Notes: generated from the letters alone by a model not told the origin. A stretch of DNA of 46,107 bases from Dehalococcoidia bacterium (GCA_022450395.1 JAKUQE010000024.1:1-46107); one strand, 5' to 3'. Shown: positions 1 through 46,107, counted from the first letter of the stretch. Numbers and translations: made by a program.

Positions 1-115
1 AACCGCGGTATCCCCGGATCGATGACAATAAGGAAAGACAGTCTCGTTTCATTGATTAAATTGAGCAAATCCCGCTGGATACGCACGCAATCACCGGATA
101 TGTTTAGGAGTAAAA
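1..115. other. left-edge stretch without a gene
   Basis: No coding region is supported here. The only clear element is the ribosome binding site TAGGAG at 105-110, which serves the TTG start at 116. Confidence 0.5.
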
Positions 116-763
116 TTGGTTCAGGCAATCGATAGAAAGAACAATTCTACAAAACTGGCCCGGTATGCGATGAGAATATCAACCACTGGACTGATCCGAA
201 GATTGGCGCCACGCAATCGAGAACAGCGGGGGATCACCGTGATTGAGTTGGCCGGCATTGTCTTGGTCCTGGTCGGAGTCGCCTCTTTATTTTCGGTGCC
301 GGACCTTATGGCAAAGATCCGGCGGGTGGATACGACTACGGTAACTCGCGAGGAACTCATCGAGGATAGTTTCGCCTCTTTGATCCTCTTGGGCGGTGTC
401 GTCGGCACCGCCGATCCTGAAGGCGACTCTTTAGAGACCGTGGTATTCAGAGTGACCAGCGGTGGAAGGTCGTTCAGTGTCGTCGATATCTCCGTCAGCG
501 GCGCGACGATCAGCTATCTGGATGATTATCGCGCGTTCAACGTTCCGGCCGGCCAGTGGTCGTCTGTTTGGCGCAGGGGCAATGGTCCACTTCTCGACAA
601 GGGTGAAATAGTCGAGATAACGGTGTTCCTGCGCAATCTGTATCCGCCCCTGGGGAAAAACACGGATTTTAGCATCCGTCTGCATCCCATCGATGGCGAA
701 GTGCTGATGATTAGGCGCTCCACACCGTCTAAACTAACAGGGTTCATGGAACTCAAGAGATAG
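116..763 (+). CDS. archaellin-like class III signal peptide protein
   Basis: This is a 215-residue protein resembling archaellins, the filament subunits of archaella. A basic N-terminus ends at Arg38-Gly39. A hydrophobic segment follows with the core RGITVIELAG, giving a predicted FlaK/PilD-type cut after Gly39 and Glu at mature position +5. About 120 residues of β-rich domain come next, with archaellin-like elements such as DKGEIVEITVFL and a final F-x-I-x-L-x-P-x-x-G-x-x-x-x-I-x-R pattern. The start is TTG, supported by AGGAG five bases upstream. No other archaellum genes (flaI, flaJ, flaH, flaK) lie in the window, but the sequence to the left is cut off. Archaella are known in some Chloroflexota. 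A pseudopilin-like surface protein is the main alternative. Family call is moderate. Confidence 0.6.
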   Translation: MVQAIDRKNNSTKLARYAMRISTTGLIRRLAPRNREQRGITVIELAGIVLVLVGVASLFSVPDLMAKIRRVDTTTVTREELIEDSFASLILLGGVVGTADPEGDSLETVVFRVTSGGRSFSVVDISVSGATISYLDDYRAFNVPAGQWSSVWRRGNGPLLDKGEIVEITVFLRNLYPPLGKNTDFSIRLHPIDGEVLMIRRSTPSKLTGFMELKR

Positions 764-830
764 TGACACCTGTCCCCGGTTTTTGTGGTATCTCCGCCGC
801 TCTCACTTGTACCCCATTTGGCGCACCCGT

Positions 831-836
831 TATAAT
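831..836 (+). promoter_or_regulatory. candidate -10 box (TATAAT)
   Basis: A perfect TATAAT lies about 55 bases before the ATG at 892. The best -35 candidate is the weak TTGTAC at 807-812, 18 bases upstream. It would drive the small hypothetical gene. Confidence 0.4.
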
Positions 837-891
837 CACTTCTGCCACGGCGTCTTGCCGGACCCGTCCATAACGCCAAGGGAGTAGTGAC

Positions 892-1344
892 ATGCCAGAT
901 TCTAGCTTCACGTCCTGGGTTCACGGAACCAGTATGCAGGTGGAGTACCCCAACCGGGTCACATCGGTCCGGCACACCGGGCCATTCGTGCGTATCGAAG
1001 GGTCCAAGGGCCAAAACACCTGGGTCCACTTTCCCATACCCACGCCGGCCGTCGTGGACGGAGTGCGCAGCCGGGTAGCGACTGCTTTGGTCAGCTTTCG
1101 CACCCGCTCCCACGCCACTGTTCACGAAGTGATCGTTTACGACGGTGAGAAGCGGATCGCCGAGCACATGGACCTGAATCTGGAAGGCGATCACTTGGGT
1201 AGCCGCTTCGACGTCCCAGGTTCCCCAGAGGTGAATCAGGGCATCAACATCACGGTTGGCGTTCAGTTTAGCGAAGACGCCCCGGATGTCAGGTCGATGC
1301 AGATCGAGATCGTCGGCGCGGGGATAGAGTTTTTAGGGAAGTAG
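892..1344 (+). CDS. hypothetical protein, possibly DUF6623-like
   Basis: A 150-residue protein with no signal peptide or membrane segment. The composition suggests an all-β sandwich: alternating hydrophobic strands such as VHEVIVYDGEKRI and MQIEIVGAGIEF, and an N-terminal stretch around SWVHGTSMQVEYP. It loosely resembles small β-proteins grouped as DUF6623, but I cannot confirm this. The ATG at 892 is supported by GGAG at 881-884. It appears monocistronic and converges on the transporter gene that ends at 1369. No function is proposed. Confidence 0.7.
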   Translation: MPDSSFTSWVHGTSMQVEYPNRVTSVRHTGPFVRIEGSKGQNTWVHFPIPTPAVVDGVRSRVATALVSFRTRSHATVHEVIVYDGEKRIAEHMDLNLEGDHLGSRFDVPGSPEVNQGINITVGVQFSEDAPDVRSMQIEIVGAGIEFLGK

Positions 1345-1368
1345 CCGGTATCGAACCGGCTCGAGGCC

Positions 1369-2640
1369 TCAGATCGCCGCGAGACCGGCCCCGCCCAGAG
1401 CCGACAGAATCACCACCAGCCAAGGCGGCAGTTTCCAAAGCACAAGCAGACCCAGGGCTGCGGCGGCCAAGGCGAAGTCAGAAGCGTCCTTGACGGCGCT
1501 GGTCCAAACCGGGTCGTACAGTGCCGCCAGAAGCAATCCCACCACCGCCGCGTTTACCCCCCGGAGAACCGACTGAAACGCCGGGCGTCTACGCAATATG
1601 TCCCAGAAAGGCAAGGGACCTATGGTTAGAAAGAAGGCCGGCAGGAAAATCGCTCCCAGCGCTATCAAACCGCCAATGACACCGTTGGGTTCCGGAATCA
1701 TGACGGTGCCCAAGTAGGCGCTGAAAGTGAATAACGGACCGGGAACGGCCTGGGCAGCTCCATACCCCGCTAGGAAAGTCTCGCTGCCCACCCAGCCCGG
1801 CGCCACCACCTCCGATTGGAGAAGTGGCAGGACCACGTGTCCTCCGCCAAACACTAAAGACCCAGACCGATAGAAGCTGTCCACAACCGCCAAAGTTTGA
1901 TTCTCGCTGAATACCTGCCGCAGTGAGGGCAGCCCTAGCAGCAAGACGAAGAACAGCACAAGGGCTACGATGCCCATCCAAGGCCTGATCCGCTGCGAGA
2001 TGGCGACGCGGTCTGATTCAGCGACCGGTGCTGGGAGAAGCCGCCAACCTACCACACCGGCGATAACGATGATCAATACCGGAGTCACCGCTGAGTGCCA
2101 GGTCAAGGCGACTATGGCCGCGACGATGGCGATGGTGGCCCGCTCCCGGTCTGGGGCCAGGTTCCGGCTCATTCCCCAAACCGCTTGGGCTACCACGGCC
2201 ACGGCCGCCAATTTCAACCCGTGGAGCCATCCCGCGTCGGCTACCGCGAATTGCTGTACACCATAGCCGAACACGATCAGCGCTATCGCCGAGGGCATGG
2301 TGAATCCCAGCCAGGCCAAAACCGCCCCCGGCAACCCGGCGCGGACAGTCCCGACGATTATGCCCACCTTGCTGCTGGCCGGACCCGGCAGGGACTGGGC
2401 CAAGGCCACCACGTCGGCGTAGCTCTGCTCGTCCAACCACTTGCGCCGGACCACGTATTCCTCTCGGAAATACCCCAAGTGGGCGATGGGACCACCGAAG
2501 GAGGTTAATCCCAATCTTAGCGCGACCCAGAATACTTGGAACAAAGAACCCACCGATATTGGGAACGGTGTACCATCCACGATGTCCGTTTGCCCAGTGG
2601 GTTTCTGAGCTACTGCGTCAGTTTCTTCAGTATTGTCCAT
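1369..2640 (-). CDS. chrA: chromate transporter (CHR) family protein
   Basis: A membrane protein of 423 residues built from two homologous CHR domains, the long-chain form of the chromate ion transporter family. The first domain has FGGP at residues 48-51 and the loop motif PGPAS at 85-89. The second repeats them as FGGGHVVLPLL and AVPGPLFTFSAYLGT. About ten hydrophobic helices are visible. Known ChrA proteins export chromate in a proton-driven or sulfate-analogue manner, but many homologues are uncharacterised. The ATG at 2640 was chosen over the in-frame TTG at 2661 because AGGA lies nine bases before it. It is divergent from the aldehyde dehydrogenase. Family confidence is high; substrate confidence is low. 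Confidence 0.9.
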   Translation of the reverse strand: MDNTEETDAVAQKPTGQTDIVDGTPFPISVGSLFQVFWVALRLGLTSFGGPIAHLGYFREEYVVRRKWLDEQSYADVVALAQSLPGPASSKVGIIVGTVRAGLPGAVLAWLGFTMPSAIALIVFGYGVQQFAVADAGWLHGLKLAAVAVVAQAVWGMSRNLAPDRERATIAIVAAIVALTWHSAVTPVLIIVIAGVVGWRLLPAPVAESDRVAISQRIRPWMGIVALVLFFVLLLGLPSLRQVFSENQTLAVVDSFYRSGSLVFGGGHVVLPLLQSEVVAPGWVGSETFLAGYGAAQAVPGPLFTFSAYLGTVMIPEPNGVIGGLIALGAIFLPAFFLTIGPLPFWDILRRRPAFQSVLRGVNAAVVGLLLAALYDPVWTSAVKDASDFALAAAALGLLVLWKLPPWLVVILSALGGAGLAAI

Positions 2641-2669
2641 AAAGGCGATTCCTATCCTCAATCCGGCGC

Positions 2670-2698
2670 TTGCCCTGACCGGCGTTGGGTGCTACTGT
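2670..2698 (+). promoter_or_regulatory. candidate extended -10 promoter for aldehyde dehydrogenase
   Basis: TTGCCC at 2670-2675, a 17-base spacer, then TACTGT at 2693-2698 preceded by TG-C, which makes an extended -10. The start codon is 53 bases downstream. The hexamers are weak. Confidence 0.35.
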
Positions 2699-2750
2699 AC
2701 CCGCAAACCGGATACCTCTTGACGAGGATTTTAGCGTTCAAGGAGCCGGA

Positions 2751-4247
2751 ATGGCAACTAGCCAGGTAACCAGATACAACAATTATATCGGCGGCCAGTG
2801 GGTCGAGGCTGGGACGGGCCGCACTTACTCCATCTATAACCCGGCCAGCAAGGATACCGTATTGGGCGAGTTCCAGACCTCGGGAGTCGAGGACGCCCTA
2901 AAAGCGGTGGACGCCGCCCAAGAGGCGTTGGCCGGCTGGGCCGGCACCCCGGCGCCCATCCGGGCCGGAGTCCTATTTCGTGCTATCGAGATCTTGCGCC
3001 AGCGGGGAGACGACATCGCCCGCACCATCACTCTGGAAGAAGGGAAGCCCTTGTCCGACGCCCAGGGCGAAGTAAAGCGGGCCATGAACATCATGGAGTA
3101 CGCTGCCGGGGAAGGACGCCGCATGTTCGGCTACACCACACCGTCGGAGCTTCCGGACACGGTCGCCTACACGGTGCGCCGTCCCTTAGGAGTAGTGGCA
3201 ATCATCACGCCGTGGAATTTCCCCATCGCCATCCCCGCTTGGAAGATCGCTCCGGCTTTGATCTGCGGCAATACCATCGTTTTCAAGCCCGCGTCCGCCA
3301 CTCCCTGGAGCGCTGTCAAGCTGATGGAAGTGTTCGAGGAAGCTGGGCTACCTCCGGGGGTTATGAACATGGTGACCGGTCCCGGCGCCTCGGTGGGCAA
3401 CGCCTTGGTGGAAAGCCCGTTGGTTAAGGGCATTTCCTTCACCGGTTCAACGGAGATTGGAACGGGCATCTACGCCCAGGGAGCGGGCCTCTTGAAGAAG
3501 GTCCAGTGCGAGATGGGCGGCAAGAACGCGGTGATCCTGCTGGCCGACGCCGACCTGGACAAAGCGCTGGGAGGGATAATTCAAGGGGCCTTTGGCTCCA
3601 CCGGCCAGCGTTGCACCGCCACCAGCCGGGTCATCGTTGAAGAGCCTATTTACGACCAATTCATGGAGGAGTTGATCGACCGGACCAGCAAGCTGAAGAT
3701 CGGCGACGGCCTGGACCCGGAAGTAGATGTGTCGCCCCTGGCCAGCAAGTCTCAGTTCGACATCGTCATGGAATATATCGGCATGGGCACCGAGGAGGGC
3801 GCCGATCTGGTCTACGGCGGCAACTCCGTTACCGGCGGCATCTACGACCAGGGCTATTACATCGAGCCGACGATATTTACCGGCGTGGGGCTGGACATGC
3901 GCATCGCTCAAGAAGAGATCTTCGGACCCGTGCTAACCGTTTTCAAGGCCAATGACTTGCAAGACGCCATCCAGATCTCCAACAGCGTCAAATTCGGCCT
4001 GTCTTCGTCGGTCTATACCAAGGACCTAACTCAGGCGTTTGAGTACATCAATACGGTGGAAGCGGGTATGGTCCACGTAAACGCCCCCACGTTGGGTGGC
4101 GAGGTCCACTTGCCCTTTGGCGGACTCAAGTCCTCTGGCGTCGGCCACCGAGAGCAGGGCACCGAGGCGGTGGCATTCTTCAGCGAAGTCATCACCGTAT
4201 ACATCGACCACGCCGCCTCGGCCAGAGAGCGGGCGAGGTTTATTTAG
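2751..4247 (+). CDS. NAD(P)+-dependent aldehyde dehydrogenase
   Basis: A 498-residue ALDH superfamily enzyme, cytoplasmic, oxidising an aldehyde to an acid with NAD(P)+. Visible catalytic residues are Asn156 in PWNFP, general base Glu254 in EMGGK, and nucleophile Cys288 in GQRCTA. The Glu-Cys spacing of 34 residues is canonical. EEIFGPVL and LPFGGLKSSG are also present. Overall it resembles the succinate-semialdehyde and α-ketoglutarate-semialdehyde dehydrogenase branch, but substrate cannot be assigned. The ATG at 2751 has AGGAG at 2741-2745. An upstream in-frame start at 2685 exists but lacks this signal. It is followed by two palindromes that may act as terminators. Confidence 0.92.
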   Translation: MATSQVTRYNNYIGGQWVEAGTGRTYSIYNPASKDTVLGEFQTSGVEDALKAVDAAQEALAGWAGTPAPIRAGVLFRAIEILRQRGDDIARTITLEEGKPLSDAQGEVKRAMNIMEYAAGEGRRMFGYTTPSELPDTVAYTVRRPLGVVAIITPWNFPIAIPAWKIAPALICGNTIVFKPASATPWSAVKLMEVFEEAGLPPGVMNMVTGPGASVGNALVESPLVKGISFTGSTEIGTGIYAQGAGLLKKVQCEMGGKNAVILLADADLDKALGGIIQGAFGSTGQRCTATSRVIVEEPIYDQFMEELIDRTSKLKIGDGLDPEVDVSPLASKSQFDIVMEYIGMGTEEGADLVYGGNSVTGGIYDQGYYIEPTIFTGVGLDMRIAQEEIFGPVLTVFKANDLQDAIQISNSVKFGLSSSVYTKDLTQAFEYINTVEAGMVHVNAPTLGGEVHLPFGGLKSSGVGHREQGTEAVAFFSEVITVYIDHAASARERARFI

Positions 4248-4279
4248 CGCCGTCTCAATAGGTCAAACTGATGAATTAA

Positions 4280-4306
4280 TAAGGGTGGGTTTCAAACCCG
4301 CCCTTA
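4280..4306. repeat. imperfect palindrome, candidate terminator
   Basis: Two 12-base arms (4281-4292 and 4294-4305) pair around a single C with one G-T type mismatch. It starts 32 bases after the aldehyde dehydrogenase stop. There is no long T-tract, so it may be a dispersed intergenic palindrome rather than a classical terminator. Confidence 0.6.
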
Positions 4307-4358
4307 CGTTCGTCCAGATCAGTTTCCGTGTTTCCAGAACTCTTGTTGTCCCGGAATG

Positions 4359-4388
4359 CGTAGGGGCACGGCTAGCCGTGCCCCTACG
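4359..4388. repeat. 30-base perfect palindrome between convergent genes
   Basis: A perfect inverted repeat with no loop, with centre ACGGCTAGCCGT and GGGGC/GCCCC arms. It sits between the ends of the aldehyde dehydrogenase and the Asp-box protein. As RNA it forms a strong hairpin on either strand, so it could terminate both genes. It also looks like a dispersed repeat unit. Confidence 0.7.
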
Positions 4389-4414
4389 TCGGGATAGATG
4401 TCTGATTAATCGTC

Positions 4415-5398
4415 CTAGTTCGGCATCACCGCCACGGAGCGGATCTCGCCGAACTCCTTCTTCAATTTGGTCCAGTTCTCCCCGCCGTCGGTGCTGGTGT
4501 ATACGTAGCCGTAGAGGCTGGCGGCGGCGATCACGTTGGGTACTGCTTTATTGGTGCCGAACCAGTACACCACCGAGTTGGGCGCTACCGGCAGGTCAAT
4601 GCTTTCCCAGGTTTTGCCGGCGTTCTTGGTGTGCTGGATGGTGCCGGTGATTCCGGGTATGGCGTCGCCGTTACCCACGAACATAACATCGGGGTCGTCC
4701 GCCTTGATCAGCACTCCCCGGCAATAGGACCGGTTGTCCTTCTCGTTGAACTTGGGGAAATAGTGGTAATCCCAGCTTTCCCCTTCGTCGGTGCTGGTGG
4801 CGATACCGAAGGGGCTGGTGCAGTAGATCGACGTCGTCGGTCCGGGACTGATTGCCATGCCGTGGATGTCCCCGTGGAACGGATCGGGACCCAGTTCAGG
4901 AAGATGCACCCAGGTATCGCCGCCGTCCAGGCTCTTGTACACGCCATCGACCTCTATGCCCGCCCAGATGGTGCGGTTGTCCCGAGGGTCGACGATCACG
5001 TTGGTGGTCCGGGGGATGCCCACTGGGCAGGGAATGGTTACGCCCAGGCTCAACTCGTCCCAAGTCTTGCCTCCATCCCGGGAGCGGAACGCGTCAGGCC
5101 GGGTGCCGGCGAAAATAGTGTCCGGGTCGGTGGGGTCCACCGTCACCGACCAAATCTGGCGGTCTTCCATCGGCGAGTTCAACTTCTCCCAGGTGCCCGC
5201 ATTGTCCTCGCTGCGGAAGATGCCCTGGTCGGTTCCAGCCAGAATGCGGTGGGGGTCGTCCGGATACACGGACAGTGCCCTGATGTTGGACTCGGAAGGT
5301 ATGGGGTCGCGGATGCGGTCCCAGGTTTCTCCACCGTCCACGGTGCGCGACAGCCCGCCGCCAACGGTTGCTACGACAAGAGTAAATCCTTCTGCCAT
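4415..5398 (-). CDS. Asp-box (BNR) β-propeller protein
   Basis: A 327-residue protein with seven Asp-box motifs of the form S/T-x-D-x-G-x-T/S-W, for example SRDGGKTW, SLDGGDTW and STDGGENW. These mark the blades of a sialidase/VPS10-like or YCF48-like propeller. No signal peptide or sialidase catalytic arginines or tyrosine are evident, so enzymatic activity is not claimed. The ATG at 5398 is preceded by AGGAGG with a seven-base spacer. It appears to be a single-gene unit. Such propellers recur in this window (PQQ-type, NHL-type and PD40 repeats). Confidence 0.8.
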   Translation of the reverse strand: MAEGFTLVVATVGGGLSRTVDGGETWDRIRDPIPSESNIRALSVYPDDPHRILAGTDQGIFRSEDNAGTWEKLNSPMEDRQIWSVTVDPTDPDTIFAGTRPDAFRSRDGGKTWDELSLGVTIPCPVGIPRTTNVIVDPRDNRTIWAGIEVDGVYKSLDGGDTWVHLPELGPDPFHGDIHGMAISPGPTTSIYCTSPFGIATSTDEGESWDYHYFPKFNEKDNRSYCRGVLIKADDPDVMFVGNGDAIPGITGTIQHTKNAGKTWESIDLPVAPNSVVYWFGTNKAVPNVIAAASLYGYVYTSTDGGENWTKLKKEFGEIRSVAVMPN

Positions 5399-5510
5399 GG
5401 CTGAGCCTCCTTAAGGGTGGAATTTAGCCTGCCTGAAGTATGGAGACATAATAGCCCGACTGATGGGGAAATGCTACCAGGGGTAGGTTAAATCATTGGG
5501 ATTGCCGCCT

Positions 5511-5909
5511 CTACAACGGCTGGCGGTCGCCGAATCCCGTGTCGGTATCGTGCCAGAAGCCGATGGCCAGCTCGCCACGTACCCAACACAGGTAAACCTC
5601 TCGGCCCTCGCGGTAGGACGGAAAGTCCACCAGCCAGCGGCCCACATCTCGAACAATGATTCCTCGCTGGGTGATTTCCCGCACCACCCTTTGCAATTGT
5701 TGGGTGAGGCGGTCCACCTTGCGTTGCAACTCCGCCACCTCCGTGCCGTGGCTGGAGGCCCCGTTCTCCCGGCCGCCCCGCAACATAACCAATAGCCGCT
5801 CCTGTTCCTGGACCAGCTCCTCCCTCACCGGCATCACCGCCGAGAAAGTTTCCGCTAACCATGGCAACATGGCGTTGGCTTCATCTAGAGTAAAGTGGCG
5901 TGGCGTCAT
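5511..5909 (-). CDS. DUF2203 family protein
   Basis: A 132-residue protein with the usual DUF2203 layout. The N-terminus is FTLDEANAMLPWL, followed by a long charged helix likely to be coiled coil (residues about 25-80). The C-terminal block contains GRWLVDFPSYREGREVYLCW and GFWHDTDTGFGDRQPL. Function is unknown. The start ATG at 5909 has GGAG five bases upstream. It is divergent from trmI across about 194 bases. Confidence 0.85.
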   Translation of the reverse strand: MTPRHFTLDEANAMLPWLAETFSAVMPVREELVQEQERLLVMLRGGRENGASSHGTEVAELQRKVDRLTQQLQRVVREITQRGIIVRDVGRWLVDFPSYREGREVYLCWVRGELAIGFWHDTDTGFGDRQPL

Positions 5910-6103
5910 ATCATCTCCAACTTTACCCTAGCTTGGGTACCTTCGCCAAGGCTGTCAAAAGCATAGGTGCGATCCGCTACGGTCTGGAAAGATTCCTCAC
6001 GATCAGCCAAATGGCGTACAATAACCGGCAACGTAACCGCTTGCCGCGTGGAAGTGTCAGGATCCCGGCAAGGACACCCTAAATCAGTCACAGGATTGGA
6101 TAT

Positions 6104-6985
6104 TTGACCGTCGATAGAAATTGCTTTCAGGAAGGCGACCTAGCGCTACTTCAGGACCGAAAAGGCCGCCGCCATCTGCTAACACTCCTGGACGGAGGAG
6201 TTTTCCACAGCCACCAAGGCCGCTTGGACCATGAGCGGTTGATCGGCCACAGCGTTGGCGGCTGGTACCGGACGGACCGGGGCCACGTGCTATTGGCGGT
6301 GCGGCCCACACTGGGAGACTTTGTGCGCCAGATGCCCCGGGGACCGCAGATAATCTATCCGAAAGACCTGGGCCTTATCATCATGCTGGCTGACATTTTT
6401 CCCGGAGCCACTGTGATTGAAGGTGGCCTTGGCTCCGGCTCTCTCACCTCCGCACTGCTGCGAGCTGTGGGCGTCAATGGCCGGGTGATCAACTATGAGA
6501 TCGAAGAGTCATGGTTGCCCAAAGCCAGGGCTAACATCCAAAAGGTTGTGGGCGACGCGTCTAATCTGGAGATCAAGATTGGCGATATCTACGAGGGGAT
6601 CAGCGAGCGCAACATAGACCGGGTTGTCTTGGACGTTCCCGAACCCTGGCAGGCGGTGTCCACCGTGGGTGACTGCCTGTTGATGGGGGGAATCTTACTC
6701 AGTTTCTTGCCCACGGTGATTCAGGTTCAGAAGTTGGTATTGGCGCTGGAGGCGGACACCAGATTCCAAATGATCGAAACAACGGAAACACTCTTGCGCA
6801 CCTGGCACGTCACCGAGCGTAGCGTGCGCCCGGACCATCGGATGGTGGCCCACAGTGGATTCTTGATCACTGCCGTAAGGTGCCAACCCCGTGTGATCGG
6901 CACCCCATCTGACCCGTCGGTCGAACCACCGGCTGAAACCGTTGCTGGTAACGAGGAAGACGAGGCTGATGGACGTGATGAATAG
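6104..6985 (+). CDS. trmI: tRNA (adenine-58-N1)-methyltransferase, TrmI family
   Basis: A 293-residue SAM-dependent methyltransferase that forms m1A58 (and in some archaea A57) in the tRNA T-loop. The N-terminal β-domain (about 1-75) is followed by the Rossmann domain, with motif I in VIEGGLGSGS at residues 104-113 and LDVPEPWQA containing the catalytic-site aspartate. QIIYPKDLG precedes motif I, as is typical of the family. The start is TTG with a GGA-rich stretch just upstream; no better ATG is present. The last about 25 residues are acidic and low complexity. Its 3' end overlaps by 17 bases the ATG of a truncated HD-gene copy, suggesting an ancestral trmI-HD operon. Confidence 0.88.
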   Translation: MTVDRNCFQEGDLALLQDRKGRRHLLTLLDGGVFHSHQGRLDHERLIGHSVGGWYRTDRGHVLLAVRPTLGDFVRQMPRGPQIIYPKDLGLIIMLADIFPGATVIEGGLGSGSLTSALLRAVGVNGRVINYEIEESWLPKARANIQKVVGDASNLEIKIGDIYEGISERNIDRVVLDVPEPWQAVSTVGDCLLMGGILLSFLPTVIQVQKLVLALEADTRFQMIETTETLLRTWHVTERSVRPDHRMVAHSGFLITAVRCQPRVIGTPSDPSVEPPAETVAGNEEDEADGRDE

Positions 6986-7073
6986 AGACGAGACCCTGGA
7001 ATTTTTGAGCTACCACGTTAAGACAAATATGCTGATGAAGCACATCATCAGGTCCATTTCACGCCATGCCTAA
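6969..7073 (+). pseudogene. truncated 5' copy of the downstream HD-domain gene
   Basis: A 34-codon remnant starting at the ATG inside the trmI 3' end. Its first 25 residues match the start of the intact HD gene at 8765 with 19 identities (shared cores TLEFLS, HVKT and MLMKH). In DNA, 63 of 75 bases match between 6969-7043 and 8765-8839. Similarity ends abruptly after the MKH codons, and the frame closes at TAA 7071, just inside the amidohydrolase gene. It is best read as the scar of an insertion or recombination event. Confidence 0.8.
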
Positions 7074-8493
7074 ACGGGTCAGGATCAACGCCAAGATTAT
7101 CGTCGCCTTTCAAGGGAATGGGCATCACGTTCTCAGGAATGGGTGCGTAATCATAGACGGTAGTGACATACAGCACGTCGGGAAAGATTACGACGGGTCT
7201 GTTGATGCTGTCATCGATGCGGGCGACCGTGTGGTCACACCAGGATTCATCAACACCCACTGTCACATGGCAGGCTCTCCCCTGGACAAGTCCTTCATCG
7301 AAGATGTTGGGAGCCGCCAGTTCTACCTTTCGGGTTTACCCACCATGCTCAAAGCCAGAGGCGGCGCGATGACCGATACAGACCGGCGGGCCTGCGTCGA
7401 CTACTCCGCGGCCGAGCTTATCCAGACTGGCACGACAACCGTGATGGAGTTGGGTGGCATCGGAGATTATGTTGCCGATGCTATTGAGCAGGCTGGATTA
7501 AGAGCCTACATAGCTGACATGTACAGCTCGGCTAGCTGGGTTTCAATCAATTGCAAGCAGGTCGGCTATGAATGGGACGAGGCATTGGGGATAGAAGGCT
7601 TCAGGAAGGCGGTCAAGCTGATCGAACGGATCGACGGACGAGCCAATGGCCGCATCAGAGGATTCATCAGCCCGGCCCAGATAGACAACTGCACCGAGGA
7701 GCTTCTCCGCATGAGCAGTCAGGCATCGGAGGAGATGCAGGTTCCTCTGGCTCTCCACACGAGCCAGGCGGTATTTGAGTTTCAAGAGATCGTCAGACGA
7801 CACGGTTTGACGCCAGTTGAGTGGTTGGAGTCGATCGATTTCCTGAGCGATAGGTGCGTTCTTGGTCACGTCATCTATCCAGCCGGCCACAGCTGGGTCA
7901 ACTTCGCGGGCGATGACCTGGCGATTCTTGCGAAACACCAGGCTTCTGTCGCCCATGCGACGTGGGTGTTTAACCGTCGTGGGGTCGCGATGGAGTCTTT
8001 CCCCGCCTATCTGGGCGCCGGTGTGAACGTGTGCCTTGCTACAGACACCTGTCCCCAGTCCATGATCGAAGCCATGCGATGGTCTGCGGTCGTAGGCAAG
8101 ATAATGATTCGTCAGACCGAACTATCCACTGCGGCCGACGCATTCAACGCCGCCACGCTCAATGCGGCGAAGATGCTGCACCGAGATGACTTGGGCCGCA
8201 TCTCGATGGGAGCGAAAGCTGACCTTCTGTTTTGGGATACAAACTCGACGTTCATGGTTCCTCTACGAGACCCCATCAAGAACATTGTCTACAACGCAAC
8301 CGCCGAAGACTTAAGAGACGTGATGATCGATGGCGAGTGGGTTATGCGGGATGGACAGGTTCTCAAAGTCGATGAACGTGCGGTCAGCAGGAAGCTGCAG
8401 CAGGCCGGCGAAAGAGTGTGGTCTTCGGTTGACGCAAACAACGCTGAGAGTATGGATGAACTGTCACCTCAGACCTTTCCGGACTTTGAATAG
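7066..8493 (+). CDS. amidohydrolase, TRZ/ATZ/cytosine-deaminase-like
   Basis: A 475-residue metal-dependent hydrolase of the amidohydrolase superfamily, subgroup of chlorohydrolases, guanine deaminase and related deaminases. The N-terminal composite β-domain carries the metal motif H65-x-H67 in GFINTHCHMAG. Further ligands are likely in LALHTSQ, LGHVIYPAGHS and CLATDTCPQS (the last gives the metal aspartate). The C-terminal β-domain ends the family fold with GAKADLLFWD. Substrate is unknown; an amino-heterocycle or N-substituted compound is plausible. The ATG at 7066 has only a weak AGG upstream. It sits between a truncated and an intact HD gene, so it was probably inserted there. Confidence 0.85.
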   Translation: MPKRVRINAKIIVAFQGNGHHVLRNGCVIIDGSDIQHVGKDYDGSVDAVIDAGDRVVTPGFINTHCHMAGSPLDKSFIEDVGSRQFYLSGLPTMLKARGGAMTDTDRRACVDYSAAELIQTGTTTVMELGGIGDYVADAIEQAGLRAYIADMYSSASWVSINCKQVGYEWDEALGIEGFRKAVKLIERIDGRANGRIRGFISPAQIDNCTEELLRMSSQASEEMQVPLALHTSQAVFEFQEIVRRHGLTPVEWLESIDFLSDRCVLGHVIYPAGHSWVNFAGDDLAILAKHQASVAHATWVFNRRGVAMESFPAYLGAGVNVCLATDTCPQSMIEAMRWSAVVGKIMIRQTELSTAADAFNAATLNAAKMLHRDDLGRISMGAKADLLFWDTNSTFMVPLRDPIKNIVYNATAEDLRDVMIDGEWVMRDGQVLKVDERAVSRKLQQAGERVWSSVDANNAESMDELSPQTFPDFE

Positions 8494-8527
8494 GAATAGA
8501 TGATGCGGCGCGACGATTTTAAGATAT

Positions 8528-8724
8528 ATGAACCTAGCTGATCTAAGTCGGCACCTGTCCGCTTATGGCGGCTTCACCATCTACATTCACGGGTCCGAAC
8601 TGCCGACCGGCTTGTTTTGAGTGCATTATCCCTGTTGGATGAATTCCCGGCCATCTCCAGCGAAACGGGCATGCGGTCTCTGATGGCGCGGGTGCTGTCC
8701 CGGCGGGAGATACTTAAGGCGTAG
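8528..8724 (+). pseudogene. frameshifted small coding remnant
   Basis: Two short adjacent reading frames appear to form one broken gene. The first runs from ATG 8528 to TGA 8618-8620 (30 codons, start MNLADLSRHLSAYGG). The second continues one frame over to TAG 8722-8724 with a protein-like sequence including LSLLDEFPAISSETG and VLSRREILKA. I do not recognise the family. It lies between the inserted amidohydrolase and the intact HD gene, consistent with debris of the same rearrangement. No other gene is seen in the 268 bases here. Confidence 0.4.
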
Positions 8725-8761
8725 TAACCCGCCGTAGAGGGGCGATAAACTGGAGGAAATT

Positions 8762-9343
8762 ATGATGGAAGTGATGAGTCGAGAGCAGACCCTGGAATTC
8801 TTGAGCCACCATGTTAAAACGGAGATGCTGATGAAGCACCTCTTTTCCGTGGAGGCGTCCATGCGGGGATACGCCCGCAAGTTCCAGGAGGATGAAGACC
8901 GCTGGGCAATCGCCGGGCTGCTCCACGATTTCGACTGGGAGATATGCCCCACCCCCGAGGACCATCCCAATTTCGGCGCTGAGATTCTGCGTGAACACGG
9001 CTACCCGGACGACATCATCCGGGCAGTCCTAACCCACGGCGACCACACGGGCATCCCCAGGGAATCGTTGATGGAGCATACTTTGTTTGCTGTCGACGAG
9101 CTGTCCGGCTTTATCCGGGCCGTGGCTCTGGTTCGTCCCTCCAAGAGCCTGGGCGACGTATCCCCCCGTTCCGTCCGCCGCAAGATGCGCGACAAAAACT
9201 TCGCCAAGGACGTAAGCCGCGATGATATCGCGCGCGGGGCCGAAGAGCTTGGCATCGATCTGGACGAGCACATTGCCTTCATCGTCGAAAGCATGAAGCC
9301 CGTAGCCCAGCAGATCGACCTAGTAGCCGAACCCACAGAGTAA
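8762..9343 (+). CDS. HD-domain phosphohydrolase family protein
   Basis: A 193-residue protein with an HD fold. His26 comes first, then the paired His55-Asp56 in GLLHDFDWE, His68 in EDHPN, and H-G-D-H at residues about 92-95. These are the usual metal ligands of HD hydrolases. The substrate is unknown; related stand-alone HD proteins are often annotated only as HD superfamily hydrolases. GGAGG at 8752-8756 lies five bases before ATG 8762, and a second ATG follows directly. A truncated paralogue of its 5' end lies at 6969, next to trmI, where an orthologue may originally have stood. Confidence 0.85.
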   Translation: MMEVMSREQTLEFLSHHVKTEMLMKHLFSVEASMRGYARKFQEDEDRWAIAGLLHDFDWEICPTPEDHPNFGAEILREHGYPDDIIRAVLTHGDHTGIPRESLMEHTLFAVDELSGFIRAVALVRPSKSLGDVSPRSVRRKMRDKNFAKDVSRDDIARGAEELGIDLDEHIAFIVESMKPVAQQIDLVAEPTE

Positions 9344-9356
9344 CCAGTCATTCTGG

Positions 9357-9452
9357 CCGATCCCCTCCTTACGAAGGAGGGGATATAGGGGAGGTCGTTC
9401 CCGGGGAGATCACGACCCCCTGTGGTCCCCCCTTTGCGAAGGGGGGACATAG
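9357..9452. repeat. GC-rich palindromic intergenic repeat, two hairpins
   Basis: Two C-run/G-run inverted repeats, CCCCTCCTTACGAAGGAGGGG and CCCCCCTTTGCGAAGGGGGG in shortened form, separated by a spacer. The unit resembles those at 18002, 32470 and 39218. It lies after the HD gene and before the opposing propeller gene, so it may also terminate transcription. Confidence 0.65.
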
Positions 9453-9470
9453 CCGCCGAAGGTGGTTGGC

Positions 9471-9596
9471 TTACTCCAGCGCGTACAGATGCCCGTCATC
9501 GCTGCCGGCGTAGACCACACCTTCATGTACCACCGGGGACCCAAACACCCTATCCGCGGTCTTGAACCGCCAGATCTCCTCCCCGCTCTCGGCGTC
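9471..9596 (-). pseudogene. out-of-frame C-terminal blade of the PQQ-type propeller gene
   Basis: In the frame shifted by one base from the gene above, the minus strand encodes the missing final blade: AESGEEIWRFKTADRVFGS followed by GVVYAGSDDGHLYALE and TAA at 9471-9473. Removing the single T at 9597 restores the family repeat HLYAVDAESGEEIW. This marks a one-base insertion in the genome or in the assembly. Confidence 0.8.
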
Positions 9597-10797
9597 TAAC
9601 CGCATATAGATGCCGGTCGTGGCTCCCCATGAATACCACGCCGTTGGCCACTGCCGGCGAGGATTTTATCTTTTTTCCGGTCGCGAATCGCCACTTCTCC
9701 TGCCCGGTGGCGATGTCCACGGCATACAGGTTTCCGTCATGGCTTCCAGAGTAGAGCACACCGTTAGCGATCGCCGGGGAGGAGTGAACGGGCCCGCTCG
9801 TTAGGAACCGCCACTTCTCCTGGCCGGTGGCTGCGTCTACCGCGTAGATGTACCAATCGAAACTCCCAAAATAGACGGCTCCACCGGATAAAGCCGGGGT
9901 GGAAGATACCCAATCACCTGCTTCGAACCGCCAGTTTTCCTCTCCGGTTGCCAGGTCGATAGAGTAGAGATTACCGTCATCGCTGCCGATGTAAAGCGCC
10001 CCATCGGCTAAAGCTGGAGACGACCACACCTTGCCGCCCGTCTGGAATCTCCAGATCTCCGTCCCGGTATCCGCGTCGACCGCATAGATGTTCTCGTCCC
10101 AGCTCCCGAAGTAGACCGTCCCGCCGGCGATAGCCGGCGAAGATAATATGGCGCTGCCAGCCTGGAACTTCCACTTCTCCTCACCCGTCTCCGTGTCCAA
10201 AGCGTACAGGTGGTTGGCCACTGTCCCGAAAAATACCGTACCATCGGCCACGGCCGCTGATGACTGGATCGGGCCCGGAGGCATAGTTTCGTCGGGGCGA
10301 GCTAGGAAACGCCACTTCTGTACACCGGTCTCCAGATCTACCGCATACAGATAATTGTCGTCGCTGCCCACGAAGGCGACTCCTCCGGCAATGGCCGGCG
10401 AGGTCTGGATCTTTCCCAGCGCGTAGACAGCGTAACGGCGCAGCTCCGGTGGCACTTCAGCGCCTTCAGCCATGAATTTCCACTTTAGGCGATTCCCCGG
10501 CGCCACACCTCCGGCGTCGTAGAATCCGGTGCGGGCCAGACTGCCTCGAAAGATAGCGTCTGGCGGCTCGCCTAGCGGGATAAGTGTGGGTGTTGGCGAG
10601 GGGAGCGTGGCGGTGGCTTCGAGAGTTGCAGGCGGTGGAGTCTCAGCGACTATCTGCGAGGTGGGCGCCGGCGCCTCTGTGGGCTGAGTGGTTGGAACTG
10701 GTGTGGGCAAAGGCGTATTGGTTGCCACGGGACCGGCGCAGCCAAGCAGGAGCGCCAAGAAAAGGCCGCCGTTTACCCGGCGCCACCCATCGATCAC
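9550..10797 (-). CDS. PQQ-like β-propeller lipoprotein (BamB-like fold)
   Basis: The open frame gives 415 residues. An N-terminal signal ends in the lipobox LLLGC, so it is probably an exported lipoprotein. A Pro/Thr-rich linker (about residues 25-75) leads to a propeller of PQQ-type repeats with W-motifs such as GVQKWRFLA, TEIWRFQTG, QEKWRFLTS and QEKWRFATG. Seven W-motifs are in frame and an eighth lies out of frame downstream. The last about 17 residues of the open frame (after HLYAV) are frameshift product. The start is GTG at 10797, overlapping the upstream methyltransferase stop as GTGA, which suggests translational coupling. PQQ-type repeats do not by themselves show cofactor binding or enzyme activity. 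Confidence 0.85.
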   Translation of the reverse strand: MIDGWRRVNGGLFLALLLGCAGPVATNTPLPTPVPTTQPTEAPAPTSQIVAETPPPATLEATATLPSPTPTLIPLGEPPDAIFRGSLARTGFYDAGGVAPGNRLKWKFMAEGAEVPPELRRYAVYALGKIQTSPAIAGGVAFVGSDDNYLYAVDLETGVQKWRFLARPDETMPPGPIQSSAAVADGTVFFGTVANHLYALDTETGEEKWKFQAGSAILSSPAIAGGTVYFGSWDENIYAVDADTGTEIWRFQTGGKVWSSPALADGALYIGSDDGNLYSIDLATGEENWRFEAGDWVSSTPALSGGAVYFGSFDWYIYAVDAATGQEKWRFLTSGPVHSSPAIANGVLYSGSHDGNLYAVDIATGQEKWRFATGKKIKSSPAVANGVVFMGSHDRHLYAVRRRERGGDLAVQDRG

Positions 10798-12095
10798 GAT
10801 CCGTCACGCCCGGAAGCGTCGATGTCATAGAACGGGTCCCAGTCGAACTCCAAGCTCGCGTGGGGATACCGTCCCTCCATCAAAGGCAGATGGCCGGCGT
10901 CCAAAATAGGCACGTTCGACGCGAGGGCAACCGCCTGCTCTGACACCGGTTCCTCAAATCCCCACAAAGCCGGGGTCCCCACGTTTTTCCCTTGGATCAA
11001 CACCTTGAAGTCACCCAGGCCCCCTGGGCGCGCCAGGTCCAACATGCCGGTGTTGTTGGCGGCAAGTTGACGTCTGGGCAAGTCCAAAGCCGTCAAGCGG
11101 TCCCGGAGACGCGGCAACCCCAAGTTGGCAAGAAATCTCGCCTGAGTCGTAAATCCCAGCGTTTCCAGTCCAGCTTGGATTCCGGCGTTCATCACCGTCG
11201 TGAAATCTATTTGGGCGGTCATGTCCTGCCGGCCTATCCGCTGCAACGGCGAGTCCGTCTGCGTGTGCCGGTAAAAGGTGGTAAGTGTACCTCTGGGCCT
11301 ATCGTCCATTGAGTACAAGTCCGAGGCTACTCGCCCGTAGTCCACGGTCAAGATAAAACCAATGTCCAAGGCCTCGGCTGCATCGTCCACCCAATCGTCT
11401 ATGCCCAAATTAATCTCAACTGTCTGTCCCTCGGCTAGAGTGATCCCGAGACCAGCCAACCGGGTCGCCAGCCGGGGAGTGGAAGGCTCCTTCAAGGCAT
11501 ACTCCAGCACATCGCCGGTCAGCGTCACGTAGACTTCTTTGAAGCTTCCCTGGCTAAGAGTGACTTGGTGCACCGGGAAGGCGTCCAGCAACTCGTTGGA
11601 CAGGAGGCAACCCTTGATCCCGCGTAAAGGTATCCCTCGGTGATGCTCGCCTCCCAAAGGTCCCATAGATAGCAGGGAAGCTAACCGGTTTACGGTGGGC
11701 CCCCTCGGATCCCTGGTGCTTTCCCTTTCCACACCGCCTGCGACCAGCGTGTCCACGCAGACGTAGCGAAGCGACCGGGCAAAGTCTCCGGGAAGACCAG
11801 CGGCGTAACTCGTGATATCGCGGCAAAGCAGACCGTTCCCCGCGCCCAGCTCTACCACGGTGAAAGTCGCGGGATGGCCCATCACCTGCCACATTTGATG
11901 CAATTGAACGGCAATGAGTGCACCGAAAGCCGGGTGAGCGTGGGGGCTGGTGTAGAAGTCGCCGGAAGATCCGATGTGGTCCGGTCCGGTATAGTAGCCG
12001 CCGCCCGGCCAAAACAAGGCCAGGCCCATGAATTCCGCAAAAGTTATCGCTCTGCTTGCCAGAATCCGGCGGCGGATTTCCTCCTCGACCGTCAT
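10794..12095 (-). CDS. MidA/NDUFAF7-type SAM-dependent methyltransferase
   Basis: A 433-residue class I methyltransferase of the MidA (DUF185, COG1565) family. The SAM motif VVELGAGNGLLCRD follows the family N-terminus with ALFWPGGGYYTG and GSSGDFYTSP. SNELLDAFPVHQV is the characteristic middle motif. Eukaryotic NDUFAF7 methylates an arginine of complex I subunit NDUFS2; the bacterial role is less clear. I chose ATG 12095 because homology begins there; the frame remains open upstream to 12293 but that part overlaps the terminator and the citrate synthase end. It overlaps the propeller gene start by a GTGA junction. Confidence 0.85.
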   Translation of the reverse strand: MTVEEEIRRRILASRAITFAEFMGLALFWPGGGYYTGPDHIGSSGDFYTSPHAHPAFGALIAVQLHQMWQVMGHPATFTVVELGAGNGLLCRDITSYAAGLPGDFARSLRYVCVDTLVAGGVERESTRDPRGPTVNRLASLLSMGPLGGEHHRGIPLRGIKGCLLSNELLDAFPVHQVTLSQGSFKEVYVTLTGDVLEYALKEPSTPRLATRLAGLGITLAEGQTVEINLGIDDWVDDAAEALDIGFILTVDYGRVASDLYSMDDRPRGTLTTFYRHTQTDSPLQRIGRQDMTAQIDFTTVMNAGIQAGLETLGFTTQARFLANLGLPRLRDRLTALDLPRRQLAANNTGMLDLARPGGLGDFKVLIQGKNVGTPALWGFEEPVSEQAVALASNVPILDAGHLPLMEGRYPHASLEFDWDPFYDIDASGRDGS

Positions 12096-12123
12096 GCCGC
12101 CATGGTATACCCCGGTCCGGCAA

Positions 12124-12151
12124 TAAAAAAGAGGGCCGCAACGGCCCTCTT
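12124..12151 (-). terminator. rho-independent terminator after citrate synthase
   Basis: On the minus strand a perfect 10-base stem AAGAGGGCCG/CGGCCCTCTT with loop TTG is followed by a run of six T (plus-strand A run at 12125-12130). It lies 30 bases after the citrate synthase stop and separates it from the methyltransferase gene. Confidence 0.9.
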
Positions 12152-12181
12152 CAGCTAGGTTTGAATCTACGACGCCTGGGT

Positions 12182-13315
12182 TTAGCCGCGTTCTTCCAAC
12201 GGCACGAATTCCTTGTCCATTTCCCCGACGTATTCCAGCAGTGGCCGGATCAGCATGTTGTCTTCGAACTGTTCCACGCATTGGAGGGTCCAACCGGGAA
12301 TCCGGCCCAAGGCGAAGATCGAGATGAACAGGTCGTCGGGAATCTCCAAAAGGTAGTAGATGGAGCCGGCGAAGAAGTCGACGTTGACGAAGATGCCCCG
12401 GGAGCGGTAGGGGACCATGACCTCGTCTTCCACGTAGGTGAGAATCTTGAACCAGTTTGGCTGTCCCTTTTTCTCGCCCAGTGCTCGGGAGCGTTCTCTC
12501 AGGTGCCTGGCTCGGGGATCTTCCGCTTTGTAGACCCGGTGGCCAAAGCCCATGATACGGCCGCCATTGTCCAGGATGTTGCGGCAGTACTCCGCGGCGT
12601 TCTCCGGCTGGCCGATGTCCAAGGCCATCTTCATAACTTCTTCGGCGGCGCCGCCATGCCAGGGGCCTTTCAAGACACCGATACCCGTGGTGACTGCCGA
12701 GTGAAGGTCGGACAGCGTGGACGCCGCGACCCTGGCGCCGAATGCGGAGGCGTTGGCCCCATGTTCGGCATGGAGAATAAAGTCCACGTCCAGTAGGTCG
12801 ATGGTCTCCTGTTCGGGCATCTCATTGAACAGCATGTAAAGGAAATTGCCCGCGTGGTTGAGGTCAGGGTTGGGCGCGACCGGTTCAAGGCCCTGGCGCA
12901 GCCGATGGTGGGCGGCAACGATCGTGGGGCCCATGGCGCTCAATCGGATCCCCTTGCGGATGGTGGCCTCGGTCGAATTGTCCGTCACCTCGGGGTCGAA
13001 GGCCGCCAAAGCCGAGACGCCGGTGCGCAGCGCGTCCATGGGGTGGGAAGCCTTTACCAGATCCAGAACCTGGATGACTTCGTCGGGAAGACGCCGGTTG
13101 GCCCGCAAAAGATCATCGAACTCTTGAAGCTCCTGCTTGGTGGGCAGATTACCGTAGAATAGGAGGTAGATCACTTCTTCAAAAGTGGACTTCTCGGCCA
13201 GGTCGTGGATATTGTAGCCACGATACAGCAGTTTTCCCTCTTGGCCGTCGATGAAACTGGACGTGGTGGTGTCCAGATATACATCCTTGAGTCCTTTAAT
13301 GATCTCGGGCGGCAT
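12182..13315 (-). CDS. gltA: citrate synthase
   Basis: A 377-residue citrate synthase that condenses acetyl-CoA and oxaloacetate in the TCA cycle. The catalytic residues are visible as His220 in GPWHGGAAEE, His259 in GFGHRVYKAEDPRA, and Asp313 in VNVDFFAG. AEHGANASAF (His185) is also conserved. The length matches the short Gram-positive/archaeal type that also includes 2-methylcitrate synthases, so a secondary methylcitrate role cannot be excluded. ATG 13315 is preceded by AGGAGG with a seven-base spacer. A strong terminator follows. Confidence 0.95.
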   Translation of the reverse strand: MPPEIIKGLKDVYLDTTTSSFIDGQEGKLLYRGYNIHDLAEKSTFEEVIYLLFYGNLPTKQELQEFDDLLRANRRLPDEVIQVLDLVKASHPMDALRTGVSALAAFDPEVTDNSTEATIRKGIRLSAMGPTIVAAHHRLRQGLEPVAPNPDLNHAGNFLYMLFNEMPEQETIDLLDVDFILHAEHGANASAFGARVAASTLSDLHSAVTTGIGVLKGPWHGGAAEEVMKMALDIGQPENAAEYCRNILDNGGRIMGFGHRVYKAEDPRARHLRERSRALGEKKGQPNWFKILTYVEDEVMVPYRSRGIFVNVDFFAGSIYYLLEIPDDLFISIFALGRIPGWTLQCVEQFEDNMLIRPLLEYVGEMDKEFVPLEERG

Positions 13316-13791
13316 GGACCATCCTCCTAACTGGTGTTCGGCTGGCCGGTGTCGGGACTCTTCGGCCAGAGCGAATTTATGACGAAAATGAGCGCACCGC
13401 AGGCGTTATTTTTACCTTTGGGACGTGGCAGATTTTAGCATTCGTCCCTAGGGGTGTCAAGCTGAACCAAGCCTGACACCCGGTCTATGGCGCACAAACA
13501 TCAGCCTGTTCCAACCTCATGGATCAAGTCTTGGCTTAGAGCCAGCGGCCGGGATTTCGTTCGCACAGTTCAGCCTCCGGCCCGTGAGGACAATAAACGG
13601 CGTCCACGGCGGCAAGCCACAACCCGAAGGATCGAGTTGCTAAAACTGGGGGAATAAGATGACATATCTGACATATTGGCATAGGATAGTTGACCGGCAG
13701 GATAAACCGTAGCTGGGCAATCTACCGGCCACGACATTTCGTAAGTAGGGATTAGCAGCCGCGACTTTGGCTCTTGCAGGAGGACTATCAC
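13316..13791. other. intergenic region between citrate synthase and TPR gene
   Basis: About 475 bases divergent to both genes. I find no convincing protein. It holds an AT-rich stretch at 13405-13440 that probably contains the citrate synthase promoter. An imperfect inverted repeat with GGGTGTCAAGC and GCCTGACACCC arms lies at about 13451-13481. A related AAGCCTGACACCC occurs near 39155. AGGAGG at 13778-13783 belongs to the TPR gene. Confidence 0.5.
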
Positions 13792-14847
13792 GTGAATCTG
13801 GGTGTGCGGTTACATCGGACAAGCTTGGCTCTGGGCCTGGTATCCCTGGCGTTGGCACTTTTTTCACTGGCATGCGTTAGCGAGGCGAGCGAACTAAACA
13901 AGGCTGGGGTCGCCCTTGAGAGCCGAAACTCTTTGGAAGAGTCGATAGTAAAGTTCGACGAAGCCATCCGTCTGGACCCTAGATTGGCTTTAGCCTACTA
14001 CAATCGGGGTCAAGCCCATTTCAGACTTGGTCAGTTCGAGGCGGCTAAGCAAGATTACGACCAAGCAGTTAATCTCGACCCTGAATCCATCCTGTTCTAC
14101 ACAAAAAGAGGCGACGCGTATCTCGCCATGGGCCAGCCCGAGCAGGCGGTCCAAGAACATAACCAAGCTATCAGCCGGGACCCGCAATTTGGTCTTGCGT
14201 ATTACAACCGGGGTGCCGCATACGTCGCCCTTGGCCGGCGTGACGAGGCTATCCAGGACTACAATCACGCGGTTATTCTAGACCGTCGCATCAGAATAAC
14301 CACTAATATCGGAGTTCGGTGTATGCTCTACGATGACCTTTACCCCAAGGACGTCGCTTACCAAGATTGCAGAGGTTTCTCCAGCCACGCTTCTCGGTTT
14401 GCCAAAGCATTCGGAGACCGTGGCTTTGAAAATTTCGAGCGTGGCGAGTATCGACAAGCAATTGGCGACTACGATCAAGCGATCCGGTTGGATCGCGATC
14501 GTGATTTCTACAACGGCCGGGGACTTGCTTATCAGAGCATAGGCGAGTTTGACCAGGCCTTCCAGGACTTCGAGAAAGCGGCCGGCAGGTCCGGGTTTGC
14601 TCCGGCCCATTACAACCAAGGAAAGCTGCTATATGAGATTGGTAAATATCGATTCGCTGCAAAAGAATATTCCCGGGCGATCTTGAAGGATCCCCTTTAT
14701 GCGGGCGCTTATACTGGCCGGGCAATGGCTTACACCCTTCTGGAAAAAGATACACTCGCCAAACTTGACATTGATCGGGCGGTTGAGTTGGGTGTTGAAC
14801 GAGTTGAGCTGGAAGGGGTGATTCAAGAGCTAGAGAAGCAAAGATAA
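13792..14847 (+). CDS. tetratricopeptide-repeat lipoprotein
   Basis: A 351-residue protein with a signal peptide ending in the lipobox FSLAC, followed by tandem TPR units of 34 residues. Examples are AYYNRGQAHFRLGQFEAAKQ, AYYNRGAAYVALGRRDEAIQ and AHYNQGKLLYEIGKYRFAAK. A non-TPR insertion with two cysteines (CMLYDDLYPKDVAYQDC) sits near residue 190. TPRs serve as protein-binding scaffolds; the partner is unknown. The GTG at 13792 is chosen because AGGAGG ends eight bases upstream; the TTG at 13774 lies before that site. Confidence 0.85.
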   Translation: MNLGVRLHRTSLALGLVSLALALFSLACVSEASELNKAGVALESRNSLEESIVKFDEAIRLDPRLALAYYNRGQAHFRLGQFEAAKQDYDQAVNLDPESILFYTKRGDAYLAMGQPEQAVQEHNQAISRDPQFGLAYYNRGAAYVALGRRDEAIQDYNHAVILDRRIRITTNIGVRCMLYDDLYPKDVAYQDCRGFSSHASRFAKAFGDRGFENFERGEYRQAIGDYDQAIRLDRDRDFYNGRGLAYQSIGEFDQAFQDFEKAAGRSGFAPAHYNQGKLLYEIGKYRFAAKEYSRAILKDPLYAGAYTGRAMAYTLLEKDTLAKLDIDRAVELGVERVELEGVIQELEKQR

Positions 14848-14912
14848 GTCGGTAAGATGGCTTAAATATCCTTCTTATGCCTTCGGCGGGGCGGGGCGGT
14901 GATTCCCATCCG

Positions 14913-16625
14913 TCAGCTTCGCCCAAGTTCAAGCATCAAGCCGTGGGTCAGAGCTGACGGGTCGCTTACGGTGTGCACAGGCCGCCCTCCGGTCTGTATC
15001 TCGATTTTGGCCGATGGCACTTCCTGATCTTCCCGGAACTGTAATACCAGGTCTCCCGAGTTCAGTTGGGTGAGAGCGGCCTGGGCCATCTCTATCACCG
15101 ATGGGTCTCCCGGCGTCCCGACCACCGTGGCGATGACAGGTAAGGACAGTAACCGGGCCAAGGAATGTCCGAACCCGGCGGCAAAAGCTCCGTAGTTTCG
15201 ATGGGCGTTGGGGAAGCTTTTCAATGCCCACACCGCTTGTTCCCGGTGTGCCTCTTTGCCCGTCAAGTCAGCCAACTTGACGAAGAAAGCCGCCAGCCGG
15301 GCATTCTGAGCCAGTACCTTCATGGGCCGGCTTAGACTTGCCGGGCCGGATATGCTGATGTCGTGGAATCCCCCTTCCGGGTCCCGGTGCCGCTGGGTGA
15401 TGCTCTCCGCCAACGACTCGGCTCGCCGCAAGTAGGTGTCTTCATGGAGCGTGGAGTAGGCGTGCAGCAAGGCTAAGCCGGTTTCCGTGGCATCCCCCAA
15501 CAGTCCGGGCACTAGGGCCTTGCCGTCCCAATAATGGTGCATGGCGCCGTCGGGGCCACGCAGTGTCTCCCACAGCAGGTCCAGCACTTCCCTCGCCCGT
15601 TCCCGGCACCCTTCCAATCCCAAGATCCACCAGGCATCGAGATAGGCCGCCACCGCCCGGGCGTTGGCGTCGCAGTAGAGATATTCGTCGATGACCGACA
15701 GCATTGCGGACGATGATGAGTCACGATCCTCTCGAACGTAATCCTGGCACCCTTGAAAGAGGCCGGCTTGCCCCTTTGACAGGGTGGTATCCAGGTATTC
15801 AACCAGCCCTATAGCTGTTTCCCGGTGAGACGGATCTTGGGTCAGAAGAAAGGCGCGCAAGTGGTTGCTCAGGAGGGCCGCTTGGTCGTCCAGCAGCTTT
15901 TCCGGATGGGGCTCGCTCCAATCCGCCTTGGAGGAGTACCGGTAAAATCCACCGCCTTCGGCATCGAAGGTCTTGCTGCCGCGCATCTTGTCTAGGGTGA
16001 TTCTAACGTGATCCAGGTGAGAAGACTCGCCGCTGGTCTCGTAAAGGTACATGAGGAAATCATTGGCTTCGGGATGCAAGAATTTGAACTGGGCGCCGTA
16101 GCCGCCGTTAACCTTATCGGCCAGGCCCTCCACCATGCCGGCGATTTCGGCTACGATGGCCGGACCCAAGGGCGCCCGATCGTTGTCCGCAGCGCTATCG
16201 TCATCGGCACTTGCCTGAGCGTCTGCGGGCTCGACGATGGCTTCCCCCTGTTGGTGCAGCGTTACCACTTTGACCAGCAGGTTGATAAAAGGCTCGGGTT
16301 CCATGAAGTTGACGCTGAATAGGTGGCTGCCGTCGGGAGACATAAAGATGACAGTAGGCCAGCCGTCTTGGTTATAACGTAGGTCCACGTCGGGGCGCTG
16401 GGATTCCTCCACGCGGATGGGAATGAAGAAGGCGTTCAGCAAGGAGATGGTGTCGTCTTCCGACAGGGATGTCTCGTCCATCCGCTGGCAGAACCCGCAC
16501 CAGAAGGCAGCGAGAAAGACCATCACCGGCTTGTTCTGGCCCTTGGCCTCTTGGAACGCCTCCGGTCCCCACTCCCGCCAATCGATCAGGTGCGCCTGGT
16601 TGGTGCGAACTGAGAACCGGAACAT
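14913..16625 (-). CDS. DUF255 thioredoxin-fold protein (YyaL/SPATA20-like)
   Basis: A 570-residue protein. Its N-terminal thioredoxin-like domain (about 1-120) has the pair Cys43/Cys46 in FWCGFCQRMDE, followed by an RPDVDLRYNQDGWPTV segment typical of the family. The rest resembles the six-hairpin helical toroid of YyaL-type proteins. Family members usually have CHWCH and about 680 residues, so this one is short and has an altered motif. The ATG has GGAGG eight bases upstream. It begins 23 bases after the selenoprotein gene and is the last gene of the operon. A role in supplying reducing equivalents to the selenoprotein is an inference from context only. Confidence 0.82.
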   Translation of the reverse strand: MFRFSVRTNQAHLIDWREWGPEAFQEAKGQNKPVMVFLAAFWCGFCQRMDETSLSEDDTISLLNAFFIPIRVEESQRPDVDLRYNQDGWPTVIFMSPDGSHLFSVNFMEPEPFINLLVKVVTLHQQGEAIVEPADAQASADDDSAADNDRAPLGPAIVAEIAGMVEGLADKVNGGYGAQFKFLHPEANDFLMYLYETSGESSHLDHVRITLDKMRGSKTFDAEGGGFYRYSSKADWSEPHPEKLLDDQAALLSNHLRAFLLTQDPSHRETAIGLVEYLDTTLSKGQAGLFQGCQDYVREDRDSSSSAMLSVIDEYLYCDANARAVAAYLDAWWILGLEGCRERAREVLDLLWETLRGPDGAMHHYWDGKALVPGLLGDATETGLALLHAYSTLHEDTYLRRAESLAESITQRHRDPEGGFHDISISGPASLSRPMKVLAQNARLAAFFVKLADLTGKEAHREQAVWALKSFPNAHRNYGAFAAGFGHSLARLLSLPVIATVVGTPGDPSVIEMAQAALTQLNSGDLVLQFREDQEVPSAKIEIQTGGRPVHTVSDPSALTHGLMLELGRS

Positions 16626-16648
16626 ATCAGGCCTCCCCAGGCCGGCCT

Positions 16649-17935
16649 TTACCGGCCCGGGGCCTCGCTCTTCAAGGCTTCAAGGGCTTGGAGGACGGTT
16701 TTCCGCCGGAGTTCTTTTTCCTCATCGGGAGGAAGATCAGCGGCACCCAAAGGGTGGACGATGCCGGTGCCCTGGACGATGCGGTTGGAGCCAACCATCT
16801 TGGCAATGGGAACCACCGAGGTTACCTGGCAAACGGGGATACCCGCTTTTTCCAACTCGGTCGCGATCGCAGCGCCGCTGCGAGTGCTGGTCCCTCAAGC
16901 CGAGGTAAGGATCACCGCGTCCACCCCCGAATCTTTCAGCTTCTGCGCGATCTCCTGTCCCAAACGGCGGCTGTTGGCCAGTGGGTTGGCCAAACCGGAG
17001 GTGGATATGAACTGGTCGTGGAGCTTGCCAACGACGCCCTCACTCTCCAATTCCCGCATTACGTCCACCGGAACCATCCGGTCCGGGTCTTGGCGCACGT
17101 AGCGTGTGTCGTAGCCCCGGTGGGCCACCTCATAGTCCTCACCCTTCAGGTCATTTTTCTTGGATATGTCGTAGCTTCCCCAGGTAGTTGCCGCGGTATG
17201 GGCTATGTTGTCCGGGTTGCCTTGAGGCACCACCCCTCCGTCGGTGACGATGGCCACGCGGGCCTTAGAGATGTCAATGACCGGAGGCGGGGCCGGTACT
17301 GATGGGAAGGTGGTTACTGTCAGTTCGGACTGGAATGCGGCGCCCTGGGTCTTGGCGTACAGCATCTCTACCATGCGTTCGGCCGCCGACTTTTCCACGA
17401 AGCCGTCCCGTAGGATGCCGCGAGGAATGTAGCCGTCATCGGTGGGCGCTCCCATCTCCTGACCCACCGACAACTTAGCGGCGATAGCGGCCATCTTGCT
17501 CAACGTGGCTTCCATCGCCGACACGCTTTCGCCCGAATCCACGATGTATAGTTTTTGGCGGTACAGGTCCACTCCGGGGTTCTCCACCGCCATTCCCGTG
17601 ACCGCCGGAATACCGATCTCAGCGCTTACGTCCACGCACAACGCACCGGCCGCCGCTCCGTAACGGCCCGCTTCGAAACACGGTCCGGCTACAAACAGGT
17701 CGGCTTTGCAGGCGGCAACTTCCTTCAGTACAAATTCCTTCAGTACATCGGGATTTTCGGCGGCGAAGTTGTCCCCGCAGATCACCGTCTTTACGACCTG
17801 CGAGTCCTGGCCCAGCACCCGCTCCAGCAAGCGTCCCGGCCCCACCGCGCCGTCCCGTACCTCGGGCGGAGCACTCGCAAACTCTTCACCGCCCAGTCCC
17901 CCGAAAAATTGGTTCAAGTAATGTACTACCCTCAT
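16649..17935 (-). CDS. GrdB-like reductase with in-frame UGA (selenocysteine)
   Basis: A 428-codon gene if the UGA at 16895-16897 (codon 347) is read as selenocysteine. The protein matches glycine/sarcosine/betaine reductase component B γ-subunit throughout. It begins VVHYLNQFFGGLGGEE, with middle elements IPAVTGMAVENPG, ALVT-like VAIVTDGGVVPQGNPD and YDTRYVRQDPDR. VDAVILTSA precedes the UGA, then GTSTRSGAA and VGSNRIVQGTGIVHPLG follow in the same frame up to TAA. GrdB has selenocysteine at exactly this place. A hairpin starting 11 bases after the UGA fits bacterial SECIS rules. The second gene-family partner GrdE-like lies upstream across 154 bases. The substrate is unknown. Confidence 0.88.
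16867..16897 (-). promoter_or_regulatory. UGA codon plus SECIS-like hairpin
   Basis: Read on the minus strand, UGA (16897-16895) is followed by 11 bases and then a perfect seven-base stem, UCGCAGC/GCUGCGA, closing the loop GGC (16876-16874). The loop begins with G and lies 18 bases from the UGA. Both fit the published bacterial SECIS consensus (apical loop 16-37 bases downstream, G at its start). Confidence 0.72.
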
Positions 17936-18001
17936 TGGTTAGACCTCACTTGGCACTGGATTCTGGTTCTTTTCGTGGAAATTTATGTTTCCGTAGGACT
18001 T

Positions 18002-18083
18002 CCCCCTATCCTAACCTTCCCCCACAAGGGGGGAAGGGATCTGTTCTCTCCCCCTTACGAAGGGGGAGAGTTAGAGAGGGGGT
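18002..18083. repeat. palindromic repeat inside the GrdE-GrdB gap
   Basis: Two C/G-run hairpins, CCTTCCCCC...GGGGGGAAGG and CTCTCCCCC...GGGGGAGAG, with the outer words ATCCTAACC and GAGTTAGAGAGGGGG. The same layout recurs at 32470-32551 and, degraded, at 38251 and 39218. Here it separates two operon genes. Confidence 0.75.
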
Positions 18084-18089
18084 CGTCCT

Positions 18090-19352
18090 TTAATAAACAA
18101 AACACCGCAACTTGGAGATCCCTTGTTGGCTGGTTACGCCGCAGATTCCTCCGGCGGGTATCCCCTGGGCCACTTCAAGAGCGGCGGTCATGGCCGGGTT
18201 TCCGGCGACTACCTTCTCCACCGCCGGGAGGTCCCAACTCGTGTCGCCGCCGCCCACGTAGACGATGGCATCAACTTCCGGATAGTTAAACAAGAGCGCG
18301 GACTCGGCCTGCCGGTCCCGGGACATGTCCGATACTTGGACGGTGGTGAAGATCCCGGACTGTTCGCAAAGGCGGGCCGTCAACGCCATGTCGGCGTGGG
18401 GCGCTCCTCCGCCGTACTTTGTGAGAACCACGCCATCGGCGGCCAGGTTCCACTTGGCCATCTCCGAGGCGAGCATGCAGTTGCGCTCCCGGTCTTCATT
18501 GTCGGAAGCGGCCATGGTAGCGATGGTACCCACTAGAGTAAGCTTCCCCTCCCGGTGCCATCGGTAAAGCTCATTGATGATTGGGTGGTTCTGGTAGAAA
18601 TAGGTCTCCACGCCCATGTTTTGGTAACCGGACACCACTCCCCCGTCCAGCCATTCGTTGGGGTGCAACATCACCGGCACCATTCCGGCGGTATTGGCGC
18701 CGTAGAGTATCTGCTCGTCCACCTCGGCAACCCGCTGCCTGGAGTGTATCTGTCCGATGTAGGCCACGCGGGGCAATCCGTCTCTTCCCGCCTGAATTGG
18801 TCCATCAGACTGGAAGACTTCCGTTGCGTTGGGCGATTGGTCCAAGGCCGTTTTGGCCAGAAATACCGACGTTTTCACCGACGCCAGACGTAGCGTGTTC
18901 TGGGCGATGTGCCTCTCCAGGTTTGGATCAGTGTGAGGCACGACGGCCAGATGGTGCAGCACCGAGTAGGGAGACGCTTCGCTGGCCGGCCCGCTCATCT
19001 CCACGATCTTATTGTTTGCCAAAGGCGCCGCTTCATCGACGACAGTCACCGCGGCACCCCTCAAGACGTGGGTCGTGCCTTGGCCCGCCGTGGCGATGGG
19101 GCCTAGAATGCCCGGGTAATCCGAGCCTGCCCCCGGCTCTTTGATCCGAGGCTCGATGATGTCGAACACAACGCCGATGCGGCAAGCCTCGCCGGGATTG
19201 GCGATGTCCATGTCCACGCTCTGCAGGCGGGGGTCTTCCAGCAGGTGATTCGTCAGGCTCTCCCGGTCGACGACCAAAGTAGAACCATCTAGGTAGGTCG
19301 AGTCACCGAATCGCAAGTCGTTAACTTGATGTATCGCCAGAGTCAGTTCCAA
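18090..19352 (-). CDS. GrdE-like component B subunit lacking the pyruvoyl cysteine
   Basis: A 420-residue homologue of GrdE, the proprotein subunit of glycine-reductase component B. Shared features include the N-terminus with RFGDSTYLDG, RIGVVFDIIEPRIKEPG, GQGTTHVLRGAAVTV, and VMLHPNEWLDGGVVSG. In classical GrdE a Cys just after the last motif is cleaved and converted to a pyruvoyl group that binds the amino substrate. Here the following residues are Tyr243-Gln244 and no Cys is nearby. Cys residues occur only elsewhere (GEACRIG, ERNCMLA, RLCEQ, GGICG, KLRCF). The alignment is from memory of the family. The TTG start at 19352 has GAGGG upstream. It is third in the operon. Confidence 0.82.
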   Translation of the reverse strand: MELTLAIHQVNDLRFGDSTYLDGSTLVVDRESLTNHLLEDPRLQSVDMDIANPGEACRIGVVFDIIEPRIKEPGAGSDYPGILGPIATAGQGTTHVLRGAAVTVVDEAAPLANNKIVEMSGPASEASPYSVLHHLAVVPHTDPNLERHIAQNTLRLASVKTSVFLAKTALDQSPNATEVFQSDGPIQAGRDGLPRVAYIGQIHSRQRVAEVDEQILYGANTAGMVPVMLHPNEWLDGGVVSGYQNMGVETYFYQNHPIINELYRWHREGKLTLVGTIATMAASDNEDRERNCMLASEMAKWNLAADGVVLTKYGGGAPHADMALTARLCEQSGIFTTVQVSDMSRDRQAESALLFNYPEVDAIVYVGGGDTSWDLPAVEKVVAGNPAMTAALEVAQGIPAGGICGVTSQQGISKLRCFVY

Positions 19353-19370
19353 AACCTTGGCCCTCTTGGC

Positions 19371-19988
19371 TTACCAGCCCAGATTTTCTTTGATCAGGAT
19401 AACACGAACCCGGTCGTCGGCCACTTCATTCTCGAAGATAGTAAGCTTGCCCATGGGCCTGGCGTTGCGGCCCTGCGCCACCAGCCATTCGTCGTGTTTG
19501 CCTACCGTGTACCCTCGAACGCGGTCGATGGCATCGGTCAGGGTGGGGCATATCTTCTGAGTACCGGCAACCAGGATCACGTATTTGGCCCCGTAGACGA
19601 ACGCGCCCAGTTGGCTGCCCGACCCGCTGGCCACCACGATCTCGCCCGTTTCAGCGATGGCCTGAACGCTGCCGATGATGTATTCCGAAACCGTGGCCAA
19701 CCGCCGAAGGTCACGTTGTTTCGCGGGGTCGGTTTCCGCGATGACTTCGTCGTGCAGGTTGCGATAGCGGGGGTTATTGTGCAGGTAGTCCGAGTAGCCG
19801 ATGGAATCCAGGGTTTCGGAGGTACTGTTGAATACCTCCGCGCCATCAGGGACCATGTCCTTGAGAAGTTGCAGGGCTTGCTCGCTAGTCTCGGCTACCA
19901 CCGCCGGCATATTCCGGGCAGACAGAGCCTGCACCGTTCGCTGAATGGCCGCGTCATCGACCATCCGAGTGGATTCGCCGACCGGCAT
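19371..19988 (-). CDS. LUD-domain (LutC-like) protein
   Basis: A 205-residue LUD-domain protein. Family signatures visible are EVFNSTSETLDSIGY, YIIGSVQAIAETGEIVVASG, and SQLGAFVYGAKYVILVAGTQKI. LutC-type proteins act with LutA and LutB in lactate oxidation, but stand-alone LUD proteins are common and mostly uncharacterised. LutA and LutB are absent here. I use ATG 19988, which lies five bases after the FAH gene stop; an in-frame ATG at 20057 would overlap that gene. Followed 18 bases later by the GrdE-like gene, so cotranscription is very likely. Confidence 0.85.
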   Translation of the reverse strand: MPVGESTRMVDDAAIQRTVQALSARNMPAVVAETSEQALQLLKDMVPDGAEVFNSTSETLDSIGYSDYLHNNPRYRNLHDEVIAETDPAKQRDLRRLATVSEYIIGSVQAIAETGEIVVASGSGSQLGAFVYGAKYVILVAGTQKICPTLTDAIDRVRGYTVGKHDEWLVAQGRNARPMGKLTIFENEVADDRVRVILIKENLGW

Positions 19989-19993
19989 GGCGG

Positions 19994-20902
19994 CTAACCC
20001 CGGGGAGCCCGGCCCAGTACCCGCTCCGCCATCTCCTTGTCGATTCCCCGAGGCCACTCCCGGTGGGACGGATCGCTGATGCGGATGATCAAGGACGGCC
20101 CTAGTTCTTTGATCTCCATGCGGATAACGTCTCCATCCTGAACCGCTCCGATCTGCTGGTGGTTCACGCCGGTGGCGATGACGTCACCGGGCTCTAGGGT
20201 TGTGATCTTGGAGAACTCGGAGATCAGCTCGGGGATCTTGTGGGCCATGTCGCTGGTGGGGAAGTCGTGGCGGGCCTCGCCGTTGTTCCACAGCCGGATC
20301 TGAAGATCGTGGGGGTCGGGAATCTCATCGGCGGTAACCAGCGCCGGCCCCATGGGCGCGAAGGTGTCCCAGCATTTGCCCAAGAAGAAGCTGTTCCCCA
20401 CCGCTCCCGGCAGCCCCCTAGCCGACATGTCCAGGAAATTGCAGTAACCGAATATGTGGGACATCGCGTCTTCCTGGCTGACTTTGGTGGCGGTCTTGCC
20501 GATGACCAGGGCCAACTCGGGTTCGTGATGGAATACCGTTGCCGGGGCTGGAGGCAATTCGCAGGTGTCTCCGGTGCCTATCACAGCGTTGGGGGCTTTG
20601 AGGAAAGCGTCCAGGATCGCCGGTTCCCTCATGCCGAACTCCAGGTAGTTGACGGCGGCGCAGATCAACTTGCCTGGACGGGGCACGGGGGCGCGTAGCC
20701 GCACGCTCTCCAAGGACACGCCGTCTTTGTTGTGGATCGCCGATTCAATCTTCGGTTTTTGCTCGTCCCATCTGGTGATGAGTTCTTCCATCATGTCCTG
20801 GGGGCGGCGAAACTCACGGCCCTCGAATGAATCCGTTGCGTCCACGATCTGGCCGTCGCGAATCACGCCCAGACGAAACTCGTTAAAAAACGCTAATTTC
20901 AT
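19994..20902 (-). CDS. fumarylacetoacetate hydrolase (FAH) family protein
   Basis: A 302-residue FAH-superfamily enzyme. Metal ligands are seen in HHEPELALVIG (Glu-x-Glu) and FLDMSAR (Asp). PGDVIATGVNHQ corresponds to the usual GDVI-TGT turn. The N-terminal segment FNEFRLGVIRDGQIVD is the small lid-like domain. Members hydrolyse C-C bonds of acylpyruvates or hydrate/decarboxylate aromatic meta-cleavage products; the substrate here is unknown. ATG 20902 is favoured over the ATG two codons upstream because AGGAGG then has an eight-base spacer. First gene of the five-gene operon with LUD, GrdE-like, GrdB-like and DUF255 genes. Confidence 0.9.
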   Translation of the reverse strand: MKLAFFNEFRLGVIRDGQIVDATDSFEGREFRRPQDMMEELITRWDEQKPKIESAIHNKDGVSLESVRLRAPVPRPGKLICAAVNYLEFGMREPAILDAFLKAPNAVIGTGDTCELPPAPATVFHHEPELALVIGKTATKVSQEDAMSHIFGYCNFLDMSARGLPGAVGNSFFLGKCWDTFAPMGPALVTADEIPDPHDLQIRLWNNGEARHDFPTSDMAHKIPELISEFSKITTLEPGDVIATGVNHQQIGAVQDGDVIRMEIKELGPSLIIRISDPSHREWPRGIDKEMAERVLGRAPRG

Positions 20903-20985
20903 TGCCATCGCCTCCTGTTGACAGGGAAATGTAGGCTCAAATCTAGGTAAAAATAAGGATCTTTGCAATTCCAGCGGACGCCGGG

Positions 20986-21014
20986 AGTGTAGCACACGGG
21001 CTAACCGCCATCAA
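20986..21014 (-). promoter_or_regulatory. promoter of the selenoprotein operon
   Basis: On the minus strand TTGATG (21014-21009), a 17-base spacer and TACACT (20991-20986) preceded by TG-C form a good extended -10 promoter. Transcription would begin near 20979, leaving a leader of about 75 bases before ATG 20902. Confidence 0.6.
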
Positions 21015-21177
21015 CAAGCCGCGCCTCGTCATTCCAGCGCCGGCCGGGACCCATGGTATTTCGCGTCCTCTGCATGCCCGGATACCAGCGCCCGCCACCG
21101 TGACGATCTGGTTTCCCCAGATACTGGCCGTGGAGATTGATGCACCAGCCTTGGGCTAGGCTGGCCTTACCGCATGC

Positions 21178-21183
21178 TACAAT
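21178..21183 (+). promoter_or_regulatory. extended -10 box for flavin oxidoreductase
   Basis: TGCTACAAT with TACAAT at 21178-21183, 45 bases before the ATG at 21228. No strong -35 hexamer is seen at normal spacing. The same word occurs before the TIG-domain gene (42777) and a variant before the selenoprotein operon. Confidence 0.5.
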
Positions 21184-21227
21184 ACGCCTCGACTGGCTCA
21201 GCAGGCTGGCATGAGAGAGGATGTCCA

Positions 21228-22250
21228 ATGGACTTCGGCATATTTACAATGTTCAGTGCGCGGGAGACCTCGACGCAACACGAGATATTCCACGAGTGGT
21301 TCGACGTCGTCCAGATCGCAGAGGAATCGGGAATCGATACCTTCTGGCTGGGCGAGTCCCACTTCAGGCCCCACCGGGCGATGCTGGCCTCGCCTCTCAT
21401 CGGCGCCAGCGCAGTGGCCTCCCGCACCCAGCGCATGCGGGTAGGCTTGGCGGTTCAAGTACTGCCCTTGGCAAACCCGCTAAGGGTAGCTGAGGAGGCT
21501 GCCATCGTCGACCACATAAGCGAAGGCCGCTTGATCTTCGGTGTGGGCCGGAGCTCTTTTATTGAGTCCTACAACGGATATAACGTGGACTATGGCGAGA
21601 GCAGGGCGCGATTCATGGAGTCGCTGGAGGTGATCCAAAGGGCGTGGCGCAATGAGGTATTCTCCTACCACGGAGAGTTTTACGACTTCGAGAACGTAAA
21701 TCTGGTGCCCAAACCCTATCAGACGCCCCACCCGCCCATTCGAGTGGCCGTGGAAAGCAGGGACACGTTTTCCCTGGTGGGTGACATGGGATTTCCCATA
21801 TTCATCCGACACCAAATGGATGTCTCAGAACTTCAAGACCTCTTGGGGGAATATGAGGAAAAGCGTCACAACGCAGGGTTTGACGGTCCCAACGACGTGA
21901 TCCTGCAGCTTGCCTGCTATGTGGCAGACACTGCGGAGGAGGCTCTCCATGAACCGGAAGCCAGCACCATGCGGCAGAGGCGGCTGGTCGCCGAGTCCCT
22001 GAACACCGCCGCCGACGAGGAAGCCTACGAGCGGCTAAAGAAAATATCCGAAACGACTTATGAAGACGTGCTCACCAGAGTCATTTACGGCACACCTGAA
22101 ATGGTGGTGGAGCGCCTGCACCAGTACCAAGAAGACCTGGGCATCACCGGCGTGTCGCTAGACGTAAATCCCGGCGGCCAAATCCCCTACGACCGCGTGG
22201 TCAATTCCATGCGCCTACTCACCGAAAAGGTTATGCCCCAGTTCAAGTAA
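21228..22250 (+). CDS. LLM-class flavin-dependent oxidoreductase
   Basis: A 340-residue bacterial-luciferase-like (β/α)8 barrel protein that would use FMN or F420. Features are the start MDFGIFTMF, the block EESGIDTFWLGESHF, RMRVGLAVQVLPLANPLRVAEE, and GRLIFGVGRSSF, all typical of the family. EFYDFENVNLVPKPYQTPHPP is the conserved middle segment. Known relatives include alkanesulfonate and long-chain alkane monooxygenases; the substrate here cannot be inferred. The ATG has a GAGAGAGG site seven bases upstream. It is divergent from the selenoprotein operon. Confidence 0.9.
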   Translation: MDFGIFTMFSARETSTQHEIFHEWFDVVQIAEESGIDTFWLGESHFRPHRAMLASPLIGASAVASRTQRMRVGLAVQVLPLANPLRVAEEAAIVDHISEGRLIFGVGRSSFIESYNGYNVDYGESRARFMESLEVIQRAWRNEVFSYHGEFYDFENVNLVPKPYQTPHPPIRVAVESRDTFSLVGDMGFPIFIRHQMDVSELQDLLGEYEEKRHNAGFDGPNDVILQLACYVADTAEEALHEPEASTMRQRRLVAESLNTAADEEAYERLKKISETTYEDVLTRVIYGTPEMVVERLHQYQEDLGITGVSLDVNPGGQIPYDRVVNSMRLLTEKVMPQFK

Positions 22251-22368
22251 TGCTGTGCGTCCGGCCCACCGCCGAACCCACTTGGGGATACGTAAGCATG
22301 CGGGCCGGACGGAATGGGTGATGCGCTTTCTGGGTCACAATGAGATAATTTTATCGAATAAGTCCACC

Positions 22369-22458
22369 GGAGGGATGGCCGAGCGGACGAAGGCGGCGGT
22401 CTTGAAAACCGCTATACGGGCAACTGTATCGTGGGTTCGAATCCCACTCCCTCCGCCA
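22369..22458 (+). tRNA. tRNA-Ser (UGA anticodon)
   Basis: A 90-base class II tRNA with a long variable arm. The acceptor stem GGAGGGA pairs with TCCCTCC, followed by discriminator G and an encoded CCA. The anticodon loop CTTGAAA gives anticodon TGA (reads UCA). The T arm GTGGG-TTCGAAT-CCCAC is intact. It is not tRNA-Sec, which has anticodon TCA. The 3' end faces the integrase remnant, a common insertion site. Confidence 0.97.
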
Positions 22459-22539
22459 GTTTTGAAGCTAAATTGTGACTTGTATAGGGTCTAACACCCT
22501 ACGCACTGCGGGTCCACATTTCATAAATGCCGACATTTG

Positions 22540-23157
22540 TCAGGATTCCTCGACCGCTTGTTGCTTCGTAGTTTTACGAAGCCCTTCTTCAAACTTGAGC
22601 GCCGCCTCTTCCTGCAACCCCGGTAGGACGTGTGAGTAAGTGTCCAGGGTGATTACCACGCTGGAATGGCCCAGGCGCTCGGCTACGGTCTTTGGGTTGA
22701 CGCCCTGTGCCATCATCATGGTGGCGTGAGTGTGCCGTAAGTCGTGTAGTCGGATATGGGGTAGCCCAGCTTTCTTAATTACCTCAGCGAATGCCAGGCT
22801 AACCTTATCGGGCGAGTAGGGCCTACCGTCAGCCAGGCAAAACACGTAATCTGATTCCTGCCACTCCAGGCCTAGGAATTGGCGTTGCTCCTTTTGCTTG
22901 ACCTTTAACCCATTGAGCAGCGCAGCGGCAGCGGCTGGTAGATTGATAAGCCGACGTGACTTGGCCGTTTTGGGTTGGAGAGTCATCATCCCCTTACCAA
23001 GAATCCGCTGGAGGGTTTCCACTACCGAAACAGTCTTAGCATCAAGGTCTACTGCGGTCCACCGCAGACCCAAAAGCTCACTGCGCCGCATCCCCGTATA
23101 TAAGGCCAAGAAGAACACAGGACCATATCGAGTCGCGGCAGCGGTTGCCAAGAACAA
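22540..23157 (-). pseudogene. tyrosine recombinase catalytic domain, N-terminus lost
   Basis: About 205 residues corresponding to the C-terminal catalytic half of a phage-type integrase. The active-site residues are present: Arg in TGMRRSELL, Lys in QPKTAKSRR, His-x-x-Arg in HDLRHTHA, His in LGHSSV, and Tyr in TLDTYSHV. The N-terminal SAM-like core-binding and arm domains are absent. Upstream sequence instead belongs to a nucleosidase gene in another frame. It ends 82 bases from tRNA-Ser. It is best read as the remnant of an integrated element; activity is unlikely. Confidence 0.85.
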
Positions 23158-23164
23158 GCAAAGC

Positions 23165-23407
23165 CCCCGCCGTCCCGGCGCAAACCACCAAACTTATACC
23201 TTCCCAATGGTCGATAATGTGTTGGGTGACCAGGGCTGTTTGAGCTTTCCCTAACCCACCTTGCGAAACTAGGAGCGAGCCTCCGTAGCACTCCAGGGCG
23301 GACACCCGGCCAATAGTTCGTTCGAGTGTTTCAACGCCCGTTTCCGAAAATACCCCGACAAGCGCCTCGAATTCACGCGGTGTGGGCACTATTGCCAATA
23401 TCGTCAA
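23165..23407 (-). pseudogene. truncated 5'-methylthioadenosine/SAH nucleosidase-like gene
   Basis: About 80 residues of a phosphorylase/nucleosidase superfamily N-terminus: ILAIVPTPREFEALVGVF, LVSQGGLGKAQTALVTQHII, and LVVCAGTAGAL. Normal proteins continue for a further 120-150 residues. Here the reading frame runs into integrase sequence near 23165, where the coding phase changes. The start is TTG 23407, with AGGAG 11 bases upstream. It is the other half of the deletion or insertion junction with the integrase. Confidence 0.7.
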
Positions 23408-23444
23408 ACTCGCCGCATCTCCTGCTTTGCCGTTACCTCACCCC

Positions 23445-24662
23445 CTAAACGATCACATTCTCCCGCCTTAACTGGTCCACTTCCGCCTGGGTTAGACCGC
23501 CCAGGGTGGTGAAGATCTCGTCGGAGTGCTCGCTGTACATGGGGGCCCGGTTTATTTCTACTTGGGAGTCTGAAAGGCGGACCGGGCAGCCGATGACCGG
23601 GTACTTGCCCAGGGCGGGATGGTCGACTTCCGAGATCATGCCGCGCTCGATCAGGTGGGGTTGTTTTAAGACTTCACTGGTGTCGAAGACCGCGCCGCAG
23701 GGGACTCCTTCGCCGGCGAACGCCGCCATGACTTCCCGCTTGTCCCGGGTGCCTGTCCAGTCTCGAATGATCTGGGAAAGCTCCTCGGCGTTATTCTGCC
23801 TTTCCTCGGGGCTGGCATACCGGGGATTCTCGATCAAGTCCTCTCGTCCCATGGCCCGCATCGCCGCGGTAAACATGCCCGGATTATCCGCGGGAATCAT
23901 CATGTAAACGTAGTCGTTCAGGCCGCCGGGAGCGCAAGCGATCAATCCTCCCAGACCACCGGTGTAGGCGCTGCCGGTGAACTCTTGGCGCGGTTCCGCC
24001 GAGCCGTCGTTCAGTGTGCCGGTGAAGCGGACCCTGGTCAAGTTCAACACCGCTTCCTGCATGGCGACTTCCACCATCTGACCCTTGCCGGTGACGCCCC
24101 GCTGCACCAGCGCCGCCAATATGCCGATGACCGTGTGCATCCCGGTGCCCGAGTCTCCCACGTTGGCCCCGAGGGGCGATGGCGGCCGGTCGGTCCATCC
24201 GGTGACGCTGAGAGCGCCGCTGGTGGCCTGGGCCACCTGTTCGAAGCACTTGTAGTCCGAGTAGGGGCCGAAGGAGCCGAATCCCTTCACCGAGGCGTAG
24301 ATCAACCGTGGATTGATCTCCTTCAAGTCGTCGTAACCCAACCCCAGCCGGTCCATGGCGCCGGGCCCACGGTTCTCGGCCAAAATATCGGCGTCCTTGA
24401 CCAAGGTCTTGAATAGCTCCTTGGCCTTGGGGTTCCTCAGGTCCAGGGTGGTGCTTTTCTTGTTGCTATTGAGCAGCAGGAAGAAAAAGCTGTCTTTGTC
24501 GGGGTCGACCCGGCGCAGCCAGCGGGCCCGGTCACCCTTGCCGTCGGCCATCTCCACCTTGATGACCTCGGCGCCCAGCCAGGCCAACATTTGGGTACAC
24601 GAGGGACCGGCCTGGTCGTGGGTCATGTCGATTACGCGGATCCCTTCCAGAGCTTTTCCCAT
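23445..24662 (-). CDS. CaiB/BaiF family III CoA-transferase
   Basis: A 405-residue class III CoA-transferase, related to formyl-CoA:oxalate and carnitine CoA-transferases. It begins ALEGIRVIDMTHDQAGP, carries AEVIKVEMADGKGD, and has NVGDSGTGMH with the likely catalytic Asp. EVAMQEAVLN and the C-terminal GKYPVIGCPVRLSD are also typical. It would transfer CoA between carboxylic acids; the acid is unknown. ATG 24662 has AAAGGAG seven bases upstream. It follows a quinone oxidoreductase gene on the same strand across about 85 bases that include a dispersed repeat. Confidence 0.92.
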   Translation of the reverse strand: MGKALEGIRVIDMTHDQAGPSCTQMLAWLGAEVIKVEMADGKGDRARWLRRVDPDKDSFFFLLLNSNKKSTTLDLRNPKAKELFKTLVKDADILAENRGPGAMDRLGLGYDDLKEINPRLIYASVKGFGSFGPYSDYKCFEQVAQATSGALSVTGWTDRPPSPLGANVGDSGTGMHTVIGILAALVQRGVTGKGQMVEVAMQEAVLNLTRVRFTGTLNDGSAEPRQEFTGSAYTGGLGGLIACAPGGLNDYVYMMIPADNPGMFTAAMRAMGREDLIENPRYASPEERQNNAEELSQIIRDWTGTRDKREVMAAFAGEGVPCGAVFDTSEVLKQPHLIERGMISEVDHPALGKYPVIGCPVRLSDSQVEINRAPMYSEHSDEIFTTLGGLTQAEVDQLRRENVIV

Positions 24663-24694
24663 TTTATGACTCCTTTAAATCTGTCTCAAGCGGT

Positions 24695-24719
24695 GGTTCG
24701 ACAAGCTCACCACGAACGG
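24695..24719. repeat. dispersed repeat, family B half-unit
   Basis: The 25-base word GGTTCGACAAGCTCACCACG plus AACGG is shared with 25757 (one change) and, inverted, with 33784. It is one arm of the palindrome seen complete at 25757-25828. Confidence 0.75.
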
Positions 24720-24747
24720 TTATTTTGGTTGTTCGTAGAAAGATGTG

Positions 24748-25713
24748 CTACGGCGTCAGAATAACTTTGCCCCTGGTTCCCCGGTTGGACAGGTGCTGGT
24801 GGGCTTTGGACACCTCGGACATGGGTAACACCTGGTCCACGATCAGTTTGGCCTTTCCGCCGGCAATCATGGGGAACAGTTCCTCCATCGCCGATTTGTG
24901 GTCCAAACTTCCCACGGGAGACCGGCCCATGCTGAAGCCTATCACCGTGCGGTTGGCCCCAGTAAAGTCCGCCGATGCCACCGACGCCGGCGTATTAGAG
25001 GCATTCCCGTAGGAGATCAGCCGCCCGTACGACGCGACGCACCGGACGCTCTTCTCCAAGATCGGTCCTCCCACGCACTCCAGCACCAATTCCACGCCGT
25101 TGCCGTGGGTTTCTTCACCTACGATTTCTTCGAAGTCGTGGGTGGTGTAGTTGATGGTTACGTCTGCTCCCAGAGAACCGCACAGGTCCAGCTTTTCCTG
25201 AGTGGAGGCGGTGGCAATGACCTTTGCGCCCCAGGCTTTGGCCAACTGAATCGCCACGGTGCCAACGCCCGAGGCCCCGGCCTGCACCAGAACCGTATCA
25301 CCTGGTTGCATCTGGCCCCGGGTTTTCAGCAGATGGTAGGACGTCAGAAATACGATGGGCATTCCCCCAGCATGCACTGGGTCGATGGTTTCCGGGTACG
25401 GAAAGACCAGGTTCCCGTTTACGGCAACGTATTCGGCTTGTCCGCCGGGTCCCATCGCCATCACCTGCTGCCCCACGGAGATCCAGTCGACCGCCGACCC
25501 AACTTCGACCACAGTGCCCGCCGCTTCCAATCCCAGGGAGGAGGGCAGGTCGGGGCCGGGATAGTTGCCGCCCCGGCGCATGATGTCGGCGTAGTTGACC
25601 CCCGCCGACTCCACTTTGATGAGGACTTGGTGGGGCCTTGGCGTGGGTTGAGGAGTATCCTCCCACTTGAGGACATCCAGGCCGCCGAATTCGTTGATAC
25701 GGACCGCTTTCAT
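24748..25713 (-). CDS. quinone oxidoreductase-like MDR dehydrogenase
   Basis: A 321-residue zinc-independent medium-chain dehydrogenase/reductase of the NADPH:quinone oxidoreductase group. The N-terminal GroES-like part has HQVLIKVESAGVNYADIMRR without the zinc cysteines. The Rossmann domain carries VLVQAGASGVGTVAIQLAKA (nucleotide-binding AxxGxxG). The C-terminus GTRGKVILTP is standard. It probably reduces quinones or enoyl substrates with NAD(P)H. ATG 25713 is preceded by AAGGAG with a nine-base spacer. Possibly cotranscribed with the downstream CoA-transferase. Confidence 0.9.
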   Translation of the reverse strand: MKAVRINEFGGLDVLKWEDTPQPTPRPHQVLIKVESAGVNYADIMRRGGNYPGPDLPSSLGLEAAGTVVEVGSAVDWISVGQQVMAMGPGGQAEYVAVNGNLVFPYPETIDPVHAGGMPIVFLTSYHLLKTRGQMQPGDTVLVQAGASGVGTVAIQLAKAWGAKVIATASTQEKLDLCGSLGADVTINYTTHDFEEIVGEETHGNGVELVLECVGGPILEKSVRCVASYGRLISYGNASNTPASVASADFTGANRTVIGFSMGRSPVGSLDHKSAMEELFPMIAGGKAKLIVDQVLPMSEVSKAHQHLSNRGTRGKVILTP

Positions 25714-25756
25714 TCGTTTAGTCTCCTTATTGATTACCGGCGCTCATGAAATGTGT

Positions 25757-25828
25757 GGTTCGACAGGCTCACCACGAACGGGAGCAGCAATCTTCTCCGT
25801 TCGTCCTGAGCCTGTCGAAGGACCCAGC
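25757..25828. repeat. dispersed palindromic repeat, family B complete unit
   Basis: Left arm GGTTCGACAGGCTCACCACG and right arm CGTCCTGAGCCTGTCGAAGG lie about 20 bases apart and pair imperfectly. The same element occurs at 33784-33851 and as a half at 24695. Confidence 0.8.
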
Positions 25829-25919
25829 GCCCGATGGCTGATTAATCAGAGTTTTCAGTAGATGTTGCGGGCGTTCCGCTCGTGACACCAGAGGTCACCC
25901 AAGGATACCCCACCCTTTA

Positions 25920-26351
25920 CTAGGATTCGAACCAACTAATAATGCCGCTTTGGACCGCGACCGTGCGCGTCCCAGGAGTTCGGCGAACGATGTCTCTCGC
26001 CTGCAAAGCCCGCAATACGGCGGCTCCAAGTGCACCTCCCACGTGAAGTCGGCGCTCCGTCCAGTCGGTGCACCCGTAAGCGAACCGGCGTTTCGAACTG
26101 GAAGGGGTCAGATCCACACCCTTATCGGCGAGGGCCTGTTGCCCTAACGGTGTCAGGCGGTAGGACACACGAGGCGAGTCTTGGCTTTCGGTCTGCTCCA
26201 ACCAGCCCCGGTTTAACATTTCGGCGAACAACGCTACCCCGGCGACGCCGGCAAGATGATCGTAACAAGTCCGTGCTCGGCGCAAGGCCGTGTCGCGCCG
26301 CACTTCACGGGCTGCTTGCGCGCTGATCGGAGGCGTACCCGTAGGCGTCAT
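25920..26351 (-). pseudogene. C-terminal half of an ArsR-type regulator
   Basis: A 143-residue frame matching the C-terminal part of a common ArsR-family winged-helix regulator: RRARTCYDHLAGVAGVAL, a second winged segment SYRLTPLGQQALADKGVDL, and CTDWTERRLHVGGALGAAVL. The N-terminal helix-turn-helix of about 90 residues is missing, and the sequence upstream of 26351 does not encode it in any frame I read. A purine-rich AAGGGGATGG precedes the ATG, so a short product could still be made. It would lack DNA-binding ability. Confidence 0.65.
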
Positions 26352-26426
26352 TTAAGTGATCCATCCCCTTAGAAAATCGGATTTGTGGCGTCAGTGTACC
26401 CCAATTGGTTATCGTTCGGCATCACT

Positions 26427-28601
26427 CTAGTCGTTGGACGCCTGGGCCTTGGGACCGGTTTTCATGCTCAATGATATGCGTTTGCGGTCTATGTCTACCT
26501 CCAGCACGGTGACTGTAACCCGCTGATTCACTTTGACGATCTCGCCCGGATCGCGCACGAACCTGTCCGCCAGTTGGCTGATGTGCACCAACCCGTCTTG
26601 ATGAACCCCAACGTCCACGAACGCGCCGAAAGCCGTGACGTTGGTTACCAGCCCCGGCAGCCGCATACCCGTTTCCAGGTCTCGAATGTTCTGCACGCCT
26701 TCGTCAAAAGCGAAGGGCTCGAACTCCTGGCGTGGGTCCCTTCCCGGGCGGGCCAACTCCGCCATGATATCCCGAAGGGTGGGCAGGCCCACCGTGTCGC
26801 TGACATAGCTATCCAGATCGATGCGTGAGCGGAGGGCTTCGTCGGTCATCAAGTCATTGACACTGCAGCCTTGGGTCTTGGCCATGGACTGTACTAATTT
26901 ATAGCTTTCGGGGTGGACGGCGCTGGCGTCCAGGGGCTGGTCCCCGTCGCTGATGCGGAGAAATCCAGCCGCCTGCTCGAACGCTTTGGGGCCAAGCCTG
27001 GGCACTTTGAGGAGGTCACGCCTAGACTTAAATCCGCCGTTGGCATCCCGGTAATCTTGGATCGCCTTGGCCAGGCTGGGGCCCAATCCGGAAACGTAGC
27101 TCAAGAGCTGGCGGCTGGCTGTATTGACCTCAACACCCACACCGTTCACGCAACTTACAACCACGTCGTTCAGCTTGCTTTGGAGGAGGCCCTGGTCGAC
27201 GTCGTGCTGGTACTGTCCCACGCCGATGGATCGGGGGTCAATCTTGACCAGTTCGGCCAGCGGGTCCATCAAGCGCCGCCCGATGGATACCGCTCCCCGG
27301 ACGGTGATATCCATGTCGGGAAATTCTTCCCTGGCGGCAGGGGAAGCGGAGTAGATCGAAGCCCCGCTTTCGCTGACCATTACGATCTGGATTCCGGAAC
27401 TCAAACCCAGGCCCCGCAGAAACGTTTCCGTTTCCCGGCCTCCGGTTCCGTTGCCCACGGCGATGACTTGGGTGTCGTGCCGCTGGCACAGGCTTAACAC
27501 GGTCTGCGCCGCCTCGGCCGATTGCCGCTCCCCCAGCAAGGGGAAAATGGTTGCCGATTCGATGAACTTGCCCAGGGAATCCAGGACCGCTAACTTGCAA
27601 CCCGTGCGCAACCCAGGGTCTATGGCCAATAGGCTCTTTTGTCCCAAGGGCGACGCCAACAGTAGTTGACGGAGATTGTCGGCGAAGACACGGGTGGCTA
27701 CCTCGTCGGCCCGCGCCTTGGCCTCGTTACGCGCTTCGGTCTCCAACGACGGCCCCAGGAGACGCTTATAGCTGTCCTGGACGGCCAGAGACACCTGCTG
27801 GGAACTGTCGTTAGAATGCTTTACGAACAGAGCTTCCAGTTCCGTCAGCGCCTCTTCCTCAGGCGGCAACAGATGCAGCGTCAACATGGACTCTTTCTCG
27901 CCCCGTAACATGGCCAGAACCCGGTGGGAGGGGGCCTGGGACAATGGCTCTTCCCAGTCGAAGTAGTCCCGGTACTTGGCGGCTTCGCTTTCCTTGCCCT
28001 GGGACAGTTTGGAGGTCAGCGCGCCCTTAGCCCAAAATAGTCCTCTGATCTGAGCGCGGGCGGTGGAGTCTTCGCTGACCCATTCGGCCATGATGTCCCG
28101 GGCTCCCTGCAACGCCTCGCCGGGGTCGGCGACGCCTTTTTCCGGGTCCACGGCCAAGGCTGCCTCAGCTGCCACGTCCATGTCTTCTTGCTGCCAAAGA
28201 ATGCTCGCCAACGGCTCCAGGCCCTGTTCCTTAGCGATGGTCGCTCTGGTTCGGCGTTTGGGACGGTAGGGAAGGTAAATGTCCTCCAATGCCGCCAACG
28301 TCTCCGCTGATTGAACTCGGTCCTTCAACTCCTCGGTGAGCAGGTCCCGCGCCTCCAGAGAAGCCAGGATGGCATCCATCCGGCTTGCCAGTTCCTTAAG
28401 CTGGGCCAACCTATCCCGAATCGACTCGATCGCCACTTCATCGAGGCTGCCCGTGACCTCCTTGCGGTATCGGGCGATAAATGGCACCGTGGCGCCTTCC
28501 TCGATCAACGAAACTGTCGCGCGTACTTGAGTAGTCAGCAGGTGTAACTCGCCGGCGATCTTGGCGATATAGCTTTGGTTCATTTCAGTTTGAGTAGTCA
28601 A
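26427..28601 (-). CDS. tex: Tex family RNA-binding transcription accessory protein
   Basis: A 724-residue cytoplasmic Tex protein. Domains in order are the N-terminal helical region ATVPFIARYRKEVTGSLDE, a YqgF/RNase H-like domain with GLRTGCKLAVLD, a helix-hairpin-helix region with SYVSGLGPSLAKAIQDY, and a C-terminal S1 domain (VTAFGAFVDVGVHQDGLVHI). The length is slightly below the usual 750-780. Tex affects gene expression, probably through RNA or the transcription complex. The start is uncertain: TTG 28601 or ATG 28583, neither with a clear Shine-Dalgarno. A TATAAT on the minus strand at about 28658-28663 is a likely -10 for it. Confidence 0.92.
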   Translation of the reverse strand: MTTQTEMNQSYIAKIAGELHLLTTQVRATVSLIEEGATVPFIARYRKEVTGSLDEVAIESIRDRLAQLKELASRMDAILASLEARDLLTEELKDRVQSAETLAALEDIYLPYRPKRRTRATIAKEQGLEPLASILWQQEDMDVAAEAALAVDPEKGVADPGEALQGARDIMAEWVSEDSTARAQIRGLFWAKGALTSKLSQGKESEAAKYRDYFDWEEPLSQAPSHRVLAMLRGEKESMLTLHLLPPEEEALTELEALFVKHSNDSSQQVSLAVQDSYKRLLGPSLETEARNEAKARADEVATRVFADNLRQLLLASPLGQKSLLAIDPGLRTGCKLAVLDSLGKFIESATIFPLLGERQSAEAAQTVLSLCQRHDTQVIAVGNGTGGRETETFLRGLGLSSGIQIVMVSESGASIYSASPAAREEFPDMDITVRGAVSIGRRLMDPLAELVKIDPRSIGVGQYQHDVDQGLLQSKLNDVVVSCVNGVGVEVNTASRQLLSYVSGLGPSLAKAIQDYRDANGGFKSRRDLLKVPRLGPKAFEQAAGFLRISDGDQPLDASAVHPESYKLVQSMAKTQGCSVNDLMTDEALRSRIDLDSYVSDTVGLPTLRDIMAELARPGRDPRQEFEPFAFDEGVQNIRDLETGMRLPGLVTNVTAFGAFVDVGVHQDGLVHISQLADRFVRDPGEIVKVNQRVTVTVLEVDIDRKRISLSMKTGPKAQASND

Positions 28602-28621
28602 TTTCTTACTGAATCCCTCTC

Positions 28622-30481
28622 ATGCGCCTAACGTCTGGAGCGGCGGGGCATGCAACCATTATACTGAATAGACCCGATGAAACACCGAAAGGACTGCATC
28701 CTCTGAATCTAAGCACTTACACCGACACCAGGCTGTTCTCCCGCCTCTTGCGCCAGGCCAAACCATACTGGCCGCACATCGCCGGGATATTCCTGTTGGG
28801 CCTGCTGGCCACCCCTTTGATGTTGCTGGCTCCCCTGCCACTGAAGATTGCCGTCGATAGCGTGGTGGGATCCAGTCCGCTGCCGGGATTTATGGAACCG
28901 GTGACGCCGGATTGGCTATCGGGTTCTACGATCAGACTGTTGGGCCTGGCCGCCGGTCTCCAAGTGATGGTGGTCCTGTTTAGCCAACTGCACGAGTTAT
29001 GCGGCCATGTATTGCGGGCGCGGGCCGGCGAGGGGATGATGCTGGAATTCCGGTCGGCCCTCTTCCGCCACGTGCAGCGCCTGTCTCTTCTGTTTCACGA
29101 CACCAGGGGCACGGCTGACTCCCTCTACCGGATACAATACGACGCTCCGGCCATTCGGGACATCACCGTCAACAGCATCATCTCTCTGCTGTCGGCGGCG
29201 GTGATGCTGGTGGCTACTCTGGTTGTCATCACTCGTCTCGACTGGCAGCTTGCCCTGGTCGCGCTGGCGGTCTGCCCATTTCTGTTCGTATTCGCCCGCA
29301 CCTACAACCTGCGGATGCGGCCCCGTTACCGGGAAGTCCGGGGCATGGAGAGCTCGGCGCTGCAGGTAGTTCAGGAGGTTTTGAGTGCGTTCCGCGTGGT
29401 GAAGGCGTTTGGCCGAGAGGACCGGGAGCAGGACCGGTTTGTGGCCCAATCTCAAGTGGGGGTGCGAGCCCGCATCCGCCTGTCGTTAGCTGAAGGGACC
29501 TTCGGGTTGCTGGTCAACATGACCACGGCGATCGGCACGGCGGCGGTCCTCTTCATCGGGATACGTAATGTTCAGGCAGGAGTCCTGTCGTTGGGTGAGT
29601 TACTGATGGTTCTGGCCTACTTGACCCAACTTTACAATCCACTGCGGACCATCAGCCGTCAAGTCGCCAACCTCCAGTCTTCACTGGCCAGCGCCGAACG
29701 CGCTTTCCAACTGCTCGACGAGATACCAGACGTAACGGACCGTCCTAGCGCCCGTTCCCTGAAGCGAGCGGCGGGAGAACTTCGATTTAGCGGCGTGACT
29801 TTCGCTTATGGTGAAAACACGCCGGTGTTGCAGGACGTGTCCTTCTGTATCGCCCCAGGCACCCGGCTCGGAATCGAGGGGAGGACCGGGGCCGGAAAGA
29901 GCACGCTGGTCAGCCTAGCGTCCCGGTTCTACGACCCTCGTGACGGTGAGATCCTGTTGGACGGCGTGGACCTGAGGGACTACAAACTGGTGGACCTGCG
30001 CAACCAGATGGCCATCGTCCTACAAGACCCGGTGCTATTCTCTACGAGCATCGCCGAGAATATCGGCTATGGGCGTCCCGGAGCGGAATTCTCCCAGATA
30101 GTGGAGGCGGCCCAGGCAGCTAACGTCCACGAGTTCATCGCCGGTCTGCCCGATGGGTACGACACGGCGGTGGGAGAGCGGGGCATGATGCTTTCTGGGG
30201 GAGAGCGCCAGCGGATAGCGCTGGCCAGGGCGTTCTTGAAAGACGCTCCCATACTCATCCTGGATGAACCCACCAGCGCGGTGGACATGACCACCGAGGC
30301 TGGGATCATGGAGGCAATGGAGCGGCTGATGGTGGGCCGCACCACTCTGATGATCGCTCACCGGATCAGCACCCTGGATATCTGCGACGCCCGCATCGAG
30401 TTGGAACACGGGCGGATCATCAGCGCATCAGGGAAAGTTGACTCGGCGCCCAACGTCTCTATCCTTCAGATCGAAGGTTGA
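28622..30481 (+). CDS. ABC exporter, fused permease-ATPase (MsbA type)
   Basis: A 619-residue half-transporter acting as a homodimer or with a partner in the inner membrane. Six transmembrane helices span about residues 40-330. The ATPase domain has Walker A GRTGAGKST, signature LSGGERQRIALARA, Walker B ILILDEPTSAVD, and the switch His in AHRIST. Relatives export lipids, drugs or peptides; the substrate is unknown. The start at 28622 lies only 20 bases from the divergent tex start, so the true start may be somewhat downstream (the membrane domain starts near residue 38). It overlaps the convergent HAD gene by 16 bases. Confidence 0.9.
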   Translation: MRLTSGAAGHATIILNRPDETPKGLHPLNLSTYTDTRLFSRLLRQAKPYWPHIAGIFLLGLLATPLMLLAPLPLKIAVDSVVGSSPLPGFMEPVTPDWLSGSTIRLLGLAAGLQVMVVLFSQLHELCGHVLRARAGEGMMLEFRSALFRHVQRLSLLFHDTRGTADSLYRIQYDAPAIRDITVNSIISLLSAAVMLVATLVVITRLDWQLALVALAVCPFLFVFARTYNLRMRPRYREVRGMESSALQVVQEVLSAFRVVKAFGREDREQDRFVAQSQVGVRARIRLSLAEGTFGLLVNMTTAIGTAAVLFIGIRNVQAGVLSLGELLMVLAYLTQLYNPLRTISRQVANLQSSLASAERAFQLLDEIPDVTDRPSARSLKRAAGELRFSGVTFAYGENTPVLQDVSFCIAPGTRLGIEGRTGAGKSTLVSLASRFYDPRDGEILLDGVDLRDYKLVDLRNQMAIVLQDPVLFSTSIAENIGYGRPGAEFSQIVEAAQAANVHEFIAGLPDGYDTAVGERGMMLSGGERQRIALARAFLKDAPILILDEPTSAVDMTTEAGIMEAMERLMVGRTTLMIAHRISTLDICDARIELEHGRIISASGKVDSAPNVSILQIEG

Positions 30482-31173
30482 CCGCGTACTAAGTCCAGAA
30501 CCTGCTTAAGTTCAGATATCCTCGTTCCCTCCCAATCCTCACGATGGCCGTTAACCGTATCGTACGGTGCTCGAATAAGCACTGGGTCCATGCCAAATTC
30601 CACTGCGCCGGTCAGTTCACCACTCCCTCCGTCTCCGACGTACAGGCATTTGCCGGGCGCTACCTTCAAGCTGTCGCACACCATCCGGTAGATGCGGGGG
30701 TCAGGCTTCGTAAGTTTCACTTCGCAAGAGAAGATGGCTCCGTCTAACAATGCAGCGAAGGGAGTTTCTGGCCACAGGAGTGGGACTTCCGACGAGCAGT
30801 CGCTTATGAGTCCTAATCTGTATCCAGACGCCTTCAGTTCAGTGAGGGTTTCAACCGTGTGATTTCGCGGTGTGAGAACACTACGTAGATACTCAAGCCG
30901 AAGTTCCACGGCATTGGCTATTTGCCGAGCATCAGCTTTGACACCGATTTCGCGGCAAATATGTCGAAAATATTTCTCCATCGAAGGAAACAACCCGGCG
31001 TCCCGCTCGTGAACCGTTTCAGACCACAGACGAAGTAGATCCGGTTCAGGAATCGACAAAGCAGCGGCTACGTTCGAAAGCGTTCGATTGTACTCTGATC
31101 GTGAGAGATCTAGGAACTCAGTATTGTCAACCAAGGTCCCAAAAAGGTCAAAAATGACGGCATCATATTTCAT
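30466..31173 (-). CDS. HAD superfamily hydrolase
   Basis: A 235-residue HAD-like phosphatase or dehalogenase. Motif I is FDLFGTLVDN with nucleophile Asp, but the residue two further is Phe rather than the Asp usual in phosphatases. Motif II is LISDCSS, the lysine is in CEVKLTKPDP, and motif IV is LYVGDGGSGE. The altered motif I resembles haloacid dehalogenases, though other dehalogenase signatures are not clear. The ATG at 31173 starts at MKYDAVIFD as expected. Confidence 0.88.
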   Translation of the reverse strand: MKYDAVIFDLFGTLVDNTEFLDLSRSEYNRTLSNVAAALSIPEPDLLRLWSETVHERDAGLFPSMEKYFRHICREIGVKADARQIANAVELRLEYLRSVLTPRNHTVETLTELKASGYRLGLISDCSSEVPLLWPETPFAALLDGAIFSCEVKLTKPDPRIYRMVCDSLKVAPGKCLYVGDGGSGELTGAVEFGMDPVLIRAPYDTVNGHREDWEGTRISELKQVLDLVRGQPSI

Positions 31174-31330
31174 GGATCAAAGGTCCTGGCGCTCAGCTGA
31201 ACATCGGTTAATGCGGCAATTGCTGAATCACCAAATTGGGGGCTCGACCGAGTATCCACCCTTCCCTTTCTAGAGGGAAGTCAATAGGCCCACTATTTCA
31301 GAAGGTAGAGAGTGGGGGTGGAAACTCGTT

Positions 31331-32392
31331 CTAGATCAGAACCGGCTCGGTGTTCTTCTGGTAAACCTGGAAGCGGTGGCGGGTGGTGTCGGCGATGATG
31401 ACCCGGCCTTTACCGTCGACCTTGACCGCGCAGGGCGCCCAGAGCACTCGCTCGGGTGTGAAGTCGCGGACTCCGTTACGCTGGCGGATCATGTCCGGGT
31501 TGGACCTGATTTTATCCACGCCCCACTTGGACAGGCCGGCGTCGCCGGTGAACTCGCTGATGAAGCGGCCATCCGGGGTCAGTACCTGGACCCGGTTGTT
31601 CAGCCAGTCGGCCACGTAGATATCGCCGTCCTGGTCGACACAGACCCCGGCGGGGCGGTTAAACTGTCCGACGGGTACATTGGATAACTTGATCCCTCCC
31701 ATCTTCTGGACGATCGACGCGTCGCCGCCGGTCCCCGGTTGGCCGAAGGATGCCTGCCACTCACCTTGAGCGGTGAACTGCTGGATGCGGTCGTTGCGCC
31801 AATCGGCTACGAACACATTTCCGTCCTTGTCCAAACCGATGCCCCAAGGAGTGTTCAACTGGCCGGGACCGCTGCCGAAGCTGCCGAACTGGCCCAGGTA
31901 CTCACCGTTAAGAGTAAATCTCTGTACTCGATGGTTCAGGCTGTCCACCACGAACATCGTGCCGTCCTGGCCTATCGCTAATCCGGAAGGGCGGTTTAGC
32001 TCCCCGTCTCCCGCGCCGTGGATTCCCCAATCGCGGAGGAACTCGCCGTCCCGGTCGTAGACGTTGATGCGGTTGAGCCATTCGTCGGCGACGTATACGT
32101 TGACGTCGGAGTCCACGGCGATGGAGATGGGCCAGATGAACTGCCCTTTCTCTTCCCCATAAGAACCAAACTCGGTGATATATTCCTCGCCCTCGTCGCC
32201 TAGGCGGAACACGTTGATCCGGGTGCCGTCGGAGCGAGACTCATAGGATCTGTTCACCACGTAGATCACGTCGTCGGGAGCCAGCGCCATGTCCATGGGA
32301 TTTCGGAACCCAGTGCCCTGAAATTCGGACCGTCCGGCAACGAACATAAATGTGAAGGTCCGGTCGTTGATTCCCAGAAAAACGCTGGCCAT
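31331..32392 (-). CDS. NHL-repeat β-propeller protein
   Basis: A 353-residue protein with about six NHL repeats such as SGLAIGQDGTMFVVDSLNHR, GIGLDKDGNVFVADWRNDR and GVCVDQDGDIYVADWLNNR, plus FGSFGSGPGQLNTP linkers. These form a six-bladed propeller that binds protein or nucleic acid ligands, or is catalytic in a few families. There is no signal peptide. ATG 32392 is preceded by AAGGAGG with a six-base spacer. It follows the DUF1501 gene on the same strand; the gap holds a palindromic repeat. Confidence 0.88.
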   Translation of the reverse strand: MASVFLGINDRTFTFMFVAGRSEFQGTGFRNPMDMALAPDDVIYVVNRSYESRSDGTRINVFRLGDEGEEYITEFGSYGEEKGQFIWPISIAVDSDVNVYVADEWLNRINVYDRDGEFLRDWGIHGAGDGELNRPSGLAIGQDGTMFVVDSLNHRVQRFTLNGEYLGQFGSFGSGPGQLNTPWGIGLDKDGNVFVADWRNDRIQQFTAQGEWQASFGQPGTGGDASIVQKMGGIKLSNVPVGQFNRPAGVCVDQDGDIYVADWLNNRVQVLTPDGRFISEFTGDAGLSKWGVDKIRSNPDMIRQRNGVRDFTPERVLWAPCAVKVDGKGRVIIADTTRHRFQVYQKNTEPVLI

Positions 32393-32469
32393 GGCTTGCC
32401 TCCTTAGTGGTTGCGGGGCCTTTCATAGGCGGTGGGATCGTATTGTGGCATCAGGATTGTCAGTGACGA

Positions 32470-32551
32470 TTCACCCCCATCCTAACCTTCCCCCGTCGAG
32501 GGGGAAGGGATTGTTCTCGCCCCCTTTATGGGGGAGAGTTAGAGAGGGGGA
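32470..32551. repeat. palindromic repeat, family A complete unit
   Basis: ATCCTAACCTTCCCCCGTCG then a complementary G-run, followed by a second C/G-run hairpin and GAGTTAGAGAGGGGG. The layout and word order match the copy at 18002-18083. It separates the DUF1501 and NHL genes. Confidence 0.8.
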
Positions 32552-32585
32552 GCTAGGCGTAAATGAGATTCATTCGAACTTTGGC

Positions 32586-33722
32586 CTACAGAAAGTCCAG
32601 TTGCTCGTAGGTTCCACCGACGATGGGTTTGGCGTCCATGCCCATCCAGCGCTCCAGGATGGTGGAGTAGGCGCAGCGGAAGTCCACGTTGTGCTGCAGA
32701 TTGCCGCCGTCTTCCAGCTTGCCCAATTCCAGTGAGGGATATTCGCCGTAGATTCCGCCCTTAACGTGCTCACCCAGGGCGAAGGCCACGCCTCCGGAGC
32801 CGTGATCGGTACCCGAGCCGTTGTCCATGGCCCGCCGGCCGAACTCGGAGTAGAAGAACAGCATCACGTTGTCGCTGATATGTTGCTCTCGTAGATCGGT
32901 CATGAAGCAGTCGATGTTGGTTGAGATGTCCATCAGCAGGTTGGAGTGTCCCACAGCCTGGTTGGCGTGGGTGTCGAAGATGTTGTAGGGTGCCGTGGTG
33001 AACAGCACTCGAGTGCCGAAGCCGGCGTTATGGACCTGCACCATGTCTTTCAGGTATCCACCGACGGCGCTGTTGCCGTACTCAACCGTGGAGCTGTACT
33101 TGCCGGGAGCCGTGCCCAAGATATCGGCGCCCGCCATCGCTTCGAGGCCGGTGCGGCGTATGTAGTCGTTGACGACACCTCGCCCCAGGACCGGAGAGTA
33201 CATGCGTCCGAAAAGGTCTAGAGCCTGGTCGCGCTGGCCGGTTTCCTCGATACCGGTCAGCAGACCGTAGCTGCTCAGATCGCCCACCGAAGCCACCGGG
33301 ACCCCATCTTTCGCCATGGACCGGGGAAGTCCCCGTCCGAAGTTCACGCCGGTAAGAACATTCTCTGCTTTGGGGTCTATTTCCTGAATCACGCTGCCTA
33401 GCCATCCGATCAGGCCCAGTTCATCGGGCTCGCAGGTGGCCCAGATATCCATGGACCGGAAGTGCGACAGGCTGGGATGAGGATAGCCGACGCCTAGGAT
33501 GATGGCCAGCTTGCCTTCGTCCCAGTATTTCTTCAACGAACCCATGGCCGGGTGGAAGGCCAACTCGTCGGTGATCGGGATTACTTGGTCTTCAGCAACG
33601 GCCAAAGTAGGGCGGTAATCCCGGTACAGAGGATTGGTATACGGAATCACCGTATTCATGAAGTCATTGCCCCCGGAAAGGGAAAAGACTGCCAGGACCG
33701 GGTCTTTGTTAGTGGTAACCAT
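32586..33722 (-). CDS. DUF1501 family protein
   Basis: A 378-residue protein of the DUF1501 family (sulfatase/alkaline-phosphatase-like fold predicted for the group). Visible are VFSLSGGNDFMNTVIPY near the start, RSMDIWATCEP, FGRRAMDNGSGTDHGSGGVA and GEHVKGGIYGEYPSL. The histidine/aspartate-rich late motif could bind metal. The usual twin-arginine signal is absent, so export is not supported. ATG 33722 is preceded by GGAGGG five bases away. Its upstream neighbour encodes DUF1800, its standard partner. Function is unknown. Confidence 0.9.
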   Translation of the reverse strand: MVTTNKDPVLAVFSLSGGNDFMNTVIPYTNPLYRDYRPTLAVAEDQVIPITDELAFHPAMGSLKKYWDEGKLAIILGVGYPHPSLSHFRSMDIWATCEPDELGLIGWLGSVIQEIDPKAENVLTGVNFGRGLPRSMAKDGVPVASVGDLSSYGLLTGIEETGQRDQALDLFGRMYSPVLGRGVVNDYIRRTGLEAMAGADILGTAPGKYSSTVEYGNSAVGGYLKDMVQVHNAGFGTRVLFTTAPYNIFDTHANQAVGHSNLLMDISTNIDCFMTDLREQHISDNVMLFFYSEFGRRAMDNGSGTDHGSGGVAFALGEHVKGGIYGEYPSLELGKLEDGGNLQHNVDFRCAYSTILERWMGMDAKPIVGGTYEQLDFL

Positions 33723-33783
33723 AACTGCCCTCCATATCTCTAACCGAACTGGTACCGCCGCGCGATAATTAGCGTTACCAATA

Positions 33784-33851
33784 CCGTTCGTGGTGAGCTT
33801 GTCGAACCATCCTTACGCTGAAGGACCCTTCGACACGCTCAGGGCGAACGG
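33784..33851. repeat. dispersed palindromic repeat, family B, inverted copy
   Basis: CCGTTCGTGGTGAGCTTGTC at the left and CTTCGACACGCTCAGGGCGA at the right form an imperfect palindrome with a spacer of about 15 bases. It lies between the DUF1800 and DUF1501 genes. Confidence 0.85.
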
Positions 33852-33890
33852 AAATTCTTAACGGCAATTTGTAAACCTAGGTGCTTGGCT

Positions 33891-35315
33891 CTAACCGAAC
33901 TGAAATTCTGACGTCGTGGCGATGAATTGAAGCATCTCACCGGTGCGTTGGCTAAAGTTTTCCCGCTCTGATTCGGTCCCATGGCGAAGCTCCCCGCCCG
34001 CCTGGACGTGGGCAACCAGTTCGCTTCGGGTTTCCTCGGCGATCGTCAACGGCCCGGTCAGGTCCAGGCATCCATCGACGAATTCTTCGGGAGGAATGGA
34101 GTCGGATCGGTCCATCAGCCGGCCGATGATCGACTTGACCCCCGGCAGACCAGTGTCGCCCAAAAGCCCGGCGGCAAAGTTGATGCGGTCGATGAGGGTG
34201 CCGCTGTTGATCCACTCGGCGCCGGTATGCCATCCCTCCACCGTGGGCGGGTTCAGCAGGTCCATGCCCATGTACTTGGGCTCCATGGCCACGAAGAACA
34301 GTCCCGGCTGGGGCGAGGTGTGATGGCCCACCATGCGAAGAGTGCCGATAACGACCTCCGCCGGGCTCTTCACCTTGGCGTAATACACCGATTCCGACTT
34401 GAAGAAATCGGAAGTAAACAGGGCCTTCAGCATGGCTTTGATCTCGTATCCCGAGTCGAAGTAGGCTTTCTCCAGTGTATTGATGGCTGCCAAGTCTCTA
34501 GGTTGGGACTGGCGCCAGGATGGGACGGGAGGCTCGTCGGCCACGAAGAAATCGTACATCTTCCTGGCGATGAACCGGGCAGTAGCCGGCTGCTTACAGA
34601 TGATATCGATGATGTCCTCGCCGTTCCAGGGGCCGGTTTCGCCGAGAAATGTCTTGTCCTCGTGGTCGTGGTCCGCCGGATCGTAGCGGAATTCGAATGG
34701 AGTCCTCCCGTAAGGGAAGACCGGGATGGTGGGAGCCAGGTTCCAGCCGGTGAAAGCCCGGGCGCATGCCTTCACGTCGTCCTCGGTGTAATTGAGTTCC
34801 CCGTCTTTGCCCACCCCCATGGAAAAGAGCTCCAGCAGCTCCCGGCCATAGTTCTCGTTTACCGCTGTCTTGTGGCTTTCGATATTGTCCAGGTAATAGA
34901 GCATCGCCGGGTCTTTGGACAGCATCAGGATCAGGTCCTGGAAGTTGCCCATGCCTTGTTCCCGGAACTTGTCGATCTGGATGGTGGTGGTGCGGGCGTT
35001 GTCCACTTTGTTGTCGCCGGAGCAGAAGATGGTGTGCCAAAACAGGGACATCTTCTCCTGTAATTGATACCGGTTGTTGATCATCCGGTAGACCCACTCG
35101 GTCTGACCGGTCTCTACGGCAACTTTGTCGAAGTATGAGGGGTACGCCCGGTACATCAGGTCTTCGTCGATGCCGGGAGCATCGCCAACGTTCAATAGTT
35201 CTTCCACCACGTTGTCGTATCCCTGGGCCACCCTTGCTTCCACCTCGTCACGGCTGGCCCCGAAACCGGCGCGGCGAAGCAGATGGGCCATTAACGCGAT
35301 CTCACGGTCAGCCAT
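33891..35315 (-). CDS. DUF1800 family protein
   Basis: A 474-residue DUF1800 protein. It starts with the family hallmark AHLLRRAGFGASRDEVE, then QEKMSLFWHTIFC, GRELLELFSMGVG, YTEDDVKACARAFTGWNL, and NPPTVEGWHTGAEWI. No signal peptide is seen. DUF1800 and DUF1501 genes occur next to each other in many bacteria; their biochemical role is not established. ATG 35315 has AAGGAG six bases upstream. It is divergent from a flavin oxidoreductase. Confidence 0.92.
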   Translation of the reverse strand: MADREIALMAHLLRRAGFGASRDEVEARVAQGYDNVVEELLNVGDAPGIDEDLMYRAYPSYFDKVAVETGQTEWVYRMINNRYQLQEKMSLFWHTIFCSGDNKVDNARTTTIQIDKFREQGMGNFQDLILMLSKDPAMLYYLDNIESHKTAVNENYGRELLELFSMGVGKDGELNYTEDDVKACARAFTGWNLAPTIPVFPYGRTPFEFRYDPADHDHEDKTFLGETGPWNGEDIIDIICKQPATARFIARKMYDFFVADEPPVPSWRQSQPRDLAAINTLEKAYFDSGYEIKAMLKALFTSDFFKSESVYYAKVKSPAEVVIGTLRMVGHHTSPQPGLFFVAMEPKYMGMDLLNPPTVEGWHTGAEWINSGTLIDRINFAAGLLGDTGLPGVKSIIGRLMDRSDSIPPEEFVDGCLDLTGPLTIAEETRSELVAHVQAGGELRHGTESERENFSQRTGEMLQFIATTSEFQFG

Positions 35316-35608
35316 GGTTCACTCCTTGGACGGGAATGGGGAATGATATTTTTCAGCGTTGATAAGCTGGTGGATCTGTGCGTGTGCGTCGAGGCACGAT
35401 CGGCCATGTGACCATAATTTCGTTACTCAGGCCACCATTAAATAGGGTCGTTTGGCCCCTGTCAATCATTCCGGTGGACAAGGCCTATCATGGGAAGTAC
35501 CATTGGCCCACTACACTGGAAGGTATCGAGGCTGGGCTAACACCGTCCACGGCGTCTTTAGGCTCGCATCTGGGCAAGCATGCTGGCTCCATATCGAGGA
35601 GTAAGTCG
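35316..35608. other. intergenic region between DUF1800 and flavin oxidoreductase
   Basis: About 293 bases divergent to both genes. No additional gene is supported. Possible -10 words are AAATAGGG at about 35445 and TACACT near 35512, both without good -35 elements. Confidence 0.4.
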
Positions 35609-36715
35609 ATGAAAGCGTCCTATTTCGGCCCCATGGGATATTCTCAACGCCACGAATTCCCAGACGGCTGGCCGATTCCCCCGGCTTACCACGACCCGGA
35701 AACTTCGGTGCGGAGCTATCAGGAAGGGATGGAAGAGTGCGAGTTCGCCGAAGAGATGGGCTTCGAGTGGATCAGCTTATCCGAGCATCACTACTCCGGC
35801 CGTATCGCCACCGGAAATCCGGCGGTAATGGCGGCGGCGGTGGCCGAACGGTGCAAGAAAGCGAAGATCGCCATCTTGGGGCAGTTGTTGCCCCTTAACA
35901 ACCCGGTCCGAATAGCCGAAGAGTTGGGCATGTTGGATAACCTGACCAACGGGCGTCTCATCATCGGCTTCTTACGAGGCACGCCCAACGAGGACCAAAC
36001 CTACGGCGTGAACCCGGCGGAAGGCAGGGGCAGACTGTTGGAGGGCATGGCCCTGGTCATCAAAGCGCTGACCGAGCCCCAGCCCTTTTCTTGGGAAGGG
36101 CGGTATTACCAATTCCGCACCGTGTCGGTCTGGCCGCGTCCCGTCCAGCAGCCGCTGCCTCCAGTCATCGTGGCAACCCGAAGCGACGACACCGTCGAGT
36201 ACGCCGCCGCTCACCGGCTGGGACTGGGTATCTCTTTCATTCCAGTGGACCAGATGGCGAAGGTCACCGGTAAGTACTACCAATGGTGCCAGGACGCCGG
36301 ATGGAAACCCGAGCCTGACCAGGTGGTCTACCGGGGGAGTATCTATCTGGCGGAAACCGACCGGCAAGCTGACGAATGGTTGGAAAGCAGGCGGAGCGCG
36401 GCTCCGGCCCGGGGTGGTATCGCGATGGTAGGCAACGTGCCGGGAGCGGTCCAGGCGGCCCGGGCCGGCCAGGAATTCGACTTGCGCAGCGTCCTCGCCG
36501 GCAGCGCTACCGGGGATGTGGCCGGGCCCGCGCGGGCGCTGAGTTTCATGGGTGGTCCTGACACCGTTGTCGAGCAGATTAAAGCGTTTCACGACCAATG
36601 CGGCGCCGGAGTCGTTGATCTATTCTTCCAACAGCCCGGCGTCGACCACCGTGGCGTGATGAAGCAGCTTGAGTTGTTCGGCAGGGAAGTACTACCTCGG
36701 ATCAAAGAGTTTTAG
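35609..36715 (+). CDS. LLM-class flavin-dependent oxidoreductase
   Basis: A 368-residue luciferase-like monooxygenase. Features are MKASYFGPMGYS, FAEEMGFEWISLSEHHYSG, AKIAILGQLLPLNNPVRIAE, GRLIIGFLRGTPNEDQTYG and FSWEGRYYQFRTVSVWPRP. It probably uses FMNH2 or F420H2. The frame is open from 35378, but ATG 35609 has AGGAG seven bases upstream and begins the homology. It is only moderately similar to the paralogue at 21228. An α/β-hydrolase and a carboxymuconolactone decarboxylase-like gene follow on the same strand. Confidence 0.92.
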   Translation: MKASYFGPMGYSQRHEFPDGWPIPPAYHDPETSVRSYQEGMEECEFAEEMGFEWISLSEHHYSGRIATGNPAVMAAAVAERCKKAKIAILGQLLPLNNPVRIAEELGMLDNLTNGRLIIGFLRGTPNEDQTYGVNPAEGRGRLLEGMALVIKALTEPQPFSWEGRYYQFRTVSVWPRPVQQPLPPVIVATRSDDTVEYAAAHRLGLGISFIPVDQMAKVTGKYYQWCQDAGWKPEPDQVVYRGSIYLAETDRQADEWLESRRSAAPARGGIAMVGNVPGAVQAARAGQEFDLRSVLAGSATGDVAGPARALSFMGGPDTVVEQIKAFHDQCGAGVVDLFFQQPGVDHRGVMKQLELFGREVLPRIKEF

Positions 36716-36733
36716 TCCCCTCACCCCGCCACC

Positions 36734-36788
36734 GATCCCTCACCCCCGGCCCCTCTCCCGCCGGGAGAGGGGCCGGGGGTGAGGGATC
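36734..36788. repeat. 55-base perfect hairpin
   Basis: Two 27-base arms (36734-36760 and 36762-36788) pair perfectly around one C. The arms contain CCCTCACCCCCGGCCCCTC. It lies 18 bases after the flavin oxidoreductase stop and 30 bases before the hydrolase ATG, with no T-run. It may attenuate transcription between the two genes or be a mobile palindrome. Confidence 0.9.
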
Positions 36789-36818
36789 ACTGTGTATTAA
36801 CTCGGTCAAGGACGATTC

Positions 36819-37607
36819 ATGTCGGAACAGGAATTCACTGAGGGTTATGTTGACGTAGACGGGTTCCGGATCCGCCACCGGCAGGCCGGACAGGGCGAGA
36901 CCGTTGTGATACTGGACAGTTCGGTGTGGGGCTGGTCGCCGCTGAACGACGCACTGGCCCAATCGTATCGAGTGATCGTGTTTGAAGTGCCGGGGATGGG
37001 CTCATCATCGCCGAATTCCACCTCCGGGTCTGTGAAGGACCTGGCCAACACCATGGCTCAAGCCGCCGCGGCGGTGGCGCCCGGCAGTTTCACCCTCATC
37101 GGCACGTCCTTCGCCTCCAACGTCGCTCTATGGCAGGTCCTGTTGACGCCTGATCCCATAGAAGCCCTGGTGCTGATCTCGCCCACGGCGATCAAGCCCG
37201 TGTCTGACTCATCCTCTGGAACTCCGGAGGAATCAAAGGCGCGGCTGTTCACCCACCCGGAAAACGTACCAGAATTGCCTTTGGGAGATCCGGCGATTCT
37301 CACCAAGGAACAGGCTCTTGCGCTCCGATTGGGCGGGGCAACCCACGATAATGAGGTCGAAGGTAAGCTTGGGGACATCCGGTGCGCCACTCTCATCGTC
37401 TTCGGCTTGGCGGACAAGACCGTGGAGTCAGCGGCGGCGGCCATATACCGGGAGAAAATTCCCAACAGCAATGTTTCCATCGTGTACGACGCGGGACACG
37501 TGATCGTGGCGGAGCGGCCCGAGGCTCTGATCGACGCGGTATCCGACTACGTGGAGCGCCGCGAGACTTTTATCGTCGGCCGCCAGCGCCGAATCATCAA
37601 CCCGTAA
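36819..37607 (+). CDS. α/β-hydrolase family protein
   Basis: A 262-residue α/β-hydrolase fold protein. The nucleophile elbow is GTSFAS (Ser about residue 94). The acid is probably in FGLADKTVE and the histidine in DAGHVIVAE. The oxyanion-side motif near the start, HGxG in many relatives, is replaced by LDSSVWGWSP. It probably cleaves an ester, lactone or C-C bond. The N-terminus MSEQEFTEGYVDVDGFRIR is complete. Between a flavin monooxygenase-like gene and a carboxymuconolactone decarboxylase-like gene, it suggests catabolism of a cyclic or aromatic compound. Confidence 0.85.
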   Translation: MSEQEFTEGYVDVDGFRIRHRQAGQGETVVILDSSVWGWSPLNDALAQSYRVIVFEVPGMGSSSPNSTSGSVKDLANTMAQAAAAVAPGSFTLIGTSFASNVALWQVLLTPDPIEALVLISPTAIKPVSDSSSGTPEESKARLFTHPENVPELPLGDPAILTKEQALALRLGGATHDNEVEGKLGDIRCATLIVFGLADKTVESAAAAIYREKIPNSNVSIVYDAGHVIVAERPEALIDAVSDYVERRETFIVGRQRRIINP

Positions 37608-37632
37608 AACAGTAATACTGAGGTGATTGAAT

Positions 37633-38181
37633 ATGGTCCGCGTGCCTTATGTATCTCGAGAAGAATTGGACGCCGAGGGGCAGCAGATCTATGACAAGAT
37701 TCGCCAAGACCGGAACACGGAGGAAGTTGGCCTGCAGTTCAGGGCTTTGCTGAACAGTCCCCAGGCCGCCGGCCACCTGACCTCCTTGGGCGCCTCGCTA
37801 CGCTTCCGGAGTTTCTTGCCGGAGAACCTGAAGGAGTTGGCGATCATCCTGGTGGCCCGGGAGTGGAACAGCGATATCGAATGGACCGGCCACTCCATCT
37901 TGGCGGCCAAGGCCGGGGTCAGCGACGCCTCCATAGAAGCGATCCGTACTCACCGGACTGCCGAAATATTGAGCGGGGACGAGGCGGTGATTTCCCGGTT
38001 CGTTCACGAGATGATACAGGACAAGCAGGTGTCGGATGGGACTTATGCTGATGCGGAGAAACTGGTTGGACAGCGGGGGGTTGTTGACCTGACGCTGACG
38101 GTTTCTTATTACAGCGCGTTAGCCTTGGCCCAGATCGCTCTGCAATTGGAGATGGGTCCGGGAAGGGTGTCTACGCTGTAG
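37633..38181 (+). CDS. carboxymuconolactone decarboxylase family protein
   Basis: A 182-residue AhpD-like all-helical protein. The core is LKELAIILVAREWNSDIEW then GHSILAAKAGVSDASIEAI. The CxxC pair of peroxidase-type AhpD is absent, so a decarboxylase-like or binding role is likelier. ATG 37633 is favoured over the TTG at 37627, since GAGGT then lies eight bases upstream. It starts 25 bases after the hydrolase stop and is the last gene of this operon. Confidence 0.9.
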   Translation: MVRVPYVSREELDAEGQQIYDKIRQDRNTEEVGLQFRALLNSPQAAGHLTSLGASLRFRSFLPENLKELAIILVAREWNSDIEWTGHSILAAKAGVSDASIEAIRTHRTAEILSGDEAVISRFVHEMIQDKQVSDGTYADAEKLVGQRGVVDLTLTVSYYSALALAQIALQLEMGPGRVSTL

Positions 38182-38390
38182 GGACTTGGTCCTGTTGGAA
38201 GCCTGGGCTTGAGGTCACTTGCGCAGGCTCTGATTTTCAAGAAGGTAGATGTGAGTCACCCCCATCCCCTCGTCCTTCTACCGAGGGATCAGGGCAGGCT
38301 CTAACCTTCCCCCGTCGAGGGGCCGTGACTTAGAACCCCTCAAAACTGAATTGTTTTGGGGCAACTGACTCTTTTACCTCGAAAGTCGAG
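38182..38390. repeat. degenerate palindromic repeat, family A
   Basis: About 209 bases without a gene. 38251-38325 contains CACCCCCATCC and CTCTAACCTTCCCCCGTCGA, the words of the family A element, but with deletions and an interruption. A second weak palindrome CTCGAAAGTCGAG is at 38378-38390. Confidence 0.6.
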
Positions 38391-38552
38391 CTAATCGCTT
38401 AACTCCGGGATTCGCCGCGTCAACTCCGCCCAGTCATCGGTAATAGTGTCGCGGATGAGAGCTTTGACCTGGGTGAACACCTGTTCGGGCATTAATCCCA
38501 TCACGACCCTGGTCCACATCTCCCGGTCATCGTATCCCAGCATAGTGAACAA
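38391..38552 (-). pseudogene. C-terminal tail of hemerythrin-like gene beyond the amber codon
   Basis: After TAG 38553-38555 the same minus-strand frame stays open for 53 codons, with protein-like sequence LFTMLGYDDREMWTRVVMG and DDWAELTRRIPELSD, ending at TAG 38391-38393. Related hemerythrin-like proteins have a similar helical tail. A Trp codon (TGG to TAG) is the simplest ancestral residue. Confidence 0.7.
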
Positions 38553-39029
38553 CTAGCGGATGAACTCGGGGTTACGTTCGGGCGGCACGCCCGCGGCCAT
38601 GCCGCCGACTATCGCGGATTGCTCTTCAAAGGAAGTACGTTCCTTCAAAATTGGATAGAGATACTCGTCTTCTTTATCGAGGTGAATCCTTAGGACTGCC
38701 GTCAGCGCCGCGGTCTCCCTTGCCGCGACAAGGGCGCTTGATGCGGCGGTGATTTTAGCCAGGCCCTCGGTCATCGTGTCGAACTCATGGTGATCGTGGA
38801 GGTACCCCTGCGCCACCAACGGCGCTACTTTGTCCATGGCCGGAAACACCAGCCTGTCTTCACCGTCCGCATGCCACTTCAATACCTCGCTAAAAAAACG
38901 GAGGCGCTCCACGACCGGCGCCAAGTCACCATCCTCTGCGGCAGCCTTGTAAGCCGCATCGTCAATGATTTGCATGTCATTGCGGAATGCGCGGTGAAAC
39001 GGAACTATAACATCAAGCGGCATTACCAT
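38553..39029 (-). CDS. hemerythrin HHE-domain protein, ends at a premature amber codon
   Basis: A 158-residue helical-bundle protein with metal-ligand motifs FHRAFRND (His), LKWHADGEDRLVFP (His/Glu), HDHHEFD (His) and RIHLDKEDEYLYPIL (His/Glu). These fit a non-haem di-iron hemerythrin-like site for O2 or NO sensing or storage. The frame stops at TAG 38553, but continues in frame for 53 more codons to 38391. I place the start at ATG 39029, where GGAG lies 11 bases upstream; the open frame begins at TTG 39068 without a binding site. Confidence 0.8.
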   Translation of the reverse strand: MVMPLDVIVPFHRAFRNDMQIIDDAAYKAAAEDGDLAPVVERLRFFSEVLKWHADGEDRLVFPAMDKVAPLVAQGYLHDHHEFDTMTEGLAKITAASSALVAARETAALTAVLRIHLDKEDEYLYPILKERTSFEEQSAIVGGMAAGVPPERNPEFIR

Positions 39030-39339
39030 AGCAGTTCTATCTCCATTTAGTGTGAAATACGCCCCCAAGCAGGTTGCTCGGCCACCAACATGTTTTATTG
39101 GGCGAGTTCCAACAGGGCGGTGTGAGTATAGGGTAGGCTGGGACGCGGATCAAACTAAGCCTGACACCCTATCGGGGCAGCCGATTGAGTTTTGAGGCAT
39201 CGGCTGCTTTGGGGCAAAGCCCCGTCGAGAGGGAAGGGATTTTTCCTCTCCTCCTTTAATGGGGAGTGTCAGAGTAGGGGTTACGCCGCCTGCGCCAATA
39301 CCATGGAGTATCGGCGCTTAGGTCCCTGCGGGAATGTCC
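39030..39339. repeat. intergenic region with degraded family A repeat
   Basis: No gene is supported. 39150-39175 holds AAGCCTGACACCCTAT with partial dyad symmetry to ATAGGGTAGGCT upstream, similar to about 13451-13481. 39218-39280 carries CCCCGTCGAGAGGGAAGGGA and a second C/G hairpin, a decayed family A unit. Confidence 0.55.
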
Positions 39340-42300
39340 TTAATCGGAGATAATCTCTCCCGCTTTAAGACGTTCCAGATATACATTCACCGTATTCGCG
39401 GCTATCGCCAGCCCGGCGCCCTGGATGCCGCCGCTCACGGTCTTAGCATCCACGATACCGGCCACGTCTCCGTAGAGATTGAGCACCGGGCCTCCGCTGT
39501 ACTCCCAGCCTAGCGGGACATTGATCTGCAGCCAGCGGATGTTGCGGCCCGCGTCGATCTTCAGGTCTGAAACCACCCCTGAAACCAACTTGATCTCATC
39601 GGGGGACGTGGTGTAACCCAAGGCGAATACTTCCGACCCGGCTTCGACCTGTCCGACATCAGCCAGCTCCAACCAGGAAAGGCCGCTGGCTTCAATTCTG
39701 ATTAACGCAAGATTCCGAAGCAAGTCTCGGCCCACAATCTGACCGGCATGGGTGCTCCCGTCTCTGAGCGACACGGAAACTACTTCAGAATCGCGGGTTA
39801 CGTGATTGTTGGTGAGAATCAAGCCGTTAGGGTCGATGATAAACCCGGAGGCAGTGGCCTCTCCGGCCTCGATTCGCACGATCGCCGCGCTGGCCTGGCC
39901 GATGGTGTCCTCTTGCGTCAGCGGCGCGCGGGAGCCAGTCTCAGGAATGAACACCGACGCCTGATTCACCTCCACTCCTCGCTTTCTGGGCGCCCACCGG
40001 GGAGCCAAATCTAAGCTATCGTTGTCGGTCAATCGGTTGATCTGGTCCCCGACGCGGGACATTGTATATATCTCCCAATCCTTATGCTTGCCCCCGGAAG
40101 CGAAAATTATGCGGCGGCCATCCGGCGACCATGACGGAGATGTATCCTCAACCCGGTTGGACGTGAGTTTTCGAACGTCGGTGCCGTTGGATTTCATCAG
40201 ATATATCTCGCTGTCCCCATCCTGACCGGAAATGAACAATATCTCGGCGCCATCGGGAGACCAACGAGGGTGGCTATCCGGGCCGGGCCGGCGGGTTAGC
40301 CTGGTCATCTCCCCACTGGATATCCTCACCATGTAGATCTCAAGATTACCGTCTCTGTCCGACGCGAATAGGAGGCTCTCTCCGTCGGGCGACCAGGCGG
40401 GGTTTTGGTCCACTGCTGGGTGGTCGGTAATTCTTACCGGGTTACCGCCGTCAACGTCCATCACGTATATCTCGCCATTCCCGTCGACGTTGGACGCATA
40501 GGCTACCCGGTTGCCGTTGGGTGACCAGTCTGGTTCCGAGTCAACTCCCGAATCGGTAAGCAAGACGTCCCAGATCCCGTCGTCGTTGGTGGAGACGATG
40601 TAGCGGCTATCGAAAAAGTCGAAGTCGGAAACTATACGCCTTCCGTCCGGTGACCAGGAGAACGCCACCGGGGCCGCTCCAGTGGTGATCCGGCGCACCC
40701 CGCTTCCGTCCATGTTCATCACGTACACGTCAAGCTGGCCGTCGTTGCGGTCCGAGATGAACGCGACATGGTCCGGCTCTATGGTTAAAGCGGCCTCCCC
40801 AGACCGGATGAGGTTGTTCTGTCTGGCCATCGCTTTGACCGCGTTTACTTGGTTGACGGGAGTGTCCCCTGAGGAAAACAATCCGTCGATGTCGATGGTC
40901 CCAATGTCCTGGTTCAGCGTCCAGGTTATATCCAATCCGGAGATACGGTTGCCAAACCGGTCAACCCCCGCCGCCACGTACTGCTGGCTCATACCCATGC
41001 CGATGGCTACCGCATCTGGAGCAACCACCACCCGGTCCAAAGGTCCTGGAACAACGGTTACCGCGACTGTGGCGGTCAGCCCGCCTGGGCGGATGACAGC
41101 CTGGATGGCGCTTGGATAGGTGCGCGCCAATTCCCCGGCAGTCAGTATGTTGGCGGAAGAGATGGCGCCTGCTTTGGGATCTTCCACCGACCAGATGATA
41201 CCCGAGGTAGGGGCTACGTTTCCGTATTGGTCTACAACAAGGGCTTCCAGCGTGACCAGCTCTCCGGCGGCCACCAATACGGCGGGAATAGTCACCTTGG
41301 CTGGAGGCTCAGGATTCACCGTGATGGACGCGGTAGCCTCTACGGAAAGAATGGCGGCTGTCACCCCGTTTTCGTAGAAGCCGGCGACGTTGCCCGCGGT
41401 CACCAAGCCGCTGGCGCTGATGGTTCCGATACGGTGGTCGATGCGCCAAGTCAATCGGGCGTTGGGGAGGGGATTGCCGTAGACGTCCACTGCCGTGGCC
41501 GTGAATTCCTGGCTTTCACCGATGTTCAACTTGACCGTATCCGGCTTTAGCCGGACCTCAGTTAACACTCCGGGCTCGATTGTAACGTCGGTCGTGGCGG
41601 TCTTAGTGGCTGGTCCCTGAGTGACCACGGCTTTTATCGCAGCTTCATATTGTCCGGCTTTGGTGCCGGCCGTGAATAATCCTACCGCATTGATCTGTCC
41701 CGCCGAATCTCCGGCGGAAAGTTCGCTGGCTAATCCGGAAATCACATTTCCGAACCGGTCAAAGGCCGTGACTGTGAACTGTTCAGATCCCGCCGCGATC
41801 ACGTTCGGGTTGGATGGCTCTAAAACGATTCGATGCAACAGGCCGGGCTCGACCACTATCGTGGTGGTGGCCAGGGCGGTGGAGGTATCATCCCCCGTCT
41901 TGGCTATCGCTAGGGCTACTTCGTACGTTCCAGCCTTAACGTATTGATGGGATACGGTTTCGCCGGTCAGGTTGGTTGCGGCAGACTCTCCGTCTCCGAA
42001 GTCCCATCGAAAGTTGTCGGCATTCAACGACAGATTAGTGAACTGGACGCTCAAAGGAGCTTGGCCTGCGGTGACACTAGCTGTTAGAGCCGCCTGTAGA
42101 CCGGCGCCGGACTGGCTACCGGAAGCCGGTGACTGAGATGGGCTTGACCCAACCTCCGGCGTGGAAACCACAGTGGCGGTGGGCAGCACTTGGGGCGTGG
42201 GAGTTGGGTTGGGCTTCTGCTCTTGGGCCGGGGTTGGAGTGGTACCGCCGGCGTCCGTTGACTTGTCACCATCGACCTCGGAGGAAGGAGTGGTCGATTC

Positions 42301-42435
42301 TTCCCCTTCAGTCGTATCGCCCGAGTTTTCATCGGACCGAAATGGAAGGCCACAGCCAGCCAGAATCAGCAGTAATAGGAACGACCAGCCCAGCAGCTCA
42401 AGCCTACCAGGGCACCTCGCCTTCAACATCGTCAC
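39340..42435 (-). CDS. large lipoprotein: PKD, Ig-like, PD40 propeller and trypsin-like domains
   Basis: A 1031-residue exported protein. The signal ends in the lipobox LILAGC (about residue 28). A Thr/Pro-rich linker (36-115) leads to a PKD domain with FRWDFGDGESA (about 116-200). Four or so bacterial Ig-like units follow (200-555), each with a phrase such as SQQYVAAGVDRFGNRISGL. PD40/TolB-type propeller repeats (560-800) have WSPDGRRIVF-like motifs. The last about 190 residues are a trypsin-like HtrA-type domain with LTNNHVT (His) and YSGGPV (Ser). The position of the catalytic Asp before LALIRIE is Asn. It may be a catalytically weakened surface protease or a binding protein. Confidence 0.85.
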   Translation of the reverse strand: MTMLKARCPGRLELLGWSFLLLLILAGCGLPFRSDENSGDTTEGEESTTPSSEVDGDKSTDAGGTTPTPAQEQKPNPTPTPQVLPTATVVSTPEVGSSPSQSPASGSQSGAGLQAALTASVTAGQAPLSVQFTNLSLNADNFRWDFGDGESAATNLTGETVSHQYVKAGTYEVALAIAKTGDDTSTALATTTIVVEPGLLHRIVLEPSNPNVIAAGSEQFTVTAFDRFGNVISGLASELSAGDSAGQINAVGLFTAGTKAGQYEAAIKAVVTQGPATKTATTDVTIEPGVLTEVRLKPDTVKLNIGESQEFTATAVDVYGNPLPNARLTWRIDHRIGTISASGLVTAGNVAGFYENGVTAAILSVEATASITVNPEPPAKVTIPAVLVAAGELVTLEALVVDQYGNVAPTSGIIWSVEDPKAGAISSANILTAGELARTYPSAIQAVIRPGGLTATVAVTVVPGPLDRVVVAPDAVAIGMGMSQQYVAAGVDRFGNRISGLDITWTLNQDIGTIDIDGLFSSGDTPVNQVNAVKAMARQNNLIRSGEAALTIEPDHVAFISDRNDGQLDVYVMNMDGSGVRRITTGAAPVAFSWSPDGRRIVSDFDFFDSRYIVSTNDDGIWDVLLTDSGVDSEPDWSPNGNRVAYASNVDGNGEIYVMDVDGGNPVRITDHPAVDQNPAWSPDGESLLFASDRDGNLEIYMVRISSGEMTRLTRRPGPDSHPRWSPDGAEILFISGQDGDSEIYLMKSNGTDVRKLTSNRVEDTSPSWSPDGRRIIFASGGKHKDWEIYTMSRVGDQINRLTDNDSLDLAPRWAPRKRGVEVNQASVFIPETGSRAPLTQEDTIGQASAAIVRIEAGEATASGFIIDPNGLILTNNHVTRDSEVVSVSLRDGSTHAGQIVGRDLLRNLALIRIEASGLSWLELADVGQVEAGSEVFALGYTTSPDEIKLVSGVVSDLKIDAGRNIRWLQINVPLGWEYSGGPVLNLYGDVAGIVDAKTVSGGIQGAGLAIAANTVNVYLERLKAGEIISD

Positions 42436-42813
42436 AACCCCCCGGTATCATTCCGGGCTCCCGTCAATATTGCGATTCAATATCGTCCGGCCCGGCGTCA
42501 CGAAATATATTTATATCGTCAGAACTTCCACAACGGCTGGCTTGCCTGGTCCATCGGGATCATCATTCAGCCTGGGCCAGCAAGCCAAAATCCGCTTGAT
42601 AGGCTAGTCAACGGGAATAATTGTTAGAAATATAAAATATTTATTAGGGATTGTTCAAGGATTTAAGGTCACTGGTTATGACCACTTGGTAGCATTGGGT
42701 TGCTTGCCGGGATATAAGTTCCCGGGAAAATTACCGTTACCGGCGGTTGTGGTAGGCTAGTGTGTGACCATACCTGCTACAATATCTGTAGACATGAGGA
42801 TAGGGAGGGCCAA
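42436..42813. other. divergent intergenic region, AT-rich
   Basis: About 378 bases between the large lipoprotein and the TIG-type gene. It is more AT-rich than its surroundings, notably at 42610-42660. A direct repeat CAATATTG/CAATATCG lies at 42465-42485. An extended -10 TGCTACAAT with TACAAT at 42777-42782 lies before the TTG start 42814. No gene is supported. Confidence 0.5.
42777..42782 (+). promoter_or_regulatory. extended -10 box for TIG-type gene
   Basis: TGCTACAAT, identical to the one before the flavin oxidoreductase at 21178. It lies about 32 bases before TTG 42814. GGCTAG is 17 bases upstream but is not a canonical -35. Confidence 0.5.
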
Positions 42814-44073
42814 TTGAGATTTCGGCCTAAACTTGCTCGCCGGGTGATTGCCGCATTGATAGCGGCGCTGATCGCCGGTTTAGTTTCGGGCCCGGCCGAC
42901 ATCCAGGCAGGATTGGAGCCTGGCGGCCAACTTGGCGCTTCGCACGTTTCCCGGCCACCCGCCGCGCTTACCCCCCAAATAACGGCAGCCCCCTCCTCCG
43001 CCGTCCCCAATCAGCAGGTCGTCCTGCTCGGCAGCGGCTTTAGCAACATTACAGTCGCTGGAGGTACTCTTTCAGACGGAAGGCACCAAATCACGGGGAC
43101 TGGGAGCAGCACGGTAACGATGGGAGGGACCGTGCTGCAGTCACCGTACATAACCTATCCAATCGACCTGGACAACGGTGGCAATTGGGTCGCTCAGATA
43201 ATCATTGAAGGCAACTCCGCCACGTTCGGGACGTCTAACCTGCAATTTGTGGCCAAGGACACCGGTGGCGCATCGGCCACCGCCAGCGTGTCCTTGACGA
43301 CACGGAAAATTACTCTGGACGATACCGAGAGCCGCATCGGCAGTAAGGTGAAGGTCAACGGGGTTGGGTTCCCAGCGGCCAACGTTCTCTCACCGAAGAG
43401 TTTCCGGGTCAATCTCACATACGGCTCGAACAATCTGACATCAGTAACGCCGGACACGGATGGCAAATTCGAAGTCACGTTCCTCGTTCCAACGGCAGCC
43501 CTGATCCCTTCCACGAACACCGTCACCGCTACGATCGTGGGTACCGCGTCAACCGTAACCGTCGACCATTCTGTCCCTGCCGCCACCACTTCCGTGGCCC
43601 CTGCATCAGGGCCCAGCGGCACTACCGTCACGGTGACGGGGATCAACTTCCGGGCCTTTCGCACTATTTCCGACGTGACCATCGGGGTTCTGACGATCTT
43701 GCAGTCATCCCAGACCACCGACGCCGATGGAGGTTTCACCATTACTGGAGTCGTGCCCGTGCTACCGCCTGGTGTCAAGGTAGTGTCCTCAACCGTCGGT
43801 GGCGTCAAGTCATTCTCAAGCTTTAACGTTCTCGAACCTGATGTACCGCCCACGCCAACATTTGCGCCTACACCCACTCCGGCGCCCTCCATCACTCCGG
43901 CGATCGGCCTTGCGCCCTTGATCGACGACGAAAACTTGGTAAGGGTGTGGCACTTCGACCCCTCCGCCCAAGACACTCCGCCAAGTTTTGGCTGGGCTCT
44001 ATACGACCCCAGACCCATATTCGCCCTTGCCAATACGGTGACGCGGCTAACGACAGGCAGTTCTATTGGATGA
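42814..44073 (+). CDS. exported IPT/TIG-domain-like protein, frameshifted near its end
   Basis: The open frame gives 419 residues from TTG 42814, which GGGAGG precedes by five bases. A signal peptide or anchor AALIAALIAGLVSG follows a basic start. At least three Ig-like TIG/IPT units are visible, with phrases such as PSSAVPNQQVVLLGSGFS, ESRIGSKVKVNGVGFPA and PASGPSGTTVTVTGINFRAF. A Pro/Thr-rich stretch (PTPTFAPTPTPAP) precedes a C-terminal region with LVRVWHFDPS and FGWALYDPRP. A frameshift near 44058 moves the last 31 codons to another frame. It is probably a surface or wall protein; function is unknown. Confidence 0.82.
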   Translation: MRFRPKLARRVIAALIAALIAGLVSGPADIQAGLEPGGQLGASHVSRPPAALTPQITAAPSSAVPNQQVVLLGSGFSNITVAGGTLSDGRHQITGTGSSTVTMGGTVLQSPYITYPIDLDNGGNWVAQIIIEGNSATFGTSNLQFVAKDTGGASATASVSLTTRKITLDDTESRIGSKVKVNGVGFPAANVLSPKSFRVNLTYGSNNLTSVTPDTDGKFEVTFLVPTAALIPSTNTVTATIVGTASTVTVDHSVPAATTSVAPASGPSGTTVTVTGINFRAFRTISDVTIGVLTILQSSQTTDADGGFTITGVVPVLPPGVKVVSSTVGGVKSFSSFNVLEPDVPPTPTFAPTPTPAPSITPAIGLAPLIDDENLVRVWHFDPSAQDTPPSFGWALYDPRPIFALANTVTRLTTGSSIG

Positions 44074-44153
44074 GCGTGAAAGAGGACCAGACGGTAACAC
44101 TCAACGGCAAAGAAAGGGTGCTTTTCGCCGGTTGGAATCCGGTCTCCTGGTAG
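44059..44153 (+). pseudogene. out-of-frame C-terminal end of the TIG-type protein
   Basis: In the next frame the sequence FYWMSVKEDQTVTLNGKER then VLFAGWNPVSW and TAG at 44151-44153 completes the protein. Inserting one base between the GGC and AGT codons near 44058 would give a continuous ...TTGQFYW... product. Confidence 0.7.
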
Positions 44154-44309
44154 CTTGATTATTGTTAGAGCTCCAGTCCCTGTTATGCCACTGCTCCTAT
44201 GCGATAATATGACTCTAACTTGGACCGTCGGCGATTTATCGAGGTTCATGCGCTAGACGGATGGCAGATTCGGTATCAACACAAAACACTAATAGCCACG
44301 GGTAGCAGC

Positions 44310-44555
44310 TTGGAAATAGTTGTCAGATTTTTCGCTCTCTATCGGGAAAGGGCCGCCTGTAAATCCCATTTATTGACTCTGTCCGAAGGGGCCACGGTGG
44401 CCGATATGACGTCGGAGATCAGAAAGCTATTTCCACGGCTGGCGCCGCCGGAAGTGAAGATTGTCGTGGCGGTTAACGCCGACTACGCCGAGCCCGGAGA
44501 CCTCTTGCACCAAGGCGACGACGTATGCCTGATACCACCGGTCAGCGGAGGATAA
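44310..44555 (+). CDS. moaD: MoaD, molybdopterin synthase small subunit
   Basis: An 81-residue ubiquitin-like protein ending in Gly-Gly (PPVSGG), the site adenylylated and thiocarboxylated for sulfur transfer to molybdopterin precursor. The family start is VVRFFALYRERA and the end QGDDVCLIPPVSGG. The frame is open from TTG 44220, but homology begins at 44310, where a TTG has a weak GGGTAG upstream, so the start is uncertain. A GATAAT near 44203 may be its -10. GGAGG for moaE overlaps its last codons. Confidence 0.88.
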   Translation: MEIVVRFFALYRERAACKSHLLTLSEGATVADMTSEIRKLFPRLAPPEVKIVVAVNADYAEPGDLLHQGDDVCLIPPVSGG

Positions 44556-44559
44556 TGCC

Positions 44560-45021
44560 ATGATCGAAGTCACCCACGAACCTCTCGACCCGGAGGTTGT
44601 CACCAGAAAAGTAGTCAAAGACACCAACGGCGCGGTTGTGACTTTCCTGGGCACTACCCGGGACAACTTCGAAGGAAAACGGGTTATCACCCTGGAGTAC
44701 GAAGCTTTCGAAGAGATGGCCGTTAAGAAGCTGGAAGAGATTCGGCAAGGGTTGATGGCCGAGTTCCAGATCGAAGATATTGCTATTGCCCACCGCATCG
44801 GCCGGGTGGACATCGGGCAGATCAGCCTGGTCGTCGCGGTTGCTTCGCCCCACCGCAAGGAAGCTTTCTTGGCCTGCCACGAAGCGGTAGACCGGTTAAA
44901 ATCGACGGTCCCCATCTGGAAGAAGGAGATCTATGAGGACGGGTCCAGGTGGGTTGCTTGCGAGGACCACGAGTTTCACGCGCCGGAGGCGGCAGCACCG
45001 GTGACGGCCGAGGACGGCTAG
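44560..45021 (+). CDS. moaE: MoaE, molybdopterin synthase large subunit
   Basis: A 153-residue MoaE. It begins with FLGTTRDNFEGKRV, then LEYEAFEEMA, the catalytic-site HRIGRVDIGQISLVVAV, and the lysine-bearing end PIWKKEIYEDGSRWV. With thiocarboxylated MoaD it converts cyclic pyranopterin monophosphate to molybdopterin. ATG 44560 is preceded by GGAGG that overlaps the moaD stop, so translation is coupled. The last about 20 residues are a non-conserved tail. Confidence 0.95.
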   Translation: MIEVTHEPLDPEVVTRKVVKDTNGAVVTFLGTTRDNFEGKRVITLEYEAFEEMAVKKLEEIRQGLMAEFQIEDIAIAHRIGRVDIGQISLVVAVASPHRKEAFLACHEAVDRLKSTVPIWKKEIYEDGSRWVACEDHEFHAPEAAAPVTAEDG

Positions 45022-45062
45022 AGATTGACCCGGCTGTGGAGTAAATCGTCTGGCCAACGGGC

Positions 45063-46107
45063 CTATTCTGTAGCCACGGCTTCCCGGTGCTCAAGCCGGT
45101 CGCCCAAACCGGCTTTGATAGCCTGACTTACCGTTCGAGCGAAAACAAGGCCCATTCCGGGAGGACGGGCCTCCGCATCCAGGGCTGTATCGGGTAATAC
45201 CGCACGAGTCAGACCCAGCCTCTGGGCCTCTTGTAGGCGGCGTTGCGCTTGAGGCACCGTACGTACTTCACCACCCAGACCCACCTCGCCAAACACAACC
45301 ATTTCCGAGTCCAATGGGCGGTTATGCAGGCTTGACGCAATGGCCAGGATGATGGCCAGGTCCGCCGCCGGCTCGCTGATCCGCATTCCCCCAGCCACGT
45401 TGACGATTATGTCCTGGCCGGAAAGGTCCAATCCGGCTCTCCGCCCGGCCACCGCGGTCAACATCAAGAGCCGATTGTGATCCACGCCGTTGGCTACCCG
45501 CCTGGGCGACGGGAGATGGGAGAACGATGTTAGGGCTTGAACTTCCAGAACCAACGGGCGGCTTCCTTCCAGCACAGTCACTAGCGCAGACCCCACGGCC
45601 TGATCATGCCGCTGGGCCAGCAGGGTTTTGGAAGGGTCAACGACTTCGACTAGACCGGCCCCAGACATTTCAAACACACCTACCTCGGCGGTGGAACCGA
45701 AGCGGTTCTTGGCGCAACGGAGCAATCGAAAAGCACCGTACTCTTGGGATTCCAGGTAGGTGACGACGTCCACCATATGCTCGAGGACCTTTGGACCCGC
45801 TACCGAGCCGTCTTTAGTCACGTGTCCGGCCAGAAACACGGGTGTCTGCCGGGCTTTGGACCACCGCATCAAGCGCAGCCCGGCCTCCCGAATCTGGGCT
45901 ACGCTTCCGGGGCCTGAGGGTGTGTCCCTGCTGTAAAGGGTTTGAACCGAGTCAATTATCGCCAGGCCCGGCCGGTGCTCTTCCAACCTATCCACGACCA
46001 CGTCGACGTCGGTTTCGGATAGTAGAAAGATTCCCTTTCCGGCAAAGCCCAACCTTTGAGAGCGGAGTTTTATCTGATGAGGAGACTCCTCCCCGGAAAC
46101 ATAGAGC
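45063..46107 (-). CDS. radA: DNA repair protein RadA (Sms), N-terminus outside window
   Basis: A partial gene of about 347 residues; its 5' part runs off the right edge. The visible sequence starts LYVSGEESPHQIKLRSQRLG, the RadA segment after the Walker A region (not in the window). The RadA-specific KNRFG motif is in CAKNRFGST. The C-terminal Lon-like domain follows, with QDIIVNVAGGMRISEPAADL and EVGLGGEVRTVPQAQRRLQE. RadA is a DnaB-like branch-migration helicase acting with RecA. The upstream zinc-finger and Walker A are not visible. Confidence 0.95.
   Translation of the reverse strand, partial: LYVSGEESPHQIKLRSQRLGFAGKGIFLLSETDVDVVVDRLEEHRPGLAIIDSVQTLYSRDTPSGPGSVAQIREAGLRLMRWSKARQTPVFLAGHVTKDGSVAGPKVLEHMVDVVTYLESQEYGAFRLLRCAKNRFGSTAEVGVFEMSGAGLVEVVDPSKTLLAQRHDQAVGSALVTVLEGSRPLVLEVQALTSFSHLPSPRRVANGVDHNRLLMLTAVAGRRAGLDLSGQDIIVNVAGGMRISEPAADLAIILAIASSLHNRPLDSEMVVFGEVGLGGEVRTVPQAQRRLQEAQRLGLTRAVLPDTALDAEARPPGMGLVFARTVSQAIKAGLGDRLEHREAVATE

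Follow-up and report, generated by a model that had tools for sequence, protein, structure and literature searches.

A clade of GrdEB-type selenoproteins lacking the pyruvoyl-processing site and its partial linkage to a dedicated DUF255 subfamily

The GrdE- and GrdB-like proteins encoded on one contig of a Dehalococcoidia bacterium fall into a clade of selenium-dependent protein pairs that lacks the pyruvoyl-forming site of glycine and sarcosine reductases and that, judging from comparative sequence data, is in part tied to a dedicated subfamily of DUF255 proteins across phyla. The conserved novelty is this pyruvoyl-free clade together with its DUF255 subfamily and a context devoid of recognizable GrdD, not the five-gene set present at the locus. 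The contig, here called the window (the whole stretch of 46,107 nucleotides that was analyzed), is part of a 4.0-Mb MAG that is 79% complete, and its relatives are SAR202/Dehalococcoidia MAGs. We lean toward a reading in which GrdE and GrdB serve as substrate-specific protein B, the substrate being a non-amine of the type X-CH2-COO-, with GrdA and GrdC acting in trans and the DUF255 protein as the likely reductant.

The locus consists of five minus-strand genes, separated by gaps of 5, 18, 154, and 23 bases and including an in-frame TGA, just as a first-pass annotation made from the sequence alone had described it, and Pfam matches support the names of the genes. The features are as follows.

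19994-20902, minus strand: FAH-family enzyme (PF01557, 168 bits) whose E-x-E ... D metal site appears intact; seemingly optional and lineage-specific
19371-19988, minus strand: LUD-domain protein (PF02589, 98 bits); seemingly optional and lineage-specific
18090-19352, minus strand: GrdE-like partner of 420 amino acids with a TTG start (PF09338, 274 bits)
17960-18080, no strand: C/G-rich, palindrome-like spacer in the GrdE/GrdB gap, seen in the sequence
16649-17935, minus strand: GrdB-like selenoprotein of 428 amino acids with Sec347 (PF07355, 442 bits; TIGR01918, 484 bits)
16895-16897, minus strand: UGA selenocysteine codon, codon 347 of GrdB
16868-16882, minus strand: SECIS-type hairpin of 6 bp with a GGC loop, 12 nt downstream of the UGA, supported by pairing and covariation
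14913-16625, minus strand: DUF255 protein with a thioredoxin-like N-terminal domain (WCGFCQRMD) and an (alpha/alpha)6-type barrel (PF03190, 80 bits)
21174-22250, plus strand: divergent open reading frame for a luciferase-like flavin oxidoreductase (named by eye)

The annotation had also credited the operon with one good promoter at 20986-21014. This does not hold up: the putative promoter, TTGATG-17-TACACT, matches the consensus at 8 of 12 positions and is weak, and a scan at a threshold of 9/12 returned nothing at that site.

The in-frame TGA is, on comparative grounds and well above chance, a genuine selenocysteine codon, since it is invariant in relatives, precedes a SECIS hairpin that covaries, and occurs in a genome that encodes both tRNA-Sec (66 bits) and SelB (353 bits, above the cut-off). 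UGA occupies this position in all 86 GrdB sites collected by motif from the loci (70 distinct 48-nt sequences), and the 6-bp hairpin on its 3' side, with a GGN loop, is paired in each of the 70. Two of the hairpin pairs show compensatory changes, switching among CG, UA, and AU; among 20 representatives, 17 cells were changed on both sides versus 6.0 in shuffles, and slid versions of the pairing gave no both-side changes. Where one arm switches from serine (AGC) to cysteine (TGC), the other answers with a synonymous alanine codon change (GCT/GCA). An AlphaFold model of GrdB (pLDDT 90) places Sec347 between a strand (residues 340 to 344) and a helix (348 to 363), and a helix start following a strand is a usual position of a nucleophile; a structure search with GrdB found no solved relative. 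That the TGA is instead the stop codon of a truncated or decayed gene has nothing but its in-frame occurrence to recommend it, and with protein similarity that extends beyond the TGA as far as the end in every relative and the Sec machinery present in the genome, its probability is negligible; conservation of the Sec site and of the hairpin rules out a truncated pseudogene.

To place the pair among its relatives, we scanned 84,980 species genomes, which yielded 74 loci. In a GrdB tree built with a quick method and SH-aLRT support only, the window sequence lies inside a 32-row clade (support 100) whose members come from Chloroflexota, Binatota/"Deltaproteobacteria", and one Nitrospinota MAG. 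The closest Dehalococcoidia relatives share 66 to 70% GrdB identity; most of them carry grdC-grdA divergent from the adjoining grdE-grdB, and three also carry DUF255. At several Binatota loci, neither grdA nor grdC was found within the 10 kb scanned around the pair. Luciferase-like, Rieske-like, isochorismatase, CoA-transferase, MetE-like, and ICL/PEP-mutase-like genes recur as neighbors, but they do so inconsistently, and several of these types are large families in such genomes. Reading the substrate from neighboring genes was therefore dropped, and we name none. The clade would extend selenium-dependent reductive cleavage, probably of a new substrate, to groups with oxygen-using catabolic genes in their neighborhoods.

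Profile scores assign the window protein to the Grd-type selenoprotein B family (TIGR01918, 484 bits against a cut-off of 65; PF07355, 442 bits against 22; Sec347 conserved) but to none of its substrate-specific members. Scores were 448 bits for glycine reductase GrdB (TIGR01917, cut-off 602), 488 for sarcosine reductase GrdF (NF040794, cut-off 800), and 432 for betaine reductase GrdH (NF040795, cut-off 775). The FarE model of fluoroacetate reductase (NF053623, cut-off 675) gave 170 bits; D-proline reductase PrdAB is a distant relative by profile, below its cut-off (P0001, 99 bits against 300). Glycine reductases as such are already known from Dehalococcoidia (PMC9751293); the glycine (GrdB) and sarcosine (GrdF) motifs published in the same study occur in none of the 32 clade members, the window protein included. 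In addition, GrdB reads UGTSTRSG in place of UGTCTRCG and thus misses the cysteine pair after Sec. On the GrdE side, alignments show SGYQNMG where GrdG has SGNCVAPC, so that the Asn-Cys pyruvoyl-processing site on which assignment as sarcosine reductase GrdG would depend is absent. The site is missing from GrdE across the window clade, whereas Bacillota glycine reductases, Synergistota, and GrdG retain it. A close parallel in these respects is fluoroacetate-induced FarEB of Cloacibacillus, a GrdEB-like pair reported to be devoid of the pyruvoyl cysteines and also of a CxxC following Sec (PMC10838667); the window operon, however, has neither a FarA-type transporter nor a FarC-type radical-SAM protein. 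Betaine GrdI is likewise reported without the pyruvoyl feature (PMC10838667), and our alignment confirms that it shares the missing cysteine with the window GrdE. The lost site and motifs bear out the earlier view of a selenium-dependent GrdE/GrdB-type reductase that probably acts on another substrate.

The DUF255 protein is a member of the DUF255/Thioredox_DsbH family (PF03190, 80 bits against a gathering score of 27). With YyaL, SPATA20, and its closest solved structure, Brucella 7tkv, whose fold it matches, it shares a thioredoxin-like domain followed by an alpha/alpha barrel; the thioredoxin-domain half of its model has low confidence and was set aside as evidence. The window type differs from these proteins in forming a separate subclade with the motif WC-x-x-C-QRMD instead of the WC-x-WC type (e.g., WCHWCHVMD), and in standing beside GrdE or GrdB wherever this was tested. 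A search of 20 genomes, each with one to four DUF255 genes, found the subfamily next to GrdE or GrdB in all 10 of its carriers. In a DUF255 tree (n = 34) it forms a single clade (support 100/100), all 16 members of which adjoin GrdE or GrdB, and none of the other DUF255 paralogs from the 20-genome search that were placed in the tree fell inside it. The DUF255 proteins of genomes G554 and G133 belong to this clade, and their linkage to GrdE/GrdB was discovered only afterwards. The gene follows GrdB in Chloroflexota (L117-L120, L186, and the window), with GrdA and GrdC also present at L118-L120, and lies upstream of GrdE in Binatota, Nitrospinota, and similar loci; that linkage is kept while gene order changes between phyla argues for selection on the linkage. 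About half of the GrdB clade, including another pair of this genome (on contig C293), has no DUF255 alongside, and the protein therefore cannot be essential clade-wide. The suggestion that the thioredoxin-fold protein is part of the system holds up. DUF255 proteins range from bacteria to humans (SPATA20), and we know of no established function for them; separate searches of open papers on the Grd proteins and on DUF255 yielded no report that links the two. The tie of one subfamily to selenoprotein GrdEB across phyla makes DUF255 function directly testable.

The two remaining genes have a different distribution. FAH, which matches maleylpyruvate hydrolase 6jvv over nearly its full length, and LUD had been proposed as core parts of the system, to be checked by searching genomes for the same gene order. 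The order FAH-LUD-GrdE-GrdB-DUF255 recurs in one other species, G554 (MAG B28T3L11), across a contig break: one contig carries FAH (84% identity), LUD (65%), GrdE (73%), and GrdB (71%), and the edge of a second carries the GrdB C terminus with Sec and DUF255, followed by citrate-synthase-like and methyltransferase-like genes as in the window; the two contigs are presumably neighbors. In contrast, G559, of the same genus, has neither the window-type LUD nor the window-type GrdEB. Full GrdB relatives occur in 10 of 50 family genomes, and the LUD ortholog in 24 relatives, mostly without adjoining GrdEB. FAH-LUD likewise occurs without adjoining GrdEB in other family members (G553, where an aldolase-like gene follows, G566, G575, and G576); hence FAH and LUD look like a separable pair and a lineage-specific addition to the operon, and their role as core parts is poorly supported. 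The same separability rules out the five-gene operon as a conserved unit, and since the LUD homologs in the class, at a level of about 40%, stand alone, LUD is also ruled out as a general Grd partner. FAH genes near GrdEB at five further loci (L133, L136, L137, L162, and L173) may point to an association.

The absence of GrdA, GrdC, and GrdD, emphasized in the first-pass annotation, stands at the locus; for GrdA and GrdC it does not extend to the genome. The genome holds three Sec-GrdB/GrdE pairs: that of the window, one on contig C293 adjoining fumarate-reductase-like and fumarase-like genes (named by eye), and one on contig C35 adjoining GrdC and a selenoprotein GrdA, both recognized with NCBIfam models.

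C35:49880-51331: GrdC (650 bits against an equivalog cut-off of 450), with its cysteine conserved
C35:51473-51913: GrdA (179.5 bits against an equivalog cut-off of 130)

A glycine reductase cluster elsewhere in the genome, which the annotation had named as counting against its proposal, is thus largely present on C35, with the exception of GrdD. The latter was not found by protein query or NCBIfam model in this 79% complete genome or in 11 relatives: the best own-genome match to the model was a PlsX-like protein at 27 bits, against a cut-off of 350 and a positive control of 552 bits. Among the fetched loci, GrdD is confined to Bacillota. With GrdD missing, the release of the acetyl group calls for another explanation.

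In the mechanism we favor, Sec347 of GrdB would attack the alpha carbon of X-CH2-COO- and expel X. Because GrdE lacks the pyruvoyl-forming site, no Schiff base would be formed through a pyruvoyl group, and X is likely a leaving group that needs no such activation (compare betaine and fluoroacetate), and not an amine such as glycine and sarcosine carry. From GrdB, the carboxymethyl group would be handed to selenoprotein GrdA and on to GrdC, both encoded on the other contig. As no GrdD was found, the acetyl group bound to the cysteine of GrdC would probably leave by another route, perhaps to CoA. With the CxxC of its own thioredoxin domain, DUF255 would likely serve as a reductant dedicated to resetting GrdA or GrdB. 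FAH and LUD would be a catabolic pair that was added to the operon in the lineage of the window, possibly to process the precursor. It is tempting to speculate, although we hold the full proposal only tentatively, that a GrdD-independent Grd pathway exists in Chloroflexota, Binatota, and related groups, in which pyruvoyl-free Sec-GrdEB would cleave non-amine X-CH2-COO- compounds, the product of GrdA and GrdC would be acetyl-CoA, not acetyl phosphate, and DUF255 would donate the electrons. If this holds, DUF255 would, to our knowledge, be the first protein of its family with an assigned biochemical role.

The part assigned to DUF255 is where other readings come closest. Within the same Grd system, the protein could be a maturation or repair factor or act on a sugar-like substrate, as its C-terminal barrel, which resembles N-acylglucosamine 2-epimerases, and the clade members without it would allow; given that the CxxC is invariant in the linked subfamily and that trxB and a thioredoxin gene are part of a canonical grd operon, we regard this as possible but rather improbable. 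Alternatively, the pair may be an ordinary protein B of betaine (or glycine/sarcosine) reductase, with FAH, LUD, and DUF255 as incidental neighbors. The Sec-GrdB and GrdE-like pair and the SECIS element after the Sec codon are shared with these reductases. TIGR01918 membership, the pyruvoyl-free betaine GrdI, and the GrdA and GrdC encoded in the genome speak for this reading. However, scores far under the GrdB, GrdF, and GrdH cut-offs, the separate supported clade, the lack of any recognized BCCT-type transporter alongside (unlike annotated grdH and grdGF loci), and a DUF255 linkage too consistent for chance make it unlikely. The view of the first-pass annotation, a self-contained new reductase that dispenses with GrdA and GrdC and whose product is handled by FAH, fits the loci devoid of grdA and grdC in the window and in several Binatota as well as the few other loci with FAH genes near GrdEB. 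It conflicts with the GrdA and GrdC that this genome encodes and that close relatives carry next to GrdEB, and with the separability of FAH-LUD, and we consider it quite improbable.

Two minor observations concern the noncoding and flanking parts of the locus. The spacer between GrdE and GrdB was not listed in a repeat search; it contains a terminator-like stem on the plus strand (18015-18037), a kind of site whose regional frequency is at chance level. The divergent luciferase-like gene upstream of FAH is found in the same position in G554.

Pairs of grdC and grdA were found in many further phyla, including Rokubacteria, Actinomycetota and Planctomycetes (L145-L181). Because GrdD was not present in the fetched stretches around these pairs, Grd loci without GrdD may be widespread.

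Within the source genome, the window clade is represented once more on contig C293 (L020), where the stretch 1642-9755 combines another GrdE-GrdB(Sec) pair with fumarate-reductase-like, fumarase-like, cupin-like and isochorismatase genes beside it. This block is also present in G559, a genome of the same genus (L140 and L245), with frd/fum genes that are 89 to 96% identical. On contig C35 (L019), a GrdA-matching fragment lies between GrdA and GrdE (8778-8894); it corresponds to the final 39 residues of GrdA, with a 69% match, and is apparently a second, decayed grdA. Three other contigs (C323, C28 and C184; L022, L023 and L024) encode short proteins whose similarity is confined to the C-terminal part of GrdB; the Sec codon is absent from the GrdB-matching part of each, and their context differs at each locus.

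In the window itself, a palindrome-like sequence occupies part of the gap that separates GrdE from GrdB (17960-18080), and G554, which shares the five-gene order across a contig break, features a repeat-like sequence unlike the window's in the equivalent position (L183, 4390-4560). Adjoining the operon, a tRNA-Ser (tga) is followed by a tyrosine-recombinase-like fragment (22369-23157), a possible old integration site. In another genome, G133, the GrdE frame passes into unrelated sequence close to the end of contig C65 (L251, 3570-3705), a break that probably reflects an assembly misjoin.
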